The position numbers and the translations under genes are program-made. A stretch of DNA of 64,000 nt from Prochlorococcus sp. AG-436-K22 (GTDB lineage: Bacteria > Cyanobacteriota > Cyanobacteriia > PCC-6307 > Cyanobiaceae), in NCBI GenBank assembly GCA_003212555.1, contig QCPK01000005.1:1-64000 (forward strand), in the 5' to 3' direction. The notes beneath the pieces are model-generated. The model ran no database searches. It saw nothing but the letters and a program-made list of their open reading frames with translations, and was not told the origin of the DNA. Below are positions 1 to 64,000 of the stretch, in pieces (within the stretch, counting starts at the first letter, position 1; every line of letters starts with the position of its first letter).

Positions 1-250
1 AGCCATGTGCAATATCAGTGGCAAAAACTTTTTTTCCAAATAACGCATTCAGTAGGCTTGATTTTCCAACGCCTACCCGACCAAAAGCAGCTATCCTTGC
101 ATGTCTATTTTCTAATCGATATATCTGTTTGCTTAGTGCCTGAAATTTCCCCCCAAACTGTACTTTTTCTAGTGGGCTTAGATTTAGGCACTCTTTCCAT
201 TCTTTGAGTAAAGCGCTATAAGCTCTCCCCTTGGGTTGAGAACGCATCAT
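1..250 (-). CDS. P-loop GTPase, N-terminal part (runs off the window)
   Basis: Translating the minus strand from ATG at 250 gives an open frame to the window edge. About 55 residues in it reads [19 protein letters not shown], a Walker A loop of the TRAFAC GTPase class (G-x4-GK-S) with the typical LLNALFG helix. The rest of the G domain lies outside the window. Cyanobacterial relatives are Era/YcjX-like GTPases, often with a DUF697 membrane tail; that subfamily is a guess here. Two adjacent ATGs (250 and 247) overlap the stop of the CBS-domain relic upstream, so the two were probably once translationally coupled. Confidence 0.75.
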
Positions 251-513
251 CTTTTCGATTTCCTCCACCAACCTGCCAAAACAGCTAGGACTGCCTCAGC
301 TCCAATTACACCTACGAAGCCTCCAAATTCATCTACAACAACCCTTACTCCTTTTTTGTCTTTGTTGAAAGAGGTTAGTAGTCGATCAGCTCGAATCATT
401 TCAGGCACGAATTCTACTGCTTCACAAAGATCTATTGGTGTTAATTGTGTTTGCCCTTGCACTAGTGCTGTTAGTAGACGTTCTCTTTTTGCTACCCCTA
501 GTTCCTCTGCGAT
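247..513 (-). pseudogene. C-terminal CBS-domain relic of a hemolysin/CorC-like transporter
   Basis: An 88-codon open stretch encodes [20 protein letters not shown] followed by [20 protein letters not shown]. This matches the end of the second CBS domain in CNNM/CorC/TlyC-type membrane proteins ([14 protein letters not shown]). The DUF21 membrane domain and first CBS domain that should precede it are absent; an in-frame TGA lies at 514-516 and ycf65 occupies the right flank on the other strand. A GTG at 462 could still start a 71-aa product. The family assignment is by motif; the decay is inferred from length. Confidence 0.6.
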
Positions 514-583
514 TCAAGAGGATCAGGCCAATTCAAATCCTGAGGTAGCTGGAGAACAAAAGACTAAAGCAGGTCGCCCAGGC

Positions 584-964
584 ATGCTTGGTGCGGCAGA
601 AGTGCTTGCTTCTGCAACCTTTGATGCAGATGGCGTTCCTTCGGGTCATACACCTAAAGCAGATGAGGGAAGGTTTCTTTTAAAGATTCTTTGGCTTCCA
701 GATAATGTGGCCTTGGCAGTGGATCAAATAGTTGGCGGTGGTACTAGTCCTCTTACTGCTTATTTCTTTTGGCCGAGAGAAGATGCTTGGGAAATCCTTA
801 AGACAGAATTAGAAGAAAAAGCTTGGATTACTGATAATGAGAGAGTTGAAATCTTAAATAAAGCAACAGAAGTTATTAATTATTGGCAGGAGGAAGGGAA
901 AGGTAAAACTTTAGAAGAAGCCAAACTAAAGTTTCCAGAAGTGTCATTTTGTGGGACTGCCTGA
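584..964 (+). CDS. ycf65: Probable 30S ribosomal protein PSRP-3 (Ycf65)
   Basis: The core [18 protein letters not shown], then [15 protein letters not shown] and ATEVINYWQ, is the signature of PSRP-3/Ycf65. This is a small 30S subunit protein restricted to cyanobacteria and plastids. ATG at 584 gives 126 aa and covers the whole domain. The frame stays open upstream with coding-like Ser/Gln/Glu-rich residues from about 490, so a non-ATG start further up is possible. It converges with atpC. The upstream reading frame is antisense to the CBS relic. Confidence 0.85.
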
Positions 965-987
965 TTTTTAATTAGTTCGAAGATTAT

Positions 988-1398
988 TTATTTACTTAAC
1001 ACTGCTTGAGCTCTTGCTCTTGCTTTATTGAGGCTTTCTTTAGCTTTGATTTTTTCTGGTGAGTTTCCTTCCCCCTCAAGCTTTGTTAATTCATTCTTAG
1101 CTTGTTCTAGTTTCTTTTCTGCATCAGCTGAATCAATACTTGCTCCTAATTCAGCGGAATTTACTAACACGGTTACATCATCAGATTCAACCTCAGCAAA
1201 GCCTCCCATCAGAGCAATAGAGTCCCATTGTCCATTGTTGCTACGAACTTTTAGAACACCTATATCAATTGCTGTAACCATTGATATATGCCCTGGAAGT
1301 ATTCCAAGTAGGCCTGTAGTGCTCGGAAGAATAACTTCTTCTACTGTGTCGTCAAACACACTCTTGTCTGGAGCAAGTACTCTGAGGTTGAGAGGCAT
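988..1398 (-). CDS. atpC: F0F1 ATP synthase epsilon subunit
   Basis: 136 aa. The N-terminal beta-sandwich begins MPLNLRVLAPDKSVF and contains LPSTTGLLGILPGHISMVTA, the classic AtpC motif. The C-terminal helical hairpin (KKLEQAKNELTKLEGEG) is the part that inhibits rotation in cyanobacterial and plastid enzymes. It is the second gene of atpD-atpC, 74 bp downstream of atpD. This split beta/epsilon operon, away from the other atp genes, is usual in cyanobacteria. Confidence 0.97.
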   Translation of the reverse strand: MPLNLRVLAPDKSVFDDTVEEVILPSTTGLLGILPGHISMVTAIDIGVLKVRSNNGQWDSIALMGGFAEVESDDVTVLVNSAELGASIDSADAEKKLEQAKNELTKLEGEGNSPEKIKAKESLNKARARAQAVLSK

Positions 1399-1472
1399 TT
1401 TGATTGCTTAGTGGATGATTAAATTAGATTTGATGAATACTGAACTCAAAGGGATTAAGAAAACCCGTTGAG

Positions 1473-2963
<1,491 letters not shown>

Positions 2964-3023
2964 TTACTTTTAAGCAAATCGCATTAAACCGCGCAAGACT
3001 ACCACTATGTAGGGAGGGTATGT

Positions 3024-3046
3024 TGTGCGGTTCGGTCAACCGCACA
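3024..3046 (+). promoter_or_regulatory. K-box regulatory palindrome upstream of groESL
   Basis: Bases 3030-3045 match the published cyanobacterial K-box consensus GTTCGG-NNAN-CCNNAC at every fixed position. The K-box is linked to light- and HrcA-independent control of groESL. It sits inside a perfect 9-bp inverted repeat (TGTGCGGTT, 5-nt loop, AACCGCACA) about 115 bp before the groES start. I saw no CIRCE element (TTAGCACTC-N9-GAGTGCTAA). The match is direct; the regulatory role rests on the known element. Confidence 0.75.
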
Positions 3047-3161
3047 GAATAGTTGTAGTCGGGAGGCTGCTTTGGTGAATATCTTGTTGTTCATATGGAT
3101 GCGAGTATTTCTCGTTTCTTTAGGCGAAAATCTCGCTCAACTATTGATCCTGCATTAATTC

Positions 3162-5172
<2,011 letters not shown>

Positions 5173-5231
5173 TGAATGGACTTTGATTACTGATAAGAAA
5201 ATCAGTTAATTCAAACATCAATGCAAGTCAG

Positions 5232-5259
5232 GGACTGGGTTTTTACTCAGTCCTTTTTT
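5232..5259 (+). terminator. Rho-independent terminator of groESL
   Basis: GGACTGGG pairs with CTCAGTCC (one G-T wobble) around a TTTTTA loop and is followed directly by six T. It lies 60 bp after the groEL stop. Confidence 0.85.
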
Positions 5260-5277
5260 ATTGCTTACCTATAAAAA

Positions 5278-5369
5278 GTTTGGAACATTGGTAAAAAAGT
5301 TTGGAACAATTCCAAAAAGCATTGGTATGGGGTTATGGGTGATTTCAGGTTTAGAACAAAGTTGGGAAC
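5278..5369. repeat. GTTTGGAAC-type direct repeats
   Basis: Two GTTTGGAAC copies start at 5278 and 5299 (21 bp, two helical turns apart). A second pair, GTTTAGAAC and GTTGGGAAC, starts at 5349 and 5361. TATGGG and TATAGA boxes lie 19 and 24 bp downstream. They belong to the dispersed 11-bp-period family described in the findings. The rest of this roughly 300-bp gap shows no gene. Confidence 0.55.
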
Positions 5370-5477
5370 ACATTTACTCGCATCAATACGGGTATAGATA
5401 GGATTAAAGATCTAAGTTGAATTCAGTCAGGGGATGGATGCAGGTTCTTTTGAATTGGATTGCAGTCCCCTTAAAAA

Positions 5478-5753
5478 TTACGCAGCATCTTCATTGATTT
5501 GATGTTCAACCAATTCCCATCCATTGCTCAATAACTCGAACCAAGTTTCATTGGCATCCTCTAACTCCATCGTGCGGGTGTTCTTGATCCTTGTGGGAAT
5601 TCCTTCGCTAGTTGCATGCCAGAGTTGTGTAATCACCTTTGGGAGTCTCATAAGGGACTTTGGGTCTCTGATGAAGAAGAGAACTAATTTTTGTTCTGGA
5701 TGCATTAACCATCCGCTTGGGGTAGGAACTGCACGTCCTAATTTATCGGTCAT
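5478..5753 (-). CDS. DUF1651 family protein
   Basis: 91 aa. GWLMHPEQKLVLFFIRDPKS, then LWHATSEGIPTRIKNTRTME and NGWELVEHQI, match DUF1651, a picocyanobacterial family of unknown function with several paralogs per genome. There is no signal peptide or membrane segment. It stands alone on the minus strand between groEL and another small gene. Confidence 0.8.
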   Translation of the reverse strand: MTDKLGRAVPTPSGWLMHPEQKLVLFFIRDPKSLMRLPKVITQLWHATSEGIPTRIKNTRTMELEDANETWFELLSNGWELVEHQINEDAA

Positions 5754-5879
5754 AAGTCAATAATTCATCCCATCAAAAAGCACCCGATGCTCACTGGTAA
5801 GACAGGTGCTCTTCTGGTTAGGACTGATTGCGTGAGGAATGTCCTAGTAATACAAACATACTAATGGTTGGACTTCACG

Positions 5880-6119
5880 TCAAGTAAAGGTTGAGAGTGT
5901 AGAAGCAGTTTTAGGTTCAGTCGTTTCTCTATCCATCCCCCAACTTGATTGAGGGTGAATGTCCTTGATATCAATCCCCTCAAATTCAAATAAATCATTA
6001 TCTGGCATACGTTCATATTCAGTCGTGTCTGCATAAAGCATTGGACTCATTTGGAGATAGACCATTGGTTCAGTAAATCCATATACTTCAAATTCTTCCT
6101 TTGCATCTTCTTCATCCAT
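5880..6119 (-). CDS. Small acidic hypothetical protein
   Basis: 79 aa starting MDEEDAKEEFEVYGFTEP, rich in Asp and Glu, with many Met residues in the first half and a Ser/Thr-rich end. It has no recognised domain or membrane segment. Promoter-like AT-rich sequence lies upstream. It may be a strain-specific gene. Confidence 0.45.
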   Translation of the reverse strand: MDEEDAKEEFEVYGFTEPMVYLQMSPMLYADTTEYERMPDNDLFEFEGIDIKDIHPQSSWGMDRETTEPKTASTLSTFT

Positions 6120-6241
6120 TAGAGAGTCTCTCCGTGAATTGCTCTTGCAAACTGCAAAATAGACCGACCACCTAAGTAATCTAATAAGGACATTCTCCCT
6201 AGTCAGAAAGCAGTAAGTTTTGGTTATGGGTTAAAGCAAAA

Positions 6242-6394
6242 ATGCTATTCAAATCAGATGACGGCAAATCCTTTAACCAAGAACAGGCAATAGATCTGCT
6301 GGTTTCTTTAGTTGCTACTGATGCAAAAATAAAAGGACTGGGAATAAGCTTGGTCTTTTTATTGTTTATTACTCTTTGGCAATCTCACATTTGA
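6242..6394 (+). CDS. Candidate 50-aa small membrane protein
   Basis: ATG at 6242 opens a 51-codon frame. The N-terminal half is soluble and charged (MLFKSDDGKSFNQEQAIDLL); the C-terminal half is a likely transmembrane helix (LGISLVFLLFITLWQ). No clear Shine-Dalgarno site is visible. It fills an otherwise gene-free gap of about 335 bp. The only support is its composition. Confidence 0.35.
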   Translation: MLFKSDDGKSFNQEQAIDLLVSLVATDAKIKGLGISLVFLLFITLWQSHI

Positions 6395-6455
6395 CATATT
6401 TTTTAGGTGAGTTTATTTAGAATTATATTTTCTATGTGAGCCAGCTTCTTTCTTT

Positions 6456-6719
6456 CTAAGTCCGACAGCATGCATAAATTGGCTTGCTCATAATTGGTGT
6501 TTGGTTACTGTCATGCTCAAGCCCTATCTGATAGCAGAAAAAATCAGAATTCCCAGGGAATCTCTTTAAGCGGTTATGAAGATTGATTTTGTTTTCAAGC
6601 TCTTTGACATCTCCCTTCACATTGAATTTAATATGACAGATTTTTTTCTGAGCAAATCCACTTGATATAACTAGAAGATTAAAAAGTATAAATAAAAGTA
6701 GGATCTCTCTCTTTTTCAA
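6456..6719 (-). CDS. Secreted hypothetical protein
   Basis: 87 aa with a classic signal peptide: MKKREILLLFILFNLLVISS, then GFAQ, with likely cleavage near residue 24. Four Cys in the mature part (CHIKF, FFCYQ, ACC) suggest disulphides in the periplasm. No family was recognised. It precedes secG on the same strand with a 77-bp gap, so they could share transcription. Confidence 0.5.
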   Translation of the reverse strand: MKKREILLLFILFNLLVISSGFAQKKICHIKFNVKGDVKELENKINLHNRLKRFPGNSDFFCYQIGLEHDSNQTPIMSKPIYACCRT

Positions 6720-6796
6720 ACCACTCTTTGGAAGCTGAGAAATGTTTCTTTTAATAAGCTATATCAGTGAAAGTTAAAATAAGGATTCTTCAAGTA

Positions 6797-7027
6797 TTAT
6801 TTTAACCATCCAGCGCTAAGAATTACAGCAAGTCCGAGAAAAATTGTCAAGGAGAACCATGTGGCTTTATTCAATGTTGCTTCGGCACTGCTAGCGCTAG
6901 AGAACATAGAACTACCACTTGCGGCAATACCTCCCATCCCATCTCCTTTTGGACTATGTAGGAGGACTAGTAGTATAAGTAATAATCCACTGGAAACCCA
7001 GATCCAGGAAAGAATAGAAATTAACAT
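6797..7027 (-). CDS. secG: Preprotein translocase subunit SecG
   Basis: 76 aa with two hydrophobic helices flanking the SecG loop. LLLILLVLLHSPKGDGMGGI and the following Ser/Ala-rich stretch ending in an FSSASSAE-type segment are diagnostic. SecG helps SecYE export proteins at the plasma and thylakoid membranes. It lies 12 bp after gpmI on the same strand, the usual cyanobacterial gpmI-secG pair. Confidence 0.93.
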   Translation of the reverse strand: MLISILSWIWVSSGLLLILLVLLHSPKGDGMGGIAASGSSMFSSASSAEATLNKATWFSLTIFLGLAVILSAGWLK

Positions 7028-7039
7028 GTGAAAAGCGTA

Positions 7040-8662
7040 TTAGGCAGTTTGTGGGACAAGAGGAGCCTTAGATGAAGTCTCGATAGTCTCAATCAAAGAT
7101 GAACCTGTCATTTCCTTAGGTTTCTCTAGTGATAGTAATTGAAGCAGTGTGGGTGCTATATCAGCAAGGCCACCACCATCTCTTAGGCGAAGTCCATTGC
7201 CTTGTCCTGCTATTTTCCTGCCTTCTCCTTCTACAAGAATTACAGGTACTGGATTTGTAGTGTGAGCAGTCCAGGGTTCTCCGTCTGGACCTTTCATCAA
7301 TTCAGCATTTCCATGATCGGCTGTTATTAATAGTGTTCCATGCATTCTCCCAGTCGAATTGAGAATCTTTCCAACACAACTATCAACAGTATTAATTGCC
7401 TTTTTAGTTGCCTCATGAATACCAGTATGTCCTACCATATCAGGATTTGCGTAGTTAATAACGACAAAAGAATAAATCCCACTCTCAATTGCTTCTTGAC
7501 AACTTCTTGTAAGTTTTTCTGCTGACATCTCAGGTGAGATGTCATAAGTAGCCACTCTTGGTGAAGGAACAAGATGGCGGTGTTCTCCAGGTAAAGGCTT
7601 TTCAATTCCACCATTAAAGAAGTAAGTAACATGCGGGTATTTTTCAGTTTCTGCAGTTCTGTATTGAAGTAGGTCATTTCCTGAAATCACTTGTCCCAAC
7701 AAGTGGTCTAGAGATTCTGGTGGGAAAGCTACTGAAACGGGTAAACCAGTTTCGTATTGGGTAAAAGTAACTGTTTTAACTTTTGGGTGATACTTACGTT
7801 GAAAATTATCAAAATTCTGAATGGTTATTGCTTTAATCAACTGACGAGCTCGATCAGGACGAAAATTGAACATAATTAATCCATCCCCTTCTTCTAGGTA
7901 AGAGTTAGTAAGACGTACAGGTTCTAAAAACTCATCAGTGATATTTTCTTTATAGCTTTTTGAAATAACTTCTTCACTCGTCAATTTGCTGACAGGAAAG
8001 GCAGGATTAGTTAATAACTCGAATGCTTTCTCGATTCTTTCCCATCTATTGTCCCTATCCATTGACCAATATCTTCCGCATAAACTTGCCACCTCCCCAA
8101 GGCCTAGTGATGTAATTTTCTCATTAATAATATTTAAATATTGCAAGGAGCTTTTTGCAGGCGTATCTCTACCATCCGTAAAAGCATGAATTGCAACTTT
8201 TTTGATTCCTTTATCTTTAGCCCATTCTAAAAGTCCACATAAGTGATTTATATGACTATGGACACCACCATCTGAACAAAGGCCTACTAAATGGAGTGTT
8301 TTGCTATTTTCAATTAAATCTTTTGCAAAACTTTCCAGATTTGGAATTTGATCAAGTTGCTTAAATTTTATTGTGTTGCTAATTCTTACTAGTTCTTGTT
8401 GGATTATTCTCCCTGCCCCAATAGTTAGATGACCTACTTCAGAGTTTCCCATTTGATTATCAGGTAAACCTACATCTGCACCACTTGCTTCGATAAGTGT
8501 ATGAGGGTATGCCTTCCATAATGCATCCATTACAGGTGTATTCGCTTCACTTATTGCATTATTCTTAGCTTCTTCACTATGTCCCCAACCATCAAGGATG
8601 GTTAAAACAACAGGAGCTACATGACCTGATTTGATTGAATGGGCGGAACTAATGTTCGGCAT
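7040..8662 (-). CDS. gpmI: 2,3-bisphosphoglycerate-independent phosphoglycerate mutase
   Basis: 540 aa from [13 protein letters not shown]. It interconverts 3- and 2-phosphoglycerate in glycolysis using two Mn ions. Visible are [20 protein letters not shown], the phospho-Ser motif [21 protein letters not shown] and the metal site [11 protein letters not shown]. An ATG 36 bp upstream would add [12 protein letters not shown], which is not typical of the family. It is followed by secG. Confidence 0.96.
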
Positions 8663-8812
8663 GTGTAGGATAAAGCCCTGTTTTTTGTAAGCTCTCATCT
8701 CAAATTACTTCTTTGTTGGTCATGGACATTATTTGTATTAACTTCCGTTAGCTTTTCCAAATTGAATCACATCATTCAAACCTGCACAAAATGACGTTCC
8801 AATCAATTATCA

Positions 8813-9373
8813 ATGACTGATCAGCCTATTTCCCAAAGGGTAGAGATACTTTCTAAGGAAGAGTTGGCTAGAACTCTGACAAGACTTTCTTCGCAAATTC
8901 TTGAGAGTATTTCTCATAGTAAGGATTTGTTGCTTTTAGGAATACCCACTAGAGGTATTCAACTAGCAGAAGTGTTAGCCAGTGAATTAATGGAGAAAAC
9001 AGGTCATAAAATTGAGCAAGGTATTATTGACCCTACTTTTTATAGAGATGATCTCGTTCGATTAGGCACAAAAATGTCTCCTCCAACTTCCTTGCCATCC
9101 AGTTTGGATGGGCGACAAGTACTTTTGATTGATGATGTCATATTTACTGGGAGAACAGTTCGAGCAGCTATTGAATCACTTCAGGCATGGGGTAGACCCC
9201 AGAAAGTAATGCTTTTGGCAATGGTTGATAGAAGTGGACATCGAGAGCTTCCGATTCAGCCTGATTTCTACGGTCGGAAGGTCCCTACTAAAAGAACAGA
9301 AACTATTGAGTTGAAACTAAATCAAATTGATGGCGAAGAAGGAGTTTACCTTGAAGATAACAAAGAGGAGTAG
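8813..9373 (+). CDS. pyrR: Bifunctional PyrR: pyr attenuation regulator / uracil phosphoribosyltransferase
   Basis: 186 aa. The PRPP-binding loop VLLIDDVIFTGRTVRAAIE, the N-terminal LLGIPTRGIQLAEVLASEL and the end LPIQPDFYGRKVPT match PyrR. In Gram-positives it binds pyr mRNA; in cyanobacteria only the UPRTase role is reasonably safe. It diverges from gpmI. Confidence 0.93.
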   Translation: MTDQPISQRVEILSKEELARTLTRLSSQILESISHSKDLLLLGIPTRGIQLAEVLASELMEKTGHKIEQGIIDPTFYRDDLVRLGTKMSPPTSLPSSLDGRQVLLIDDVIFTGRTVRAAIESLQAWGRPQKVMLLAMVDRSGHRELPIQPDFYGRKVPTKRTETIELKLNQIDGEEGVYLEDNKEE

Positions 9374-9381
9374 TAATTTAC

Positions 9382-10992
9382 TTATCTCATTGAGCCAATT
9401 GTTTTTCTGATTACCATATTATTACTTCTAAGATCAAACCCTTCTACATGGAGTTGACAGAATTTATTTATAGAAAATCTTAGCTTTAAACAATCTAAGC
9501 CTGGCTCTCCAGGTTGATCTAATTTAATCATTACTGGATCACTTCTCCAAGGTGAAATTTTTTGGAAAGAACCTTGATCATTATCTTGAACAAGAGGTAT
9601 TCCATTTTTATAAATAATCTCTTGGTGTTGATCTATTTTGATGTCGGCAATTATTAATTCAACTTCTAATTGATTTTCTGTATTGGCACTGATAACAATT
9701 TCCAGAGGTTTAATTGTTGGCCATGGTTGTCCTGAAAAGAAAAGGGGATGCCAACTATGATGTTTTTGCTTCTGGTCCCAATATCTTAAACCAATACCTC
9801 TATGTAATATATCTCTAACCATTACGCCTGGGGTTAACTTTAGTGCCCCAATTGCCACTGCTTCTATAGGTGGTGGAACAAGTAACTTAGCTTTCCCAAT
9901 TTTCTGGATAAGAAACTTTTTAATAGAAGGTACCTGGGATCCTCCACCAACAACTACTATTCCTGTTAGATCTTCTATCTCGTAGCCATTTGACCTACCC
10001 ATTGAAAGAGTTTTCTCTAATAATTTTGCAATACTTTTGAATAAACCTTTCTCTTTTAGCAGATCTTCAAATTCAATCCTTCTTAATGAAAATTGCTTTG
10101 GTTCAACCTGAGATTTAATGGAGACTTCTTCTGTAATCTTTTTGTTTTCATTGAGTTTGATATCGCTGAGTCTGCATTTTAATTTCTCTGCGACATTAAG
10201 AAGCAATTCTGTCTGAGGTGAATCTGGGTAAAGATAATTAAGTATCCATCTATCAAGATCTCTCCCACCTAATCGAATCCCAGCTTTGCCAAGAACTTTT
10301 GCACCTCGTAAAACCTGTTTGCTTTTCCCTTCTAAGTCTTCTCCACCAAAGCGAATTAATTGTGCAATTGGTTCAGATTCTCCTTCACCACCTTCAAGAA
10401 GAACCATGGACATATCAATTGTGCTTCCCCCTACATCAACTACTAATAATTTTGAACCTCCAGGGAGGCCTGCCCCAAAAGCTGCGGCCGTAGGTTCATC
10501 GACTAAGGCAATTTCCTGAACGTTTAAATCATGACAAACAGAATTTAGCCATTTCCTATATTCTTTATAAGCTTCAACTGGAGCAGTTAAAACAAGTTTC
10601 CTTATATCCAATTCACTCGGTATTTTCTTCCATATTTCTTTAATTAACAGTGCACCAGCATCTTCTGGGGATAATGCAAAATCCCTGGGGACTAGATTTT
10701 TTGGAGCACCTATCCAGCGTTTAAAGTCAGAAATTATGGCTTCATCTTTATTCTCCTCAAGAGTCATATTTTTGACTTCTTGGCCGAACAAAAAAGATGG
10801 TTGCTCTGAAATGGATGATTTCCAAATGACGCTTGGTATTTCCCCAGGTGCTCTGCTAATAGAAGCTAATTCAAGTAACTGAGCAGTTTCTTGATTCTCT
10901 GGCTGGAAAGCAACAACTGTTGTTGTGCTCCCAAGGTCAATAGCAAGAGTACCCGCTATTTTTTTTACATTGTTGTCAATTGGGAGGTTCAA
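9382..10992 (-). CDS. Divergent Hsp70 (DnaK-like) protein
   Basis: 536 aa, shorter than the roughly 640 aa of canonical DnaK. The actin-like ATPase domain is intact: TLAIDLGSTTTVVAF (phosphate 1), VDEPTAAAFGAG, LLVVDVGGSTIDMSMVLL (phosphate 2) and IVVVGGGSQVPSIKKFL (adenosine). The substrate domain is short and lacks the helical lid and an EEVD-like tail. Picocyanobacteria carry such a DnaK paralog besides the main dnaK genes; its client is unknown. Confidence 0.88.
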   Translation of the reverse strand: MNLPIDNNVKKIAGTLAIDLGSTTTVVAFQPENQETAQLLELASISRAPGEIPSVIWKSSISEQPSFLFGQEVKNMTLEENKDEAIISDFKRWIGAPKNLVPRDFALSPEDAGALLIKEIWKKIPSELDIRKLVLTAPVEAYKEYRKWLNSVCHDLNVQEIALVDEPTAAAFGAGLPGGSKLLVVDVGGSTIDMSMVLLEGGEGESEPIAQLIRFGGEDLEGKSKQVLRGAKVLGKAGIRLGGRDLDRWILNYLYPDSPQTELLLNVAEKLKCRLSDIKLNENKKITEEVSIKSQVEPKQFSLRRIEFEDLLKEKGLFKSIAKLLEKTLSMGRSNGYEIEDLTGIVVVGGGSQVPSIKKFLIQKIGKAKLLVPPPIEAVAIGALKLTPGVMVRDILHRGIGLRYWDQKQKHHSWHPLFFSGQPWPTIKPLEIVISANTENQLEVELIIADIKIDQHQEIIYKNGIPLVQDNDQGSFQKISPWRSDPVMIKLDQPGEPGLDCLKLRFSINKFCQLHVEGFDLRSNNMVIRKTIGSMR

Positions 10993-11077
10993 TTAACTTT
11001 CATTGTTTTCTATTTCTTGTATTTTGCCTTCTTTGAGGCCTTATCTATTACAGTGAATTTACTATTTTAAGATTTTT

Positions 11078-11305
11078 GTGATTAAAGCTGGATTCGATTC
11101 TCAAGATCTTGCAAAACGTGGCGAAAGTCTTATTCGTCAAGCTAGTAATAGATACTTAACTACTGTTCGTATAGCTTTTAGAGCTAAGCAAAGACGTTTT
11201 GATGATTTTGATGGATTGTTAGAAGAATCATCTGTAAAACCTGTACAAAGATCAATTATTGAACTTAGTGATGAGCAGGATCAGCCTGATTTATTGCCAG
11301 GGTGA
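11078..11305 (+). CDS. rpoZ: RNA polymerase omega subunit
   Basis: 75 aa from a GTG start. [20 protein letters not shown] then [16 protein letters not shown] is the cyanobacterial RpoZ signature. Omega helps assemble beta-prime and affects sigma factor recruitment. The stop overlaps the GTG of the DUF1818 gene (GTGA), showing translational coupling. Confidence 0.92.
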
Positions 11306-11676
11306 CTCAACTGGAGGGGCCAGGGTGGAGACTCGAAAGGGATATATCAAAGAGACAATTTAAGGTTTTAATAGGTGCTAAAGATTGTGCTGTTGAACTG
11401 TTAGAAACAGAATGGGATAGTTTGTGCGCGATTGTTTTTGACTTAATTGATGAGCATAGAAAGTTGAAAAATAATTTAATGGCCGAAGAGGAAATATGCC
11501 TAGAAATGGAACGTTATCCATGGTGGGTTTGTATCGATGGCACTAGAGAAAGTTGGAGCTTAAAGATAATTCTTTCAGAACAAGACCAAAAGACAAGAGG
11601 CTTAGAACTATTTTGGCCTATTGCAACAGCTCAGACTTTTACTGTGGCAATGAGAACAATGTGGGATTCCTCTTAA
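11302..11676 (+). CDS. DUF1818 family protein
   Basis: 124 aa, GTG start overlapping the rpoZ stop by 4 bp. [35 protein letters not shown] and WSLKIILSE match the cyanobacterial DUF1818 family, thought to be a plant/cyanobacterial Whirly-like fold. Function is unknown. The rpoZ-DUF1818 linkage is conserved in cyanobacteria. Confidence 0.85.
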
Positions 11677-11816
11677 TATAAATGTGATTGCATTCTTAAA
11701 GATTTCTAAGCTTTAGATATATCTTTAGACTTATTGCACATTCTTTCCACAGGTTTTTCCTCTTTGGCTTCACCGACATTAGAGGCTGTGGAAAAGAGAC
11801 CAAGGTAAAATGCTGC

Positions 11817-11897
11817 TTGACTTTTGCAAATAATTAGCTAAAAGTCAACTGGACAAGAACAACTGCGAGAGGCTTACTCTCGCAGTTGTTCTTGTCT
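11817..11897 (+). ncRNA. Candidate structured RNA with two strong hairpins
   Basis: Hairpin 1 is TTGACTTTT (11817-11825) pairing with AAAAGTCAA (11840-11848). Hairpin 2 is a perfect 18-bp stem, 11854-11871 pairing with 11877-11894 around GCTTA, extendable to 20 bp. A TAAAAT box at 11806-11811 could be a -10. No long T run follows, so it is not a standard terminator; it lies 140 bp after the DUF1818 stop. It could be a small RNA, or an mRNA 3' element protecting rpoZ-DUF1818. Confidence 0.4.
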
Positions 11898-11985
11898 TGG
11901 GACCTGATGAGATCATCTTTTCACAGCCCTTTTGACGTTTCTGGCGGCATGTGAGGAATAGTTGTAGGAAAAATATTTGTCAATC

Positions 11986-12264
11986 ATGCAAGGACATCAA
12001 TTGAACAATCATTCGGAAGAAGTTTATTTGACCAACGTACTCCAGTCTGAAAATTCCATAATTAGCTTTCAATCTCATCTACCGCTTTCACTTAATAAGG
12101 CAATGAAGGATTTTATAGAGCGTTATCCAAATTGGGATCAGTATAGGTTGGTCCAAGCTGCTTTAGCAGGTTTCCTTATTCAGAATGGAATGGAATCAAG
12201 GACTCTTAACAGGTTATATATAGGAAATATGTTTGGATCATCTTTATTAATTCAAGGAGATTAA
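11986..12264 (+). CDS. DUF2811 family protein
   Basis: 92 aa from ATG at 11986; a TTG 9 bp upstream is less likely. SFQSHLPLSLNKAMKDFIER then YPNWDQYRLVQAALAGFLIQ and SRTLNRLYIGNMF match DUF2811, a small cyanobacterial family of unknown function. It resembles a short helical DNA- or protein-binding domain. No membrane segment was seen. Confidence 0.8.
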   Translation: MQGHQLNNHSEEVYLTNVLQSENSIISFQSHLPLSLNKAMKDFIERYPNWDQYRLVQAALAGFLIQNGMESRTLNRLYIGNMFGSSLLIQGD

Positions 12265-12328
12265 GTATCTGATTAGAAAAACAAACCAGGAAAATAATTT
12301 TGTATAAGGTTTTAAATTATTTTTTGAC

Positions 12329-12802
12329 TTAGACCTTATCTAGCTGTTCCAATAGTTCTATAGCTATTTTTGAAATTATTGGCATTACAGACAATCTATT
12401 ACCTTTTCTAATTAGAACTAATTCATTTTCATTAAAGCGCTCATTGATTTCTTTGAGGCTAAGTAACTTTTCGAATTTCTTCACATATTTAAGTTTTGCA
12501 CAATCCCATCGCGGGCTTTCTTTCTTTGATTTTTGATCAAAGTAATTTGATTCTTTATCAAATTGGGTTGGATCAACTAGGCGAGTTTCTATAACTTCCA
12601 TGAGTCCAATTATTCCCGGCGGCTTGCAGTTTGAGTGATAAAAGAAAACTTGATCACCGATCTGCATTTCCCTCATGAAATTTCTGGCTTGATAATTTCT
12701 AATTCCATCCCAAAGTGTTGCTCCTTCATTTTTGAGGTCGTCTATGCTGTAAACATTTGGCTCACTCTTCATTAGCCAGTAGTTAATTTCTTCTTTTGCC
12801 AT
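12329..12802 (-). CDS. EVE-domain protein (parent of the dispersed fragments)
   Basis: 157 aa. MAKEEINYWLMKSEPNVYSI, DLKNEGATLWDGIRNYQARN and GDQVFFYHSNCKPPGIIGLM span a full EVE domain. This PUA-like fold binds modified bases in nucleic acids and is linked to RNA modification and to restriction of modified DNA. It is the only complete copy in the window; nine truncated copies of its 5' end follow, all on the same strand. Its leader carries GTTTGAACAGAGTTTGAAC 33-51 bp before the ATG, and a TAATAC box (minus strand) lies about 100 bp upstream. Confidence 0.92.
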   Translation of the reverse strand: MAKEEINYWLMKSEPNVYSIDDLKNEGATLWDGIRNYQARNFMREMQIGDQVFFYHSNCKPPGIIGLMEVIETRLVDPTQFDKESNYFDQKSKKESPRWDCAKLKYVKKFEKLLSLKEINERFNENELVLIRKGNRLSVMPIISKIAIELLEQLDKV

Positions 12803-12920
12803 GGTATGACTGGGATGTGGTTCTGAAGGTGAAAGTTTGAACAGAGTTTGAACAAGGCTATGACTGATGTCTCAGCTAAGCGAGCGTTTTGGCTATTTGT
12901 ATTATCTCTTAAATCAAGAA
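12770..12920. repeat. EVE 5' unit, copy A (parent), duplicated at 18.1 kb
   Basis: The unit runs from codon 11 of the EVE gene through its leader to the AT-rich promoter (TATTATCTCTTAAATC). It is near-identical by eye to 18109-18255, including the 11-bp-period repeat at 12835-12853. The two copies are direct repeats flanking about 5.3 kb of accessory genes. Confidence 0.8.
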
Positions 12921-12993
12921 GATAATACTTTTGTTCATAAGAAATGTGGATCAAGACCTTCGTAGCTATGTTTTATCTACATTCTTGTTGCGA

Positions 12994-13935
12994 ATGTTTT
13001 GTACTAATTGCGGAGAGAAGTTGATAGGCACCCCCAATTTTTGTGGGAAATGTGGATCTGCTATTGCTTATAAAGAAGAAGTTCAGACTCCATATACATC
13101 AAATGAAAACGAATCAGTCTTTATTGATAGATCTAGTGAGGGGATAAAGGAAGACAGTGCTTCTCTAGAACAAATCGAATTTAAAGAGAGTTCATCGGTA
13201 GGAACTGATAACAGTAGCAAAAGAATTCCTCAATCCATCTCAAGCCAACAAGAACTCTTTATGGCAGCTATTGAAGCTGCAATGCAAAGAGGTGAAATTA
13301 CAGATCTTTCAATAATAGATAGGCAACTCTCTGGTACAAGAGGGGACTCGATTGCACTGACTAGTAATCAAGGAAGACGTCTGGCTCGGATATACACAAG
13401 CAGAGCTCAAGAAATAATCAACAAGAAGAGAGAGCTTGGAGAAGAATGGAGCGACGAGATCTTGGAAGTATGGAATCGAGCCTCATCTCAAAAGGGATAC
13501 GACCCAGGATTAGAACGTAGTAGACGTAATCAACAATCACAATCAGGAGGTGTAAATCAGAGAGGTGAATATGACGCTGGATTAGAACGTAGTAGCAGAA
13601 GTCATCAACAAACATCGCCTGAAAGTAAAGAGCTGGTCTTTAGAGCTGGGATATTCTTTTCAGGCAAAGGACTCCTTGCTATTGCTATCCCAGCTGGTTA
13701 TTACTGTCTTTTGGCTGTCATTGGAAATTTAGTTCTTTACAGCGTTGAAAAATCTGCCGGTTTCGTTACTTTCTTAGGAGTGATAGCTATTACAGCTTCT
13801 GCCTATACAACTTGGAAGATAGGGAAAAAACTCAATAGAAAAAAAGAAGCTATGCATACGTTGTATTTCATACCTCTAGAGAAATGGGCTTTCATCCAAA
13901 TTATTGTTTTTATTGCATATTTTATTTTCAGATAA
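12994..13935 (+). CDS. Zinc-ribbon membrane protein A of a tandem family
   Basis: 313 aa from ATG at 12994; MFCTNCGEKL aligns with the starts of its three neighbours. Residues 1-25 form a zinc ribbon (C-x2-C ... C-x2-C). Residues about 100-190 are a domain shared with the gene at 15050 (QELFMAAIEAAMQRGEITD ... EEWSDEILEVWNRASSQK). Then come two near-repeats of Y-D-x-G-L-E-R-S and three hydrophobic helices at the end. It is first of four same-strand genes, 33 bp before the next. Function is unknown. Confidence 0.75.
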   Translation: MFCTNCGEKLIGTPNFCGKCGSAIAYKEEVQTPYTSNENESVFIDRSSEGIKEDSASLEQIEFKESSSVGTDNSSKRIPQSISSQQELFMAAIEAAMQRGEITDLSIIDRQLSGTRGDSIALTSNQGRRLARIYTSRAQEIINKKRELGEEWSDEILEVWNRASSQKGYDPGLERSRRNQQSQSGGVNQRGEYDAGLERSSRSHQQTSPESKELVFRAGIFFSGKGLLAIAIPAGYYCLLAVIGNLVLYSVEKSAGFVTFLGVIAITASAYTTWKIGKKLNRKKEAMHTLYFIPLEKWAFIQIIVFIAYFIFR

Positions 13936-13968
13936 CCGATTACTATTGAATTAATAGACCGAATTAGA

Positions 13969-14412
13969 GTGATTTGTGCTAATTGCGGAGCAGAGCTTAA
14001 ATCAGGTGCAAGATTTTGTGGTAAGTGCGGTACTGCTGTTATTACATCTTTAGGAGTAGATGAAAATCTTAAATCAAATGATGAAAAGGAGTGGTCTTCT
14101 GATCCCGGATTGGAACGTAGCAGAGGCAATAATAATCGTATAAATCAATCAAATATCAAGAAAAATTCTATAAGCAATAAATATTTCCTGTTTTATATAT
14201 TTGCTTATAATTTCTATTGGCTTTTTCGAATATCTAGTCAAGTTTCAGGTAGGTTTTGGTCTGATCCATATGCCTTTGGAGCAGGCGCAGTTGCTATACC
14301 TACAATTGCTATGCTGTTATTTATGGGCATTTCTAATAAGCCAACTAGATTTTTAATACTTTTAGTATTCTCATTTTTCTTTCATATTGTCTTTACAGGT
14401 CAAGGGTATTAA
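13969..14412 (+). CDS. Zinc-ribbon membrane protein B of a tandem family
   Basis: 147 aa, GTG start. MICANCGAELKSGARFCGKC is a double CxxC zinc ribbon. A DPGLERSRGN motif like that in the preceding protein follows near residue 45, then three hydrophobic helices make up the second half. The shared 90-residue middle domain of proteins A and D is missing here. It ends 2 bp before the next gene, indicating one operon. Confidence 0.72.
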   Translation: MICANCGAELKSGARFCGKCGTAVITSLGVDENLKSNDEKEWSSDPGLERSRGNNNRINQSNIKKNSISNKYFLFYIFAYNFYWLFRISSQVSGRFWSDPYAFGAGAVAIPTIAMLLFMGISNKPTRFLILLVFSFFFHIVFTGQGY

Positions 14413-14414
14413 GA

Positions 14415-15050
14415 ATGAACCTCTTCTGTACTAATTGTGGTATTCAAATTCAACCAGATAATAGCTTCTGTATTGAATGCGGATCTCCCGTAGATAATCC
14501 AATTGATGAAGAGTCAGTCCAAGAATTAGATGAGCTTAAAGAAACTTCTGTCAGCTTTGATCCTGAGGATAATAATTTAGAAGAGCAATATATAGTTCAA
14601 GAAGAAAAAGAATTACTTCCAAGTATAGTTAGAAGACAGGACGAATTTGCTAATAAATTAAAAGATAACTTTAGTTATCAGAAAAAAGATTTAATAGAAG
14701 CTCTTAAAGAAAGGAAAAAAGATGCTAAGGCTTTATTTCAAAAAGCAGCTAATAAAACGAAAGAGTCAATAGCAAAAATCTTAGAAGACGAGGTTGATGT
14801 AATGGAAGAAAAGTTAGAAAAGCTACAGTCAATGTTTGCAAAAGGGTTACTGCCAGAAAATGAATATAAATTAATGAGAGATAAAGCAATCCAGGAATCG
14901 ATGGAATATAAGTCAGTAACTTCTAAAATCTTGGAAGATCCAATGGACTCAGTCGAAACAAGATTAGCAAAGTTAAAAAGTATGTTTGAGAGAGAACTAC
15001 TTGTCGAGTGTGAATACAATTCAATCCGAAGGAGAATACTGAATATCTAA
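14415..15050 (+). CDS. Zinc-ribbon protein C with two SHOCT-like repeats
   Basis: 211 aa, soluble. MNLFCTNCGIQIQPDNSFCI then ECGSP is a zinc ribbon. A long charged helical region follows, and two repeats end the protein: EEKLEKLQSMFAKGLLPENE (about 120-150) and ETRLAKLKSMFERELLVECE (about 180-210). Both look like SHOCT domains, short oligomerisation modules with an L-x-x-G-x-[IL]-x-x-x-E-[YF] pattern. The stop TAA shares a base with the next ATG (TAATG). Confidence 0.75.
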   Translation: MNLFCTNCGIQIQPDNSFCIECGSPVDNPIDEESVQELDELKETSVSFDPEDNNLEEQYIVQEEKELLPSIVRRQDEFANKLKDNFSYQKKDLIEALKERKKDAKALFQKAANKTKESIAKILEDEVDVMEEKLEKLQSMFAKGLLPENEYKLMRDKAIQESMEYKSVTSKILEDPMDSVETRLAKLKSMFERELLVECEYNSIRRRILNI

Positions 15051-15706
15051 TGTTGTGTGCTAACTGCGGAGCAGAGCTTACGCCAAGAGCAAAATTTTGT
15101 GGGAAGTGTGGTACTCCTATAGCTGAGTTAGCTACAAACTATGATTCATATGAGAAGGTTGCTGAAAAATCTTTTAGGCAATTAAGTAAAAAGGAAACCT
15201 TTATTGCAGCTATTAAGGCGGCAATAATTTGTGGAGATATTGAAGATGCTTCAATTGTTGATAAGAGTCGTTCAACTAGAAGCGGAAATGAAATTTATCT
15301 TTGTGACTCGCTAGGGAGAAAACTTTCTAGAGTCTCTATTCCCAGAATTGAACAATTAATTAATGATCCATCAGCTTCTGATAAATCATGGATATGGGAG
15401 GACGATGTACTAGAAGCATGGGATAGAAATCGATCTCAAAAACTTAGTAGTGATTCATATAAAAAATGGGTAAGCAAAGATGAGCTATTAGGGGAATGGG
15501 AGAAGGAACCATCTCAGAAAAAGAAAGTTAAAGAAAATCCATTTGAGGTGATTTTTGGAATGTTGTTTAAAGTTATTTCTGCCTTGCTTGCCTTTGTTTT
15601 ATTGTTTGTATTTAAAGCTGCCGTAAAAATGACGCCCCGGGCAATTAATCAATTGAATAAGGAGATGAATAAGCCTGCTCCGGTTTATGAAAACTACTAT
15701 AAATAG
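15050..15706 (+). CDS. Zinc-ribbon membrane protein D of a tandem family
   Basis: 218 aa. MLCANCGAELTPRAKFCGKC is nearly the same ribbon as protein B. Residues about 45-135 (KKETFIAAIKAAIICGDIED ... WEDDVLEAWDRNRSQK) repeat the middle domain of protein A. One strong transmembrane helix lies near residues 170-190. It overlaps the stop of protein C by 1 bp. The four genes share ribbons but mix other modules, pointing to duplication with recombination. Confidence 0.75.
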   Translation: MLCANCGAELTPRAKFCGKCGTPIAELATNYDSYEKVAEKSFRQLSKKETFIAAIKAAIICGDIEDASIVDKSRSTRSGNEIYLCDSLGRKLSRVSIPRIEQLINDPSASDKSWIWEDDVLEAWDRNRSQKLSSDSYKKWVSKDELLGEWEKEPSQKKKVKENPFEVIFGMLFKVISALLAFVLLFVFKAAVKMTPRAINQLNKEMNKPAPVYENYYK

Positions 15707-15715
15707 TTAATTAAA

Positions 15716-15823
15716 TCAAAGAGAAATAGCAAAAAATAGACCAAATCCATTGGTATAAAAGGGTTTATCTATGCCATAAACATTCGGTTAACTCTTCATT
15801 AGCCAGTAGCGCGGTTTAGTCAT
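15716..15823 (-). pseudogene. EVE 5' fragment, copy B
   Basis: Minus-strand frame MTKPRYWLMKS, stop, PNVYGIDK then a divergent tail ending at 15716. It matches the parent NYWLMKSEPNVYSIDDL; the Glu codon is replaced by TAA. It has the same total length (36 codons) as copy D at 21.1 kb and the same tail (TNGF-x-LF-x-x-ISL), so B and D share an ancestor. Confidence 0.75.
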
Positions 15824-15850
15824 AGTCTGTAATCTCAGCGAAAAGTGGTG

Positions 15851-15872
15851 GTTTGAGTAAAGTTTGGGTAAA
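15851..15872. repeat. 11-bp tandem repeat pair
   Basis: GTTTGAGTAAA is followed directly by GTTTGGGTAAA. A TATATT box lies 24 bp after the second core. The array sits between EVE copy B and the 3' end of the cupin gene. Confidence 0.6.
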
Positions 15873-15901
15873 CCCTTGATCTCAGGTTTTTTCTATATTG
15901 G

Positions 15902-16177
15902 TTAGTTGCCAAAACGATAGTGTTTTTTGACTGCTTTATGCACTTCCCATTTACAAGACATCCCTTCAGGAAAAACAACTAAATCACCTACTCCAAATCT
16001 GACAGGTTCCCCACCATCAGGAGTCACTGTGATATCTCCCTCAAGTATTAAACAAGTTTCTTTCTCGCTATATGTCCAAGGGAAAGTGCTTGGATCACAA
16101 GTCCAGATTGGCCAGTTTTTTATTCCTAGATCTTCAATTGTGCTTTGAGAGCATGGAGATGTAACGGAAATGCTCAT
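15902..16177 (-). CDS. Small cupin-fold protein
   Basis: 91 aa. The motifs CLILEGDITVTPDGGEPVRF and GDLVVFPEGMSCKWEVHKAV are cupin boxes: a G-D-x-x-x-x-P-x-G strand pair, with Trp and His near the end. It resembles the cupin_3 (DUF861) family, which includes ureidoglycolate-type and enzyme-like small cupins; the substrate is unknown. A decayed second copy lies at 34.4 kb. EVE fragment B follows downstream on the same strand. Confidence 0.82.
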   Translation of the reverse strand: MSISVTSPCSQSTIEDLGIKNWPIWTCDPSTFPWTYSEKETCLILEGDITVTPDGGEPVRFGVGDLVVFPEGMSCKWEVHKAVKKHYRFGN

Positions 16178-16225
16178 TGAACCAACCTTTGCTTTCGGGG
16201 TTTTCTTGGTTCTATTATCTCTTAT

Positions 16226-16389
16226 ATGGAAACACCTAAGTGGAAACCTTTAGAAGAAGAAAGAGAAGTAATGGAAGTTGTCTGGATGCAAGTTAAGGGT
16301 GCTGCGAGAAATGAAAAGAGGAAACCAATGCGCAAGACGAGCACATCAGAAAGATGCTTGAAGAAATGGCTGACCGTCATTACTCATGA
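16226..16389 (+). pseudogene. Frameshifted copy of the small helical protein at 18656
   Basis: METPKWKPLEEEREVMEVVW then MQVKGA matches MEEPQWKPSEEEREIMEAVW at 18656. One base is missing near 16305 (GGTGCTGCGAG versus GGTGCATGCGAG). Restoring it recovers the paralog ending KMLEEMADRHYS with a stop at 16387. The upstream sequence TTCTATTATCTCTTATATGG is also shared. Confidence 0.7.
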
Positions 16390-16448
16390 CACACTTCCTT
16401 TTATGATTAATAACTAAGTAGAGAAAACAATTCCTAAGTTATTTAGAT

Positions 16449-17615
16449 TTATGAAGGGCTGACTGCAATATCTACATTATGATCATGAAGTACATCCAAT
16501 AGATTTATATCGGGTTCTAGGCTGACTTTATAGATTGTTCCATTAACTCTTATTACTTTAGCTTCGTCACCATTCGTAGGAAGAAATATTCGAGAGATTT
16601 GATTATTTTTTACTTCTTCAATAAACTCTTGATACCTAATGCAATAGTTATTATCTTGCATTTTTAATATAAATAATTGCTTTTCTAAGTTAGATTCTGA
16701 AATGCTATTTACTTGATTATTCATTATATTCACAATCTCACTTGAAGTCATACTTTTATATTTCTTGCATTCTGCTGACTTTGATTCTTTCTCAGCTTTT
16801 ATTACTTCCTTTTTCTTCTTTCTTTCTTCTTTCCGAACTTTCATTCTTTCCTCTTTCTTTCTAATTTCTTCTTTCTTTTTCTCTTGAATCTTTTCTTTTC
16901 TTTCTTCGGTAAACGCCAACTTTTGATATTGAGGAACTATATATAAAATTTCAGCAAATTCACCAAAATCTTGGAAGTATATTATGCTTACGTCTACCCC
17001 AGAGGTGAAAGTTTGTATGTAAACAACATTTCTTTGGTTTCCTGAATCTGATTTGTTTCCAGGTATCAATTTGTTCATGCTCCAATTCTTTTTAGCATCT
17101 AAGGGGTAAAAATCCTTTCTTTTTTTGCTTATTATTTTATGAATAGACCTTATATTTTTGTAAAGTGAATTAGAACATCTCCTGTAGATGTTCTTTGCAT
17201 TGAAATCCGTATTCTTAAAACTAGCAACTAATTTACATTTTTCTTCTATCTCCGCCTTGTAAGGTCGAACCGGATCATTAATAATTGAGCTGGCAATTAA
17301 TGTAATAGGAACTGCTAAAAGTAAAACTTTAAAATATCTATTTCTAAAAAGCTTATTTGCCTTTGTCCCAATCTTGTCTACCTGCTCACCTGATAAGACA
17401 TTTTGCTTTTCTAATAACGCTCTTCCAGCATTACTGATATTTCTGCTAACAGGAGCGAATGTCTTATAAGCACTATCTTTAATTCTTTCAATAACGAGAA
17501 ACTTACTTCTTATGTAAGTCTTGCTACCGCAGAAATCACATTTAATAGAAGAAGAAACTTCATCCCATACGATTGGTGCTCCGCATCTATCACAGCTCTT
17601 TGGAATCTTCTTCAT
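16449..17615 (-). CDS. Zinc-ribbon membrane protein with long basic coiled coil
   Basis: 388 aa. The N-terminus KSCDRCGAPIVWDEVSSSIK then CDFCGSK is a zinc ribbon (C-x2-C, 15 residues, C-x2-C). One transmembrane helix lies near residue 95 (YFKVLLLAVPITLIASSI). A region rich in Lys/Glu around 230-285 is a likely coiled coil. The last 50 residues look like a small beta domain. Its start directly abuts the stop of the nuclease lipoprotein, so the two form an operon. Function is unknown. Confidence 0.7.
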   Translation of the reverse strand: MKKIPKSCDRCGAPIVWDEVSSSIKCDFCGSKTYIRSKFLVIERIKDSAYKTFAPVSRNISNAGRALLEKQNVLSGEQVDKIGTKANKLFRNRYFKVLLLAVPITLIASSIINDPVRPYKAEIEEKCKLVASFKNTDFNAKNIYRRCSNSLYKNIRSIHKIISKKRKDFYPLDAKKNWSMNKLIPGNKSDSGNQRNVVYIQTFTSGVDVSIIYFQDFGEFAEILYIVPQYQKLAFTEERKEKIQEKKKEEIRKKEERMKVRKEERKKKKEVIKAEKESKSAECKKYKSMTSSEIVNIMNNQVNSISESNLEKQLFILKMQDNNYCIRYQEFIEEVKNNQISRIFLPTNGDEAKVIRVNGTIYKVSLEPDINLLDVLHDHNVDIAVSPS

Positions 17616-18008
17616 TTATTTATTCTTTGACCAGTCGCATTGACTTGCATATCTTTCATAGATGGTTGCTAAGCCTTTATCAACAAGATGTTCTTGAATA
17701 TTCATTCCACCTATAGATAGTTCAGCGACAGTTCTTAGATAACGATCTTTGGAGATTCGATTAATAAAGACTTCTTTTCCAGCGACTAATCCACTGAGAT
17801 AGTCTCTTACTGCTTTGGCTGGAATGGGATCAGCTCTCTTCCCTCTTAGCTCAGGAGTATCGATACACGCCAATCTGATCTTCTCTCCAGTGATTGTGGT
17901 GCAGGTATCTCCGTCATAGCAGTCCTTAATTACGACTGTGTCTAGGGGAAAAGGGGTTGAGCACCCTAATAATATTAAAAATACAGGTATGATTGATATT
18001 CTTTTCAA
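17616..18008 (-). CDS. Thermonuclease (SNase-like) lipoprotein
   Basis: 130 aa. Residues 1-16 are a lipoprotein signal ending LILLGC (lipobox LLGC). The SNase domain follows: VIKDCYDGDTCTTITGEKIR, LACIDTPELRGKRAD, DRYLRTVAEL and HLVDKGLATIYERY. Catalytic Asp, Arg (IRLACIDTPE) and Glu positions are visible. It should cut nucleic acid outside the inner membrane, perhaps for nutrient recovery. It is the first gene of a two-gene operon with the zinc-ribbon membrane protein. Confidence 0.9.
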   Translation of the reverse strand: MKRISIIPVFLILLGCSTPFPLDTVVIKDCYDGDTCTTITGEKIRLACIDTPELRGKRADPIPAKAVRDYLSGLVAGKEVFINRISKDRYLRTVAELSIGGMNIQEHLVDKGLATIYERYASQCDWSKNK

Positions 18009-18029
18009 AAGAGAAATAAGTGAGAGAAA

Positions 18030-18051
18030 GTTTGAGTAAAGTTTGAGTAAA
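18030..18051. repeat. 11-bp tandem repeat pair
   Basis: Two adjacent copies of GTTTGAGTAAA, upstream of the nuclease gene start (18008, minus) and left of EVE copy C. No TATAAT-like box stands at the expected distance. Confidence 0.65.
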
Positions 18052-18057
18052 TCTTTT

Positions 18058-18255
18058 CGGTTCGCTGAAAACGTAGTCCACGGCTAAAAGTTATGTTTTC
18101 ATTAGCCAGTAGCGTGGTTCTTCTTTTGCCATGGTATGACTGGGATGTGGTGCTAAGTGTGAAAGTTTGAACAGAGTTTGAACAACACTATGACTGTTGT
18201 CTCAGCCAAGCGAGCTTTTTCGCTATTTGTATTATCTCTTAAATCAAAAAAAGAA
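18058..18255 (-). pseudogene. EVE 5' fragment and promoter, copy C
   Basis: The frame from 18132 reads MAKEEPRYWLMKT then stops. From 18109 to 18255 the sequence is near-identical to the parent EVE leader at 12770-12920, including MAKEE, the GTTTGAAC pair (18165-18183) and the distal AT-rich promoter. This is the best-conserved partial copy. Confidence 0.8.
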
Positions 18256-18269
18256 TGATTTTTAGATAA

Positions 18270-18434
18270 TTAATCCTTTCTCGATATTCCTAGATTTCTT
18301 TTTTCTCTATCTCGTTTCATCTCTTCTTTGATTTGCTTGTAATAGGCAACTTCTTCTGGATCCTCTGAACCAAGACCATATTCCATAGTTGCTGCTATAT
18401 AAATTTTGTGTTGTCTATGCGCACTGAGAGTCAT
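18270..18434 (-). CDS. Small hypothetical protein, 54 aa
   Basis: The frame begins MTLSAHRQHKIYIAATMEYG and ends with a basic helical tail (KEEMKRDREKRNLGI). Its ATG abuts the stop of the membrane protein encoded just upstream (18435), which supports translation as an operon. No domain was recognised. Confidence 0.5.
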   Translation of the reverse strand: MTLSAHRQHKIYIAATMEYGLGSEDPEEVAYYKQIKEEMKRDREKRNLGISRKD

Positions 18435-18626
18435 TTAATTACCGCTCAAGTACTTAAAGATTGAAAGAACAGTGATCGTGATAATTCCATAGGTCCAAAT
18501 AGTCCCGCTGTTATTAGAGAGCCTTCCCATCCATTCAGGAAGCCCTTTATTCTCGATGATCAGGATGTAGATGAATCCAAGAATTAATAGAGGAAGGATC
18601 AGAGCTAGGAAGGGATTCATTCGCAA
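18435..18626 (-). CDS. Small two-helix membrane protein
   Basis: 63 aa with two hydrophobic segments (FLALILPLLILGFIYILII and TYGIITITVLSIFKYL) joined by a short polar loop. It is directly followed by the 54-aa gene without a gap. Family not recognised. The opposite strand carries the start of another small gene 30 bp away, so the promoters diverge. Confidence 0.55.
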   Translation of the reverse strand: MRMNPFLALILPLLILGFIYILIIENKGLPEWMGRLSNNSGTIWTYGIITITVLSIFKYLSGN

Positions 18627-18655
18627 TGCTACTGATTACTTCTATTATCTCTTAT

Positions 18656-18820
18656 ATGGAAGAACCTCAGTGGAAACCTTCAGAAGAAGAACGAGAAATA
18701 ATGGAAGCTGTTTGGATGCAGGTTAAAGGTGCATGCGAGAAACTTAAAGAAGAAACTAATGCTCAAGACGAGCATATTAGAAAGATGCTTAAAGAAATGG
18801 CTGACCGGTATTTCTCATGA
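18656..18820 (+). CDS. Small helical acidic protein (intact member of a repeated family)
   Basis: 54 aa from ATG at 18656: MEEPQWKPSEEEREIMEAVW, then a charged helix ending KMLKEMADRYFS. It lacks membrane segments. A frameshifted copy lies at 16226 and a weaker relic at 30862. The ATG follows the shared promoter-like string TATTATCTCTTATATGG, so the leader may be very short. The stop overlaps the ATG of the next frame (ATGA). Confidence 0.6.
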   Translation: MEEPQWKPSEEEREIMEAVWMQVKGACEKLKEETNAQDEHIRKMLKEMADRYFS

Positions 18821-18942
18821 CGCGTAAAGAAGAAGACCATCATTACTTCAAGCCTGATGGTTCCTATTTTGGTAACCTCAAAATGTAGAAGACTACTTAT
18901 GAAGAACTTTCAGCTCTTGAAGTTCGCGAAGTAGAAGATTGA
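18817..18942 (+). pseudogene. Small coupled ORF interrupted by an amber codon
   Basis: ATG at 18817 overlaps the previous stop. The frame reads MTRKEEDHHYFKPDGSYFGN, LKM, then TAG at 18886-18888, and continues KTTYEELSALEVREVED to TGA at 18942. Both halves look coding, so a point nonsense mutation in a 41-codon gene is likely. A 23-aa product is still possible. Confidence 0.5.
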
Positions 18943-18965
18943 TTGCGTATCTTTTTGTTAGTTGA

Positions 18966-19847
18966 ATGAATGAGACTCCTCAATCTTTAGCTCGTAATGC
19001 GAATGCAATAAAAATGACGATGAAAAGGCGAACTGATTTTGCTGGCAAATATCCTGAAGAGTGGAATGATTTACCTAGGACAAGAAAGGAAGCTCAAAGT
19101 ATTAAGCCAGCCCCTATTCATTATTTCACTGCAAAGCTTTGTCCTTATGGACACTTGGAAAGAAGATTTACTGGTGGAGGAAATTGCTTTCAATGTTTGA
19201 CCCTTGATGTTGCAAGACGGAGCCAGTTACAAAAGAAAGAGAGAGAAGCGGCAATTATTTCTAAACGAGAGACTCGAACTTGCCCAGAGTGTGGGGAGGG
19301 ATTTTTACTGCGACCTAAAGATCGCCAAGATAAGATTTATTGTTCTAAAAAATGTGCAGGGGCAGAATCGAAACGTGCATATGTCAGAGCAGATCCAGAG
19401 AGGCGAAAGAAACAATCTGCTAAATCAGCAACTAAGCGATATAGAGAAAAAACCGTTGATCAAAGAAGAATAGATAGAAATAAATACAGTAAAAATCGAG
19501 GCCCGAGAAGAAAGGCAGCTCATAATGTGCGTACAAGAATTAATAATGCGATTCGTCATCGATTGAATGGAGGTACCAAGTCTTGGAGATTAAAAGACAT
19601 AGGATTTGATGTAGATAAATTCATGGAACATATCGAATCGTTATGGGAGCCAGGAATGAGTTGGGATAATTATGGAGTTGGACCAGGCAAATGGGTTAGA
19701 GATGAAATAGTTCCAATGTGTTCATTTGATATGACAGATCCAAAACAAGCAAAAGAATGCATGAGATTAGAAAATCTTCGCCCTTTATGGCATGAGGCCA
19801 ACCAGAGGAAGGCAAAGATTGATCTAAAATTTTCTAAAAGACATTAG
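18966..19847 (+). CDS. HNH-nuclease-like zinc-finger protein, active site altered
   Basis: 293 aa. A C-x2-C zinc knuckle lies near residues 105-128 (CPECGEGFLL ... YCSKKC), then a very basic helix with many Lys/Arg. The C-terminal 75 residues (LWEPGMSWDNYGVGPGKWVR, then DEIVPMCSFDMTDP and LENLRPLWHEANQRK) match a phage-type HNH family. Those proteins normally read W-x-I-D-H-I-x-P; here it is WVRDEIVP, so the catalytic His is missing. It probably came from phage; nuclease activity is doubtful. Confidence 0.7.
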   Translation: MNETPQSLARNANAIKMTMKRRTDFAGKYPEEWNDLPRTRKEAQSIKPAPIHYFTAKLCPYGHLERRFTGGGNCFQCLTLDVARRSQLQKKEREAAIISKRETRTCPECGEGFLLRPKDRQDKIYCSKKCAGAESKRAYVRADPERRKKQSAKSATKRYREKTVDQRRIDRNKYSKNRGPRRKAAHNVRTRINNAIRHRLNGGTKSWRLKDIGFDVDKFMEHIESLWEPGMSWDNYGVGPGKWVRDEIVPMCSFDMTDPKQAKECMRLENLRPLWHEANQRKAKIDLKFSKRH

Positions 19848-19930
19848 TGGACTTTTTCTTAAAAGATTGAACTAAAAGCATATATATAGGATTTATATGA
19901 TCTCGAATGGTTTAGACTTTCATTGATTTT

Positions 19931-20722
19931 TTACTTAACCGTAAAAGTGACACCCATAACGGCAGTGATATCTTTTTTGATTGTGCTTGTGTCATAAGAA
20001 CCCCAGCTACTTACTCTTGTTGAATTAGGGACTGTGATTTGAAAAACACCAGTATTTACCTTCTTAACACTGCCTAGTTCCGAGCCTGTTTCACGGACGA
20101 TTGCCTCTGCCCGAATACGAGCATCTTTAGTAGCTTTTGCAAGCATATCTATTCGTTTCCCAGCAAGTTTTGTAAAAGTAAATTTAGGACTACTAGGCTT
20201 TACCATTACCCCTTGACCAAGTAATTTGCTTATCTTTCGGTGCACTGAATTAATATTGTCGACGTCTGTACTTTCGATCTCTATCCATTGACTAGTTAAC
20301 CAATTGGTAGAAATAATTTTACCTGTTTTATTGTTTTTAGTGACCTTTTTTGATGTAGTAGCAGGTCCTAATTCTACTGTTTGGTAGTCATTTGTTTTAA
20401 CACCGTTGCTAGTAAGGAAGTTAATGGTTTTTTGCATTGACTTCGTATGGTTTTGATAGGAATCAATCTGAGAAGATCCTTTGGTCTGAACCTTGATATC
20501 CCATTTAGCCATATCACTTTCAATACGCTCTGTACTGGCTCCAGTAACAGTGATTGTGTCCTCTGCAGGTTTGAGCCCTGATACTAAGATTTTGGTAGCA
20601 CTTGTAAATCCGATAAACCCCCCTATTGAGAGGATGGACATTGCGAAGACTAGAGGAGGAGTTCTGCGAAATACTTGAACGGAGTTACTAGATAGGGTTT
20701 TCAAAAATGAAAAAGGTTTCAT
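19931..20722 (-). CDS. SIMPL-domain (DUF541) periplasmic protein
   Basis: 263 aa. A membrane anchor lies near residues 25-45 (PPLVFAMSILSIGGFIGFTS). The SIMPL domain opens DTITVTGASTERIESDMAKW and contains RIDMLAKATKDARIRAEAIV and ETGSELGSVKKV. The family includes BP26/OMP28 and kinase-interacting proteins; its role in bacteria is mostly unknown, often tied to envelope stress. It is a single gene. The 300 bp upstream (20723-21025) show no clear gene. Confidence 0.85.
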   Translation of the reverse strand: MKPFSFLKTLSSNSVQVFRRTPPLVFAMSILSIGGFIGFTSATKILVSGLKPAEDTITVTGASTERIESDMAKWDIKVQTKGSSQIDSYQNHTKSMQKTINFLTSNGVKTNDYQTVELGPATTSKKVTKNNKTGKIISTNWLTSQWIEIESTDVDNINSVHRKISKLLGQGVMVKPSSPKFTFTKLAGKRIDMLAKATKDARIRAEAIVRETGSELGSVKKVNTGVFQITVPNSTRVSSWGSYDTSTIKKDITAVMGVTFTVK

Positions 20723-21025
20723 GAAAATAACTTCGAAGTTGTGAGGAGGAAGTTGTAAGTGAAATCAAATCTTCTTTTCTTGGTCTTGATGTATACCCCA
20801 GACTGACCAATCAATTTTCATTTCACCGAGAAGGCACTTGATCGATGTGCCAATCTTTGAGCCGGTCCCTGATAATGCCTTATGGAATAGAGGCTCGCAA
20901 TAGTACAAAAGTTTCTTTTTGTCTCGATGGAGAGAATTTTATTTATTTTACTAGGAGTATTAAGACTAAACTCTAATTAGTAAAATGTTTTATATCTTAT
21001 ATCTCTTATCTTTTTGAATTACTAA

Positions 21026-21133
21026 TTAAAGAGAAATCTCTAGAAATAGACTAAATCCATTAGTATGACAGGATTTGTCTGCGCTGGAAACATTCGGCTC
21101 ACACTTCATTAGCCAGTAGTTAGGTTCAGTCAT
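21026..21133 (-). pseudogene. EVE 5' fragment, copy D (intact 35-codon mini-ORF)
   Basis: MTEPNYWLMKCEPNVSSADK then a short tail, stop at 21026. It is the uninterrupted counterpart of copy B. The EVE motif is kept for 14 residues and then diverges. Whether the 35-aa peptide is made is unknown. Confidence 0.7.
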
Positions 21134-21159
21134 ATCAAGGGATCTCCAGGAATTGTAGT

Positions 21160-21192
21160 GTGTGAATAATGTGTGAATAATGTGTGAATGAG
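21160..21192. repeat. Three tandem 11-bp repeats
   Basis: GTGTGAATAAT, GTGTGAATAAT and GTGTGAATGAG follow each other without a gap. A TATAAG box lies 19 bp after the last core, pointing toward the secreted-protein gene at 21328. The position next to EVE copy D follows the family pattern. Confidence 0.7.
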
Positions 21193-21327
21193 ATAGCTAC
21201 TGAATTCTTATAAGATTAGATGGCAAGTCAGAAAGCTTTAAATATTTTAAGTTTGATAGCTCATAAAAGATATCCTTTTTATTAATGCTCGCCTAATTTT
21301 TAATCAGACAGTCTTAGAGGCTTTTAG

Positions 21328-21810
21328 ATGAATAAGTGGTTCAAATTTATTTTTTTAGCTGTTTTTCTTTTTTTCATTCAATTGAATCCTACCCCTGCGA
21401 ATGCGTGCGTTGAAGGTTTGTCTTGGGGGATGGATCTTTATAGCGTAGAGAAACATTTAGGTGTGTCGTTGCACCCTGTCTCGGAAGGAGAAAGCAAAGA
21501 TCTTTTTGAAGTTAGAGATTTCCAGATGAGTGGTCTACCTGTAAATAGACTTCGTGTTCGTGTCGAGGATAATCATGGATTAAAACAACTTGCTTATGAA
21601 ATGAATTATGAAAACATGACAGAAGTATTAGCTGGTTTAAGACATCGATTTGGTCCTCCAGTTGGGACAAGTGTTGATATTGATGGAAGATCTCCTCAGC
21701 AACAATGGATTTGGCATACAGGAGAAGATGTTATTACAGCAGTTAAGAACGAAGATAGTCCTTTTTTCCTTTCTTATCGACCATCACTTTTAGATCCTTC
21801 TTTCCTTTGA
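21328..21810 (+). CDS. Secreted conserved hypothetical protein
   Basis: 160 aa with a signal peptide (FIFLAVFLFFIQLNPTPANA, cleavage about residue 26). The mature part has CVEGLSWGMDLYSVEKHLGV and RFGPPVGTSVDIDGRSPQQQ, with W-I-W-H near the end. The pattern of an S-W-G-M-D-...-V-x-x-x-L helix then a strand-rich region is seen in marine picocyanobacterial secreted proteins of unknown function. It stands alone between two EVE fragments. Confidence 0.65.
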   Translation: MNKWFKFIFLAVFLFFIQLNPTPANACVEGLSWGMDLYSVEKHLGVSLHPVSEGESKDLFEVRDFQMSGLPVNRLRVRVEDNHGLKQLAYEMNYENMTEVLAGLRHRFGPPVGTSVDIDGRSPQQQWIWHTGEDVITAVKNEDSPFFLSYRPSLLDPSFL

Positions 21811-21814
21811 AAAT

Positions 21815-21833
21815 GTGTGAACAGTGTGTGAAC
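21815..21833. repeat. 11-bp tandem repeat pair
   Basis: GTGTGAACAGT is followed by GTGTGAAC, starting 4 bp after the stop of the secreted-protein gene. TATACT begins exactly 30 bp after the second core, as in the pairs at 39.4 and 43.9 kb. Confidence 0.65.
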
Positions 21834-21851
21834 GGATTTCTTAAATTTCTT

Positions 21852-21905
21852 CTAATCCCTGTCTATACTTACAGGTTCAATGTTCATTAGCCAGTAGTTA
21901 GGCAT
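21852..21905 (-). pseudogene. EVE 5' fragment, copy E
   Basis: The frame from 21905 reads MPNYWLMNIEPVSIDRD then stops. It keeps YWLM-x-x-EP-x-x-SID of the parent. A second ATG in another frame (MASQDA, stop) aligns with the start of the 39.5-kb copy, so a frameshift has occurred. The right flank TGATGCCATGGGATCTCAGC is shared with the 39.5-kb copy. Confidence 0.7.
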
Positions 21906-21975
21906 CCTGTGATGCCATGGGATCTCAGCGATATTGCGATGCGTGGATAGAAGTTTCTAAGGAGTGCTGTGTGAT

Positions 21976-22287
21976 TTATTCACAAGAAGAAGCTTCGCTC
22001 AAGCACCCTTTCCTTAGTTTTTTTATCCAATTTTGCAAAGACTTTAATGTTCTTATATCGAGTTGGTAATATACCCAGCGGCCACTTTGCCTATCCGTGA
22101 TAACCCCAGCGTCTTTAAGAACTTTGAGGTGAAAAGAAATTCTGGATTGCGCTAAACCTGTCTCTTGCATAAGGTCACAAACACATTTTTCCCCACTGGA
22201 CAAGGATGCAATTATTTCCAATCTGATAGGTTCTGCTAAGGCTTTGAGTGAATCTATTGCTTTTTTATTGGCGACACCTGTACTCAT
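21976..22287 (-). CDS. arsR: ArsR-family transcriptional repressor
   Basis: 103 aa winged helix. LKALAEPIRLEIIASLSSGE, CVCDLMQETGLAQSRISFHL and KDAGVITDRQSGRWVYYQL cover the family's HTH and wing. The CVCDL metalloid-binding site is kept, with extra Cys at the C-terminus (CLSEASSCE). It should release its operator on binding arsenite. It diverges from gapdh-arsJ with a palindrome between them. Confidence 0.93.
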   Translation of the reverse strand: MSTGVANKKAIDSLKALAEPIRLEIIASLSSGEKCVCDLMQETGLAQSRISFHLKVLKDAGVITDRQSGRWVYYQLDIRTLKSLQNWIKKLRKGCLSEASSCE

Positions 22288-22352
22288 TAATTAGTCAGCT
22301 AGAGTAATGCTGTAATTTTACAAGAATTGCCACAGCTATCAACAGAGATTGA

Positions 22353-22379
22353 TGTATCAATAACTCTTGATATATACTA
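22353..22379. promoter_or_regulatory. ArsR operator with overlapping promoter
   Basis: ATCAA (22356-22360), six bases, TTGAT (22367-22371) is the palindrome typical of ArsR-family sites, extended by T/A pairs on both sides. A TATACT box (22374-22379) overlaps its right edge and points to the gapdh gene. Binding here would block the gapdh-arsJ promoter and probably also arsR. Confidence 0.7.
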
Positions 22380-22406
22380 TGCATGCATTTTGTCATGCGG
22401 AGTTTT

Positions 22407-23432
22407 ATGCGCATTGGTATTAATGGGTTTGGTCGTATAGGGCGACTTGTTCTTAGAGCTCTCTGGGGTAGAGAAAATATCGAGATTACACATCTTAACG
22501 ACCCATTCGGGGATGCAAAGTGCGCTGCACATTTACTTGAGTTTGATTCTGTTCACGGCCGATGGGATAAATCAATAAGTTCCGACCAGAACAAACTATC
22601 TATAGAAGGGCACTCAATATCTTTTTCTCAAGAAAGCGATTTCACAAAAGTTCAATGGGATGAGACAGGGATAGAGCTAATTCTCGAATGCTCAGGAAAA
22701 TTCAAATCTCCTCAAACGTTAAATCCATATTTCGATACTTTAGGGATGAAAAGAGTTGTCGTTGCATGTCCTGTTAAAGGTGACATCCAGGGAGAGGATG
22801 CTCTGAATATCGTCTACGGTATTAACCACGATTTATATAAACCAAATAAACATCGCTTAATAACAGCTGCATCCTGCACGACTAATTGTTTAGCTCCAGT
22901 TGTAAAGGTCGTTAATCAAGCCTTTGGTATTAAGCATGGAAGCATTACAACACTCCATGACCTAACAAATACACAAGTCATAGTTGATTCATTTAAGCCA
23001 GACTTAAGAAGAGCCAGAAGTGGATCACAAAGTTTAATACCAACAACAACAGGCTCAGCAAAAGCGATAGGGATGATTTTCCCAGAATTACAAGGCAAAT
23101 TAAATGGCCATGCAGTTCGAGTTCCTCTCCTCAATGGATCTTTAACTGATGCTGTATTTGAATTAGAGAAAGAGGTAACGCAAGAAGAAGTCAATCATGT
23201 GTTCAAAGAAGCTTCAGAAGAAACGTTAAAAGGGATACTCGGTTACGAAGAAAAGCCACTTGTATCAATCGATTATGTCAATGACTCAAGGAGTTCAATC
23301 ATTGATGCTCTCTCAACCATGGTGGTCAACAAAACTCAACTTAAAGTCTATATTTGGTATGACAATGAATGGGGGTATAGCTGTAGAATGGCTGATCTCG
23401 TTTCACATGTAATAAAGCTAGAAAAAGAATAA
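22407..23432 (+). CDS. ArsJ-associated glyceraldehyde-3-phosphate dehydrogenase
   Basis: 341 aa from [19 protein letters not shown] (Rossmann dinucleotide loop). The catalytic [12 protein letters not shown] segment (here [12 protein letters not shown]) and [15 protein letters not shown] are intact. Placement next to arsJ indicates the version that makes 1-arseno-3-phosphoglycerate from GAP, arsenate and NAD, which ArsJ then exports. An upstream ATG at 22383 would add eight untypical residues. The arsJ start lies 10 bp after its stop. Confidence 0.93.
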
Positions 23433-23442
23433 AAATACAAGC

Positions 23443-24729
23443 ATGAGATTATCGTCATTACAGCAATATGGAATCGTAACGACCAACTATTGGGCATTCA
23501 CACTTACAGATGGTGCTCTAAGGATGCTAGTGATTTTTCACTTTCATAGCCTTGGATATACAACCTTAGAAATCGCATTCTTATTCCTTTTTTACGAGTT
23601 CTTTGGCATCGTCACTAATCTCTATGGTGGATGGATTGGAGCAAGATATGGATTACGTCTAACACTATGGGTCGGGACTCTTTTACAAATAGTGGCCTTA
23701 TTGATGTTGATACCAGTTTCGAGTAGTTGGTCGAAACTTTTGAGTGTCATTTATGTCATGGTTGCTCAAGCGATTAGTGGTATAGCAAAAGATCTCAATA
23801 AGATGAGTGCCAAAAGTGCAATCAAAACTGTCGTTCCAGATTCCTCTGAAGAAGATGGTGGAAATAATCAATTATTTAAATGGGTAGCTATCTTAACTGG
23901 TTCAAAAAATGCACTCAAAGGAATTGGATTTTTTCTTGGTGGACTGTTGCTGACCAGTTTTGGCTTTAATAAAGCTGTCGGATATATGGCAATAGGTTTA
24001 GGTCTTTCGTTTTTATTGACAGTAATTTTGCCTGGAGACATTGGGAAGATGAAAAGCAAACCAATCTTCAAAGACTTATTTTCTAAATCTCAAGGGATCA
24101 ATGTCCTCTCTTTTGCACGCTTTTTTCTCTTTGGGGCAAGAGACGTATGGTTCGTTGTGGCATTACCTGTCTTTCTTGAAACGTATCTAAATTGGAATTT
24201 TTCTGAGATTGGAGCGTTCCTAGGATTGTGGGTTATTGGTTATGGCTTTATCCAAGCGTTTGCGCCGTCTTTAAGAAATTTATGGGGAAATAAAAGAAGC
24301 CCAGGAGTTTCTTCTGTTCAATTCTGGAGCGCTGTCTTAACTGCAATACCAGCTCTAATAGCTATAGCACTATGGCGACAAAGTAATCCAGAAATAGCAA
24401 TTACAGTTGGATTAATAATATTTGGATTCATTTTTGCAATGAACTCATCTATACATTCATATATGGTTCTTGCATATACGGATAAGGAAAACGTAAGTCT
24501 AAATGTGGGCTTCTATTACATGGCAAATGCGGTAGGGAGACTGATTGGTACGCTCTTATCTGGTGTCCTATTTATGCTTGGTTCAGAAACATCTGTAGGA
24601 ATGCAAGTTTGTTTATGGTGTTCAAGCTTGTTTGTATTCTTATCATGGTTGACCAGTCTTTCGCTCCCTTCTATAAATAACTCTGACTTTTTTGAAAAGG
24701 ATTCTGCACAAGCAGAAATTAATTATTGA
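23443..24729 (+). CDS. arsJ: ArsJ organoarsenical efflux permease (MFS)
   Basis: 428 aa with about 12 membrane helices. TDGALRMLVIFHFHSLGYTT, FLFYEFFGIVTNLYGGWIGA and ARYGLRLTLWVG are typical of ArsJ. It exports 1-arseno-3-phosphoglycerate, which then breaks down to arsenate outside. It completes arsR/gapdh-arsJ, a known phosphate/arsenate-linked module in marine cyanobacteria, and pstS is the next gene. Confidence 0.93.
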   Translation: MRLSSLQQYGIVTTNYWAFTLTDGALRMLVIFHFHSLGYTTLEIAFLFLFYEFFGIVTNLYGGWIGARYGLRLTLWVGTLLQIVALLMLIPVSSSWSKLLSVIYVMVAQAISGIAKDLNKMSAKSAIKTVVPDSSEEDGGNNQLFKWVAILTGSKNALKGIGFFLGGLLLTSFGFNKAVGYMAIGLGLSFLLTVILPGDIGKMKSKPIFKDLFSKSQGINVLSFARFFLFGARDVWFVVALPVFLETYLNWNFSEIGAFLGLWVIGYGFIQAFAPSLRNLWGNKRSPGVSSVQFWSAVLTAIPALIAIALWRQSNPEIAITVGLIIFGFIFAMNSSIHSYMVLAYTDKENVSLNVGFYYMANAVGRLIGTLLSGVLFMLGSETSVGMQVCLWCSSLFVFLSWLTSLSLPSINNSDFFEKDSAQAEINY

Positions 24730-24736
24730 GATAAAA

Positions 24737-24764
24737 AAAAGGAGGGGTTCAAACCCCTCCTTTT
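24737..24764. terminator. Bidirectional terminator between arsJ and pstS
   Basis: GGAGGGG (24741-24747) pairs with CCCCTCC (24754-24760) around TTCAAA, with an A-run on the left and T-run on the right. It can stop transcription from both sides and lies between convergent genes. Confidence 0.9.
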
Positions 24765-24786
24765 CTTAAACTCTTAAGTTAGAGAG

Positions 24787-25776
24787 TTACTGTCCAATTC
24801 TTTTGATGGCTGAACGAGCTTTGTTAAGAATTTCTCCTTTAAGCGGAACAAACCCAAGGGAAGGAGCTTTTTCTTGAGCTTTATCACTAAGAAGATAGTT
24901 TAGTGACTCTTGGATGGCTTTTGTTTTAGAGCCATTACCAGTCTCATAAGCAAGGATCCAAGTTAAAGTTGCAATTGGATAAGCTCCACGTGCTTTTGGA
25001 TTTGGGTTTGTGCCCGCTAGATTTCGATCTAATGTGATTCCGTTGAGAGCTACTGCACCAGTATCCATACCTGGTTTTAAATACTCGCCTGACAGATTTT
25101 GCAGAGCAGCTGCTTTAATGACTCCTTTGACATAGGACTGGTTAACATAACCAATTGTTCCTGAATTGTTGCGAATTAATCCTGCAACACCAGCATTACC
25201 TTTTCCTCCAATACCAGCAGGCCAATTAACTGATTTGCCTGTTCCTAAAGTCCATGTTTTAGAGAATGCTTGCATGGAATTTGTGAAAGCTTTTGTTGTC
25301 CCAGAACCATCAGAACGATGCGCCCAAGTTAATTTCCCTGCAGTACAACCAACTTGCTTCCAGTCCGTGATTTTGCCCATGGCAATACGAACTGCTTGTT
25401 CTTGTGTAAGCCTGAGCTCACAATCGTAGTTATAGCCAAATGCAATGGTACCTCCAACCATTGGGATTTGAACTAACCCACGCGTAACTTTGGCAATATC
25501 TTTTGCTTTCATTGGATCGTCAGATGCTCCAAAGTCAACTGTTTCATCAATGAAAGCTCTTCGTCCAGAACCAGAACCAATAGCTTGATAGTTCACCTTG
25601 GGTCCACCTTCAGCAGCTTGATCGGCAAACCAACGTGTGTAGATTTTGGCAGGGAAAGAAGCACCCGCTCCATTAAGCCTCACGCCTGACGTGGAATCAC
25701 TTGATCCACATGCCGTAATGCATGCTCCAAGAGCAGCAATGGAGACAAAAGAAAAAGCCTTCTTGGAGAAGGACAT
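24787..25776 (-). CDS. pstS: Phosphate ABC transporter substrate-binding lipoprotein
   Basis: 329 aa. The lipobox ALGACITACGS puts the lipid-anchored Cys near residue 23. LNGAGASFPAKIYTRWF, YQAIGSGSGRRAFIDETVDF, GASDDPM and HRSDGSGTTKAFT are PstS phosphate-binding segments. It binds phosphate in the periplasm for PstCAB, which is not in this window. I looked for a Pho box upstream and saw none clearly; a TACAAT box lies near 25795. Confidence 0.96.
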   Translation of the reverse strand: MSFSKKAFSFVSIAALGACITACGSSDSTSGVRLNGAGASFPAKIYTRWFADQAAEGGPKVNYQAIGSGSGRRAFIDETVDFGASDDPMKAKDIAKVTRGLVQIPMVGGTIAFGYNYDCELRLTQEQAVRIAMGKITDWKQVGCTAGKLTWAHRSDGSGTTKAFTNSMQAFSKTWTLGTGKSVNWPAGIGGKGNAGVAGLIRNNSGTIGYVNQSYVKGVIKAAALQNLSGEYLKPGMDTGAVALNGITLDRNLAGTNPNPKARGAYPIATLTWILAYETGNGSKTKAIQESLNYLLSDKAQEKAPSLGFVPLKGEILNKARSAIKRIGQ

Positions 25777-25922
25777 AAGAGAAACAAGAACTGAATTAAT
25801 TGTACTCTAATCAATAAAAGTTGTTTTAATCAATTTTTCTTGATTTATTTGCTATAAAACGATGATGGAAGGTCGTCATTCAGAGCGGCTTTCACCCCTT
25901 AGGCGCTCGAGCCTTACGTCAC

Positions 25923-26069
25923 TTAAGCCCTGAAGCAATTGCCGGCGATTTGGTCGCTAACCCTTTCCTCGCAATAGAAATCACTGACGCAAGGCCGAGG
26001 ATCTCTGTAAGTTTCGTGCTTGAAGCAGCAACCGACCAGGCTCTTGCAACCCAGGCAATGCATGTACAT
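25923..26069 (-). CDS. Candidate Cys-rich microprotein, 48 aa
   Basis: The minus frame from ATG at 26069 begins MYMHCLGCKSLVGCCFKHET and goes on to RDPRPCVSDFYCEERV and a final Cys. Seven Cys include two CxxC-like groups, suggesting metal binding. A TTGACT/TAATAT-like promoter (minus) lies 40-70 bp upstream. GC content is clearly higher than its flanks. The plus strand also has coding-like frames here, so the strand is not certain. Confidence 0.45.
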   Translation of the reverse strand: MYMHCLGCKSLVGCCFKHETYRDPRPCVSDFYCEERVSDQIAGNCFRA

Positions 26070-26129
26070 TCTTTATATCAAGCATTGTTGATCTGATGCT
26101 ATATTATTTGTATAATTAATCAGTCAAAT

Positions 26130-26279
26130 GTGGCTGCAGCTAATTGCACGGTTTCACCAAAGGTTTTAGACGGATTGTCAAAATTTTTGGAAACTAGTTT
26201 TGCTAGAAAGAATATTGTTCATATTTCCAAAGGAAATTATATTCCTTGGCTTAAAGGCAAGATCTGGATTGTTGATTAG
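26130..26279 (+). CDS. Candidate 49-aa small protein
   Basis: GTG at 26130 opens MAAANCTVSPKVLDGLSKFL and runs to TAG at 26279 with coding-like composition (helix, then NYIPWLKGKIWIV). The next frame continues DDVKKFAERSIKSTIYF, so this may be a frameshifted longer gene. No family was recognised. Confidence 0.3.
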   Translation: MAAANCTVSPKVLDGLSKFLETSFARKNIVHISKGNYIPWLKGKIWIVD

Positions 26280-26366
26280 AGATGATGTAAAAAAGTTTGC
26301 AGAAAGATCAATCAAAAGCACAATTTATTTCTAACGATAGTTCTATTTTGTCCTTACTTATTAATT

Positions 26367-26543
26367 ATGATTTTGGATCAATTAATTCTTGCTTTAGCTT
26401 CTTCTGATTTGCCAATGAGTGCCTTCACTATAAATACTGTTCTATTGGTTTCTTCCTTGCTGGTTTTTGGTATTCCACTTGCATTAATAATGCGTTCTCA
26501 AAAAGGTAAAACACCATTAGTCGAAAGAAGAACTCAGCTTTAG
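26367..26543 (+). CDS. Small single-helix membrane protein, 58 aa
   Basis: The frame begins MILDQLILALASSDLPMSAF, followed by the strong helix TVLLVSSLLVFGIPLALIM and a basic tail ending ERRTQL. The size and layout (short lumenal end, one helix, basic cytoplasmic tail) resemble small photosynthetic or respiratory accessory subunits, but I do not recognise it. Confidence 0.5.
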   Translation: MILDQLILALASSDLPMSAFTINTVLLVSSLLVFGIPLALIMRSQKGKTPLVERRTQL

Positions 26544-26601
26544 ATCAACTTCAGGAGTGTTTTGTTGCCAATAGGTTGAGAAAAATCTTTCAAAAAAACA
26601 A

Positions 26602-28002
26602 TCAATCTTCAACCAAATCATTGAAATGATAGTTGCGTGTAAGTTTGAAAACTGTTTTTGAGAGAAGTAAAAGAGCGATCAGGTTAGGAATAGCCATCAA
26701 TCCATTTAAAGTATCCGCAACAGCCCAAACAATACCTCTGTCTCCTGCCACAGAACCAATAACTACAACAGAGACCCAGACTAATCTGAAAGGCATTATT
26801 GCTTTAGTTCCAAATAGATACTCTGTGCATCGCTCTCCATATAAGCTCCAGCCAAGAACAGTAGTGAATGCAAATAAAACTAGCCCAACAAGAACAATCC
26901 ATCCACTTCCAGCAATCCCACTATTAAAAGCAGTGATTGAAAGATCAGATCCAGACTCTCCTGTTTGATATGCACCTGTAGTAATGATTACTAAGGCAGT
27001 CATTGTGCAAATAACAATGGTGTCAATAAAAGTTCCAAGCATTGCAATGGTTCCTTGCTGGATAGGATCATTAGTTTTTGCAGATGCGTGCGCTATTGGA
27101 GCACTTCCTAAACCTGCTTCATTTGAAAATATGCCTCTTTTAAAGCCCATTAGTATTACTTGAGTCAATGTTCCACTTGCAGCGGCTTTTCCAGTAAAAG
27201 CATTTGAAAATATCGTTGCAAAGGCTGATGGGATTTCCGAGAAATTACTAAGGATAATTATCAAACAAGCCAATACATATAAAAGTGCCATAGAGGGCAC
27301 TATTGCAGAGGCTGCTTTTGCAATACGTTTGACACCACCAACAATGACTGAGAAAACAAGGATCCCCAATATGATTCCTGTTAAGAGCTTTGGAACGCCT
27401 GCTAAGGCAAGAGCACTTGAAACTTCAAAGCATTGGACGCCATTCCCAATGCCAAAACCTGCCAGCATTCCAAAAAGGGCAAATAATCCTCCTAACCAAG
27501 CCCATCTTCTACCTAGGCCATTTTTTATGTAGTACATAGGGCCACCGACGTGGTTCCCTAGTGAATCAATCTCCCGAAAGTGAACAGCTAAAACTCCTTC
27601 GGCATACTTAGTTGCAATTCCAAAAATTGCTATTAACCACATCCAAAAAATTGCACCAGGTCCGCCCATTGCTATTGCTGCAGCAACACCAGCAATATTT
27701 CCAGTACCAATCGTTGCAGAAAGGGATGTCATTAAGGCTTGGAATGGACTTATCTCGCCTTCTCCTTTTAGTTTGTCTGAGCTATTAAGTAATGTTTTAA
27801 ACCCATAAGGTAGCCGAAGTAGAGGCATGAAATTTAGCCCCGCCATCAAGACGATCCCAGTTAGAGCAATGAGGGTTACTGTTGGCCAACCCCATGCAAA
27901 ACTGTTGATAGGGTTATTTAGTAGCTCTACAGTTTTCTCAATTGTTCCTTGAGCTTGGGCGAAAATATTTACTGAGAAATTATTTTCAGTCAGAGAAAAC
28001 AC
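26602..28002 (-). CDS. AgcS-family sodium:alanine/glycine symporter
   Basis: 466 aa with about 11 membrane helices. ALMTSLSATIGTGNIAGVAA is the AGCS signature, followed by GGPGAIFWMWLIAIFGIATK and FKRGIFSNEAGLGSAPIAHA. It should import small neutral amino acids with Na+. It stands alone and diverges from clpS; the first 30 residues could include a weak signal-like segment. Confidence 0.92.
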   Translation of the reverse strand: MFSLTENNFSVNIFAQAQGTIEKTVELLNNPINSFAWGWPTVTLIALTGIVLMAGLNFMPLLRLPYGFKTLLNSSDKLKGEGEISPFQALMTSLSATIGTGNIAGVAAAIAMGGPGAIFWMWLIAIFGIATKYAEGVLAVHFREIDSLGNHVGGPMYYIKNGLGRRWAWLGGLFALFGMLAGFGIGNGVQCFEVSSALALAGVPKLLTGIILGILVFSVIVGGVKRIAKAASAIVPSMALLYVLACLIIILSNFSEIPSAFATIFSNAFTGKAAASGTLTQVILMGFKRGIFSNEAGLGSAPIAHASAKTNDPIQQGTIAMLGTFIDTIVICTMTALVIITTGAYQTGESGSDLSITAFNSGIAGSGWIVLVGLVLFAFTTVLGWSLYGERCTEYLFGTKAIMPFRLVWVSVVVIGSVAGDRGIVWAVADTLNGLMAIPNLIALLLLSKTVFKLTRNYHFNDLVED

Positions 28003-28049
28003 TTGGCACTTTTATAAACTGTTCTTGATGTTGCCATATGCTTGATTGG

Positions 28050-28307
28050 CTAGCAATCAATCAATACAAAATATTTATCAGTCTTAGTTAAGTCATAGAC
28101 CATCTCGTCAGTGGAGTAGCTCTTCCTCATTGCATGAGTTTGTACTGTTGATATAACAGATGCAAATTCAAAAATATTTATAGGCACTTGTTTGTGTATT
28201 AAGGGCGCTATGAAAACGTAGATTTTTATCTGCCTAGAGATGTTCTCTGCTATTTCAGAGATCGACTTGTATGTGGTAGCTTTTTTCTTCTGAAGTACTC
28301 GACCCAC
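28050..28307 (-). CDS. Hypothetical protein, weak
   Basis: 85 aa, upstream of the symporter on the same strand. MGRVLQKKKATTYKSISEIA opens a helical N-terminus; no domain or membrane segment stands out. It may be strain-specific or chance. Support is only the open frame in a gap of about 350 bp. Confidence 0.3.
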   Translation of the reverse strand: MGRVLQKKKATTYKSISEIAENISRQIKIYVFIAPLIHKQVPINIFEFASVISTVQTHAMRKSYSTDEMVYDLTKTDKYFVLIDC

Positions 28308-28437
28308 TCAACTCAGACATCAATTGCTTCTCTGCCCTTATCGCATAAACCCTTTCCCGTAATTGGTTCATTTCGTCTTTGATTTCTGGTATTTTTTTCA
28401 TAACTTTTCTAATAGGAATAAGAGCCATAATGAAGAT

Positions 28438-28785
28438 ATGAATCTGAAATTAACAGACTTAGTAAAAGATTTTGTAGAAACAACAGCTATGAAATTTTCA
28501 GCCAATTCAACTACTACAGTCTTAGATCCAAAGGCAATAAAAAAGAAGTATCCAGAAGCAAGGGTAATAGTTCTAGATGATAATTTTAATACGTTTGAAC
28601 ATGTAGCAAATTGTCTCGTGACAATCATCCCAGGAATGAGTAAACAAAGATCATGGCTACTTGCCGTGGAAGTAGATAGGGAAGGTTCGGCGGAAGTATG
28701 GAGAGGCCCGCTTGAACAGGCAGAGCTATATCATCAGCAACTGTTTAGCAAAGGATTAACAATGGCACCAATTGAAAAAACATAA
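28438..28785 (+). CDS. clpS: ClpS-like adaptor of the ClpAP/ClpCP protease
   Basis: 115 aa from MNLKLTDLVKDF; a later ATG at 28489 is also possible. ARVIVLDDNFNTFEHVANCL, the ClpS N-degron pocket region (DDNFNTFEHV), and VWRGPLEQAELYHQQLFSKG then LTMAPIEKT match cyanobacterial ClpS. It binds N-terminal destabilising residues and Clp ATPase. An extra 75 bp of open frame upstream of 28438 looks non-coding. Confidence 0.9.
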   Translation: MNLKLTDLVKDFVETTAMKFSANSTTTVLDPKAIKKKYPEARVIVLDDNFNTFEHVANCLVTIIPGMSKQRSWLLAVEVDREGSAEVWRGPLEQAELYHQQLFSKGLTMAPIEKT

Positions 28786-28925
28786 ATTTTCGCATCGTTT
28801 TTTAGATTAAGTATTTCTCCTTAAAGCCATTATTTGGTATCTGTTGCTACAGTTCTATCACGTTCGTCCCTTGGGGATGCATGTATTGGCAGCAGGGAAC
28901 GGGGCTGTCACTTTGGAGGAATGTT

Positions 28926-29105
28926 ATGAACACTCTCCCCTTAATCCGCTCGCAACTTCAAAGAGCTACAAGACTTCACAAAGCACAGTTGCTTTCGACT
29001 TCACATGGAAGCAAGTACCATGATCAGTCAGTATTAAATGCCAATAGTGCTGCAAGAAAAGAGAAGGCTAAACGTCTGCATCATGCACAACTAATGGCGT
29101 TCTAA
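28926..29105 (+). CDS. Small basic hypothetical protein
   Basis: 59 aa from ATG at 28926, with GGAGGA 5 bp upstream (28915-28920), one of the best ribosome sites in the window. Its sequence is basic and His-rich: RSQLQRATRLHKAQLLSTSH, then a near-repeat KAKRLHHAQLMAF. The duplicated R-L-H-x-A-Q-L may bind nucleic acid. No family recognised. Confidence 0.6.
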   Translation: MNTLPLIRSQLQRATRLHKAQLLSTSHGSKYHDQSVLNANSAARKEKAKRLHHAQLMAF

Positions 29106-29237
29106 ACCCTTAATAAAATCGGGACGTAATTTTATTTTCTTGTCATAGCTTTAAGCTCATTTTTCATTAGCTAGCAAAGATCAAAAGGAGGTGTTTATAC
29201 TCTTTGGGTGTTTTTCTTAGTTGGCTATAAATTAAAT

Positions 29238-29312
29238 AGGAGTCCGAGCTCGTTGGTTAAGAAAATAAGAGCTGGACTCAAAGGGGGACATCGAAATACG
29301 TCCCCCTTCTTT
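29238..29312 (+). ncRNA. Candidate small RNA with intrinsic terminator
   Basis: Hairpin 1 pairs 29240-29251 (GAGTCC, bulged G, AGCTC) with 29269-29279 (GAGCT GGACTC). Hairpin 2 pairs AAGGGGGAC (29281-29289) with GTCCCCCTT (29300-29308) and is followed by CTTT. TATAAAT at 29226-29232 fits a -10 that would start RNA near 29238. The result is a compact 75-nt transcript with 5' stem and terminator. It resembles cyanobacterial Yfr-type sRNAs in plan; I cannot match it to a named one. Confidence 0.55.
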
Positions 29313-29436
29313 ATGCTCAAAAATGAATCGAAAGTTTGAGCAGGATTTCCATTATTAAAATCTTTTCGTCTCTTTCGTGAAAACCATACCTTTTAAATTG
29401 TAAGTAAGCTAATTTTGGTATACCTGAGGAGTCAAA

Positions 29437-29631
29437 GTGGCCATAGACCCTGATGTAATCCCACCATCAAGTTCTGAAGGATATGACTCTGCTCGCTTTG
29501 TCCCGAAGTGGGGTTTCTACCTTGCAATATCACTTGGTGTATTCGTATTAATTGGAATCTTGAAAGCGCTTCTTCCTTTGATTGTGATGTCTTTGCTTGT
29601 TGGGTTTATCGTGAGACAAGCAACTAAGTAA
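29437..29631 (+). CDS. Small two-helix membrane protein
   Basis: 64 aa, GTG start. MAIDPDVIPPSSSEGYDSAR, then FVPKWGFYLAISLGVFVLIG and a second helix LPLIVMSLLVGFIVRQATK. It begins a run of five small genes on the plus strand. AGGAG lies 8 bp upstream. No family recognised. Confidence 0.65.
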   Translation: MAIDPDVIPPSSSEGYDSARFVPKWGFYLAISLGVFVLIGILKALLPLIVMSLLVGFIVRQATK

Positions 29632-29700
29632 TTAGATTTATAGAAATGCTTGTGTCGATGGTGGGCACACGTTCTTCTTCCATTTTGACCTTCTAGTTCT

Positions 29701-29862
29701 ATGAGAAACCTTCTAGCCAGTGAGAGAACCAAGTGGATCTTTGTAATTGGGCTGGTTGCAATCGGGGCAGGCTTTACAGCAAAAAATGTAAGCTCATACC
29801 CGACTGAATGTCTTCCTAAAAAGGGCTTGGAACTAACTCAGTTAACAAGACCTCTGGTTTGA
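29701..29862 (+). CDS. Small single-helix membrane protein
   Basis: 53 aa: MRNLLASERTKWIFVIGLVA, then IGAGFTAKNVSSYPTECLPK. One helix near residues 12-28; the rest is outside or lumenal with one Cys. It ends 1 bp before the DUF2905 ATG (TGAAATG), consistent with an operon. Confidence 0.5.
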   Translation: MRNLLASERTKWIFVIGLVAIGAGFTAKNVSSYPTECLPKKGLELTQLTRPLV

Positions 29863-29863
29863 A

Positions 29864-30067
29864 ATGCAAAAATTACTAATTACGCTCGGACTTGGAATTG
29901 CCGTAATAGGTGCTCTATATCCTTACTTAAAGCAAATAGGTTTAGGGCAATTACCTGGGGACATAATTTTGAGGGGAGAAAACTCCACTTTTTATTTCCC
30001 AGTAGTCAGTTGCATTGCGATCAGCTTGCTTGTTTCACTCCTACTGAATTTGTTGAGACCCTCCTAA
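29864..30067 (+). CDS. DUF2905 family membrane protein
   Basis: 67 aa. GLGQLPGDIILRGENSTFYF and PVVSCIAISLLVSLLLNLL are the family's P-G-D-I and FYFP signatures with two helices. Widespread in bacteria and cyanobacteria, function unknown. Its stop abuts the next ATG. Confidence 0.85.
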   Translation: MQKLLITLGLGIAVIGALYPYLKQIGLGQLPGDIILRGENSTFYFPVVSCIAISLLVSLLLNLLRPS

Positions 30068-30229
30068 ATGCCATTAAATAAACCTATTCCAGATTCTGTT
30101 ATGCGTTTGTGGCGTAAGGTTCGTAGATATGAATTGACTCGTACTCTTCGCGCTACACAGGAAAGGATGGAATATGTCAAAAAGTCCTTGGCTTATATTG
30201 ACCGAGTAGAAGGCAGAACATCTAAATAA
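30068..30229 (+). CDS. Small basic helical protein, 53 aa
   Basis: MPLNKPIPDSVMRLWRKVRR, then a long amphipathic helix (ELTRTLRATQERMEYVKKSL) and AYIDRVEGRTSK. It starts directly after the DUF2905 stop and ends directly before the next ATG. No family recognised, but tight packing argues it is translated. Confidence 0.55.
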   Translation: MPLNKPIPDSVMRLWRKVRRYELTRTLRATQERMEYVKKSLAYIDRVEGRTSK

Positions 30230-30340
30230 ATGACTGAAGAATCTGGCAGAGATCTAGCACGACCTAGATATTCTTTTGTAATTCTCTTAGTTACATCAGG
30301 CATCGCATTATCAGTGGTACCTTTCTTACTTCTGAAGTAG
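30230..30340 (+). CDS. Micro membrane protein, 36 aa
   Basis: MTEESGRDLARPRYSFVILL, then VTSGIALSVVPFLLLK: a short polar N-terminus and one helix. It starts directly after the previous stop (TAAATG) and ends the small-protein run. Confidence 0.45.
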   Translation: MTEESGRDLARPRYSFVILLVTSGIALSVVPFLLLK

Positions 30341-30427
30341 TCGAGCAGTTCTAGATTGTAGAATTTTGCTAGAATAGATTTCTGCGAATCGCTGAGATCT
30401 ATTGGTATAAATTATGGCTCGCTTTTC

Positions 30428-30588
30428 ATTGGTCAGTAGCGTGGTTCAGTCATAGTCTGTAATCTTAGCGATACTCGATGGTTAGAATGGAGTTGGAATG
30501 AAAACTCATTCTTCCATCTCTTTTCTTTACTCTCTCTAATTAGGATTTGAAGGGAATAAGAATTACTGGAAGCTACAGATCACATCTA
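30428..30588 (-). pseudogene. EVE 5' fragment and leader, copy F
   Basis: The minus frame from 30453 reads MTEPRY, stop, PMKSEP. Bases 30428-30588 pair closely with 44024-44174, including TCTTCCATCTCTTTTCTTTA. GTTAGAATGGA and GTTGGAATGAA (30481-30502) form the 11-bp pair in the leader. It begins the accessory block that holds the glycosyltransferase. Confidence 0.7.
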
Positions 30589-30861
30589 AATAAAAAAATG
30601 AACCATTCTCAATATTGTTTTTGTTTCTCTAATTCTTCTGGACTGCAGAAGGTGTAATTAATAAGGAGACCTTGAATGATACGAGCCTTGGAAAGGCCGA
30701 TCTCATTACTAAATCAATGAAGCTTGTTCCAAGCTGTACTTTTAATGGCGAGATTAAGTTGCTTTGTTCCTGTAGATACTTTGTTCTTCTTAGAAATGTC
30801 CTCAGCATTCATTAAATGATTAGGCCAGCTGTATCCTTATGTGTCCATTCCTCTTGAAGAC

Positions 30862-30951
30862 GCATGTTAGAAACTACAAGAAGCAACCAGTGCTAAGAAA
30901 GAACTCATCAGAAAGATCTTTAAAGAAATTGCAAACTGTTGTTGCTTCTGA
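30862..30951 (+). pseudogene. Relic of the small helical protein family
   Basis: The frame reads A-C, stop, KLQEATSAKKELIRKIFKEI then ANCCCF. It aligns with ACEKLKEETNAQDEHIRKML at 18656, with an in-frame TAG and drift at the end. It precedes the TPR glycosyltransferase gene. Confidence 0.4.
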
Positions 30952-31026
30952 AACTGTTTTGATTTTTATTAGAATGAAAATTTCTAATAAATATTATAGT
31001 AAATTATCTAAACGAATAAAACTCTC

Positions 31027-32898
31027 TTGAAGAAAAAATCTAAAGGGTTTGGTGATCAACAGGAGGATCTACCATCGATTGAAAGTAAACAAGATTTAAA
31101 AGGATTAAGCTTTCTTAATCAAGGGAATTTTTTAGAAGCAGAGAAAATATATCGGAAACTTTTTTTTAGTGGAGAAGGAGGCTACATAACCTTTTATAGA
31201 CTTGCAACAATATGTAGATTAACTAATAGATTAGATGAGATGCATGCGCTTTTAAAAAGATGTATTGAAATAAATCCTAACGGCTTAGAAGCCCATCATG
31301 ACTTGGCAAAGATTTATCTTGATAATAAAGATTTTGACAAGGCAATTTTACATAGTTCTAAAGCAATTGAAATTAAAAAAGACTGTGATTCTGCTTATAA
31401 TATATTAGGGAATAGTTTCTTGTTGGCTGGCAATGCTCAGATGGCTATGAATGCATATGAAAAAGCAATAAAGTATAATTCTTCTTCTTTTTTAGCACAT
31501 CATAACTTGGGTGTTCTTCAGGAAAAAACTGGTGACATAAGCTCATCTATACTTTCTTATGAAATGGCAGTTCAATACAATAAAAATTATTCAATAGCAA
31601 AATTTCATTTATGTGAAGCTTACTCTAAGACTTGTCAGTGGGAGAAATTATCCCCTTTTTTAGAGTGGCTTAGCAACATTGGTATTGAAGAGAATATTGA
31701 TATCAGTCCATTATATTTTATGTACATCGAAGATAATCCAGGGAAAATGTTAGTACGTACAAAAAATATATTTAATAAAATATACAAAGTTAATCAAAGC
31801 TTTAAGCCAGATAAGAGAGATAATTCAAAAATTAAAATTGGTTATTTTTCTGCAGATTATGGAGAACATCCAGTTTCAATTTTAATTTCAGAAGTATTTG
31901 AATTGCATGATAGGAGCAAGTTTGAAGTTTATGGATATGGATTTAGTAATAATAAAAATGATAAATATTCAATAAGAATTAAAGAATCATTTGATTTCTA
32001 TAGAGAATTGGATGGTATCTCTGATGACCAAGCATGTAATTTAATCAGGGGAGACAATCTTGACATAGCTATTGATTTAATGGGGTATACCATGTCTCAT
32101 AGAATTAAATTATTTTCTAAAAGAATTGCACCGATACAAATTAATTATCTAGGCTACCCTGGAACAACTGGTTCAGATCAAATTGATTACATAATCGCAG
32201 ATAGAATTGTAATTCCTAAGGAATCCAAAAAATTTTATTCTGAGAAAGTTCTTTATATGCCAACTTGCTATATGTGTTTTGACAGCAAAAGGAAGTTTCC
32301 CAAAATGATTTATAAAAAAAAGGACTTAGGTATTCCTAACAATTCATTCCTAATGACAGGTTTTCATCAAGCAAGCAAAATTACTTCAAGAGAATTTAAT
32401 TGTTGGCTTAAAGTTATGATTAAAGTTGAAGAATCAATTTTATGGTTGAGGGAAACTAACACAATTGCTAAAAGTAATTTAAAAAATAAATTTCTTGAGC
32501 AAGGTATAAGTGATCACAGATTAATATTTGCTGAGAGGTTGAACTCATCAGACCAAAATCTTTCTAGATATTTATGTGCTGACCTTTTTCTCGATACTTT
32601 TAATTATAATGCACATTCAACAGCAATTGAATGTTTATGGTGTGGTTTGCCAGTCTTAACTTTAATTGGGGAAAGTTTTTCCTCAAGAGTAGGAGCAAGC
32701 CTCTTAAGCTCATTAGATCTTAATGAGCTGATTGCTTATACTGAGGATGAATATATAGAGAAAGCAATTTATTTTGCTAAAAATCCAAAAGAATTAAAAA
32801 GAATAAAATCTAGGCTTGCCTTTGCTAAAGATAATAATGACTTATTTAATCCAAAAGTCTTCACTAAAAATCTTGAGAATATCTTTGCAAACCTTTAG
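31027..32898 (+). CDS. TPR protein with O-GlcNAc-transferase-like (SPINDLY) domain
   Basis: 623 aa, TTG start. Residues about 20-210 carry five TPR repeats (for example NLGVLQEKTGDISSSILSYE). Residues about 270-620 are the GT41 half: KIGYFSADYGEHPVSILISE, DIAIDLMGYTMSHRIKLFSK, the UDP-site PIQINYLGYPGTTGSDQIDY, and GLPVLTLIGESFSSRVGASL. Bacterial members transfer sugars to proteins or act in exopolysaccharide synthesis. It is very AT-rich and follows an EVE copy and a relic, suggesting a transferred cassette. Confidence 0.9.
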   Translation: MKKKSKGFGDQQEDLPSIESKQDLKGLSFLNQGNFLEAEKIYRKLFFSGEGGYITFYRLATICRLTNRLDEMHALLKRCIEINPNGLEAHHDLAKIYLDNKDFDKAILHSSKAIEIKKDCDSAYNILGNSFLLAGNAQMAMNAYEKAIKYNSSSFLAHHNLGVLQEKTGDISSSILSYEMAVQYNKNYSIAKFHLCEAYSKTCQWEKLSPFLEWLSNIGIEENIDISPLYFMYIEDNPGKMLVRTKNIFNKIYKVNQSFKPDKRDNSKIKIGYFSADYGEHPVSILISEVFELHDRSKFEVYGYGFSNNKNDKYSIRIKESFDFYRELDGISDDQACNLIRGDNLDIAIDLMGYTMSHRIKLFSKRIAPIQINYLGYPGTTGSDQIDYIIADRIVIPKESKKFYSEKVLYMPTCYMCFDSKRKFPKMIYKKKDLGIPNNSFLMTGFHQASKITSREFNCWLKVMIKVEESILWLRETNTIAKSNLKNKFLEQGISDHRLIFAERLNSSDQNLSRYLCADLFLDTFNYNAHSTAIECLWCGLPVLTLIGESFSSRVGASLLSSLDLNELIAYTEDEYIEKAIYFAKNPKELKRIKSRLAFAKDNNDLFNPKVFTKNLENIFANL

Positions 32899-33017
32899 TT
32901 AAGTAGCTAACTGTTAAAAGTAGGTTTGCTAAGACTCAAGTAAGATTTTTTTTAGTTTAATGATAAGTCATTGATTTTTTTAATAGCTCGGCCATCTTTA
33001 TAAACTTAGTTTAGTAA

Positions 33018-33170
33018 TTAATCAAAGAACATTCCATCTACTGAGAGTTCTCTTCTTGTCTCTGGGGATGGATATTGTTGGTAATAGAAGATCATGCCAA
33101 ATGTAAGAGCTATTGTAATCAGTATCCAAGCAATTAATGAATTTCCTTTTTTAGGAGTTTTTTCTTTCAT
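33018..33170 (-). CDS. Small single-helix membrane protein, 50 aa
   Basis: MKEKTPKKGNSLIAWILITI, then ALTFGMIFYYQQYPSPETRR: basic N-terminus, one helix, polar tail. Its ATG overlaps the stop of the 69-aa gene upstream (ATGA), showing coupling. Family not recognised. Confidence 0.6.
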   Translation of the reverse strand: MKEKTPKKGNSLIAWILITIALTFGMIFYYQQYPSPETRRELSVDGMFFD

Positions 33171-33376
33171 TCACTTGAATTGCCTTGCATGTCAGGGAAA
33201 CAACTAGTGATTTGAATTAAGTCCCAAACTTCATCGGTGTCATAAGTTGATAAGGGTTTTACTCCACTGCCTTCCACTAATCCTTGGGCCTTCATTTTTT
33301 GCCTTAGCAAAACCTGTCTCTGACAACTGGACATTGCTTGAAAACGTTTTGTTCGTTCTTCAGGTGTTTCACTCAT
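33167..33376 (-). CDS. Small conserved-looking hypothetical protein
   Basis: 69 aa from MSETPEERTKRFQAMSSCQR; an ATG 9 bp upstream adds MEI. The N-terminal helix has one Cys; DTDEVWDLIQITSCFPDMQG follows. It overlaps the downstream membrane-protein gene by 4 bp. No domain recognised. Confidence 0.55.
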   Translation of the reverse strand: MSETPEERTKRFQAMSSCQRQVLLRQKMKAQGLVEGSGVKPLSTYDTDEVWDLIQITSCFPDMQGNSSE

Positions 33377-33390
33377 AATTTCCAAAATAA

Positions 33391-33417
33391 AAAAGTCGCC
33401 TATTTAGAGCGACTTTT
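33391..33417 (-). terminator. Hairpin with T-run on the minus strand
   Basis: AAAAGTCGC (33391-33399) pairs with GCGACTTTT (33409-33417). On the minus strand the stem is followed by TTTTTTATTTT, a good intrinsic terminator placed just upstream of the 33.2-kb operon. It would isolate that operon from transcription entering from the RHH gene region. Confidence 0.65.
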
Positions 33418-33523
33418 CATTGATCAGAAGATCCACTGTCAACCAAACTTATCATGGATCCTTCTAGAGCTTGCCTCTTTTAAAAATCACTGACCAAAAG
33501 TAAAGAGAACTAAGAGAGAGAAA

Positions 33524-33556
33524 GTTTGGGTAAAGTTTGGGTAAAGTTTGAGTACA
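33524..33556. repeat. Three tandem 11-bp repeats
   Basis: GTTTGGGTAAA twice, then GTTTGAGTACA, without gaps. TATCGT lies 23 bp after the last core. The array sits between the 33.2-kb operon and the RHH gene and has no EVE fragment beside it. Confidence 0.7.
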
Positions 33557-33655
33557 ATCTTTTCTTGTGTTTTAGGTATCGTACGTAGCGCTCTTAATCT
33601 CTCTCCTTTTCTTTCTCTCTCATTCTCTGATGAAGATTAAGCTAAATCGATTTCT

Positions 33656-34207
33656 TTACTTAAGACTTTTCGTAATCACGGCATTTAGGAAAGCCTCGTT
33701 TAAATCTTCTAAAGTGTCATTGGACCATTCAACTAGAGCAGTTCTCATTGCACAAGATCCATGCCTATAGGCATTTGTCATTTCTAAACCTGTTAAATCA
33801 TGATTGCCTAATAGGACTTGGAAGATTAGTTCAGGATAGCTATTAGGGAGTTTTGCGAGATATAAAGCTAGTTCTTTCAATCCATCTTCTTTAGAAAGTC
33901 CTTTCTTTATTAGGAAATAATCAAAAAGTCTTCTAGCAACATCACCATAATTTTTTGCTCCAACATCTGTAAAAATTTTCCCTATGCCTTTTTCTGGATC
34001 AGACGAATTCTTATCTAGATTAAGATATTGCTCTATTTTTGCGAGCCTTTGCTCAAGTGCATCATTCTTAGATATTGATTCGACATTTGCTAGTTTTTCA
34101 GTGACAAATTCTGTCAATGTCATTCCATTCTTAATTGCTGCGGACTTGATTTTTAAGAGCAACTCTGGATTAATATTTATATTTAGCTGAGTTCTTTCTT
34201 TCGGCAT
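33656..34207 (-). CDS. Ribbon-helix-helix protein with unknown C-terminal domain
   Basis: 183 aa. Residues 1-45 (MPKERTQLNININPELLLKI, then AIKNGMTLTEFVTEKLANVE) fit a plasmid-type RHH DNA-binding fold. A short coiled coil with QRLAKIEQYLNLD follows. The rest (from about 80) is a helical domain with NYGDVARRLFDYFLIKKGLS. Such proteins act in plasmid partition, mobile elements or toxin-antitoxin control; no toxin gene is adjacent. It probably belongs to the accessory pool. Confidence 0.65.
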   Translation of the reverse strand: MPKERTQLNININPELLLKIKSAAIKNGMTLTEFVTEKLANVESISKNDALEQRLAKIEQYLNLDKNSSDPEKGIGKIFTDVGAKNYGDVARRLFDYFLIKKGLSKEDGLKELALYLAKLPNSYPELIFQVLLGNHDLTGLEMTNAYRHGSCAMRTALVEWSNDTLEDLNEAFLNAVITKSLK

Positions 34208-34359
34208 TTTCCTATTGTTTTTAAGGTAAACAAACCCATTTTAACCCATATTTAGCTTCTAGATTGACCTAGGGGTTCTAGCCAATCTAGTCGTTGTATC
34301 GTATTAATCTAGATGAAAAGTTCGAGTAACGATTACTGACAAAAAGTAAAGAGAAATAA

Positions 34360-34381
34360 GTTTGAGTAAAGTTTATTTAAA
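34360..34381. repeat. 11-bp tandem repeat pair (degenerate)
   Basis: GTTTGAGTAAA followed by GTTTATTTAAA, 28 bp left of the decayed cupin copy. It mirrors the position of the pair at 15851 beside the intact cupin. Confidence 0.5.
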
Positions 34382-34408
34382 ACTTAATCTCAGGGTTTTC
34401 TTGATTGG

Positions 34409-34685
34409 TTAGTCGCCAAAACTATAGTGTTTTTTGACTGCTTTATGCACTCCCCAGATACAAGACATCCCTTCAGGGAAAATAACTAAATCACCTGCTC
34501 CAACCCTGACAGGGTTTCCACCATCAGGTGTAACAGTGATATCCCCTTCAAGTATTAAACAGTTTTTTTTTCTCGCTATAAGTCTAAGGGAAAGTGCTTT
34601 GATCACAAGTCCAGATTGGCCAGTTTTTTATTCCTAGATCTTCAATTGTGCTTTGAGAACATGGAGATGTAACGGAAATACTCAT
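34409..34685 (-). pseudogene. Frameshifted second copy of the cupin gene
   Basis: The region from 34385 to 34735 is close by eye to 15880-16225. The C-terminal half still reads LILEGDITVTPDGGNPVRVG, then GDLVIFPEGMSC. Length changes around a T-run at 34563-34570 and near 34600 break the frame before the original ATG (34685). A recent duplication with decay is the simplest view. Confidence 0.75.
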
Positions 34686-34849
34686 TGAATCAAACTTTGC
34701 TTTCGGGGTTTTATTGGTTCTATTATCTCTTAAATCAATAAGAGAAGGGCCCTTGTTTTTGAAGGAGACGATTTTTAACCCTATTGACTTAATCTAAATC
34801 CTTTTCTGACGAAAGTAGCATGGTTCATTTTGCTCAGATAGAAACATTA

Positions 34850-35371
34850 CTAGAATTGTTGCGAGCCTTCTAGTTGTAATGGACTTAGCTCAATTCTTTT
34901 TATTCTCTTATTTTCGTATACCCAAAAAATAGGTTTTGCAGCTTTTGCCTCAGTCAAATCTTTTCTTTCTCGCAGGCTTACAGGAATAAACTCTTTGTTG
35001 GGGTCAAAGCCCTGTTTTCTTATTGATTGATTGATAACAATACTTCCTTCTTTCCCTGAAACTGATCTGTGATAAGTCCCTATAGGAATTTGTAGTGCTC
35101 CCATCTCTCGCCTTAGAAAAATCACATGATGAGGTTCATCCCATGAAGGATTTAGCAAAGTGAATGTTCTTTTTCCTTCGATAACTAAGTTATGATCAAC
35201 TTGAAACTGGTGTACATAATATTGCTCATATTCCTCGTCATTGGGAGGAGATGTCGCACTCCCACGATGCATAACGACATCGCAACCATTCGATGCTCTT
35301 ACTACTGCATCGAAGAAAGTAACCTGAGGTGTTTCTCTGAAAATTTGAATCGGGGTGAATTCAAGATGCAT
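34850..35371 (-). CDS. Conserved hypothetical protein of the osmC operon
   Basis: 173 aa. FRETPQVTFFDAVVRASNGC, then YVHQFQVDHNLVIEGKRTFT and WDEPHHVIFLRREMGALQIP. The strand pattern with VIEGKRTF and a late T-Y-H-R suggests a cupin-like beta barrel, but no family is certain. Ribosome site AGGAGG lies inside the end of osmC, and the ATG is 1 bp after the osmC stop. It is the third gene of the operon. Confidence 0.6.
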   Translation of the reverse strand: MHLEFTPIQIFRETPQVTFFDAVVRASNGCDVVMHRGSATSPPNDEEYEQYYVHQFQVDHNLVIEGKRTFTLLNPSWDEPHHVIFLRREMGALQIPIGTYHRSVSGKEGSIVINQSIRKQGFDPNKEFIPVSLRERKDLTEAKAAKPIFWVYENKRIKRIELSPLQLEGSQQF

Positions 35372-35372
35372 T

Positions 35373-35783
35373 TTAATACCTCCTTTTGTTAGTGATCCAA
35401 TGGACTGTGATCTTTAATGAGCTTCTCAGGCTTCTTATTACCGGGCAATCTTCAGTTTCTTTCTGAAGAACTTTTAACCTCTCTATCGATAAATTAATAG
35501 GCATGAAAAGTTGAATAGAAATAGATTCAATTGCCCTGGGTCCTTTTAGAGTCATCTTTTTATTAACCTCTGCTGTTATCTCTCCTATATCCCAACCTTC
35601 TCTTTTAGCTGCAATACCCATAACTGTCAGAAAACACGTTCCCAATGCAGTTGCGACTAAATCAGTGGGTGCGAAACTCTTACTTTCTCCCTCGTGATCT
35701 ATAGGTGCATCGGTTGTTAGTGTTTGCCCTGAAAGAGTATGAAGAGCCTCTGTATGTAAGTTCCCAAGATATTTACAAATAAT
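35373..35783 (-). CDS. OsmC-family peroxidase-like protein, non-standard start
   Basis: The frame encodes CKYLGNLHTEALHTLSGQTL, TTDAPIDHEG, then FAPTDLVATALGTCFLTVMG, the OsmC/Ohr-type N-terminal half with the first reactive Cys, and ends with EDCPVIRSLRSSLKITVHW. OsmC proteins reduce organic hydroperoxides. No ATG, GTG or TTG lies at the domain start; the frame opens after a TGA at 35796 and ATT codons at 35783 and 35780 are the best candidates. From ATT the length is 136 aa, normal for the family. A TTG at 35645 would cut off half the domain. Confidence 0.7.
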   Translation of the reverse strand: MICKYLGNLHTEALHTLSGQTLTTDAPIDHEGESKSFAPTDLVATALGTCFLTVMGIAAKREGWDIGEITAEVNKKMTLKGPRAIESISIQLFMPINLSIERLKVLQKETEDCPVIRSLRSSLKITVHWITNKRRY

Positions 35784-35788
35784 CTTGT

Positions 35789-35959
35789 TTACACTTCATA
35801 CAACTTGCAGTTGGCTTTTGTTGGATTGCTAAGGCATTCTGCTTCCCATTTAAAATTTTTATCTGCTTCTGGTTTTGGCAAATTGTAATTGAAATCATGC
35901 ATCCTCCAGACGTCACTTACTGCGCCGTTAAGGATGGTGAAAGGTGATACCAACTTCAT
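35789..35959 (-). CDS. Small hypothetical protein leading the osmC operon
   Basis: 56 aa from ATG at 35959 with GGAGGA 4 bp upstream. MKLVSPFTILNGAVSDVWRM, then a polar region with two Cys (AECLSNPTKANCKLYEV). Its stop is 5 bp before the possible ATT start of osmC, so osmC translation may depend on it. No family recognised. Confidence 0.6.
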   Translation of the reverse strand: MKLVSPFTILNGAVSDVWRMHDFNYNLPKPEADKNFKWEAECLSNPTKANCKLYEV

Positions 35960-36238
35960 AGTCCTCCTTGTCGATTACAAATACTGTATATGACGGTTAA
36001 ACTATTTACTCAAGAGGGTTTATACCTATTTATACGTCTATTATAATATTGTCTTAATTATCTCTTGAATATATTCTTGTCACTTATTAGTAGAGATGCT
36101 GAAGTTACCCTTTCTTATGACTACTTTGAATTAGCCCTATATGTTTGAATGAGACGGATTTCAGGGAAAATCGGTAGTGCCAATAGATTTCTTTTCTGGC
36201 AGCTTTCTTTGGCTGCTTTCTGAAGCAAGGTCTTCAAA

Positions 36239-36382
36239 TTAGTGTCGAAGAAACCGAATTTGCTCGTTTGAGAAAAAAGATTGTACGTTTAAAGAACAGG
36301 TTTTCGTCCTAGAAATTTCAACCAGCAAGGTTATAGCTTTAGGCTCGTGTCTCATTAGCCACCATTTAATATTTTTAGCCAT
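36239..36382 (-). pseudogene. EVE 5' fragment, copy G (intact 47-codon mini-ORF)
   Basis: MAKNIKWWLMRHEPKAITLL, then a new tail to TAA at 36239. It keeps the W-L-M-x-x-E-P spine but is the most diverged copy. It marks the left edge of the peptidase/ggt block. The plus strand beneath shows a short helical frame (EETEFARLRKKIVRLKN) that may be another relic. Confidence 0.5.
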
Positions 36383-36408
36383 TGCGAGGAAAGAAGCTAG
36401 GGAGATTT

Positions 36409-37554
36409 CTAGCAATCTCTTTGAGATAGGTATTGAGCCTGCCCCTTTCTATCTGAATTTATTGCTTGACTCTTAAATTCGTCGCCCTCAATGTCAAAGG
36501 TGTTGCTTTGACATTGAATGACCATTCGCTGCTTTCTGAAGGAACCTTCAGGCATGGCTTTTCCCTGATATAGCAGTGAATTCGCACATGCTTCCTTACT
36601 ACCTTGTGAACAGTTCAATACGCCAATGATACCTGCAAAAATATTCCCAGTAATTTGCCTACCCCTGTCGATTTCAAATCTATAAACATCAAAATACAAC
36701 ATGTCAGTATTGATGCTGGAACTTTTATGAATTCTTTTGGAGAATGTCTCATTGGTATCTTGTAGCCATTCTCCAGCAAAACTACCTATACCCATAGATT
36801 CATCATTGAAGCCATTCATGAAAGCCTTAAATCTATCTTTTGGGTAGCTATGCTTTGAATGTAAATGGAAATCTCCAACACTAAAAAAGAGATTTGCACC
36901 AGTAGTTAATCCTTCTAAAGGCATTAACTTGTTAGAGATTACATATCCTAAGTACTTACCAGCTCTCCAGTCAGCTTCATTTTCTTCATTGCTTTGATAT
37001 TTTTCTCTACCAATATGTTTATTAACATGATGTCCAAACTCATGAGATAAAATTGCCAAACTTAGATAACTCAGGTTAAGGCTTGCTCTATCGCTAGAAC
37101 CATTAATTAATGGCCTTACATCAAGAGTTATTTCACTAGAGTCAGGACAATAAATGTTCGGGGATTCAGAAACTGGTCTTTTACCACATCCCATAAGATA
37201 TCCATCATCTAAGCGTAAGATCGGGAACGGTAAATTCGAGCCTCGCTTTTTAGCATGCTCAAGCCAGAATGCATGCATCAATTGTAAATGAAGTCTCAAA
37301 AAAACTTTATCGGCAATATCACTACTTGGTTCACCATAATTCTGAAGATCAACTATCAAAGGTCTATGTGTTTTACTATAAGAAATAGGCTTTCTATTTC
37401 TTATAGGATAAATTCGAGAATAATAAAGGTAGCAGTCTTTGTAATCATTACCACTCCTTAATTTGCATTTTCTATGCGCTACTTGGTTTAGCTCTTCAGC
37501 ACCTAAAGCATCGAAGCTAATCATCAAAGATAGTAATAGCAGCAGGCACTTCAT
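36409..37554 (-). CDS. Secreted M48-like zinc metallopeptidase
   Basis: 381 aa with signal peptide (CLLLLLSLMISFDALG, cleavage about residue 19). LAILSHEFGHHVNKHIGREK contains the HExxH zinc motif (HEFGH), and EENEADWRAGKYLGYVI supplies the third ligand region E-x-x-A-D. It resembles short secreted M48/M76-type peptidases. Seven or more Cys suggest disulphides in the periplasm. It stands between EVE copy G and ggt on the same strand, 86 bp from ggt. Confidence 0.75.
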   Translation of the reverse strand: MKCLLLLLSLMISFDALGAEELNQVAHRKCKLRSGNDYKDCYLYYSRIYPIRNRKPISYSKTHRPLIVDLQNYGEPSSDIADKVFLRLHLQLMHAFWLEHAKKRGSNLPFPILRLDDGYLMGCGKRPVSESPNIYCPDSSEITLDVRPLINGSSDRASLNLSYLSLAILSHEFGHHVNKHIGREKYQSNEENEADWRAGKYLGYVISNKLMPLEGLTTGANLFFSVGDFHLHSKHSYPKDRFKAFMNGFNDESMGIGSFAGEWLQDTNETFSKRIHKSSSINTDMLYFDVYRFEIDRGRQITGNIFAGIIGVLNCSQGSKEACANSLLYQGKAMPEGSFRKQRMVIQCQSNTFDIEGDEFKSQAINSDRKGQAQYLSQRDC

Positions 37555-37640
37555 TGTCTATCTAGTGTATCTGACTAGTCTCTGTTTTTAGTGAGATAAC
37601 TTTTTAGTAATTACTTGTAACTGACTTAGCCTTTAGATTC

Positions 37641-39416
37641 TTAGTGATTTTTCTCTGCCTGTAAACTGACTGCTTTACCTTCTCTTCTTGGGTCAGCAGC
37701 ACCATGCCAATTTCCCTTATGCCATTTTATGATAGCTAGTCCACTACTAAAAGAACTGTATTTAATTTGGTGACCAAGATTTTTTAGCTGTTCTGGTGTA
37801 TTGGCCTTTGACCAGGTGTCACTTTTTTCAAGAACCGTGTAATTAGGTTGTACCGAAAGTAACTTTTGCCTAACTACTTCTTTTGGCGAAAGCTTTAAGT
37901 CTAGTGCTCCAATTAACGCATTGGTTATGTAATGGGGAATAAGCCAGCCACCTGGAGAACCAATTGCCAAAACTGGACGATTATCACGAAAGACTATAAC
38001 TGGAGACATGGAACTCATAGGACGCTTGTTTGCTCTAATACGATTTGCAATTGGTTTCCCTGAGATGTTAGATAAGAATGAGAAGTCGGTTAATTGATTA
38101 TTTAAGACCATTCCTCCTGATAAATATCTACTTCCAAAGACTGTCTCAACTGAACTTGTGTAGGAAGCGATATTACCATCTATATCAACTACTACTATGT
38201 GGGTTGTTCCTCCACCAGCTGTGCGTGGTTGACTGGCGAGATTCAAAAACTTGCCACCTTTTGGATCCCCTGGTAAAGGGCGTAATGTTGCATTGCTGAT
38301 CAGTATAGTGTTTGCCCTTTCTTTGATATATTCGTCTTCTAATAAACCCTGGATAGGTACCGGCCAATCAATAGGATCTCCTATCCAGTGAGAACGGTCT
38401 GCATCTGCAAATCTTAGAGATTCGGCGAGAAGATGCCAATTATTGACCGTTTCTTTTGACCCATCTTTCTTTGAGAGAAACTCATATGTTCCAAGAGCTT
38501 GTAAAACAGCAACTCCACCACCACTTGGAGGAGGGAAAGAACAAACTTTCCAAGATTTGTATTTACGACAGATAGGGTTACGTTTTTGAACTTTGTAATT
38601 TGCTAAATCTTCATAGGTGATTGTTCTTACTGCTTCATTTTCATTTTGCTGTAGTTGGAGGTCATCTATAAGTTTATTGGCTACTTTCCCACGATAAAAT
38701 TCATTAATACCTCCTTTACTAAGTCGTTTTAAGGTTGATGCCAATTCCAAATTGTGGAATGGAACCTTTTGAATTGGGAGAGAACCATTGGGGAGATAGA
38801 GGGATCTAAAAGCTCGACTATGATTTATGCCTAATGTTTTTGCCAAAGAGATTGATCTCAGGAATCGAGGACTCGGAATGAATCCATCCTTTGCAAGATG
38901 AATACTCTTCTTGAAATTTTTTCTCCAAGGTAAACGTCCAAATTGACGGTGTCCTTCCCAAAGTAACGCTGTTGTACCTGGAACTCCTATTGCAGAAGGA
39001 CTTCTCGTTGCTTGTAGCCATGGAAATGCTTTCCCATCAGATGTTATCCACATATCTTCTTCGACTTGAGCTGGGGCAGTTTCTCTGCCATCCAATGCGT
39101 GTAAAGTTTTTTTTGCTTGGTCCCAATACAAAAGAAAAGACCCGCCACCTAAGCCTGAACTTTGTGGTTCAACAACAGCAAGCACAGTCTGAGCTGTGAT
39201 CACCGCATCCATTGCGGTACCGCCATCTTTCAGAGCCTGAAGAGCTGCATCACTTGCTAATGGATTGGCAGTTACAACTACAGCCTGTCCGCTAGCAGTT
39301 GATACTTTTGTCTTTTTTACATCAATACTCTCTGGTGCATTCCAGTTAACTTGTGCAAGTAGTGGAAGTGGAAGTGTGAAAAAAAGGACTAGCCCTAATG
39401 ATCTTTGAGTTTTCAA
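37641..39416 (-). CDS. ggt: Gamma-glutamyltransferase
   Basis: 591 aa with signal peptide (LGLVLFFTLPLPLLAQ). VVVTANPLASDAALQALKDG and GGTAMDAVITAQTVLAVVEP begin the fold; RTAGGGTTHIVVVDIDGNIA contains the catalytic Thr where self-cleavage occurs; YTSSVETVFGSRYLSGGMVL follows. It hydrolyses extracellular glutathione-type peptides. Start TTG at 39416 overlaps the stop of the EVE-derived mini-ORF. Confidence 0.95.
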   Translation of the reverse strand: MKTQRSLGLVLFFTLPLPLLAQVNWNAPESIDVKKTKVSTASGQAVVVTANPLASDAALQALKDGGTAMDAVITAQTVLAVVEPQSSGLGGGSFLLYWDQAKKTLHALDGRETAPAQVEEDMWITSDGKAFPWLQATRSPSAIGVPGTTALLWEGHRQFGRLPWRKNFKKSIHLAKDGFIPSPRFLRSISLAKTLGINHSRAFRSLYLPNGSLPIQKVPFHNLELASTLKRLSKGGINEFYRGKVANKLIDDLQLQQNENEAVRTITYEDLANYKVQKRNPICRKYKSWKVCSFPPPSGGGVAVLQALGTYEFLSKKDGSKETVNNWHLLAESLRFADADRSHWIGDPIDWPVPIQGLLEDEYIKERANTILISNATLRPLPGDPKGGKFLNLASQPRTAGGGTTHIVVVDIDGNIASYTSSVETVFGSRYLSGGMVLNNQLTDFSFLSNISGKPIANRIRANKRPMSSMSPVIVFRDNRPVLAIGSPGGWLIPHYITNALIGALDLKLSPKEVVRQKLLSVQPNYTVLEKSDTWSKANTPEQLKNLGHQIKYSSFSSGLAIIKWHKGNWHGAADPRREGKAVSLQAEKNH

Positions 39417-39523
39417 TGCACTTTTGAACAGAGTTTGAACTGGATTGAAGGATTCCTTTTAATCCTTTGGTATAAAGCAGGCTCACTCTGCATTAGCCAG
39501 TAGTGTGGTTCCTTTGATGCCAT
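39413..39523 (-). CDS. EVE-derived leader mini-ORF overlapping the ggt start (copy H)
   Basis: ATG at 39523 opens MASKEPHYWLMQSEPALYQR, and a tail (NPSIQFKLCSKVH) runs to TGA at 39413-39415, which shares TG with the ggt start TTG. It is a fully open 36-codon copy of the EVE 5' end. GTTTGAAC repeats form part of its coding sequence. It could act as a leader peptide coupling translation to ggt. Confidence 0.5.
   Translation of the reverse strand: MASKEPHYWLMQSEPALYQRIKRNPSIQFKLCSKVH
39422..39440. repeat. 11-bp tandem repeat pair before ggt
   Basis: TTTTGAACAGA and GTTTGAAC in tandem, directly upstream of the ggt start. TATAAA at 39471 begins exactly 30 bp after the second core on the plus strand. 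Confidence 0.65.
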
Positions 39524-39544
39524 AGGTTCTCAGCGATATTGCGA

Positions 39545-39566
39545 TGTGTGGATGGTGTGTGGATGG
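39545..39566. repeat. Two exact 11-bp repeats
   Basis: TGTGTGGATGG occurs twice in tandem, on the right side of EVE copy H, where the leaders of other copies carry their repeat pairs. Confidence 0.7.
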
Positions 39567-39635
39567 ATTAGCATTCTCACCCTCATTTGTTTATTCTATT
39601 TCAATCAAGCTTTTATTACTAATAACTAACAGATC

Positions 39636-41183
39636 TCACCTGAAAAATATCATTTTAACAATAAGAAGTCCTATGTCTAACTTGGCTTTAGCCAAATCTT
39701 TACTTTTGCCCCCCCCAAGATCTTGTGAATTTGTAAATTGAATCTTTCCGCCATTATCGTCTATAACTCGTCGAACAATCATTAAGCCAAGTCCCATTCC
39801 ATTTGAATGAGACTTAAATCTTTGCTTCCCATCAGGAACATAAAGGGGATCGAAGCCACTGCCTGAATCCTCAATGTCACAGTAAATATAGTTAGAGAAA
39901 TAGCTAACAGATATACGAATGACACCATTCTCGCCAGCCGCTTTACTCGCATTTGAAAGGAGATTCCTAATAGCTGCTTGCAATTGAATCTGTCCAGCAC
40001 TCACCTTGGGCAATTGATTTCTTATGGAGATATTTAAGTCTTGATCTAAGCGATCTAACTCTTGTCGTAGTTGCTTAGATGATGTTGCTATTGCATCTTT
40101 TAAATCTGCTGAGCTTGAATCCCGGATCCCTGCCAAAGTTAAATCTTGAATGGATCGAGTATTTAAAACTACAGAATTTAATTCATTTAGGCTTTGCTCC
40201 GCTTGACTCTTTAGCACTGAATAGGAATATGGAATCTTTGACGGGGCATCTATATTTTTTCCCAGGGAAGTAATAATTCTTTCAAGTCGTAATCGTAGGC
40301 GAATTAAGGGCTGTCCAATTTCATGAATAACAGCACCTGCTGCATCTGCAGCTAAACGGGAACGCGTTAGAAGTCTTTCCTGTTCAAAAGATTTTCCTGA
40401 TATTTGCAAAATTAGGCCAAGTACTCCAAGAGCAAGGAGATTCCAAGCAGAATTGGACAAAAGCCTTAAATTCTGAAGAGGTGCTAATAGTTCAGGGGTG
40501 ATTTCAATTCTTTTTAGCAGTGTTTGTTCTATTAATGCCGCAGAAACAAGTACAGCTATCAAAACAAGTAGTGGGCTCAGAAGATAATCTTTGCGTTCAT
40601 GCCATATGGGGCGATTAAATGGTAATAGCACGATAAGCAAAGGGAAAAACATCACTGAACCAAGGGAGTCTCCAGTCCACCAGAAGAAGAAATTTGTAAA
40701 TAATTGACCTAAAAGCGGTGAAGTATCTGAATGAATCAAGTTGTATAAAAAGAAGGTCGTAGCTGCGGGCCAATTCCCTAACGGACCAACCCATAAAAGA
40801 AAGCTAAGCAGTTTCGAGATACGAGTCAGAGTATCATCTAAAATGTTGTGGCGTATTAATATCCAACGGATTAAAGCTGCTTGCGCTCCAGCGGCAATGG
40901 CTACTGGGAACATAAATTGTTGAAAAGAAAAACCTGTATTGGGATCAAAAGCGGTGCCAACTAAGTTTCCAATTACTAGACCCGGCAATACATTCCACCC
41001 ATAAGAAACAGCTAATGCATTAGCTAATCCCGAGGCTGGCCAAAGTGTTATAGCTGGCGATTCCCAAGCAAATGCTTTCTTGGAAACAAATGCCAGGAAA
41101 AAATACGATGCTATTGCACAAATATTCAGAAGAACAAAAGATATTGCTTTTTTCTGATCTTTTTTAAGAATCAAATTTCTCAC
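39636..41183 (-). CDS. MASE1 sensor histidine kinase with frameshifted C-terminus
   Basis: 515 aa. Residues 1-290 hold a MASE1-type membrane domain with about eight helices (AITLWPASGLANALAVSYGW). AAGAVIHEIGQPLIRLRLRL is the H-box with phospho-His; LLSNASKAAGENGVIRISVS (N-box), SGSGFDPLYV (G1) and HSNGMGLGLMIVRRVIDDNG (G2) give the ATPase. The end reads LGGGKSKDLAKAKLD, not kinase-like, because of a G8 tract; seven Gs would give GGAKVKIWLKPS with a stop at 39677. The response-regulator gene lies directly upstream and overlaps it by 4 bp. Confidence 0.88.
   Translation of the reverse strand: MRNLILKKDQKKAISFVLLNICAIASYFFLAFVSKKAFAWESPAITLWPASGLANALAVSYGWNVLPGLVIGNLVGTAFDPNTGFSFQQFMFPVAIAAGAQAALIRWILIRHNILDDTLTRISKLLSFLLWVGPLGNWPAATTFFLYNLIHSDTSPLLGQLFTNFFFWWTGDSLGSVMFFPLLIVLLPFNRPIWHERKDYLLSPLLVLIAVLVSAALIEQTLLKRIEITPELLAPLQNLRLLSNSAWNLLALGVLGLILQISGKSFEQERLLTRSRLAADAAGAVIHEIGQPLIRLRLRLERIITSLGKNIDAPSKIPYSYSVLKSQAEQSLNELNSVVLNTRSIQDLTLAGIRDSSSADLKDAIATSSKQLRQELDRLDQDLNISIRNQLPKVSAGQIQLQAAIRNLLSNASKAAGENGVIRISVSYFSNYIYCDIEDSGSGFDPLYVPDGKQRFKSHSNGMGLGLMIVRRVIDDNGGKIQFTNSQDLGGGKSKDLAKAKLDIGLLIVKMIFFR
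39709..39716 (-). other. G8 homopolymer in the histidine kinase gene
   Basis: Eight consecutive G on the coding strand, inside the last conserved block of the ATPase domain. One G fewer restores the expected C-terminus; see findings. Confidence 0.75.
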
Positions 41184-41761
41184 ATGGATTGAGGAAGACT
41201 CCTGGCAAATGTTACTAACGCAGAACCCTTAATTCGTAACTTACGAGTAATTTGTCGTCTATGTGTCTGAGCGGTAGAGAAGCTCACCTCTAGTCTTTTG
41301 GCAATTTGTGCAGTATCGAGTCCTTCTCCAATAAGGTGAAGAAATTCTAATTGTCTTGGCGTTAGGCTATTCAAGTCAGGGAAAGTGGTATCAAATTCTC
41401 TACATATCTCCCAAACTGCCTCCCTTAACGGTGCTAAGCCATCAGCCTTATTAATCAATGCATGTACGTTCTTATAAAGGGATGCAGGTACTGAATATTG
41501 ATCGGCTTGCGCAGTAAGTATTAAAACTTTCGAGTTGGATTTATTTTGAACGAACTCTTCCGCCAATTCAATACCTGATCCGTCTGGAAGGAGTAAGTCG
41601 ACAAGAATCCAGTCAGGGATTTTTTGAGAAATTAATTGACGTGCATCAAGAAGACAAGAAGCCTTCCTGACGATCCCTCCTAGGGAATTGATCTGATTAG
41701 ATATCTCTTGGCTTAAGAAATCCAAGAGGATTAGATCATCTTCGACAATTAATACATCCAA
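41180..41761 (-). CDS. NarL-type response regulator
   Basis: 193 aa. The receiver has acidic pair EDD, phospho-acceptor Asp in WILVDLLLPDGSGIELAEEF, and VLILTAQAD. The LuxR/GerE HTH is LTPRQLEFLHLIGEGLDTAQ, then VSFSTAQTHRRQITRKL. It is paired with the MASE1 kinase (stop/start overlap). Targets are unknown; the regulated genes need not be near. Confidence 0.93.
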   Translation of the reverse strand: MDVLIVEDDLILLDFLSQEISNQINSLGGIVRKASCLLDARQLISQKIPDWILVDLLLPDGSGIELAEEFVQNKSNSKVLILTAQADQYSVPASLYKNVHALINKADGLAPLREAVWEICREFDTTFPDLNSLTPRQLEFLHLIGEGLDTAQIAKRLEVSFSTAQTHRRQITRKLRIKGSALVTFARSLPQSM

Positions 41762-41937
41762 TAACCTTCAGGAAGACTAAAGAAACAATAGACAGCAATC
41801 AAACCATTCGCCAAAACCTTGAGAAAACATTAAGCACTCTCTCCCGCTCTTCAGAGATGATACTCTATGAGTAGACAGCCTACCCATAAATGGGTAGAGT
41901 ATTGTTCACTTCTCGCTTAGAGCGGTAGCAAGGACTG

Positions 41938-42315
41938 GTGATGGGGCTCACTATCTTCTGCGAGTTATTCGCTTGTGTTATGGCTTTCTTTCAATATCTA
42001 AGCGAAGTTGAGGGTGATTGTTTGTTTAGTAGTTTCACCCAGGTACTTGAGAATGCTGGATTTCATATTTCAAATGACTTCAGCAGCCCTGCTCAAATCT
42101 TTGCAGAGTGTAAAAGCACCGATGCTGATTACAAGTCCAAGGTAAACGTCTTAATTTCCTGGAGTGATAAAAGTAAAAGAGAATGTTCTGTTGAAGTTAG
42201 AAGTGACGAGCCTTACTTAAGAAGAGATACCCGTTGTCAAAAAGTTCACTGTCAATTGCGCGAAATGATTCCACCTAAAGAGTTAACTGCTCTCTTGACA
42301 ACAGCTGAGGTTTAG
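41938..42315 (+). CDS. Conserved-type hypothetical protein with Cys cluster
   Basis: 125 aa from ATG at 41938 with AGGA 6-8 bp upstream; a later start at 41980 is possible. FFQYLSEVEGDCLFSSFTQV and RECSVEVRSDEPYLRRDTRC, then QKVHCQLREMIPP. It may be a small alpha/beta protein; family not recognised. It is followed 2 bp later by a secreted-protein gene. Confidence 0.55.
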   Translation: MMGLTIFCELFACVMAFFQYLSEVEGDCLFSSFTQVLENAGFHISNDFSSPAQIFAECKSTDADYKSKVNVLISWSDKSKRECSVEVRSDEPYLRRDTRCQKVHCQLREMIPPKELTALLTTAEV

Positions 42316-42317
42316 AG

Positions 42318-42584
42318 ATGCAGCACAAATTATTTTTTGCAATGCTTTCCCTCTTTGCACCTTTCTCATTTGTTGAACAACCATTAACAGAGGTACCAAA
42401 TAACTGTGAAGTTCCATATCGCATTGGTCTCTATCTAAATGGAACTTCTGGCTACAGAGCCATCCCGGGGCAAGAGGATTGTGGCGGAAGTACAGCAGCT
42501 TTAGTTGCCGAATGTTGGGAAGCAGGTGATCTGCCTTCTCAGAAAAGATACTGCACTGCAATGGATCAAGGGAATTCTTTTTAA
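42318..42584 (+). CDS. Secreted small Cys-containing protein
   Basis: 88 aa. A signal-like N-terminus ([17 protein letters not shown]) precedes a mature region with four Cys: [39 protein letters not shown] and RYCTA. Four Cys suggest two disulphides. It lies 2 bp after the previous gene and 11 bp before murA, so all three may be co-transcribed. No family recognised. Confidence 0.6.
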
Positions 42585-42595
42585 CCTTCCTTTGT

Positions 42596-43942
42596 ATGCC
42601 TATTAATAATACTGAAAAACAATTGACTCTCAACCAGGACCATCTTTCTAGTAAGTACTTGCAAGTTCTAGGAAGTCAAGGCTTATCTGGTCATATAAGA
42701 GTTAGTGGTGCAAAAAATTCTGCGTTGGTCCTTATGGCTGCAGCTTTACTTGCAGATAGGTCTGTTTGTCTCTCTAATGTTCCTCTTCTTGCTGATGTTG
42801 AGGCGATGTCTAAGTTATTAGTCTCTATGGGTATAGAGCTAAGACGAAATAAGAATCAATTAGAGATAATTACCAGTAGTATCAATCTTTCCCCCAAGGA
42901 TTTGTCGTGCGAAGTTTTTCATTCGCTTAGAGCAAGTTTCTTCTGTATAGGTCCTCTTCTTGCAAGGCTTGGAGAAGTCAAGATTCCATTACCTGGCGGC
43001 TGCAAAATAGGGACAAGACCTATTGACGAGCATATTCAAGGATTGAGAGCCTTAGGAGCAAGAGTTGAAATTGAGAATGATTATGTTGTCGCAAAATTGA
43101 TTAGTCCTCAAAAACGATTAACAGGTGCACAAATCAGATTTAACTGCAAAAGCGTTGGAGCGACGGAAACCATCTTGATGGCAGCGACTCTTGCTAAAGG
43201 GATGACAATTCTCGAGAATGCCGCACAAGAACCTGAAATTCAAGATCTCGCAACGATGTTGAACAAGATGGGTGCCAAGATTAAAGGTGCAGGAACTTCT
43301 CGGATCACGATTGAAGGAGTGGATCGTCTCAATGGATGTAGCTATATGGTCATGCCAGATCGTATTGAGGCTGGAACATTTCTTATCGCATCTGCTATTA
43401 CACGTTCTCCCTTAACGATCTCTCCTGTTATTCCAGAACACTTAGACACTGTTATTTTAAAGCTACAAGAATGTGGCTGTTTAATCGAATGCTCAGGTGA
43501 CACTCTAAGCATTATTCCAAGAAAAAATCTTCAAGCAGTGGATATTACAACAAGTCCATTTCCAGGATTCCCAACTGATTTACAAGCTCCTTTTATGGCA
43601 CTGATGGCTACGGTCAAGGGAACCTCGAAAATTGAAGAAACTGTTTTTGAAAACAGAATGCAGCACATTGGCGAATTTCAAAGAATGGGAGCAAAGATTC
43701 TTCTAGAAGGCAACACTGCCTATGTGATTGGGGACAATAATTTAAAGGCAACTTCTATTGCAGCAGGTGACTTAAGATCCTGCGCTGCAATGGTCCTGGT
43801 AAGTCTTGCTGCAAATGGAACAAGCGTTGTTCAAGGTTTGGAACACCTCGATAGAGGTTATGAAGATTTCGCTGAAAAGCTAAATGCAGTTGGAGCAAAT
43901 ATTTTAAGAACTTATTCTGTTCCTTTAACTAACCATGAATGA
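42596..43942 (+). CDS. murA: UDP-N-acetylglucosamine 1-carboxyvinyltransferase
   Basis: 448 aa. [20 protein letters not shown] (substrate loop with Lys-Asn), [20 protein letters not shown] (catalytic loop Cys, fosfomycin target), and [13 protein letters not shown] match MurA. It makes UDP-GlcNAc-enolpyruvate, the first step of peptidoglycan synthesis. The repeat array and EVE copy I follow its stop. Confidence 0.96.
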
Positions 43943-43976
43943 GTTTGGCAAAAAGTTTGAGCTGAGTTAGAACAGA
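43943..43976. repeat. 11-bp-period repeats after murA
   Basis: GTTTGGCAAAAA, GTTTGAGCTGA and GTTAGAACAGA in tandem (12, 11 bp). TATAAT (44004-44009) begins exactly 30 bp after the last 8-bp core. Confidence 0.65.
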
Positions 43977-44019
43977 ATTTATCGATTCCTTCTAAACCCT
44001 TTCTATAATTAAAGGCTCT

Positions 44020-44174
44020 CACTTCATTAGCCAGTAGCGTGGTTCAGCCATAGTCTGTAATCTTAGCGATACTCGATGGTTGGAATGAGACCTCATTCTT
44101 CCATCTCTTTTCTTTACTCTATCTAATTTGGATTTGAAAGGAATAAGAATTGAATGAATCTACAGATCGCATTT
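44020..44174 (-). pseudogene. EVE 5' fragment and leader, copy I
   Basis: The frame from 44051 reads MAEPRYWLMK, stop, EPLIIERV. TGT of the related copies appears as TGA here. The flank to 44174 is close by eye to 30428-30588. A single GTTGGAATGA sits in the leader. Confidence 0.75.
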
Positions 44175-44228
44175 TGCATCCATATAAAATCTCTCACAGA
44201 GAACAAAGAAGGTTAATGATAGGGAATT

Positions 44229-44951
44229 TCAAGAGAGGCTTTTTATCCAACTACTCTGACTACAACGTATTTTATAAAATGGAGATGAACTTAATGAATT
44301 GATTATCTCCGCCTGCGTTAGATCTTTGGTATATTTCTTTGTGAAGAAGATTGGCTTTTGATTTGAAATAATTCTATAAATAAATGGCAATAATAGAAAT
44401 ATCCAGCTACGCAATTGAGACTTATATACAACAAACATTAGATATAAAGTTAGTATTGGCTTTTGTTTCGATTGCAAATATCTCATATTAAATAAATCCA
44501 AACTATATTTATTAGCAGACATCACTGAAAAGAATCCTAAAAATTTAGTAGCAGTATAAAGAGGATAAAAAATAAAGTTAGAATCTTTAAATTTATTAGA
44601 TAATCTCAAGCATGCAACTCCTACAGTGTCATGATCTTGATGCCCTCCTTCAATAACAGGGGATAAAATATGATCATAATCATTAAAAATAGACTCAAAA
44701 AGAAGTTTCAAATTAATAAATTCTTTATGCATATAACCATCATGGAAGACAAAACCCAGATCATTAGCGAAAAGATAATCCCAGCCCAGGGTATTGCATG
44801 ATCTAATTGCTTCTCTACTTCTTTTCGGAGTTGCGGTGATAAATAATACCGTAATCAGAGACCCAATACTTTCTAGTTGCCTTGCATGTGGCAAAGCAAA
44901 CAACTCATCATCTGGATGAGGAGAAATAATAAGAACCTTTGATTTATTCAT
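44229..44951 (-). CDS. PIG-L family deacetylase
   Basis: 240 aa. VLIISPHPDDELFALPHARQ carries the zinc motif PHPDDE; SPVIEGGHQDHDTVGVACLR has the second motif H-x-D-H-D. PIG-L/LmbE enzymes remove acetyl from GlcNAc-containing compounds. Its place at the start of an AT-rich glycan island fits modification of a surface sugar. It lies 7 bp after the membrane protein gene, so both form an operon. Confidence 0.9.
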   Translation of the reverse strand: MNKSKVLIISPHPDDELFALPHARQLESIGSLITVLFITATPKRSREAIRSCNTLGWDYLFANDLGFVFHDGYMHKEFINLKLLFESIFNDYDHILSPVIEGGHQDHDTVGVACLRLSNKFKDSNFIFYPLYTATKFLGFFSVMSANKYSLDLFNMRYLQSKQKPILTLYLMFVVYKSQLRSWIFLLLPFIYRIISNQKPIFFTKKYTKDLTQAEIINSLSSSPFYKIRCSQSSWIKSLS

Positions 44952-44958
44952 CCAGAAA

Positions 44959-46050
44959 TTAGTAAGTCATTAATCTATCTATTTGATTTTGTAGATATCT
45001 CATTGGATATGGAAGCAAATGACGAGATCCGATTGCGACGAAAGGGATCCAAGCAACCAAAAACCACCATCCAAACCTTGCCTCGTATATTGCCCAAGTG
45101 CAGCCTATTAAAACTATAGACGGTATAGATACTACTATGACTGCCCAAAAAAGTTTACTAAAACGTACGATCCATGCACCTCGTAATGCAAAAATATAGA
45201 AAAAGGTCATAAATATAGCTATAAAACTGTTTAATTTTGCTGAATACCAGGGTCGAAGTTGAACAAGTTCCCACCCTATTCTAGTCAAAAATAGTTTTAG
45301 ATAAGAAAATATAGAATCAGACATTTCAATAGAGACCTTAAATTCTCCATTGCTTGGCATAATCAGACCATTTTTTGCCACATCTAATAAGCTTTCTGCA
45401 TCTGGTGAACTTCTTAAAATAAAAGCCCAAAATATAATAAAAACTGTAGCCCAGGAAGAAATTATTAGAATGAATGAAGTTCTTATAGAATTAATTTTAG
45501 ATGGTATCCACCATGTCAATGCTGACCCAAGCAATGTAAAAGCATTAGGACGAAGACTACTAACTAACGATGATAAGAAAAGAAATAGCCACGTTGGCTT
45601 GTAAATAGCAAACCAAATCCACCCTATGACAGCAGAAAAGAAGAGTGGCTCGCCCATGAGGAACCTAGTCCATTGAGATGTAAGAGGATTTAGTAGCCAT
45701 ATACACACTGCTATCCATGAAGCTATGTAATCGGATGAATTCTTTGTAACTTGCCACAAGGCTTCTGCTGCTACTAAAACAATTAATGAATTAAAAAGTA
45801 GAACAATCCAACCATTAGATTCAAAATACAAAAGGGCTTTCAAATATAAAATAAGGCCAGTATATGGAACCCTCTTATTAAGGAGGTTAGGAAATTCCTT
45901 TGCTCCCTCTATGTATGCAACCGAGTCTGAGGCAACAATGGGACTAGAGCTATATCCCATAAAATATGTAACCAATAGTTGGCCTAATATGAAGATACTT
46001 AATATCTTTATATACCTTTTAAAATTCATACAAATAGAGATTTCAACCAA
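44959..46050 (-). CDS. Polytopic membrane protein, glycosyltransferase-like
   Basis: 363 aa with about nine hydrophobic helices. Features are a short loop near the N-terminus (SSPIVASDSVAYIEGAKEFP, with an Asp after the first helix), and later WLLNPLTSQWTRFLMGEPLF. The D-S-x-x-Y in loop 1 resembles GT-C enzymes that use lipid-linked sugars. Family not certain. It is very AT-rich and pairs with the deacetylase. Confidence 0.65.
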   Translation of the reverse strand: MVEISICMNFKRYIKILSIFILGQLLVTYFMGYSSSPIVASDSVAYIEGAKEFPNLLNKRVPYTGLILYLKALLYFESNGWIVLLFNSLIVLVAAEALWQVTKNSSDYIASWIAVCIWLLNPLTSQWTRFLMGEPLFFSAVIGWIWFAIYKPTWLFLFLSSLVSSLRPNAFTLLGSALTWWIPSKINSIRTSFILIISSWATVFIIFWAFILRSSPDAESLLDVAKNGLIMPSNGEFKVSIEMSDSIFSYLKLFLTRIGWELVQLRPWYSAKLNSFIAIFMTFFYIFALRGAWIVRFSKLFWAVIVVSIPSIVLIGCTWAIYEARFGWWFLVAWIPFVAIGSRHLLPYPMRYLQNQIDRLMTY

Positions 46051-46245
46051 GAAGAATTATACTATTTACTAGATCATAAGGCTAGATCAAAAACAAATCT
46101 ATTCCTACAAGCAACAAATATCTAATCTTTTAAAGGTCGCCATCATAACTAAAATAGAAAATTGCTTAAAACTTGCTACTTGTAACTAAATTGAATGACT
46201 ATGGGTTATATTCATAATAACTAATTCCATCAGCTTCCAATTTAG

Positions 46246-47403
46246 ATGCCTGATATAACGACTGATGATTTTCATAGGCATATTCCATTTAACAAACCCT
46301 ATATGTCTGGAGGGGAATTAAAGTACATTACACAGGCATATTTAAATAAACAGTTCTCTGGTGACGGATACTTTAGTAAGAAATGTACTGCATGGATTGA
46401 TAGTTTAACAGGTACAAATAAATCTCTTTTAACTAACTCATGTACTTCCGCATTAGAAATAGCATCAATATTGGCGAATATAGAACCTGGCGATGAAGTA
46501 ATTCTTCCCTCTTTCACTTTTGTTTCTTCTGCTAACTCTTTCGTTCTTCGTGGTGGAATCCCTGTTTTTGTAGATATCAGAGCAGATACATTAAATATTG
46601 ATGAGAGATTAATTGAATCGGCAATCACATCAAAGACAAAAGTAATTCTTGTAGTTCATTATGCTGGTGTATCTTGTGAGATGGATTTTATTAATAAACT
46701 AGCTAAAGAATACAATCTTTTAGTTATAGAAGATTCGGCTCATGGAATAGGTGCTTATTATAAAAATAATCCACTAGGATCTATAGGTGATTTTGGGTGT
46801 TATTCCTTTCACGAAACAAAAAATCTCATTTGTGGTCATGGAGGAGCATTACTTATAAATAACAAGAGGTTTATAGAAAGAGCTGAAATAGTTCGGGACC
46901 GAGGTACAAATAGAAAACAATTCTTACAAGGAAAGGTAGATAAGTATACCTGGAATGATATTGGTTCATCGCATGTTCCAGGGGAACTAGTGGCAGCCTT
47001 CCTTTGGGCACAAATGGAAGCTGCCGAGTTTATTAATCAAAAAAGAATCTCGATCTGGAATTCATATCTAGATGCTTTCAGTGAACTGGCTCAGAAAAAT
47101 ATTATAAGGTTACCTTTTGTACCTGAATATTGCCTACATAATGGACATATATTCTATCTTCTTTTGAAGAACTTAGAGTCACGGAATGATTTTATTTCTA
47201 AGATGGACGAATTTTCAGTAAATTGTGTTTTTCATTATTTGCCTCTTCATAATTCACCTTATGGAAAGAAGTTTAGTAAAAACCAGAAAGAACTATTAAT
47301 AACTAATGAAATATCCGACTGTATCGTAAGACTACCTTTGTGGATAGGAATAGAAGAACATTTGGACTTTGTAATAGATAGTGTATTTAAAATATTGCAG
47401 TAA
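46246..47403 (+). CDS. DegT/DnrJ/EryC1 sugar aminotransferase, WecE-like
   Basis: 385 aa. IPFNKPYMSGGELKYITQAY, TNSCTSALEIASILANIEPG, DEVILPSFTFVSSANSFVLR and the PLP-Lys motif CYSFHETKNLICGHGGALL are those of WecE/RffA, which aminate dTDP-4-keto-6-deoxyglucose to a 4-amino-sugar. It is in the opposite direction to its neighbours; no glucose-1-phosphate thymidylyltransferase or 4,6-dehydratase is in the window, so the substrate must be made elsewhere. Confidence 0.9.
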   Translation: MPDITTDDFHRHIPFNKPYMSGGELKYITQAYLNKQFSGDGYFSKKCTAWIDSLTGTNKSLLTNSCTSALEIASILANIEPGDEVILPSFTFVSSANSFVLRGGIPVFVDIRADTLNIDERLIESAITSKTKVILVVHYAGVSCEMDFINKLAKEYNLLVIEDSAHGIGAYYKNNPLGSIGDFGCYSFHETKNLICGHGGALLINNKRFIERAEIVRDRGTNRKQFLQGKVDKYTWNDIGSSHVPGELVAAFLWAQMEAAEFINQKRISIWNSYLDAFSELAQKNIIRLPFVPEYCLHNGHIFYLLLKNLESRNDFISKMDEFSVNCVFHYLPLHNSPYGKKFSKNQKELLITNEISDCIVRLPLWIGIEEHLDFVIDSVFKILQ

Positions 47404-47473
47404 ATAATTTATATATAACCTCAATAAATTAGTTTAACGCAAAGTGCTGTGTGTTATTCTTATGCGCGCCTTT

Positions 47474-48940
47474 TTAATAAGAACTCTGAACAATTTTACT
47501 ATTATTATATAGTAATCTTCTAGATTTTATTAGACTTAAAATCATAACCATCTCTCCCCATGGGGATACAAATGTTAAATGACGGTGTTCTACTACATTG
47601 AGGTGGATAGGAAGTAAAACCAAGTGACTTATAAGTGTAGTAATAACAATTAAGCTAAAGTATTCAAATAAAGAATAGGGAGTCTTGGCTTTTAATGAAG
47701 TTATTGTCTTCTTTAATGATAGAAAAATGACTATTGATAAAATCATCTTATAAAAAATAATAAATAGTTTAAATATTAGTTTTAAGAGTTTAAATATATA
47801 GTTCATTATGAACGTGAATGTTGAGTTTACTTCTATATCTTCTCTTATGGAACTATTATATCCCCAGGATTGATATGGATTATATAGATAACTTGTTACT
47901 CTTAAAAAATATAAGCTACTTAGGTTTAGTATGTTATATGAAGCCAATTGCTCTTCTTTAAGCTTGATAAAACTTTTTATCCCATCATTAGAAAATGATT
48001 TATTTTTGACATCATAAGTATTTCTTAATATCTTTTTAGCTTGCTTGGCATTTTCTGGTGTTAGAAACAATCCACTTTCTAGTTTTAATCTTTCTATATT
48101 TCCTGCCCATATTGGCCAGGTTGCCGCTGTCATCTCAGGCTCTGAAACACTCCATGTTTTAACCCAGTCTTGATATTCTTTGATTCCTGCAGGCGCATAA
48201 GAGTGATATCCTATAGAGCTGGTTATGTTATTGGTTATAACATAACCTCTGCCTATCCATGGACTTATAAAAAAACTTACAGTAACTATTATAATTGTCA
48301 TCCCTATAAACATACGTTTTAAGCCAAAAAGTATAAGAAATGCTATAGAGATAGGAGCAAATAGAATCACGGCCGAAGGCTTCATATATATAGCACATGT
48401 AACTAAGACTATTAGATTTATAATTCTTATTCGTGTATTATTTTTTTTATATAATAGTATTAATTCGCTGATAACAAATACACTAAATGCAGAAAGTAAG
48501 GGCTCTATAAATATAAATCTAGATATCCCTATATTAAGTGGGGACAGACCTACTACTATTCCAGTAATCCATGTATATTTTTTACTACTAAAAACGCTAT
48601 TTACAGTGAATGCAAGCTTGAGAGCTGCAAAGGAAAATATTAATGTAGTAATAATAGCAACACCTTTATGCCCTAGATTCAATTTATATAAAAATGCTAA
48701 ATAACTCGGATATCCAGGAAATATTCCACCTACCAGTGGTTGAAATAGACCTGAATCATCAAATATACCAAACCCATTACCATTTAGAAGATTATTAGCC
48801 AATTCGTCATAAACAACTGTATCTCCAACGCTATTTGTATTTACTATTACATATATTATACGCGGTATTGATATAACAAGATAGAGTAGCCACCATTCTA
48901 AATTTCTTTTTAAGTATAGTCTCTTTATGTTTGTATTCAT
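47474..48940 (-). CDS. GT39-like membrane glycosyltransferase
   Basis: 488 aa with about ten membrane helices. VGDTVVYDELANNLLNGNGF after the first helix has the acidic loop of ArnT/PMT-type GT-C enzymes, and YPSYLAFLYK follows. Such enzymes move a sugar from a polyprenyl carrier to a lipid or polymer on the outer face of the membrane. It is very AT-rich and stands alone after the aminotransferase. Confidence 0.75.
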   Translation of the reverse strand: MNTNIKRLYLKRNLEWWLLYLVISIPRIIYVIVNTNSVGDTVVYDELANNLLNGNGFGIFDDSGLFQPLVGGIFPGYPSYLAFLYKLNLGHKGVAIITTLIFSFAALKLAFTVNSVFSSKKYTWITGIVVGLSPLNIGISRFIFIEPLLSAFSVFVISELILLYKKNNTRIRIINLIVLVTCAIYMKPSAVILFAPISIAFLILFGLKRMFIGMTIIIVTVSFFISPWIGRGYVITNNITSSIGYHSYAPAGIKEYQDWVKTWSVSEPEMTAATWPIWAGNIERLKLESGLFLTPENAKQAKKILRNTYDVKNKSFSNDGIKSFIKLKEEQLASYNILNLSSLYFLRVTSYLYNPYQSWGYNSSIREDIEVNSTFTFIMNYIFKLLKLIFKLFIIFYKMILSIVIFLSLKKTITSLKAKTPYSLFEYFSLIVITTLISHLVLLPIHLNVVEHRHLTFVSPWGEMVMILSLIKSRRLLYNNSKIVQSSY

Positions 48941-49991
48941 TTCTAAAACCTTCCTCTTTTCTTAGACTTGATAATATTATTCATGCAATCATCAATATAT
49001 GAATTAAATATCCAAAACCATGTCTTTTTAGCAAATTCCCAGCCCATAATAAATTGGCCTATGTAATAGGACCTGATAAGAATATCATAACTAAAGTAAG
49101 CTTTTTTTTTTCTTAAGAATGTAGTATTAAGAATATCCTTGAAAGATTAGAACATTGAGATCTTCCTCCCATGAATATAAAGACGTCAAATTTTAATCAA
49201 ATATTTCTATCTAAACCAATTAGTTTGTATATAAGTGATCATTTTCTTTTTCTGAAATTTTGCGATTTCACCCTCTTTATTTTATTAGTATAGCCTTGCT
49301 GCTTTCGGTGATTCCTAGAGAGGCAAGTTAAAACGAAAATGAGTTAATAAATTTTCAGGAGAATCTTTACTTTCAGCTCTGTGATAGAGACAAGAAAGGG
49401 CTCTGAGCTCTATTTGCTGGCAAACAGAGCTTTAGTGCTGACTGTATTGAAAGTATAAATAAAAACGATAATGATTTTTTGTTGATTTGATGGTTGATGT
49501 TGATGATCAGAGGCCGCATCATTTTGGGCGGCCAGAAGACTTAGACGAGTTTGATGATTCTGCTTGAAAAAGTCGAATGTATTTCCCTATATTGTCCATT
49601 AAAAAAGGTTCTGTGTAAACTTAGCTTTGACTTCAGCATCTTTAGACCCGCTTTGGAATCACAAATTAACTAAATCAGAACTCATTAAACTCTCCTGACA
49701 CCAATTGGAAGTAGATCCAAGGAAGTCTTTCATCTCTGTATAAATCACTTCTGGGATCTAAGCGATACGAAGATGTGGCGCTAAAAAAGAAGGTTCGAAT
49801 AGACTTTAGACGATGCTATGACTCACTCTTGAGGCAAGAGATCCTTTCTCTTATCTTATTAGCTCTTTAATCAAGAAAATATTCTATCTCATTATTTCTC
49901 CAATAATTTTTAGTCGTCTTGTCAAATATTGAAAGAACTTAGATTAAGCAATTATGTTTTTGGGAATAATTCTCTAAACTCTTACTAAATA
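48941..49991. other. Gene-poor 1-kb region with hairpin and repeat relics
   Basis: No convincing large gene. A strong hairpin lies at 49406-49431 (AGCTCT and TTTGC pair with GCAAA and AGAGCT). A 25-codon frame (49490-49567) starts MVDVDDQRPHHFGRPEDLDE. Bases 49790-49880 resemble the EVE leader (CTATGACT, TCTT-rich, TTAATCAAGAAAA). The rest is AT-rich, with no gene I can support. Confidence 0.45.
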
Positions 49992-50621
49992 ATGCTTAGT
50001 AAAAGTTTGACGAGGATCTTTCTTGCTGTTTCTGGTTTGCTTTTAGTCTTTTTTTTAATGATTCATTTGCTAGGCCTGTTTCTCGCTGCAATAGCTCCAA
50101 TCTCATTTGAGCTTTATGCCTCAACATTACACTCAGCATCTTGGGTAATTCTTTGTGAGTTTAGTTTGATTGCGATTGCGTTAATTCATATATTTTTAAC
50201 CTTTTTGAAGGTTATAAGAAATTTTCAAAATAGAAATACCGGCCACTTAGTTTCTCGACGAAAAGATCTTCTAGCTATTTTTGCTGCTCGCAGTCAACTA
50301 ATTGGTGGAATGGTACTCTTGTTTTTCCTGTTTATTCATCTCCGACAACTTCGCTTCCCTCGCCCATCTGATGGCTCGGAACTCTTGATATTGCAACATG
50401 TCCTTTCATCTCCAGTAAATTCTAGTGTTTATATCTTTGGCTCATTAGCACTATTTTTACATCTTTTCCATGGAGTTGAATCTTCTCAGCGCAGTCTTGG
50501 CCTTCTAACTCCTTTGAACTCTACATTAATAAGAGCTTTTGGACGTCTCTTTTCTGTAATCATTAGTGGTGGATTTGTTTTGGTGACTGCTTTGCTTAGC
50601 AGATCATTGAGTAATTCTTAA
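49992..50621 (+). CDS. sdhC: Succinate dehydrogenase cytochrome b subunit
   Basis: 209 aa with five predicted helices. MIHLLGLF, LIHIFLTF, LFIHLRQLRFP and FHGVESSQRSLGL hold the conserved His ligands and the R-S-L-G motif of the single-subunit (Bacillus/Wolinella-type) cytochrome b. It anchors SdhAB and passes electrons to quinone. It overlaps the sdhA ATG by one base (TAATG). Confidence 0.85.
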   Translation: MLSKSLTRIFLAVSGLLLVFFLMIHLLGLFLAAIAPISFELYASTLHSASWVILCEFSLIAIALIHIFLTFLKVIRNFQNRNTGHLVSRRKDLLAIFAARSQLIGGMVLLFFLFIHLRQLRFPRPSDGSELLILQHVLSSPVNSSVYIFGSLALFLHLFHGVESSQRSLGLLTPLNSTLIRAFGRLFSVIISGGFVLVTALLSRSLSNS

Positions 50622-52543
50622 TGAGTTACTCACTTGATCCATGTTTACCTTTAGGTACTCTTGAAGGTGCATGGGAAAGAATTCAAAAAGGGCTTCCTTC
50701 TATTCCTTTAGGGAAGAAGAATGAAATACATATTGTTGTTGTTGGAGGTGGCCTTTCGGGGTCTTCAGCCGCAGCTACTCTTGCGGAGCAAGGCTTTCCA
50801 GTAAAGCTGATTACCTATAACGATAGCCCTCGTCGGGCTCACTCTGTTGCTGCTCAAGGAGGGATTAATGCTGCAAAGAGAATGAGAAAAGATGACTGTG
50901 ACGGAGTGAATGAATTATTTGAGGATACTTTACGTGGTGGAGATTTCAGAGCAAGGGAGGCAAGTTGTCGACGACTTGCGGAGATAAGTAGTTCCATTAT
51001 TGATCAATGTGTAGCACAAGGAGTACCGTTCGCTCGAGAGTATGATGGCCTGCTCTCGACACGCCGTTTTGGTGGAGCACTGGTTAGCAGAACATTCTAT
51101 GCACGTGGGCAAACTGGACAGCAACTACTTTATGGTGCTTACCAATCGCTTATGCGTCAGGTAGCAAGACGAAGAATTGAACTTTTACCTCGCAGAGATG
51201 TCATTGAATTCATAAAACTCAATGGGGTTATTAGGGGAGTCGTTACTCGAAATCTACTTAATGGGAAACTTGAAGTTTTTAGAGCTCATGTTGTCATTCT
51301 CGCAACAGGGGGGTATAGCAATGTTTATTTCCTTTCTACAAATTCAATGAAGTCTAACGCAAGTGCTATTTGGAGAGCTCATAAACAAGGAGCATTTTTT
51401 GCCAATCCAGCCTTCACACAGATTCACCCTACATGTATCCCGCTAGGGGGAGAATATCAGAGTAAATTAACTTTGATGAGTGAGAGTCTGAGGAATGATG
51501 GGAGGATCTGGGTCCCTAAGCGAAATTATGATAAACGTGATCCTTCTGGGATTTCTGAATCGGAAAGAGATTACTTTCTAGAGCGTTTATACCCAAGTTA
51601 TGGAAATATGGTGCCAAGAGATGTTGCATCTCGAAGAGCTAAAGAGCTTTGTGATCGAGGTTTTGGAGTTGGTCATGACGGCCGATCAGTTTACCTTGAT
51701 TTACGTGATGCAATTCAAAGAAAAGGATCAGAAGAGATTAAGTCTAAATATGGCAACTTACTTGAGATGTATGAGCGGATAACGGGAGAAGATCCTTTGT
51801 CTATGCCTATGCGAATCTATCCTGCGCCTCATTACACAATGGGTGGATTATGGGTTGATTACAACTTGATGAGTACTCTCCCAGGATTGTTTGTACTTGG
51901 TGAAGCAAATTGTACTGTCCATGGTGCAAACCGTTTAGGTGCTAATGCTCTATTGCAGTGCTTGGCTGATGGATATTTTATTGCCCCTTCTTCCATTAAT
52001 GCATGGTTGCTAGGTCAAGCTTTCTCAGCCTCTTCGCGTGAAATAAAGCACGCGTGCCAAGATGCTATGGAAAATGCTAAAAAGCGAATAGATAATTTAA
52101 TTAATGTCCAAGGCGAAATCCCTGTGGATACTTTTCATCGTGAACTTGGAGAGCTAATGATTAAAAGATGTGGAATTATTAGAAATGAGAGTGGGTTGCT
52201 GGCAGGCTTGGAAGAAGTTAAGTTATTGGAGCAAAAATTTCACCATCAGGTGAGAATCCCTTCTGAAAATGATTGCCCAAACCTCGAATTGGAGAAGGCT
52301 TTGAGAGTTGCAGACTTCCTAGAATTAGCTCAGTTGATGCTCCTTGATGCTCTTTCCAGGAAGGAATCCTGTGGAGCTCACTTTCGTGAAGAATATCAAA
52401 CAACAGAAGGCGAAGCATTGAGAGATGATGAGAAGTATTCGCATATTGCTGCTTGGGAGCATGTGTCAGGCTCGGACTCAATTAAGCATTTAGAAAATCT
52501 ATCCTTCAATCTTCTTAAATTAAACAAACGTAGTTATAAGTGA
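50621..52543 (+). CDS. sdhA: Succinate dehydrogenase flavoprotein subunit
   Basis: 640 aa. IVVVGGGLSGSSAAATLAEQ is the FAD-binding loop; RRAHSVAAQGGINAAKRM holds the covalent-flavin His region; FTQIHPTCIPLGGEYQSKLT is the dicarboxylate site; YPAPHYTMGGLWVDYNLMST and GANRLGANALLQCLADG are also typical. It oxidises succinate to fumarate in the incomplete cyanobacterial TCA route. The sdhB GTG overlaps its stop. Confidence 0.96.
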   Translation: MSYSLDPCLPLGTLEGAWERIQKGLPSIPLGKKNEIHIVVVGGGLSGSSAAATLAEQGFPVKLITYNDSPRRAHSVAAQGGINAAKRMRKDDCDGVNELFEDTLRGGDFRAREASCRRLAEISSSIIDQCVAQGVPFAREYDGLLSTRRFGGALVSRTFYARGQTGQQLLYGAYQSLMRQVARRRIELLPRRDVIEFIKLNGVIRGVVTRNLLNGKLEVFRAHVVILATGGYSNVYFLSTNSMKSNASAIWRAHKQGAFFANPAFTQIHPTCIPLGGEYQSKLTLMSESLRNDGRIWVPKRNYDKRDPSGISESERDYFLERLYPSYGNMVPRDVASRRAKELCDRGFGVGHDGRSVYLDLRDAIQRKGSEEIKSKYGNLLEMYERITGEDPLSMPMRIYPAPHYTMGGLWVDYNLMSTLPGLFVLGEANCTVHGANRLGANALLQCLADGYFIAPSSINAWLLGQAFSASSREIKHACQDAMENAKKRIDNLINVQGEIPVDTFHRELGELMIKRCGIIRNESGLLAGLEEVKLLEQKFHHQVRIPSENDCPNLELEKALRVADFLELAQLMLLDALSRKESCGAHFREEYQTTEGEALRDDEKYSHIAAWEHVSGSDSIKHLENLSFNLLKLNKRSYK

Positions 52544-53277
52544 TTAAAAGAATATCTCTTAATTTTCGTATTTGGCGCCAGAAGTCGCAATCTATAAAAG
52601 GACGCTTTGAGTACTATGCTCTTAAAGATTTATCGACTGATTTATCTTTATTAGAAGCTCTTGACAAGCTAAATGAGGAGTTAATTATAAATGGCGATAG
52701 ACCAATAAATTTTGATCATGATTGCCGGGAAGGTATCTGCGGGAGTTGTGGCTTTCTTGTAAATGGCCAACCTCATGGCCCGAAAGATGCAACTACTATC
52801 TGTCAACTATATTTACGGAATTTTAGAGACCAAACGACAGTAACTCTTGAGCCATGGAAAGTAAAAGCCTTTCCTGTAATTCAAGACCTTGTAGTAGATC
52901 GATCTTCTCTTGATAGATTGATTATGTCTGGCGGGGCTTGTTCTGATGATGTTGGTAAGGCTCCTGATGCAAATCTCTTAAAAGTTAGCCAAGACGATGC
53001 TTTCTCTTCATTCGAAGCGGCAACTTGTATAGGTTGTGGAGCTTGTATAGCAAGTTGTAGAAATGCTTCAGCAAGTTTGTTTGTTGCCGCAAAGCTTGCT
53101 CATTTAGGGCAATTGCCTCAAGGACAGTCGCTTAGGTCGGAACGCACTTCTCAAATGAAACAACAAATGATTTCTGAGAAATTTGGGAGCTGTAGTAATA
53201 ATCTTGACTGTGAAGCTGTTTGCCCGAAAGAGATTTCAGCAAATTGGATAAGTTGGATGAATAGTGAAGATGGTTAA
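52540..53277 (+). CDS. sdhB: Succinate dehydrogenase iron-sulfur subunit
   Basis: 245 aa, GTG start overlapping the sdhA stop. HDCREGICGSCGFLVNGQPH is the [2Fe-2S] site; ATCIGCGACIASCRNASASL is the [4Fe-4S] site; SCSNNLDCEAVCPKEISANW completes the [3Fe-4S]/[4Fe-4S] set. It carries electrons from FAD to cytochrome b. The tight sdhC-A-B order shows one operon. Confidence 0.96.
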   Translation: MIKRISLNFRIWRQKSQSIKGRFEYYALKDLSTDLSLLEALDKLNEELIINGDRPINFDHDCREGICGSCGFLVNGQPHGPKDATTICQLYLRNFRDQTTVTLEPWKVKAFPVIQDLVVDRSSLDRLIMSGGACSDDVGKAPDANLLKVSQDDAFSSFEAATCIGCGACIASCRNASASLFVAAKLAHLGQLPQGQSLRSERTSQMKQQMISEKFGSCSNNLDCEAVCPKEISANWISWMNSEDG

Positions 53278-53429
53278 TGACTACTTCAGTGATTGAAGTT
53301 ATGAAGGTTTTTAAAATTCAGTACCTTAGAGGAATAGATAAATTCTTTGATTAGGGTCAGTAGAAGTAGATCAAAAGTTTGAAAAGGAGTGAGAGATCCC
53401 TTTTTATTCATTGGCATGAGTGCATGCTC

Positions 53430-53462
53430 ACTCTTCATTAGTCAACAATATTTCTCTGTCAT
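53430..53462 (-). pseudogene. EVE 5' fragment, copy J
   Basis: The frame from 53462 reads MTEKYC, stop, LMKSEHALMP. Parent Trp is TGA here. It lies antisense to the leader of the 53.5-kb small gene, after sdhB, and is the last copy in the window. A GTTTGAAAAGG single repeat lies at 53375-53385. Confidence 0.6.
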
Positions 53463-53476
53463 ATCAAGTGATCCCT

Positions 53477-53665
53477 GTGAATTATCCCGTAGAGCACTAC
53501 TCGATAAGGGCACTCTTTTTTTCTAATTTCTTAGCGGCCTTCAATTTACATGTGACAGTTTTGGTTGTTTTACATATTTGTCGCGCTTTTAGGGAACGTG
53601 TGGCATATTTGTTTTGTGAGGAGTTGAGATCCTCTAGCAGTGGAAACAAGGAAACACTTGCTTAA
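53477..53665 (+). CDS. Small membrane protein, 62 aa
   Basis: GTG at 53477 gives MNYPVEHYSIRALFFSNFLA and the helix FNLHVTVLVVLHICRAFRER; a longer frame from ATG at 53420 runs through EVE copy J and is less likely. One helix with Cys and His, then RERVAYLFCEELRSSSSGN. A strong terminator follows. No family recognised. Confidence 0.5.
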   Translation: MNYPVEHYSIRALFFSNFLAAFNLHVTVLVVLHICRAFRERVAYLFCEELRSSSSGNKETLA

Positions 53666-53674
53666 GATCTCCAA

Positions 53675-53704
53675 AAAAACCTGCCTTTAGGCAGGTTTTT
53701 TTTT
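53675..53704 (+). terminator. Strong intrinsic terminator
   Basis: AAAAACCTGCC pairs with GGCAGGTTTTT around TTTA and runs into TTTT. It ends the small membrane protein gene and can also act on the minus strand. Confidence 0.92.
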
Positions 53705-53708
53705 ATGT

Positions 53709-54023
53709 CTAGTCATATCTAACACTTTCTCTTGGTAAGTTGCTCTTTTTAACAGCTGTGTAAGAGTAATTTGTTTTTAGTTTTGTCGGTCTTTTCCCTT
53801 TAGCTGTAGGTAGTGTTAGTTGAATACAGCCAAGTAGATCAGTCCCTCGGTCTAGTGGACCATTAAAACCTTCTTGTACAAAGATTGCCTTGACGCTGTT
53901 GCTACATATACGAGTTAATAAAAAGATATCTGTACCTTTCCTGAGTTAATTTTCAAAGAAGGTTGATCTTAGTGAATACAAAGTATAAGGACGATCAGAG
54001 AACTTCTGAAATTTTAGGTTCAC
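53709..54023 (-). pseudogene. Decayed gene with one in-frame stop
   Basis: From GTG at 54023 the frame reads MNLKFQKFSDRPYTLYSLRS, TFFEN, TAA (53948-53946), then LRKGTDIFLLTRICSNSVKA, IFVQEGFNGPLDRGTDLLGC and a basic tail to TAG at 53709. Both halves look coding and share one frame over 105 codons, so a single nonsense mutation is likely. No family recognised. Confidence 0.4.
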
Positions 54024-54036
54024 TCCATCAATTAAA

Positions 54037-54561
54037 CTAATAATCGCTATTGAAATAAAAAGTCTCTAGGTTTCTCCAAAGGTATATATTTTCATCTACA
54101 TCAACAATCGATATTCTATTTATTTTAATAGTATCTATTAACTTAGGAAGTGAAGAAAATAGATTTATTTTTTTCTTTTCATCGTGCTTACCATATGCCA
54201 AGCTTATATGGGGTGAAAAGTGATCTATGATTTCTGATTGATTTATTTTGAAAATTTCTTTCCTCAGACTAGTTAACGCTTGTGAATGATCTACGATAAT
54301 AAAAAATGATTCAAAGAATTCATTTTTATATCCATACTTTTTTATTTTGACGTCAATAGATGAACATTCTTGACATAAATAACTGAGGTGCCTAATAGTG
54401 GATTTATCTATATTTTTAAATGGACCTGCTAAGGTTAAATGTATTTTGAATTCAGGACTATTTAATTGATCTTGAACTTTTGCTTTTATTATATTTAGAT
54501 AATCTGAATGGATAGATGAGAATTCACACCAAATCCAAAAACCTTTACTAACTCTTTTCAT
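54037..54561 (-). CDS. 2H phosphoesterase-like protein
   Basis: 174 aa. The two H-x-[TS]-h motifs are IHLTLAGPF (about residue 41) and FSPHISLAYGKHDE (about 118), giving the 2H active site of the RNA ligase/cyclic phosphodiesterase superfamily (LigT, CPDase). It should open 2',3'-cyclic phosphates in RNA or small cyclic nucleotides. A clear link with the sugar genes nearby is not visible. Confidence 0.8.
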   Translation of the reverse strand: MKRVSKGFWIWCEFSSIHSDYLNIIKAKVQDQLNSPEFKIHLTLAGPFKNIDKSTIRHLSYLCQECSSIDVKIKKYGYKNEFFESFFIIVDHSQALTSLRKEIFKINQSEIIDHFSPHISLAYGKHDEKKKINLFSSLPKLIDTIKINRISIVDVDENIYLWRNLETFYFNSDY

Positions 54562-54733
54562 CTCTACCCATATTAATTTTAATTAGTCATTAACTTGCTT
54601 TAATATTAGTCTGGCTTCGGATATTTATAGAAATTATTAATCAATAGAAATCTTTTTTATTAGTGTCACTTGATATTTGATCAATCTTAATAAGATAAGT
54701 AATGGAAATTTGTGTATCTTTAATAGTCTAAGT

Positions 54734-55483
54734 TTAATTAGAAATAATTACTCTTGTAAAGGTCTCAAGATCTTTATAACTAGAAAATATAACATCCGGA
54801 GATTTCTCTCCTTCCCCTATTTTAATACCTCTATGTATTTTTTGAAATGTTGTAGCACCTAACTTTTTAGACCCCAAAATATCTGAAGTAGGATTATCAC
54901 CTATCATCCAAATATTAGTCATACTTGATAATTTAAGCTTAGAAAGCATAAGTGTAAAATTTTTTGGATCTGGTTTGTCTGCACCAACTTCCTCTGAAGT
55001 AACTATTGCATCAAAAGTATCTTCTAATCCGAAATATGTTAATTTCCTTAATTGTATCTGAGCTGTTAGGTCTGTTATTACACCTATTGGTATATCTGAT
55101 TCTTTTAGGAGATTTAGAAATTTATATACATTAGGGAAAAGAGGTGCATTAGATAGAAATGTCCTCCAAAATGTTTGTTCGAAATCAAGGGCCAGCAGTA
55201 GCTTTGCATTATACCCAAGCAATTCTATCATCCTTTGAAAATATAACAATCTACTGTGAGAACTAGCTGTCTTATTAAGATCCTTTTTTATTTGTAACCT
55301 GGCTTTATTATATAAATTAAAAAATGTATTTCTTTTTAAACCAAGTAGATTGTTTGCTTTTAAATATACGGCTTCTATTGCTGCGTTGTTAGCAGGAGCA
55401 TATTCATACAATGTATTATCAGTATCAAAAAGTACTGCTCTAGGATAATCAATATTTAGATCATTATTTAATTTTGTTAGCAT
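54734..55483 (-). CDS. HAD-superfamily phosphatase
   Basis: 249 aa. AVLFDTDNTLYEYAPANNAA is motif I (D-x-D-x-T), PIGVITDLTAQIQLRKLTYF is motif II, SEEVGADKPDPKNFTLMLS holds motif III Lys, and IWMIGDNPTSDILGSKKLGA is motif IV. Such enzymes often dephosphorylate sugar phosphates before nucleotidylation. It lies 6 bp after the next gene of the island on the minus strand. Confidence 0.88.
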   Translation of the reverse strand: MLTKLNNDLNIDYPRAVLFDTDNTLYEYAPANNAAIEAVYLKANNLLGLKRNTFFNLYNKARLQIKKDLNKTASSHSRLLYFQRMIELLGYNAKLLLALDFEQTFWRTFLSNAPLFPNVYKFLNLLKESDIPIGVITDLTAQIQLRKLTYFGLEDTFDAIVTSEEVGADKPDPKNFTLMLSKLKLSSMTNIWMIGDNPTSDILGSKKLGATTFQKIHRGIKIGEGEKSPDVIFSSYKDLETFTRVIISN

Positions 55484-55489
55484 GATGTA

Positions 55490-57592
55490 TTATATTAATT
55501 CTAAATTAAGATCTTTTATCTCTTTATTATCCTGCATTTCTTCAGCTATATAAGACAATAATATAATCTGAATTATCCCTAAATAACCTGATGACCACAT
55601 GGCTTTGTCTATTGATAAATCTTCTATTTGGGGAATTAAAACATTTGCAATCTCTGAAATATCCTCTTTAGTCGAATATCCTTCAAAAGTCATTTTTAGA
55701 AATTGATTTCCAGGTAGTATTTCAGTATCAATATGGATCGAACTGACTGATATAAATAGCCTTAGAAGTTGATCATGTAAAAAACCCATAGGTAAGATCG
55801 TAATAAAACGCTGCTTATAATTTGCGTTGGATTCTTTTAAATTTATATTGATTGGTTCTAAGTATGCCCACAAAGTATTTATTCCTGAATTATAGGAATT
55901 ATTGATTTTACTGGCTAATGATTTTATATCTGAAGAAAATACAATAGTCGTATTTATCTTCTTTTTTAAAGAAAATGGCAAAACCTTAGACTTTGTATCA
56001 TTAAACAATATTATATAGCGAGACTTTTTCTCTATTCCAATCAGATCTCTTATAATCTTGAATATGTTTGTTCTTGGATTTAAAACATATTTAACTTTTT
56101 CCTTAATAAAGAGCAAATTGCCTTGATGATCTATTTGGCTAATCGTGTTTTCATCATCATATCTTAAGTAAGGACCATTTATTAAGTATGAAAAGTTACT
56201 AACCTTTTCATACTTAATTTTATCTTTACCTAGTAGTTTTTCTATTGAAAGAGCACATTCAACAGAACGTGAGCTATCATTACCCTCAAAATATATTGCA
56301 TATGGCTTGTCTGAAAGTTTATAGAAACTATTTCTTTGTATTCCATATAGGTACATTCTAATAGCTAGCAAGATAGCCAATCCTTGCTGGGAGGTGAAGA
56401 TGAGATTTTTTGTTGTAGATATATCTATTTCGTTGTTGTATAAATTAGAAGTGCTATTCCAAAGAAGGTTATTAAAATCCAGGTCTGAGAAATTATTGAA
56501 TAAGGCTATTATATTAAAGAGTAATCCAAGAACTAAGATATCTTTTTTAGATTGAATTTGATAAAAGGATAAAAAGGGAATTACCCAAAGCAACCATCCT
56601 GGCTGTGGAGGTATAAAAATCAGCAAAGAAAAGAAGCTGATACCGGTAGCTATTATAAATAGATCTTTAGTAACTATCTTTAATCTCCACACTTGGTACA
56701 AACAAAGTGTATAAATTATCGGAATTATATATACCTTTAAATTTTCACCATAGGACAAATATAAAGTATATAATTTTGAAATTTCTTTTGTCTCAACGAC
56801 CATTTCGACAAATCCACTGCTTAAAACTATAGGCCAATTAAGAATCGCCCCTAATATCATAAGGTACTTAATAAATGTGAACGTATTAGCATTAAATTTC
56901 TCTGATTTGTATATAAATATAAGTATAAGTGGCAGAGCAATTAACATGCTAAATTTGGTTGATACTGCAATAGCAAGTAGACTTCCAGCAAATCCAAATC
57001 TTTTCCATTGAATCATACATAAGCATATGAATAACAGCGATATTGGGACTATATCCAACTGGCCATGTATGTATGTAGTATATATGATTAATGGAGAGCA
57101 CCAGTACACTAGCAAGAGATGTAAATTAGAATATTTTTTAGTTATTAAGGCTAGTACTAATAGTATAGAGTAATCGAATACTAGTAAACTTAACTTGAAG
57201 CCAATTAATATAAATAGATTAGTTGAAAATAATTTATCTACACATAATCCAATAAAACTTATAGGTAAGAAAGCTCCTAACATACCAATTCCATAAGGAA
57301 AGGCTAAATCACTCCCTCCAGATTGTATAAAAGAAGACCATGGATCATTACCGAATTGACTTATCGTATTTCTTATAAAAGGTATAAACCAGTGTATTTG
57401 AATATCTGAAGTGAAAAAAAGTATTAAATAAATACGAATCACTAAAGGTATAACAAATAGATTATCAGTGTGTAAAATTTTAAGGTTCCTATCTTCTGCA
57501 ATACCATATGGTGTATATGCTTTATTGGATAATTTTGAGAGTACTCCAAATAATACAGTCATTAAATCCAAAGAGAGGGAAATTTTGTGCAA
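55490..57592 (-). CDS. GT-C membrane glycosyltransferase fused to a cytoplasmic domain
   Basis: 700 aa. Residues about 40-420 have about 11 helices; an acidic loop FSPY-like (SFIQSGGSDLAFPYGIGMLG) and YIHGQLDIVPISLLFICLCM resemble mannosyltransferases that use dolichol/polyprenyl carriers. From 430 on it is soluble: YAIYFEGNDSSRSVECALSI and EKLLGKDKI look like a weak P-loop/kinase-like start. The two domains are joined in one frame. The upstream GDPD-like gene overlaps it by 31 bp. Confidence 0.65.
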   Translation of the reverse strand: MHKISLSLDLMTVLFGVLSKLSNKAYTPYGIAEDRNLKILHTDNLFVIPLVIRIYLILFFTSDIQIHWFIPFIRNTISQFGNDPWSSFIQSGGSDLAFPYGIGMLGAFLPISFIGLCVDKLFSTNLFILIGFKLSLLVFDYSILLVLALITKKYSNLHLLLVYWCSPLIIYTTYIHGQLDIVPISLLFICLCMIQWKRFGFAGSLLAIAVSTKFSMLIALPLILIFIYKSEKFNANTFTFIKYLMILGAILNWPIVLSSGFVEMVVETKEISKLYTLYLSYGENLKVYIIPIIYTLCLYQVWRLKIVTKDLFIIATGISFFSLLIFIPPQPGWLLWVIPFLSFYQIQSKKDILVLGLLFNIIALFNNFSDLDFNNLLWNSTSNLYNNEIDISTTKNLIFTSQQGLAILLAIRMYLYGIQRNSFYKLSDKPYAIYFEGNDSSRSVECALSIEKLLGKDKIKYEKVSNFSYLINGPYLRYDDENTISQIDHQGNLLFIKEKVKYVLNPRTNIFKIIRDLIGIEKKSRYIILFNDTKSKVLPFSLKKKINTTIVFSSDIKSLASKINNSYNSGINTLWAYLEPININLKESNANYKQRFITILPMGFLHDQLLRLFISVSSIHIDTEILPGNQFLKMTFEGYSTKEDISEIANVLIPQIEDLSIDKAMWSSGYLGIIQIILLSYIAEEMQDNKEIKDLNLELI

Positions 57593-58146
57593 ACTGCATC
57601 TATTTCTATACTATCTTTATTTAGTTTTGATTTAAGATATGAAATATGTTCAGAGGAATAACCTTGTAACTCTGGCGATACTATACATAATTTAAAGCTA
57701 TTATCTTGTAATGATTTAACTTGCTCTTTATTTAATGGAAATTTTGTGAAATAATCTATCCAGAGCCACTTAACCATATTTCTTAAACTTAAAGCAGTCT
57801 GGATTGATTCAAACTCAGAAATTCTTACGGCTATATTTTGCTCCCCACCTTTTGCTGTTTTGTATATAAAAGGGAATGATTGGTCTAGAAAAAAGTAATT
57901 AGATATTTTATATTTTTTTAGTAGTTCTAGCAATCTCTTCTCTAAACCTTCTTCTTTGACGTTTAGAATTAGCGTCCCATGGTTGTAATATTTTAGCCAC
58001 TCTTCAAATTTTTCTCCAGTATTAAAAGCATCATGACTTATTATAAGTATTTTATTTTCGCTCCGAATATCAACTTCAACCCCATATTTAATAGGTGTTG
58101 ATATTAAACTCTTAATGCTATTTCGCCTATGAATTATGATTTCCAT
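57562..58146 (-). CDS. GDPD/PI-PLC-like phosphodiesterase
   Basis: 194 aa. IIIHRRNSIKSLISTPIKYG, VEVDIRSENKILIISHDAFN matches glycerophosphodiester phosphodiesterases: HR-x-N start, E-x-D, and H-D pair. It is shorter than the usual 240-300 aa TIM barrel. It could cleave glycerol-phosphate groups on a glycan or lipid. It overlaps the fused glycosyltransferase by 31 bp, showing coupling. Confidence 0.7.
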   Translation of the reverse strand: MEIIIHRRNSIKSLISTPIKYGVEVDIRSENKILIISHDAFNTGEKFEEWLKYYNHGTLILNVKEEGLEKRLLELLKKYKISNYFFLDQSFPFIYKTAKGGEQNIAVRISEFESIQTALSLRNMVKWLWIDYFTKFPLNKEQVKSLQDNSFKLCIVSPELQGYSSEHISYLKSKLNKDSIEIDAVCTKFPSLWI

Positions 58147-58148
58147 TT

Positions 58149-58841
58149 CTAAATAATTTTTCTAATTTTTAAACTATAAGATATTGTTCTTTTGATAAAC
58201 TTAAATTTTGATTTCCAGTTGATATTCCAATTTGATACTCCGTAGGCTCTCTTACTAAAAACAACAGGAAACCTAATTATTTTAAATTTTTTAGCAATTG
58301 CTTGGTAATAAGCAAATAAATCAAGCGAAAAATCTGTTGGAGCCTCTTTCCAATCATCTAAAAACTTTCGTGTGAACATAGTAGGTTGAGCATTAATGTC
58401 CCACATGAATCTTTTTAATAAGAGAGTTTCAAAAATAGACATTGCGACTGTAAAAATTGATTCAGTTATTGGCCTTCCTTGTCTTGTGCCCTTTATGAAA
58501 ACATTTGATTCGCTTGCTTTAAAAAACTTATACCCAATCAACACATCCTTAGGATCGGTTTGCATATCTGCGTGAGTCCAAGCAAGAACATCTCCATTAG
58601 TAGCTTCTAGTCCTTTAAGTATCCCACCACCATACCCGATATTTGCTTCTAATCTAATAATTTTAAAATTAGGTATGCCATTAGTAAGTTTTTTAAGAAT
58701 AGCTAGACTTTTATCACTTGAACCATTATCAACAACGACAATCTCAGCAGGCTCTTCCTTGAGTATTTCTTTACATCTATCTATTACTAAAGGAATATTC
58801 TTCTCTTCGTTGAAGCAAGGTATGACGAGAGATAACTTCAT
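58149..58841 (-). CDS. GT2 family glycosyltransferase (dolichol-phosphate-sugar synthase type)
   Basis: 230 aa. LSLVIPCFNEEKNIPLVIDR, AEIVVVDNGSSDKSLAILKK, and the D-x-D region LAWTHADMQTDPKDVLIGYK define GT2. It lacks terminal membrane helices, so it resembles DPM1-type enzymes that load sugar onto polyprenyl phosphate. Neighbouring GtrA could flip the product, and the GT-C protein could use it: a complete three-step route. Confidence 0.88.
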   Translation of the reverse strand: MKLSLVIPCFNEEKNIPLVIDRCKEILKEEPAEIVVVDNGSSDKSLAILKKLTNGIPNFKIIRLEANIGYGGGILKGLEATNGDVLAWTHADMQTDPKDVLIGYKFFKASESNVFIKGTRQGRPITESIFTVAMSIFETLLLKRFMWDINAQPTMFTRKFLDDWKEAPTDFSLDLFAYYQAIAKKFKIIRFPVVFSKRAYGVSNWNINWKSKFKFIKRTISYSLKIRKII

Positions 58842-58895
58842 TCCTTTATAATAATAGAAAATTTGCTTATAGCAATCTTTAATTTCATGATGCTA

Positions 58896-59285
58896 CTAAC
58901 GCTTGAAAACAATGAATTTTGAGCCTAGAAAGTTATTGAATATTGAATATCCTGTTCCAATAATCCAGGCAATATTATGTGCGTTATAAATTCTGTTAAT
59001 AGCGAATATTATACCTGAACTTACAAAACATCCAGTTGCATATACTATCAAAAATGAAATTATTAATCTTTTGTTACTAGATGTGTTGTGTCTAAAAACC
59101 CATTTTTTGCCGAATATATATGAGTTAATAAGACCTACTGTATAGCCTACACATGATGCTAAAAATATATTTTCAAACAGAGTGTAGATAATTACATATG
59201 CTATATAGTTATACAAAGTTGAAAAAATACCAATTATAGCAAACTTTATTAGCTCTTTCTTTGTATTTGAAATTTTTTTATTCAA
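58896..59285 (-). CDS. GtrA-family membrane protein
   Basis: 129 aa with four helices. ELIKFAIIGIFSTLYNYIAY and YTVGLINSYIFGKKWVFRHN are GtrA signatures, also ending LGSKFIVFKR. GtrA proteins are thought to flip polyprenyl-linked sugars. Its start overlaps the nucleotidyltransferase stop by 8 bp. Confidence 0.88.
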   Translation of the reverse strand: MNKKISNTKKELIKFAIIGIFSTLYNYIAYVIIYTLFENIFLASCVGYTVGLINSYIFGKKWVFRHNTSSNKRLIISFLIVYATGCFVSSGIIFAINRIYNAHNIAWIIGTGYSIFNNFLGSKFIVFKR

Positions 59286-60927
59286 AATGATTGAACTTAT
59301 TGATTAGGGAATGAATGTTATCTTTTTCTACTCTGATATCTTTTTCTAGTGAATAAGGGTGGTAATCCCATTTGTGAAAACAAGATTGCCAATACTCAAA
59401 GGTATTAAAATCATTAGGTGTACCCCAAGAGAGAAAACGATCTACTTCAAATAAGTAACATTTTAGGCCCATTTTAATTGCTTCATTTATACATGAATCT
59501 AAATAAAACTCACCATTGATTTTTTGATTTTTAGAGATAAGATTATTTACTGTATCTCTTAAGTAATTAGCATGCTTAAAACTAAATGTTCCTATGATAA
59601 TTGGTTCATCTAATTTATTTGAAATTGGCTCCTTGACCTTGACTCCTTTAATCTCACCACTTTGCATAACATCTATCCATCCGTACATTTTTGGATTGCG
59701 TTTAGCATGAAGATGGTTTCTTTTTCCCCACACAATAATATCGACTTCTTCTTTATTTATTAATTTGTCAAAGCTTTCCATATGATATAAACAACCGTTA
59801 TCGCAAGCTCCGATAGTTACTGGTTCTATTATCCCATCATAGTTTTTTTCTAAATAATTTAGTCCTTCAAGTGCTGTGATTGCTTGACCACTAGTTAGTC
59901 CCTTTACCGATGATATCATGGCATTTATATCATTCTTATTTATTTTATCCCTAATTATTTCATATCCTTTTATATTCTCTCTCATAACGAATACCGTACA
60001 GTGGGATTTCGGTAAGTCATTATTTGCTTGTATTACCATTGGTTTACCTGAGATAGGAATTAGTGGCTTAATAGTTTTATAGCCCTTATCGACAAATCTT
60101 TTTCCTAGGCCAGCCATTGGTATAATCTTTGATCCCATATAGCTATTTACATCACTATCAGAATTCTTTATTAAGTCCTTAAATGTGTCGGACCAAGTCT
60201 GATATTCTTCTAGATCTTCAGGTGTACCCCATTGCATAAAATGCTGAATAGGGTAAATAGAGATTTTTTGATTGTTATTTAAATAGTATTTATATGCAAG
60301 GCTAACGTAATATTCATTATTAACACTGTAATTGTTATTTATTAAATACTTAAAGGCATTTAGCATTTCTTTGCCGGAAGAAAAGTAGTATGTTCCACTT
60401 GAGGCATATTCGAGCATTTTATTATTAGTAAATGGCTCTTTTTCTTGTATATCTTTCAACGTTAGGTCTGATTCCCTAATGTAGGCATAGTTTGTTTTCC
60501 CAAGACTATGAGGGTGAAATCCCTTATAGGCAGGTATAGATCCTGCAACCTCAGAATTTTCTATGGATCTCTTAAATTCGCCCCAATCCCAATAGCAACT
60601 AAAATCACAATAATTTATTAATAATGGTTCATCTTTTATCGTGTGTTCTGCTTGAAGAACTGCGTAAACTGGTCCAAGCTTATGAGGTTCTATACCAAGA
60701 ATAGTGAATTTCTTACAACAATTACTAATAATTTTTCTCATATTATATTGAGAATTCTTCAAGTGCTCTTTGTTGCATATAAAAAGAAACTCATCATCAT
60801 CAGAAAACATATTCACTACATGAGTAATAATAGGTTTGCCGTCTACTTCGATTAATGGTTTTGGAATATTGTAACCTGCTCTTCTAAAGCGCTCGCCAAA
60901 TCCTGACATTGGTATGATAATCTTCAT
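59278..60927 (-). CDS. Tandem-fused sugar nucleotidyltransferase
   Basis: 549 aa with two similar halves. Half 1 (1-240) starts IIIPMSGFGERFRRAGYNIP, KPLIEV; half 2 (about 263-549) starts IIPMAGLGKRFVDKGYKTIK, PLIPI. Each has the G-x-G-x-R-F nucleotide loop and a catalytic-type Lys-Pro, and each ends with a W-G-T-P-x-D motif. Enzymes of this type make NDP-sugars or NDP-polyols. Duplicates usually occur as separate genes. It overlaps the aldolase stop by 4 bp. Confidence 0.82.
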   Translation of the reverse strand: MKIIIPMSGFGERFRRAGYNIPKPLIEVDGKPIITHVVNMFSDDDEFLFICNKEHLKNSQYNMRKIISNCCKKFTILGIEPHKLGPVYAVLQAEHTIKDEPLLINYCDFSCYWDWGEFKRSIENSEVAGSIPAYKGFHPHSLGKTNYAYIRESDLTLKDIQEKEPFTNNKMLEYASSGTYYFSSGKEMLNAFKYLINNNYSVNNEYYVSLAYKYYLNNNQKISIYPIQHFMQWGTPEDLEEYQTWSDTFKDLIKNSDSDVNSYMGSKIIPMAGLGKRFVDKGYKTIKPLIPISGKPMVIQANNDLPKSHCTVFVMRENIKGYEIIRDKINKNDINAMISSVKGLTSGQAITALEGLNYLEKNYDGIIEPVTIGACDNGCLYHMESFDKLINKEEVDIIVWGKRNHLHAKRNPKMYGWIDVMQSGEIKGVKVKEPISNKLDEPIIIGTFSFKHANYLRDTVNNLISKNQKINGEFYLDSCINEAIKMGLKCYLFEVDRFLSWGTPNDFNTFEYWQSCFHKWDYHPYSLEKDIRVEKDNIHSLINKFNHFE

Positions 60928-61946
60928 TTAACTAACTTCTCAAGCATTTTCTTTCTGTATTTCTCAGCTTCCCAATTGACAAGATCCTTGCATTGATTAA
61001 TTGATAATGTAGTTACACTTTCTTCTACTGGGATTCTAGCAAATACTTCAGCTTGGGCTAACAGCATATCTTCAAGGTATTTACCAGAATTTTCAAATAA
61101 TATAACCCCTTTACCTTCGATAATTGCGTAAGTATGACCTTGCATTAATCTCTTCCAATCTTGATTTATGTCTTTTATAATAAGAGGGTATATTCCACAG
61201 AATACAGCATGATCAGGAGAATAGGCACTTTTTCTTGCTAACTCTAAACTCCACTCATCACTCCCGAGTGTATGAATAATCTTGTTATTAGGTAAATATG
61301 CATCTGGGATTGATTCTACAATATTCTCCAAACTTTCTAATTCACAATCCTTAAGTACGCGCCTATTTAATTTTAATTTATTAATTACATTGCTTTGGAG
61401 TCTTTCAGCTTCTTTAACTGTATCTGCACATACAATTAGGCCATGGTTTGCAAGAATATATATATTATTATCAACCTTCATTGATTTAGCTATTTCCATA
61501 GCAAGAGCCTCTCCAGGTTTTGCATAGTTTATATACTTCCAGTTCATTCCTTTTAGGGCAAGATCAGCTTTACTATGGAAGGAATTCAGCATAGTGTGAG
61601 CCATTATTTCAATAGGGTGACTATGAAGTATGATTTTTTTTGGCAAGAGTGCATGAAAATTACATTCAATAGATGGCTTTAAATCTCCTTCCCTAATAGA
61701 TGATTTTTTAGGATTTATAATCTTTATGTCACCATTTTTATTATAGTAATAGTCTTGAGGATTTGTTTCTACGAAAATATTTTCAGAAAAGGCATTTGCT
61801 AAATGCTTACCAGATGCCTTGACAATCATATAACCATCAATCTTTATTGATGTATTCCCTCCTGTCGCTTGTATAAGGTTTATATCTGAACCCATTCGAC
61901 TTGATACTTCTATAAGTTCGCTTATGTTTTGAAGACGATGAATCAT
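60924..61946 (-). CDS. Class II aldolase/adducin-family protein
   Basis: 340 aa. INLIQATGGNTSIKIDGYMI, VKASGKHL and the metal site KIILHSHPIEIMAHTML, then YILANHGLIVC, match the fuculose-aldolase fold with Zn His residues. The C-terminal 130 residues extend beyond the usual 215 aa. It is the leading gene of the glycan operon and may form or cleave a sugar-phosphate used by the nucleotidyltransferase. Confidence 0.82.
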   Translation of the reverse strand: MIHRLQNISELIEVSSRMGSDINLIQATGGNTSIKIDGYMIVKASGKHLANAFSENIFVETNPQDYYYNKNGDIKIINPKKSSIREGDLKPSIECNFHALLPKKIILHSHPIEIMAHTMLNSFHSKADLALKGMNWKYINYAKPGEALAMEIAKSMKVDNNIYILANHGLIVCADTVKEAERLQSNVINKLKLNRRVLKDCELESLENIVESIPDAYLPNNKIIHTLGSDEWSLELARKSAYSPDHAVFCGIYPLIIKDINQDWKRLMQGHTYAIIEGKGVILFENSGKYLEDMLLAQAEVFARIPVEESVTTLSINQCKDLVNWEAEKYRKKMLEKLVK

Positions 61947-61986
61947 TTGATTAGTTGTGAAAAAAAATAATTTTATTTGGTAATCA

Positions 61987-62230
61987 TTACAGGAAATATG
62001 TATATGCTATTTGCGTATTGGAAGGATTAATCTCTTTGTTATATACTTGACTATTTTTTAGATAATTCATATTATCAAAACAATCGTTATTTTCTATAAT
62101 ATAAGCTTCATAAGCCAACCTGATTTTGATGTCTTTATATTTTGTTACCAACTCATGACCTTGGTTTAGATTCTTATTAAGGTCTTTTATGATACCTTGA
62201 TTAATTCTTTTTTTTTGAATAACAATTCAT
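61987..62230 (-). pseudogene. Small gene broken at an A9 tract
   Basis: ATG at 62230 (AAGG upstream) starts MNCYSKKKN and hits a stop after an A9 run (62208-62216). With eight A the frame continues INQGIIKDLNKNLNQGHELV, TKYKDIKIRLAYEAYIIENN and a tail to TAA at 61987, about 80 aa. A TTG inside could still start a shorter peptide. Sequence downstream of the tract looks coding. Confidence 0.45.
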
Positions 62231-62631
62231 GTTTACCTTGCTTAGTTAATTGGTGTAAAAAATAAAGGACCACCTTTGTCGTAGGTAAATCAATTTTGCG
62301 TGAAATTATTTATTTACTAAACTATCTTTTCTCCTACCTACTAAACTTTCATTATACTTTATAATCTCATGTGTATGCTATATCTTGTTTGAATATCTTC
62401 GCTACTCTTGTAGATGCTAGATTATAGTATCTAATCTTCAAGAAATATATGAGTTTCTAGTTGCAATTGTCCTGTGTTACATACACGTATTCAAACCCGA
62501 AAAGTTAGAACTTTTAAAAATGAGTAAAAAGTTCGATAAGGTAAGAATTTGACTAACCTCTCGGAAAAGAGAGATTTTCATTATTTGTGTTATTTCTATT
62601 AGTTTGAGTGCCTTGCTCAGCATTCCTAAAG
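62231..62631. other. AT-rich gap without a supported gene
   Basis: I see no convincing gene in this 400-bp stretch between the glycan island and the transporter. A 61-codon frame on the minus strand at its right end lies in the transporter's own 3' region and lacks coding character. Confidence 0.5.
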
Positions 62632-63555
62632 TTAAATGAAGTATTGAAGAACTAAGAACCAAAAGGGCACGGTAATTAAAGACATTACAGTGCTACAGGT
62701 AACTAAAGAAGAAGCAATTTGTTGTTCCTGCCCATGAGCTTCAGCCAATAGCAGAACAGAAATTGCTGTAGGTGTTGCAGCTTGCAACACGAGTGCATTG
62801 CACATCAGATCTGACAAGCTCAGAGCTTTGGCAATGGTTAACATTAAGCATGGAAGAATAATTAGCTTTATAAGCAAGCTGGACTGAAGTAATAATCGAA
62901 GGTTTCTTTTAATAGGATTGTTTGCTAGATCAAAAGTTCCCAAGCGTATCCCTACAACCATTAGAGCTAGAAAAATTACAATTCGTGATGGGATCGAGAG
63001 AAATGAAGTGATCTGAGTATTCCATGGCGTTAATTGAACAAACATTGCTCCAACTAGTCCCTTGCTGGCAGGGCTACTCGCAAGAATATTGATAAAATTT
63101 TTCCAGTGAGCTTTTTTCTTTTGTTCTTGTGAGGAGGTAGATAAAAGCATGGGGCCTAAGCTCCACACAAGTAACGTTGCGCCTAGATCATAACCAATAC
63201 TGAAATTGAGTGACTCAGTTGGTAGAAGAGCTAATGAGACAGGTATCCCAAAATAACCAGAATTGCCGAAAAGACTACCCAATAGCAGGCTTCGACTACC
63301 AATATGACTTCGAATTTTCGGGAAAGTCCTAATTGCGGCTATTAGTATTCCAATAACAAGTAAGGCCATAACAAGAGCCTGAAAAAGAAGCCAATCCAGC
63401 CCGCTTTTAAGTAGCAATCCCATCAAGCTCACTGGTACCCCGTAGTTAACAAGTGGCTTAGTTATTTCAGCTGAAAGTTCTGGTTTATAACGTCCAATTA
63501 AATAGCCCAGAGCAAGTAAGGGCAATAATTCATAAAAGAGCTTGAGAATTAGCAT
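62632..63555 (-). CDS. AEC-family transporter
   Basis: 307 aa with about ten helices in two five-helix halves. LLPLLALGYLIGRYKPELSA and the mid-protein LGSLFGNSGYFGIPVSLALL are AEC features (N-x-G-x-x-G-x-P). The second half has LVLQAATPTAISVLLLAEAH. Bacterial members export or import dicarboxylates and malate-like acids. It stands alone at the edge of the glycan island. Confidence 0.9.
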   Translation of the reverse strand: MLILKLFYELLPLLALGYLIGRYKPELSAEITKPLVNYGVPVSLMGLLLKSGLDWLLFQALVMALLVIGILIAAIRTFPKIRSHIGSRSLLLGSLFGNSGYFGIPVSLALLPTESLNFSIGYDLGATLLVWSLGPMLLSTSSQEQKKKAHWKNFINILASSPASKGLVGAMFVQLTPWNTQITSFLSIPSRIVIFLALMVVGIRLGTFDLANNPIKRNLRLLLQSSLLIKLIILPCLMLTIAKALSLSDLMCNALVLQAATPTAISVLLLAEAHGQEQQIASSLVTCSTVMSLITVPFWFLVLQYFI

Positions 63556-63663
63556 TTATTACTTTGGCTTATACAATGATGGACCTTCATCGAAGGAAGT
63601 TCTTTTTAATTAATTTTTTAAGATATTGCTAATCTAAAGAGACATGAATCTCCATTACCTGTG

Positions 63664-63837
63664 TTAATCCTTTCTTGTATGAATCCAACCAAAGTGTTTC
63701 AACATTCTTTGATGGATATAGAACTTGTTGGTTCGATTAAAGATAAAAGGCTCATTTTGTTTGTTTCTTAAAATTTGCAGGGCTATATAAGCTTGAATGC
63801 CTAGAAAAGCAAATACAAGTAGAGGTAGAGCAAACAT
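63664..63837 (-). CDS. Small single-helix membrane protein, 57 aa
   Basis: ATG at 63837 opens MFALPLLVFAFLGIQAYIAL, a helix, then a basic tail with FNRTNKFYIHQRMLKHFGWI and ends HTRKD. AGGA lies 6-7 bp upstream. No family recognised. The rest to 64000 has no gene I can support. Confidence 0.5.
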   Translation of the reverse strand: MFALPLLVFAFLGIQAYIALQILRNKQNEPFIFNRTNKFYIHQRMLKHFGWIHTRKD

Positions 63838-64000
63838 CAATTCCTAATATTCATAAGTTCAATCTATTAAAAATTATTTAGCTATGTGAGAACATTCTTT
63901 ATATTTTTAAAATGCTTTAACTTCGACTTGGCTATTTAACTCAATGATATTTGATGTCTGGGAGCCTTTTTTTCATATTCAAACCACTCTTATTTTTAAC

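Follow-up and report, generated by a model that had tools for sequence, protein, structure and literature searches.

Genes A to D, four consecutive zinc-ribbon genes of Prochlorococcus sp. AG-436-K22 (contig QCPK01000005.1; the stretch of 64,000 nucleotides analyzed, positions 1 to 64,000, is hereafter called the window), are bracketed precisely by a copy of the neighbouring EVE-domain gene's 5′ end on each side. Related cells have acquired, lost, duplicated and rearranged cassettes bounded by such copies from core to core, and A-D can therefore be read as the cargo of a site-specific cassette array. A-D probably represent a mobile cassette of ~3.0 kb (core 12768 to core 15795), inserted site-specifically at the EVE 5′ end, with products that form one membrane-associated assembly. 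Other members of the genus carry related ribbon sets in such cassettes, and a high-light genome has one beside integrase and capsid genes.

The fixed boundary of the array is the EVE gene itself. Its far side is syntenic across Prochlorococcus while everything beyond its 5′ end is variable, and this end appears to be a docking site for many cassettes. The gene and the site copies of the window are:

12329..12802, minus strand: EVE-domain gene (PF01878; E 4.8e-54 to EVE), the fixed boundary
12768..12782, minus strand: site core at EVE, CTACTGGCTAATGAA on the minus strand, with exact copies in the window set against a chance expectation of 0.2
12833..12854, minus strand: paired 11-bp direct repeat, TGTTCAAACTC TGTTCAAACTT, upstream of the EVE core (9/9 match, fixed distance)
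15786..15872, minus strand: far boundary of the A-D cassette, an EVE 5′-end remnant with core at 15795-15809 and repeat at 15851-15872
18030..18184, minus strand: next site, core 18098-18112
21038..21189, minus strand: next site, core 21105-21119
21812..21931, minus strand: next site, core 21883-21897
30354..30500, minus strand: further site, core with 2 mismatches
39421..39566, minus strand: further site, core with 1 mismatch
43952..44112, minus strand: further site, exact core 44023-44037

Core matches number nine in the window against 0.2 expected. The EVE 5′-end copies keep one orientation throughout and are repeated in many Prochlorococcus; as an example of their similarity, 18098-18262 is 88% identical to 12768-12932. 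The far end of the A-D cassette (15795, downstream side) is without the usual paired repeat. Rfam gave no match in 12000-22500, and promoter and terminator scans of the sequence returned matches no more frequently than in shuffles.

The same arrangement recurs well beyond this genome. Among 78 EVE loci there are 38 extra site copies, every one of them upstream of EVE and on the same strand; the downstream side has none. The exact 15-mer core is present in 84 of 300 family genomes, with up to 10 clustered same-strand copies, and the reversed-pattern control for this search was essentially empty. Related cells gain, lose and reorder cassettes of 1-4 kb, with the crossover falling within TACTGGCTAATGAA. 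A comparison of loci L109 and L116 shows that the remnant is identical to the empty EVE site to the left of the core, and that EVE is identical to the right of it. Cassette order is swapped between L089/L148 and L098, and in one genome (G003) a single cassette has been duplicated core-to-core at 99.1% identity. An empty-site partner exists for other cassettes and none for A-D, and the evidence for precise insertion comes from those other cassettes.

Could these copies be passive debris of homologous recombination, carried in as incoming EVE 5′ ends with a dedicated recombinase unneeded? Some remnants stay EVE-like for ~30 bp past the core, and the window contains no recombinase, nor was one found tied to the site. 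The L109/L116 crossover, however, maps within 14-21 bp between flanks that are otherwise dissimilar, and the core is kept in 93 non-coding remnants, where conservation drops abruptly at +16. Two further features count against this origin: unusual synonymous codon choice at the EVE core, and paired repeats of period 11 at fixed distances on both sides of the core (-63..-59 and +47..+50; other periods are near zero by the strict repeat count used; a looser count also gave hits in control windows). Taken with these observations, the debris explanation is very unlikely. The similarity between the two ends of one cassette exceeds that in all 2000 permutations, and an inverted copy of the core is found in remnants at a few sites only.

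Under site-specific insertion, a recombinase encoded elsewhere would join the cassette core to the EVE core. EVE would then receive a different promoter and different first codons at each insertion, and its previous 5′ end would remain behind as a remnant. An integrase type of ~390 aa, present in most of the 14 genus genomes, is the first candidate enzyme. No Phage_integrase match was obtained on the window's contig, no circular cassette form was seen, and core-site patterns gave no match in IMG/VR viral contigs. Period-11 repeats near tRNA-Pro integrases are suggestive, but there is no period-11 excess over all integrase loci.

It is an evenly balanced proposition that Prochlorococcus carries an undescribed integron-like system, in which recombinase-less cassettes of 1-6 kb, defined by 11-bp repeat pairs, specific to the element, around a core of 14-15 bp, would insert serially at the EVE 5′ end, swap the EVE promoter and first codons each time, and move operons (urea use, arsenate-type, ribbon module) between cells. 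Like integron arrays, the EVE arrays consist of small cassettes arranged in tandem, their sites all pointing the same way, inserted beside one fixed site, subject to duplication and reordering, and without a recombinase gene in the cassettes examined. Unlike integrons, the EVE array has no adjoining integrase (in a search of the window's contig), the coding 5′ end of EVE serves as its fixed site, paired 11-bp repeats surround the 14-15 bp core, and its cassettes import multi-gene operons that have a direction of their own. Hairpins of the attC type were also sought: of eight sites folded, seven did not outperform shuffles (z -0.7 to 1.5), and one reached z -4.6.

Comparison can also be made with islands that target other genes. 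The tycheposons that Hackl et al. are said to have described in Cell in 2023 are reportedly tRNA-targeting islands of Prochlorococcus with site-specific remodelling and a deep-branching tyrosine recombinase inside the element. The organisms and the site-specific island remodelling are shared, and genes for a tyrosine recombinase and a capsid protein adjoin a related ribbon set in genome G377. In contrast, the target here is EVE, tRNA genes are absent from the 64 kb window, and the window cassettes carry neither recombinase nor hallmark genes. Islands targeting dusA (PMC8409611) also sit at one end of a single conserved gene and rebuild it whenever they insert, as do SCC elements at rlmH; serial accretion is known for such islands. 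Elements of both these kinds encode their own recombinase and are far larger than the EVE cassettes. No description of EVE-anchored cassettes in Prochlorococcus was found in the largely open-access literature searched.

Prochlorococcus reshuffles its flexible genes although its genome is streamlined and has few classical mobile elements. Known elements of this genus target tRNA genes. A second route through recombinase-free cassettes anchored at EVE, if true, would explain a hypervariable region in many genomes, and would mean that operons pass from cell to cell in the most abundant phototroph. The 15-bp core provides a simple genomic handle for listing cassette cargo in thousands of single-cell genomes.

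The cargo of the A-D cassette, and two genes of another cassette considered with it, are:

12994..13935, plus strand: gene A, with ribbon, shared domain, two DPGLERSR-like motifs and two TM segments
12997..13062, plus strand: A ribbon (PF13240, below cut-off)
13243..13452, plus strand: shared domain of A (profile matches 4.8e-30 and 9.7e-24)
13497..13536, plus strand: DPGLERSR motif 1 in A (repeat family D7)
13569..13608, plus strand: DAGLERSS motif 2 in A (repeat family D7)
13969..14412, plus strand: gene B, with ribbon, DPGLERSR and two TM segments; GTG start
13975..14037, plus strand: B ribbon (PF13240)
14097..14136, plus strand: DPGLERSR motif in B (repeat family D7)
14415..15050, plus strand: gene C, with ribbon, long helix and two SHOCT-like units, no TM segment
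14424..14492, plus strand: C ribbon (PF13240)
14808..14885, plus strand: SHOCT-like unit 1 of C (15.3 bits, below cut-off; BLASTP 5e-8 to a SHOCT protein)
14934..15047, plus strand: SHOCT-like unit 2 of C (BLASTP 1e-7 to a SHOCT protein)
15050..15706, plus strand: gene D, with ribbon, shared domain and one TM segment
15056..15121, plus strand: D ribbon (PF13240)
15182..15391, plus strand: shared domain of D (profile match 1.8e-31; predicted fold helix-3 strands-helix)
16449-17615, minus strand: fifth ribbon protein, in another cassette than A-D
17616-18008, minus strand: SNase lipoprotein, in another cassette than A-D

The original prediction described four abutting ribbon genes at 12994-15706 forming one operon. 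Four open reading frames are indeed present there, each with C-x2-C...C-x2-C at its start, and the spacings of 33, 2 and -1 bp were recovered, which supports an operon-like run. The automatic call for A begins at 12931, and the ATG at 12994 opens MFCTNCG. The proposed architectures also hold (shared domain and TM segments in A and D, TM segments in B, two SHOCT-like units in C), with hydropathy predicting two, two, zero and one TM segments in A, B, C and D, respectively. The genes A-D reshuffle one common set of parts. The fifth ribbon-membrane protein and the nuclease lipoprotein mentioned with them exist, but they lie on the other strand beyond an intervening site, in a separate cassette, and the placing of the ribbon-membrane protein in the A-D unit is not supported.

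Scores against PF13240 (Zn_Ribbon_1) exceed the 25-bit cut-off for the ribbons of B (34.4-37.1), C (31.6-34.8) and D (33.1-36.3); the A ribbon reaches 19.5 bits, under the cut-off, with all four cysteines intact. The clustering is not due to chance, since the best four PF13240 matches genome-wide are the A, B, C and D ribbons, all within 2.1 kb. Their description as near-identical was overstated: DNA identity is 81% between B and D and 65-68% between A and either of these, and C is divergent. The match of C to SHOCT (PF09851) is 11.4-15.3 bits against a cut-off of 27, while both C units align, with E values of 5e-8 and 1e-7, to a bona fide SHOCT protein of this genome; a structure model of C alone was poor (pLDDT 62).

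The domain of ~67 residues common to A and D (40% identity, E 1e-13) had no match in Pfam, NCBIfam or PHROGs, and was found here in the picocyanobacterial family only. Its structure model was built on four sequences; Foldseek and VIA searches with the predicted fold returned nothing above noise (best E 0.44, Z 3.8), and no sequence relative was found in the PDB. A direct sequence search for D gave no match among genome contigs, viral contigs and phages, and one alignment proved too divergent for pattern searching. The short DPGLERSR motif, overlooked earlier, occurs twice in A (one copy degenerate) and once in B, and also in a protein, encoded at another place in the genome, that combines the shared domain with SHOCT.

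Is a common function needed to explain such genes? The similarity of the B and D ribbons and the DPGLERSR common to A and B might arise if A-D were fast-evolving paralogues, produced by local tandem duplication and domain loss, with neither a complex nor a common function. This is unlikely given that other genera also have B and C with their distinct architectures, in linkage with one another and with a ribbon-bearing M48 peptidase. Moreover, the A/D domain is also present in proteins without ribbons, which indicates that parts have been combined, not merely lost.

The single, unlinked occurrence that would have spoken against the prediction was not observed; B, C and M48-ribbon genes are linked in other genomes. 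B homologues are present in four genomes and C homologues (ribbon plus two SHOCT) in three. In two high-light Prochlorococcus, B and C homologues lie beside an M48 peptidase with a C-terminal ribbon and a ribbon-TPR-TM protein. In one genome of the same genus, a four-gene run that makes up a single cassette includes B, a gene with two shared domains and the ribbon peptidase, and six of six shared-domain or ribbon loci in the genus start 135-409 bp from a site core. The M48-ribbon peptidase accompanies B/C relatives in G219, G377 and G390. Its M48 (HtpX-like) domain contains HExxH (PF01435, E 6e-22), and HtpX models are its top NCBIfam matches, below cut-off. It is not found in the window's A-D cassette, nor in the same genome at E 1e-20 (72% complete). 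Judged by their sequences, the ribbon genes are a recurrent, mobile, partly peptidase-linked set of predicted membrane proteins with a new domain.

The recurrence of B and C beside the M48-ribbon peptidase makes a ribbon-tagged membrane scaffold or proteostasis module the most likely function of A-D. In such an assembly the common ribbons could act as a docking tag across the A-D products, with the TM helices of A, B and D as anchors and the paired SHOCT units of C driving multimerization; in sister sets, the M48 peptidase would join through the same ribbon. Its role would most likely be in membrane-protein quality control or envelope stress, phage-induced stress included. The four orphan ribbon genes become a defined target for biochemistry.

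A different role for the same cassette is suggested by its location in a hypervariable mobile site, namely that of an anti-phage or element-borne conflict system, in which a membrane-tethered complex, joined by the peptidase in sister sets, would detect infection and either harm or protect the membrane. The B, C and M48-ribbon set of G377 directly adjoins a tyrosine recombinase, a ligase, an HTH regulator and an HK97-type capsid gene, as satellite-type cargo. PADLOC, however, gave no convincing match to the ribbon proteins, only weak chance-level matches to C, and the neighbouring cassettes hold ordinary metabolic cargo (urea, arsenate-type genes). A conflict role is accordingly a minority possibility, and a rather doubtful one.

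For the scaffold or proteostasis module there are partial precedents. In Bacillus subtilis, the ydjFGHI and PSP partner operons encode one membrane-stress set that combines zinc-ribbon proteins having TM segments with SPFH and SHOCT-like domains (PMC11237479, PMC8581546). The A-D cassette differs in holding A-D only, without a PspA, TPM or SPFH (Band_7) gene, in a shared domain that lies outside the Pfam families matched, and in the M48 peptidase of its sister sets. That peptidase resembles HtpX-type M48 membrane peptidases in its HExxH domain, and differs from them in its C-terminal ribbon and in having no counterpart in the window cassette. The likeness to ydjFGHI/PSP extends to a second island of the host genome, where an SPFH-SHOCT gene lies near ribbon-TPR genes. 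Together with the peptidase partner, this SPFH-SHOCT protein is compatible with membrane or protein quality control. The ribbon occurs alike on peptidase, TPR and membrane proteins.

The original prediction placed four abutting zinc-ribbon genes in the window, here called A to D. All four reading frames were recovered there, spaced by 33, 2 and -1 bp, with a gene encoding an EVE domain upstream of A:

12329-12802 (-), EVE-domain gene (PF01878)
12994-13935 (+), A: ribbon, shared domain, two transmembrane (TM) segments
13969-14412 (+), B: ribbon, two TM segments
14415-15050 (+), C: ribbon, two SHOCT-like units
15050-15706 (+), D: ribbon, shared domain, one TM segment

Each product starts with a four-cysteine ribbon (C-x2-C...C-x2-C), for which the PF13240 profile scores above its curated cut-off in B, C and D and below it in A; the four are the best PF13240 matches genome-wide (1.27 Mb, 61 contigs, 72% complete). 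The ribbons had been called near-identical, a description that DNA identity leads us to restrict to B and D (81%), since A is about 65% identical to either and the identity of C is low. The second domain common to A and D (~67 residues), the TM segments (hydropathy; none in C) and the two SHOCT-like units of C all bore out the prediction. Those units score weakly with Pfam, but they clearly match a genuine SHOCT protein encoded elsewhere in this genome. The motif DPGLERSR occurs twice in A (one copy degenerate), once in B and again in that SHOCT protein.

The shared domain has no covering family in Pfam, NCBIfam or PHROGs and no sequence match in the PDB. A profile built from five, later nineteen, copies detects relatives in 26 of 400 family genomes (E 0.01), the weakest few of which may be chance matches, and confines the domain to the picocyanobacterial family among 386 sampled genomes of the phylum. 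In Synechococcus-like genera it stands alone as a protein of 75-80 residues; it also occurs joined to TM and SHOCT segments, doubled and joined to a TM segment, or combined with another C-terminal zinc-binding stretch. One protein (L035 478-1677, genome G113) departs from these architectures: its shared domain is followed by a large C-terminal part that includes a stretch containing Cys. An AlphaFold2 model based on four sequences predicts a helix, three strands and a helix (sheet pLDDT about 90), and fold matching with the model gave nothing above noise.

How did A to D come to lie beside the EVE gene? On the side of EVE away from A, gene order is conserved throughout across Prochlorococcus; past the 5' end of EVE, everything differs between strains. 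A BLAST search with this 5' end recovered further copies in the window: 18098-18262 matches 12768-12932 at 88% identity, and there are shorter ones at 15768, 21077, 21874, 39480 and 44014. The 15-mer core TTCATTAGCCAGTAG (12768-12782 at EVE) has nine matches in the window at up to two mismatches, compared with 0.2 in shuffles. These copies, or sites, divide the genes into groups: A to D lie between EVE and 15795, and a fifth ribbon protein and an SNase form a separate group between 15795 and 18098. The fifth protein (16449-17615, -), which also has a TM segment, ends in a region with a weak resemblance to the extracytoplasmic domain of FtsH (PF06480, 18.4 bits, cut-off 25.5), and three relatives of its N-terminal part occur on another contig, C2, of this genome.

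Across 78 named Prochlorococcus EVE loci, a site profile found 38 extra sites in 450 kb upstream of EVE, all on the EVE strand and at a median spacing near 2.5 kb, against none in 483 kb downstream. The exact 15-mer is present in 84 of 300 family genomes, in at most ten copies each, clustered and mostly on one strand; a reversed-pattern control was essentially empty. In the complete genome G003, about fifteen sites stand in line across 31 kb from EVE, and the cassettes they delimit carry genes for urea transport and urease, a phosphoesterase group and an MFS transporter. Each of the six loci with a shared domain or ribbon that were found in the genus starts within 135-409 bp of a site core and points away from it.

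Cassette boundaries, precise presence or absence, reordering and duplication are all observed. The remnant at locus L116 is identical to the region upstream of the L109 EVE gene as far as TACTGGCTAATGAA and diverges after it, and the two EVE bodies match (one difference in the aligned stretch), with the crossover inside the core; L098 and L099 show the same switch, within CTACTGGCTAATGAAAAGTGAGC. Two cassettes in one order at L089 and L148 take the opposite order at L098, at about 99% identity, and G003 holds a 1.25 kb cassette in two copies (99.1% identical) with cores at the ends. Among 93 non-coding remnants conservation spans only the core and ends at +16; as remnants were picked at 12 or more of 15 core matches, its level is partly selected but its abrupt edge is not. 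Where the core falls within functional EVE genes, the choice of synonymous codons is atypical (TAC 0.97, CTA 0.95, AGT 0.94 and GAG 0.91 of sequences), a bias to which strain relatedness contributes. Most sites have a pair of direct repeats, of period exactly 11 bp, that starts between -63 and -59, and many have one that starts between +47 and +50; other periods yield almost none. The repeats are variable in sequence. Within one cassette the two ends are more alike than in any of 2000 permutations. We conclude that A to D are very probably a site-specifically inserted cassette.

The exchange would be carried out by a site-specific recombinase acting in trans, for which the paired repeats may serve as accessory binding sites. 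The window contains no recombinase gene; both clear Phage_integrase matches of the genome fall outside it, and each of the 14 genus genomes carries one or more. In its operation the EVE array resembles an integron, or a composite island at the end of a single gene. It lacks both the adjacent integrase and the attC fold of integrons (no attC-like hairpin was found in seven of eight sites folded) and both the tRNA target and the internal recombinase of tycheposons. No description of EVE arrays turned up in the papers searched, and their novelty is likely but not certain.

Ribbon genes are linked elsewhere too. In G219, of the same genus, a four-gene run encodes a B homologue, a protein that has two shared domains and a ribbon at each end, an M48 peptidase ending in a ribbon, and a ribbon-TM protein; one strong and one weak site (E 0.007), about 2.85 kb apart, flank this run. 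A search for the M48-ribbon protein also found it in G184 and three putatively high-light genomes, so classed by their size and genus grouping. In two of the latter, G377 and G390, the run comprises homologues of B and C, the C homologue having its ribbon and both SHOCT units, together with the M48-ribbon peptidase and a ribbon-TPR-TM protein. The prediction had named single, unlinked occurrence as evidence against it, and these recurrent runs therefore remove that objection. The G377 run directly adjoins tyrosine recombinase, NAD-ligase-like, HTH regulator and HK97-type capsid genes, and the stretch (L233 3779-10858) looks like a satellite-like element with the ribbon/M48/SHOCT set as cargo. 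In the genome of the window, contig C2 has a second set (ribbon, lipoprotein and shared-domain-TM-SHOCT genes), followed by an SPFH-SHOCT gene and ribbon-TPR genes.

SHOCT-like domains in PSP partner operons have been proposed to assemble membrane-associated complexes (PMC11237479), and YdjI is linked to PspA in B. subtilis (PMC8581546). The combination of ribbon, SHOCT and SPFH is reminiscent of these operons, although their defining PspA and SPFH genes are absent from the A to D cassette. The four products may form one membrane-associated assembly, in which the ribbon would be a common docking tag and the SHOCT and TM segments would provide multimerisation and anchoring. Its leading candidate function, put forward tentatively, is membrane-protein quality control or stress.

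Several other stretches deserve mention. In the window, 21976-24729 lies in a site-bounded stretch and encodes an ArsR regulator, GAPDH and an MFS transporter, which looks like the ArsJ/GAPDH arsenate-efflux pair; an MFS relative (95% between G003 and G014) is a cassette by itself in G003. At 21105-21900 lies a one-gene cassette (gene 21328-21810, function unassigned), whose core-to-core counterparts in G003, G031 and G073 are 75-80% identical to it. A small ORF and its flank are repeated at 16210-16390 and 18640-18821 (86-89% identity; repeat families D5 and D6); the copy at 16226 is apparently frameshifted, and a relative adjoins EVE in L087. In G003 (joined L197/L198, from about 5.5 to 16.4 kb), urea ABC transporter and urease genes lie between two EVE-type sites, in the manner of a transferred cassette. 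On contig C2 of the present genome (G000), L023 10371-11782 carries a tRNA-Pro and, beside it, a tyrosine recombinase split over two frames; repeats of 11-bp period lie in between. This may be an element that targets a tRNA and relies on accessory repeats of a similar kind.
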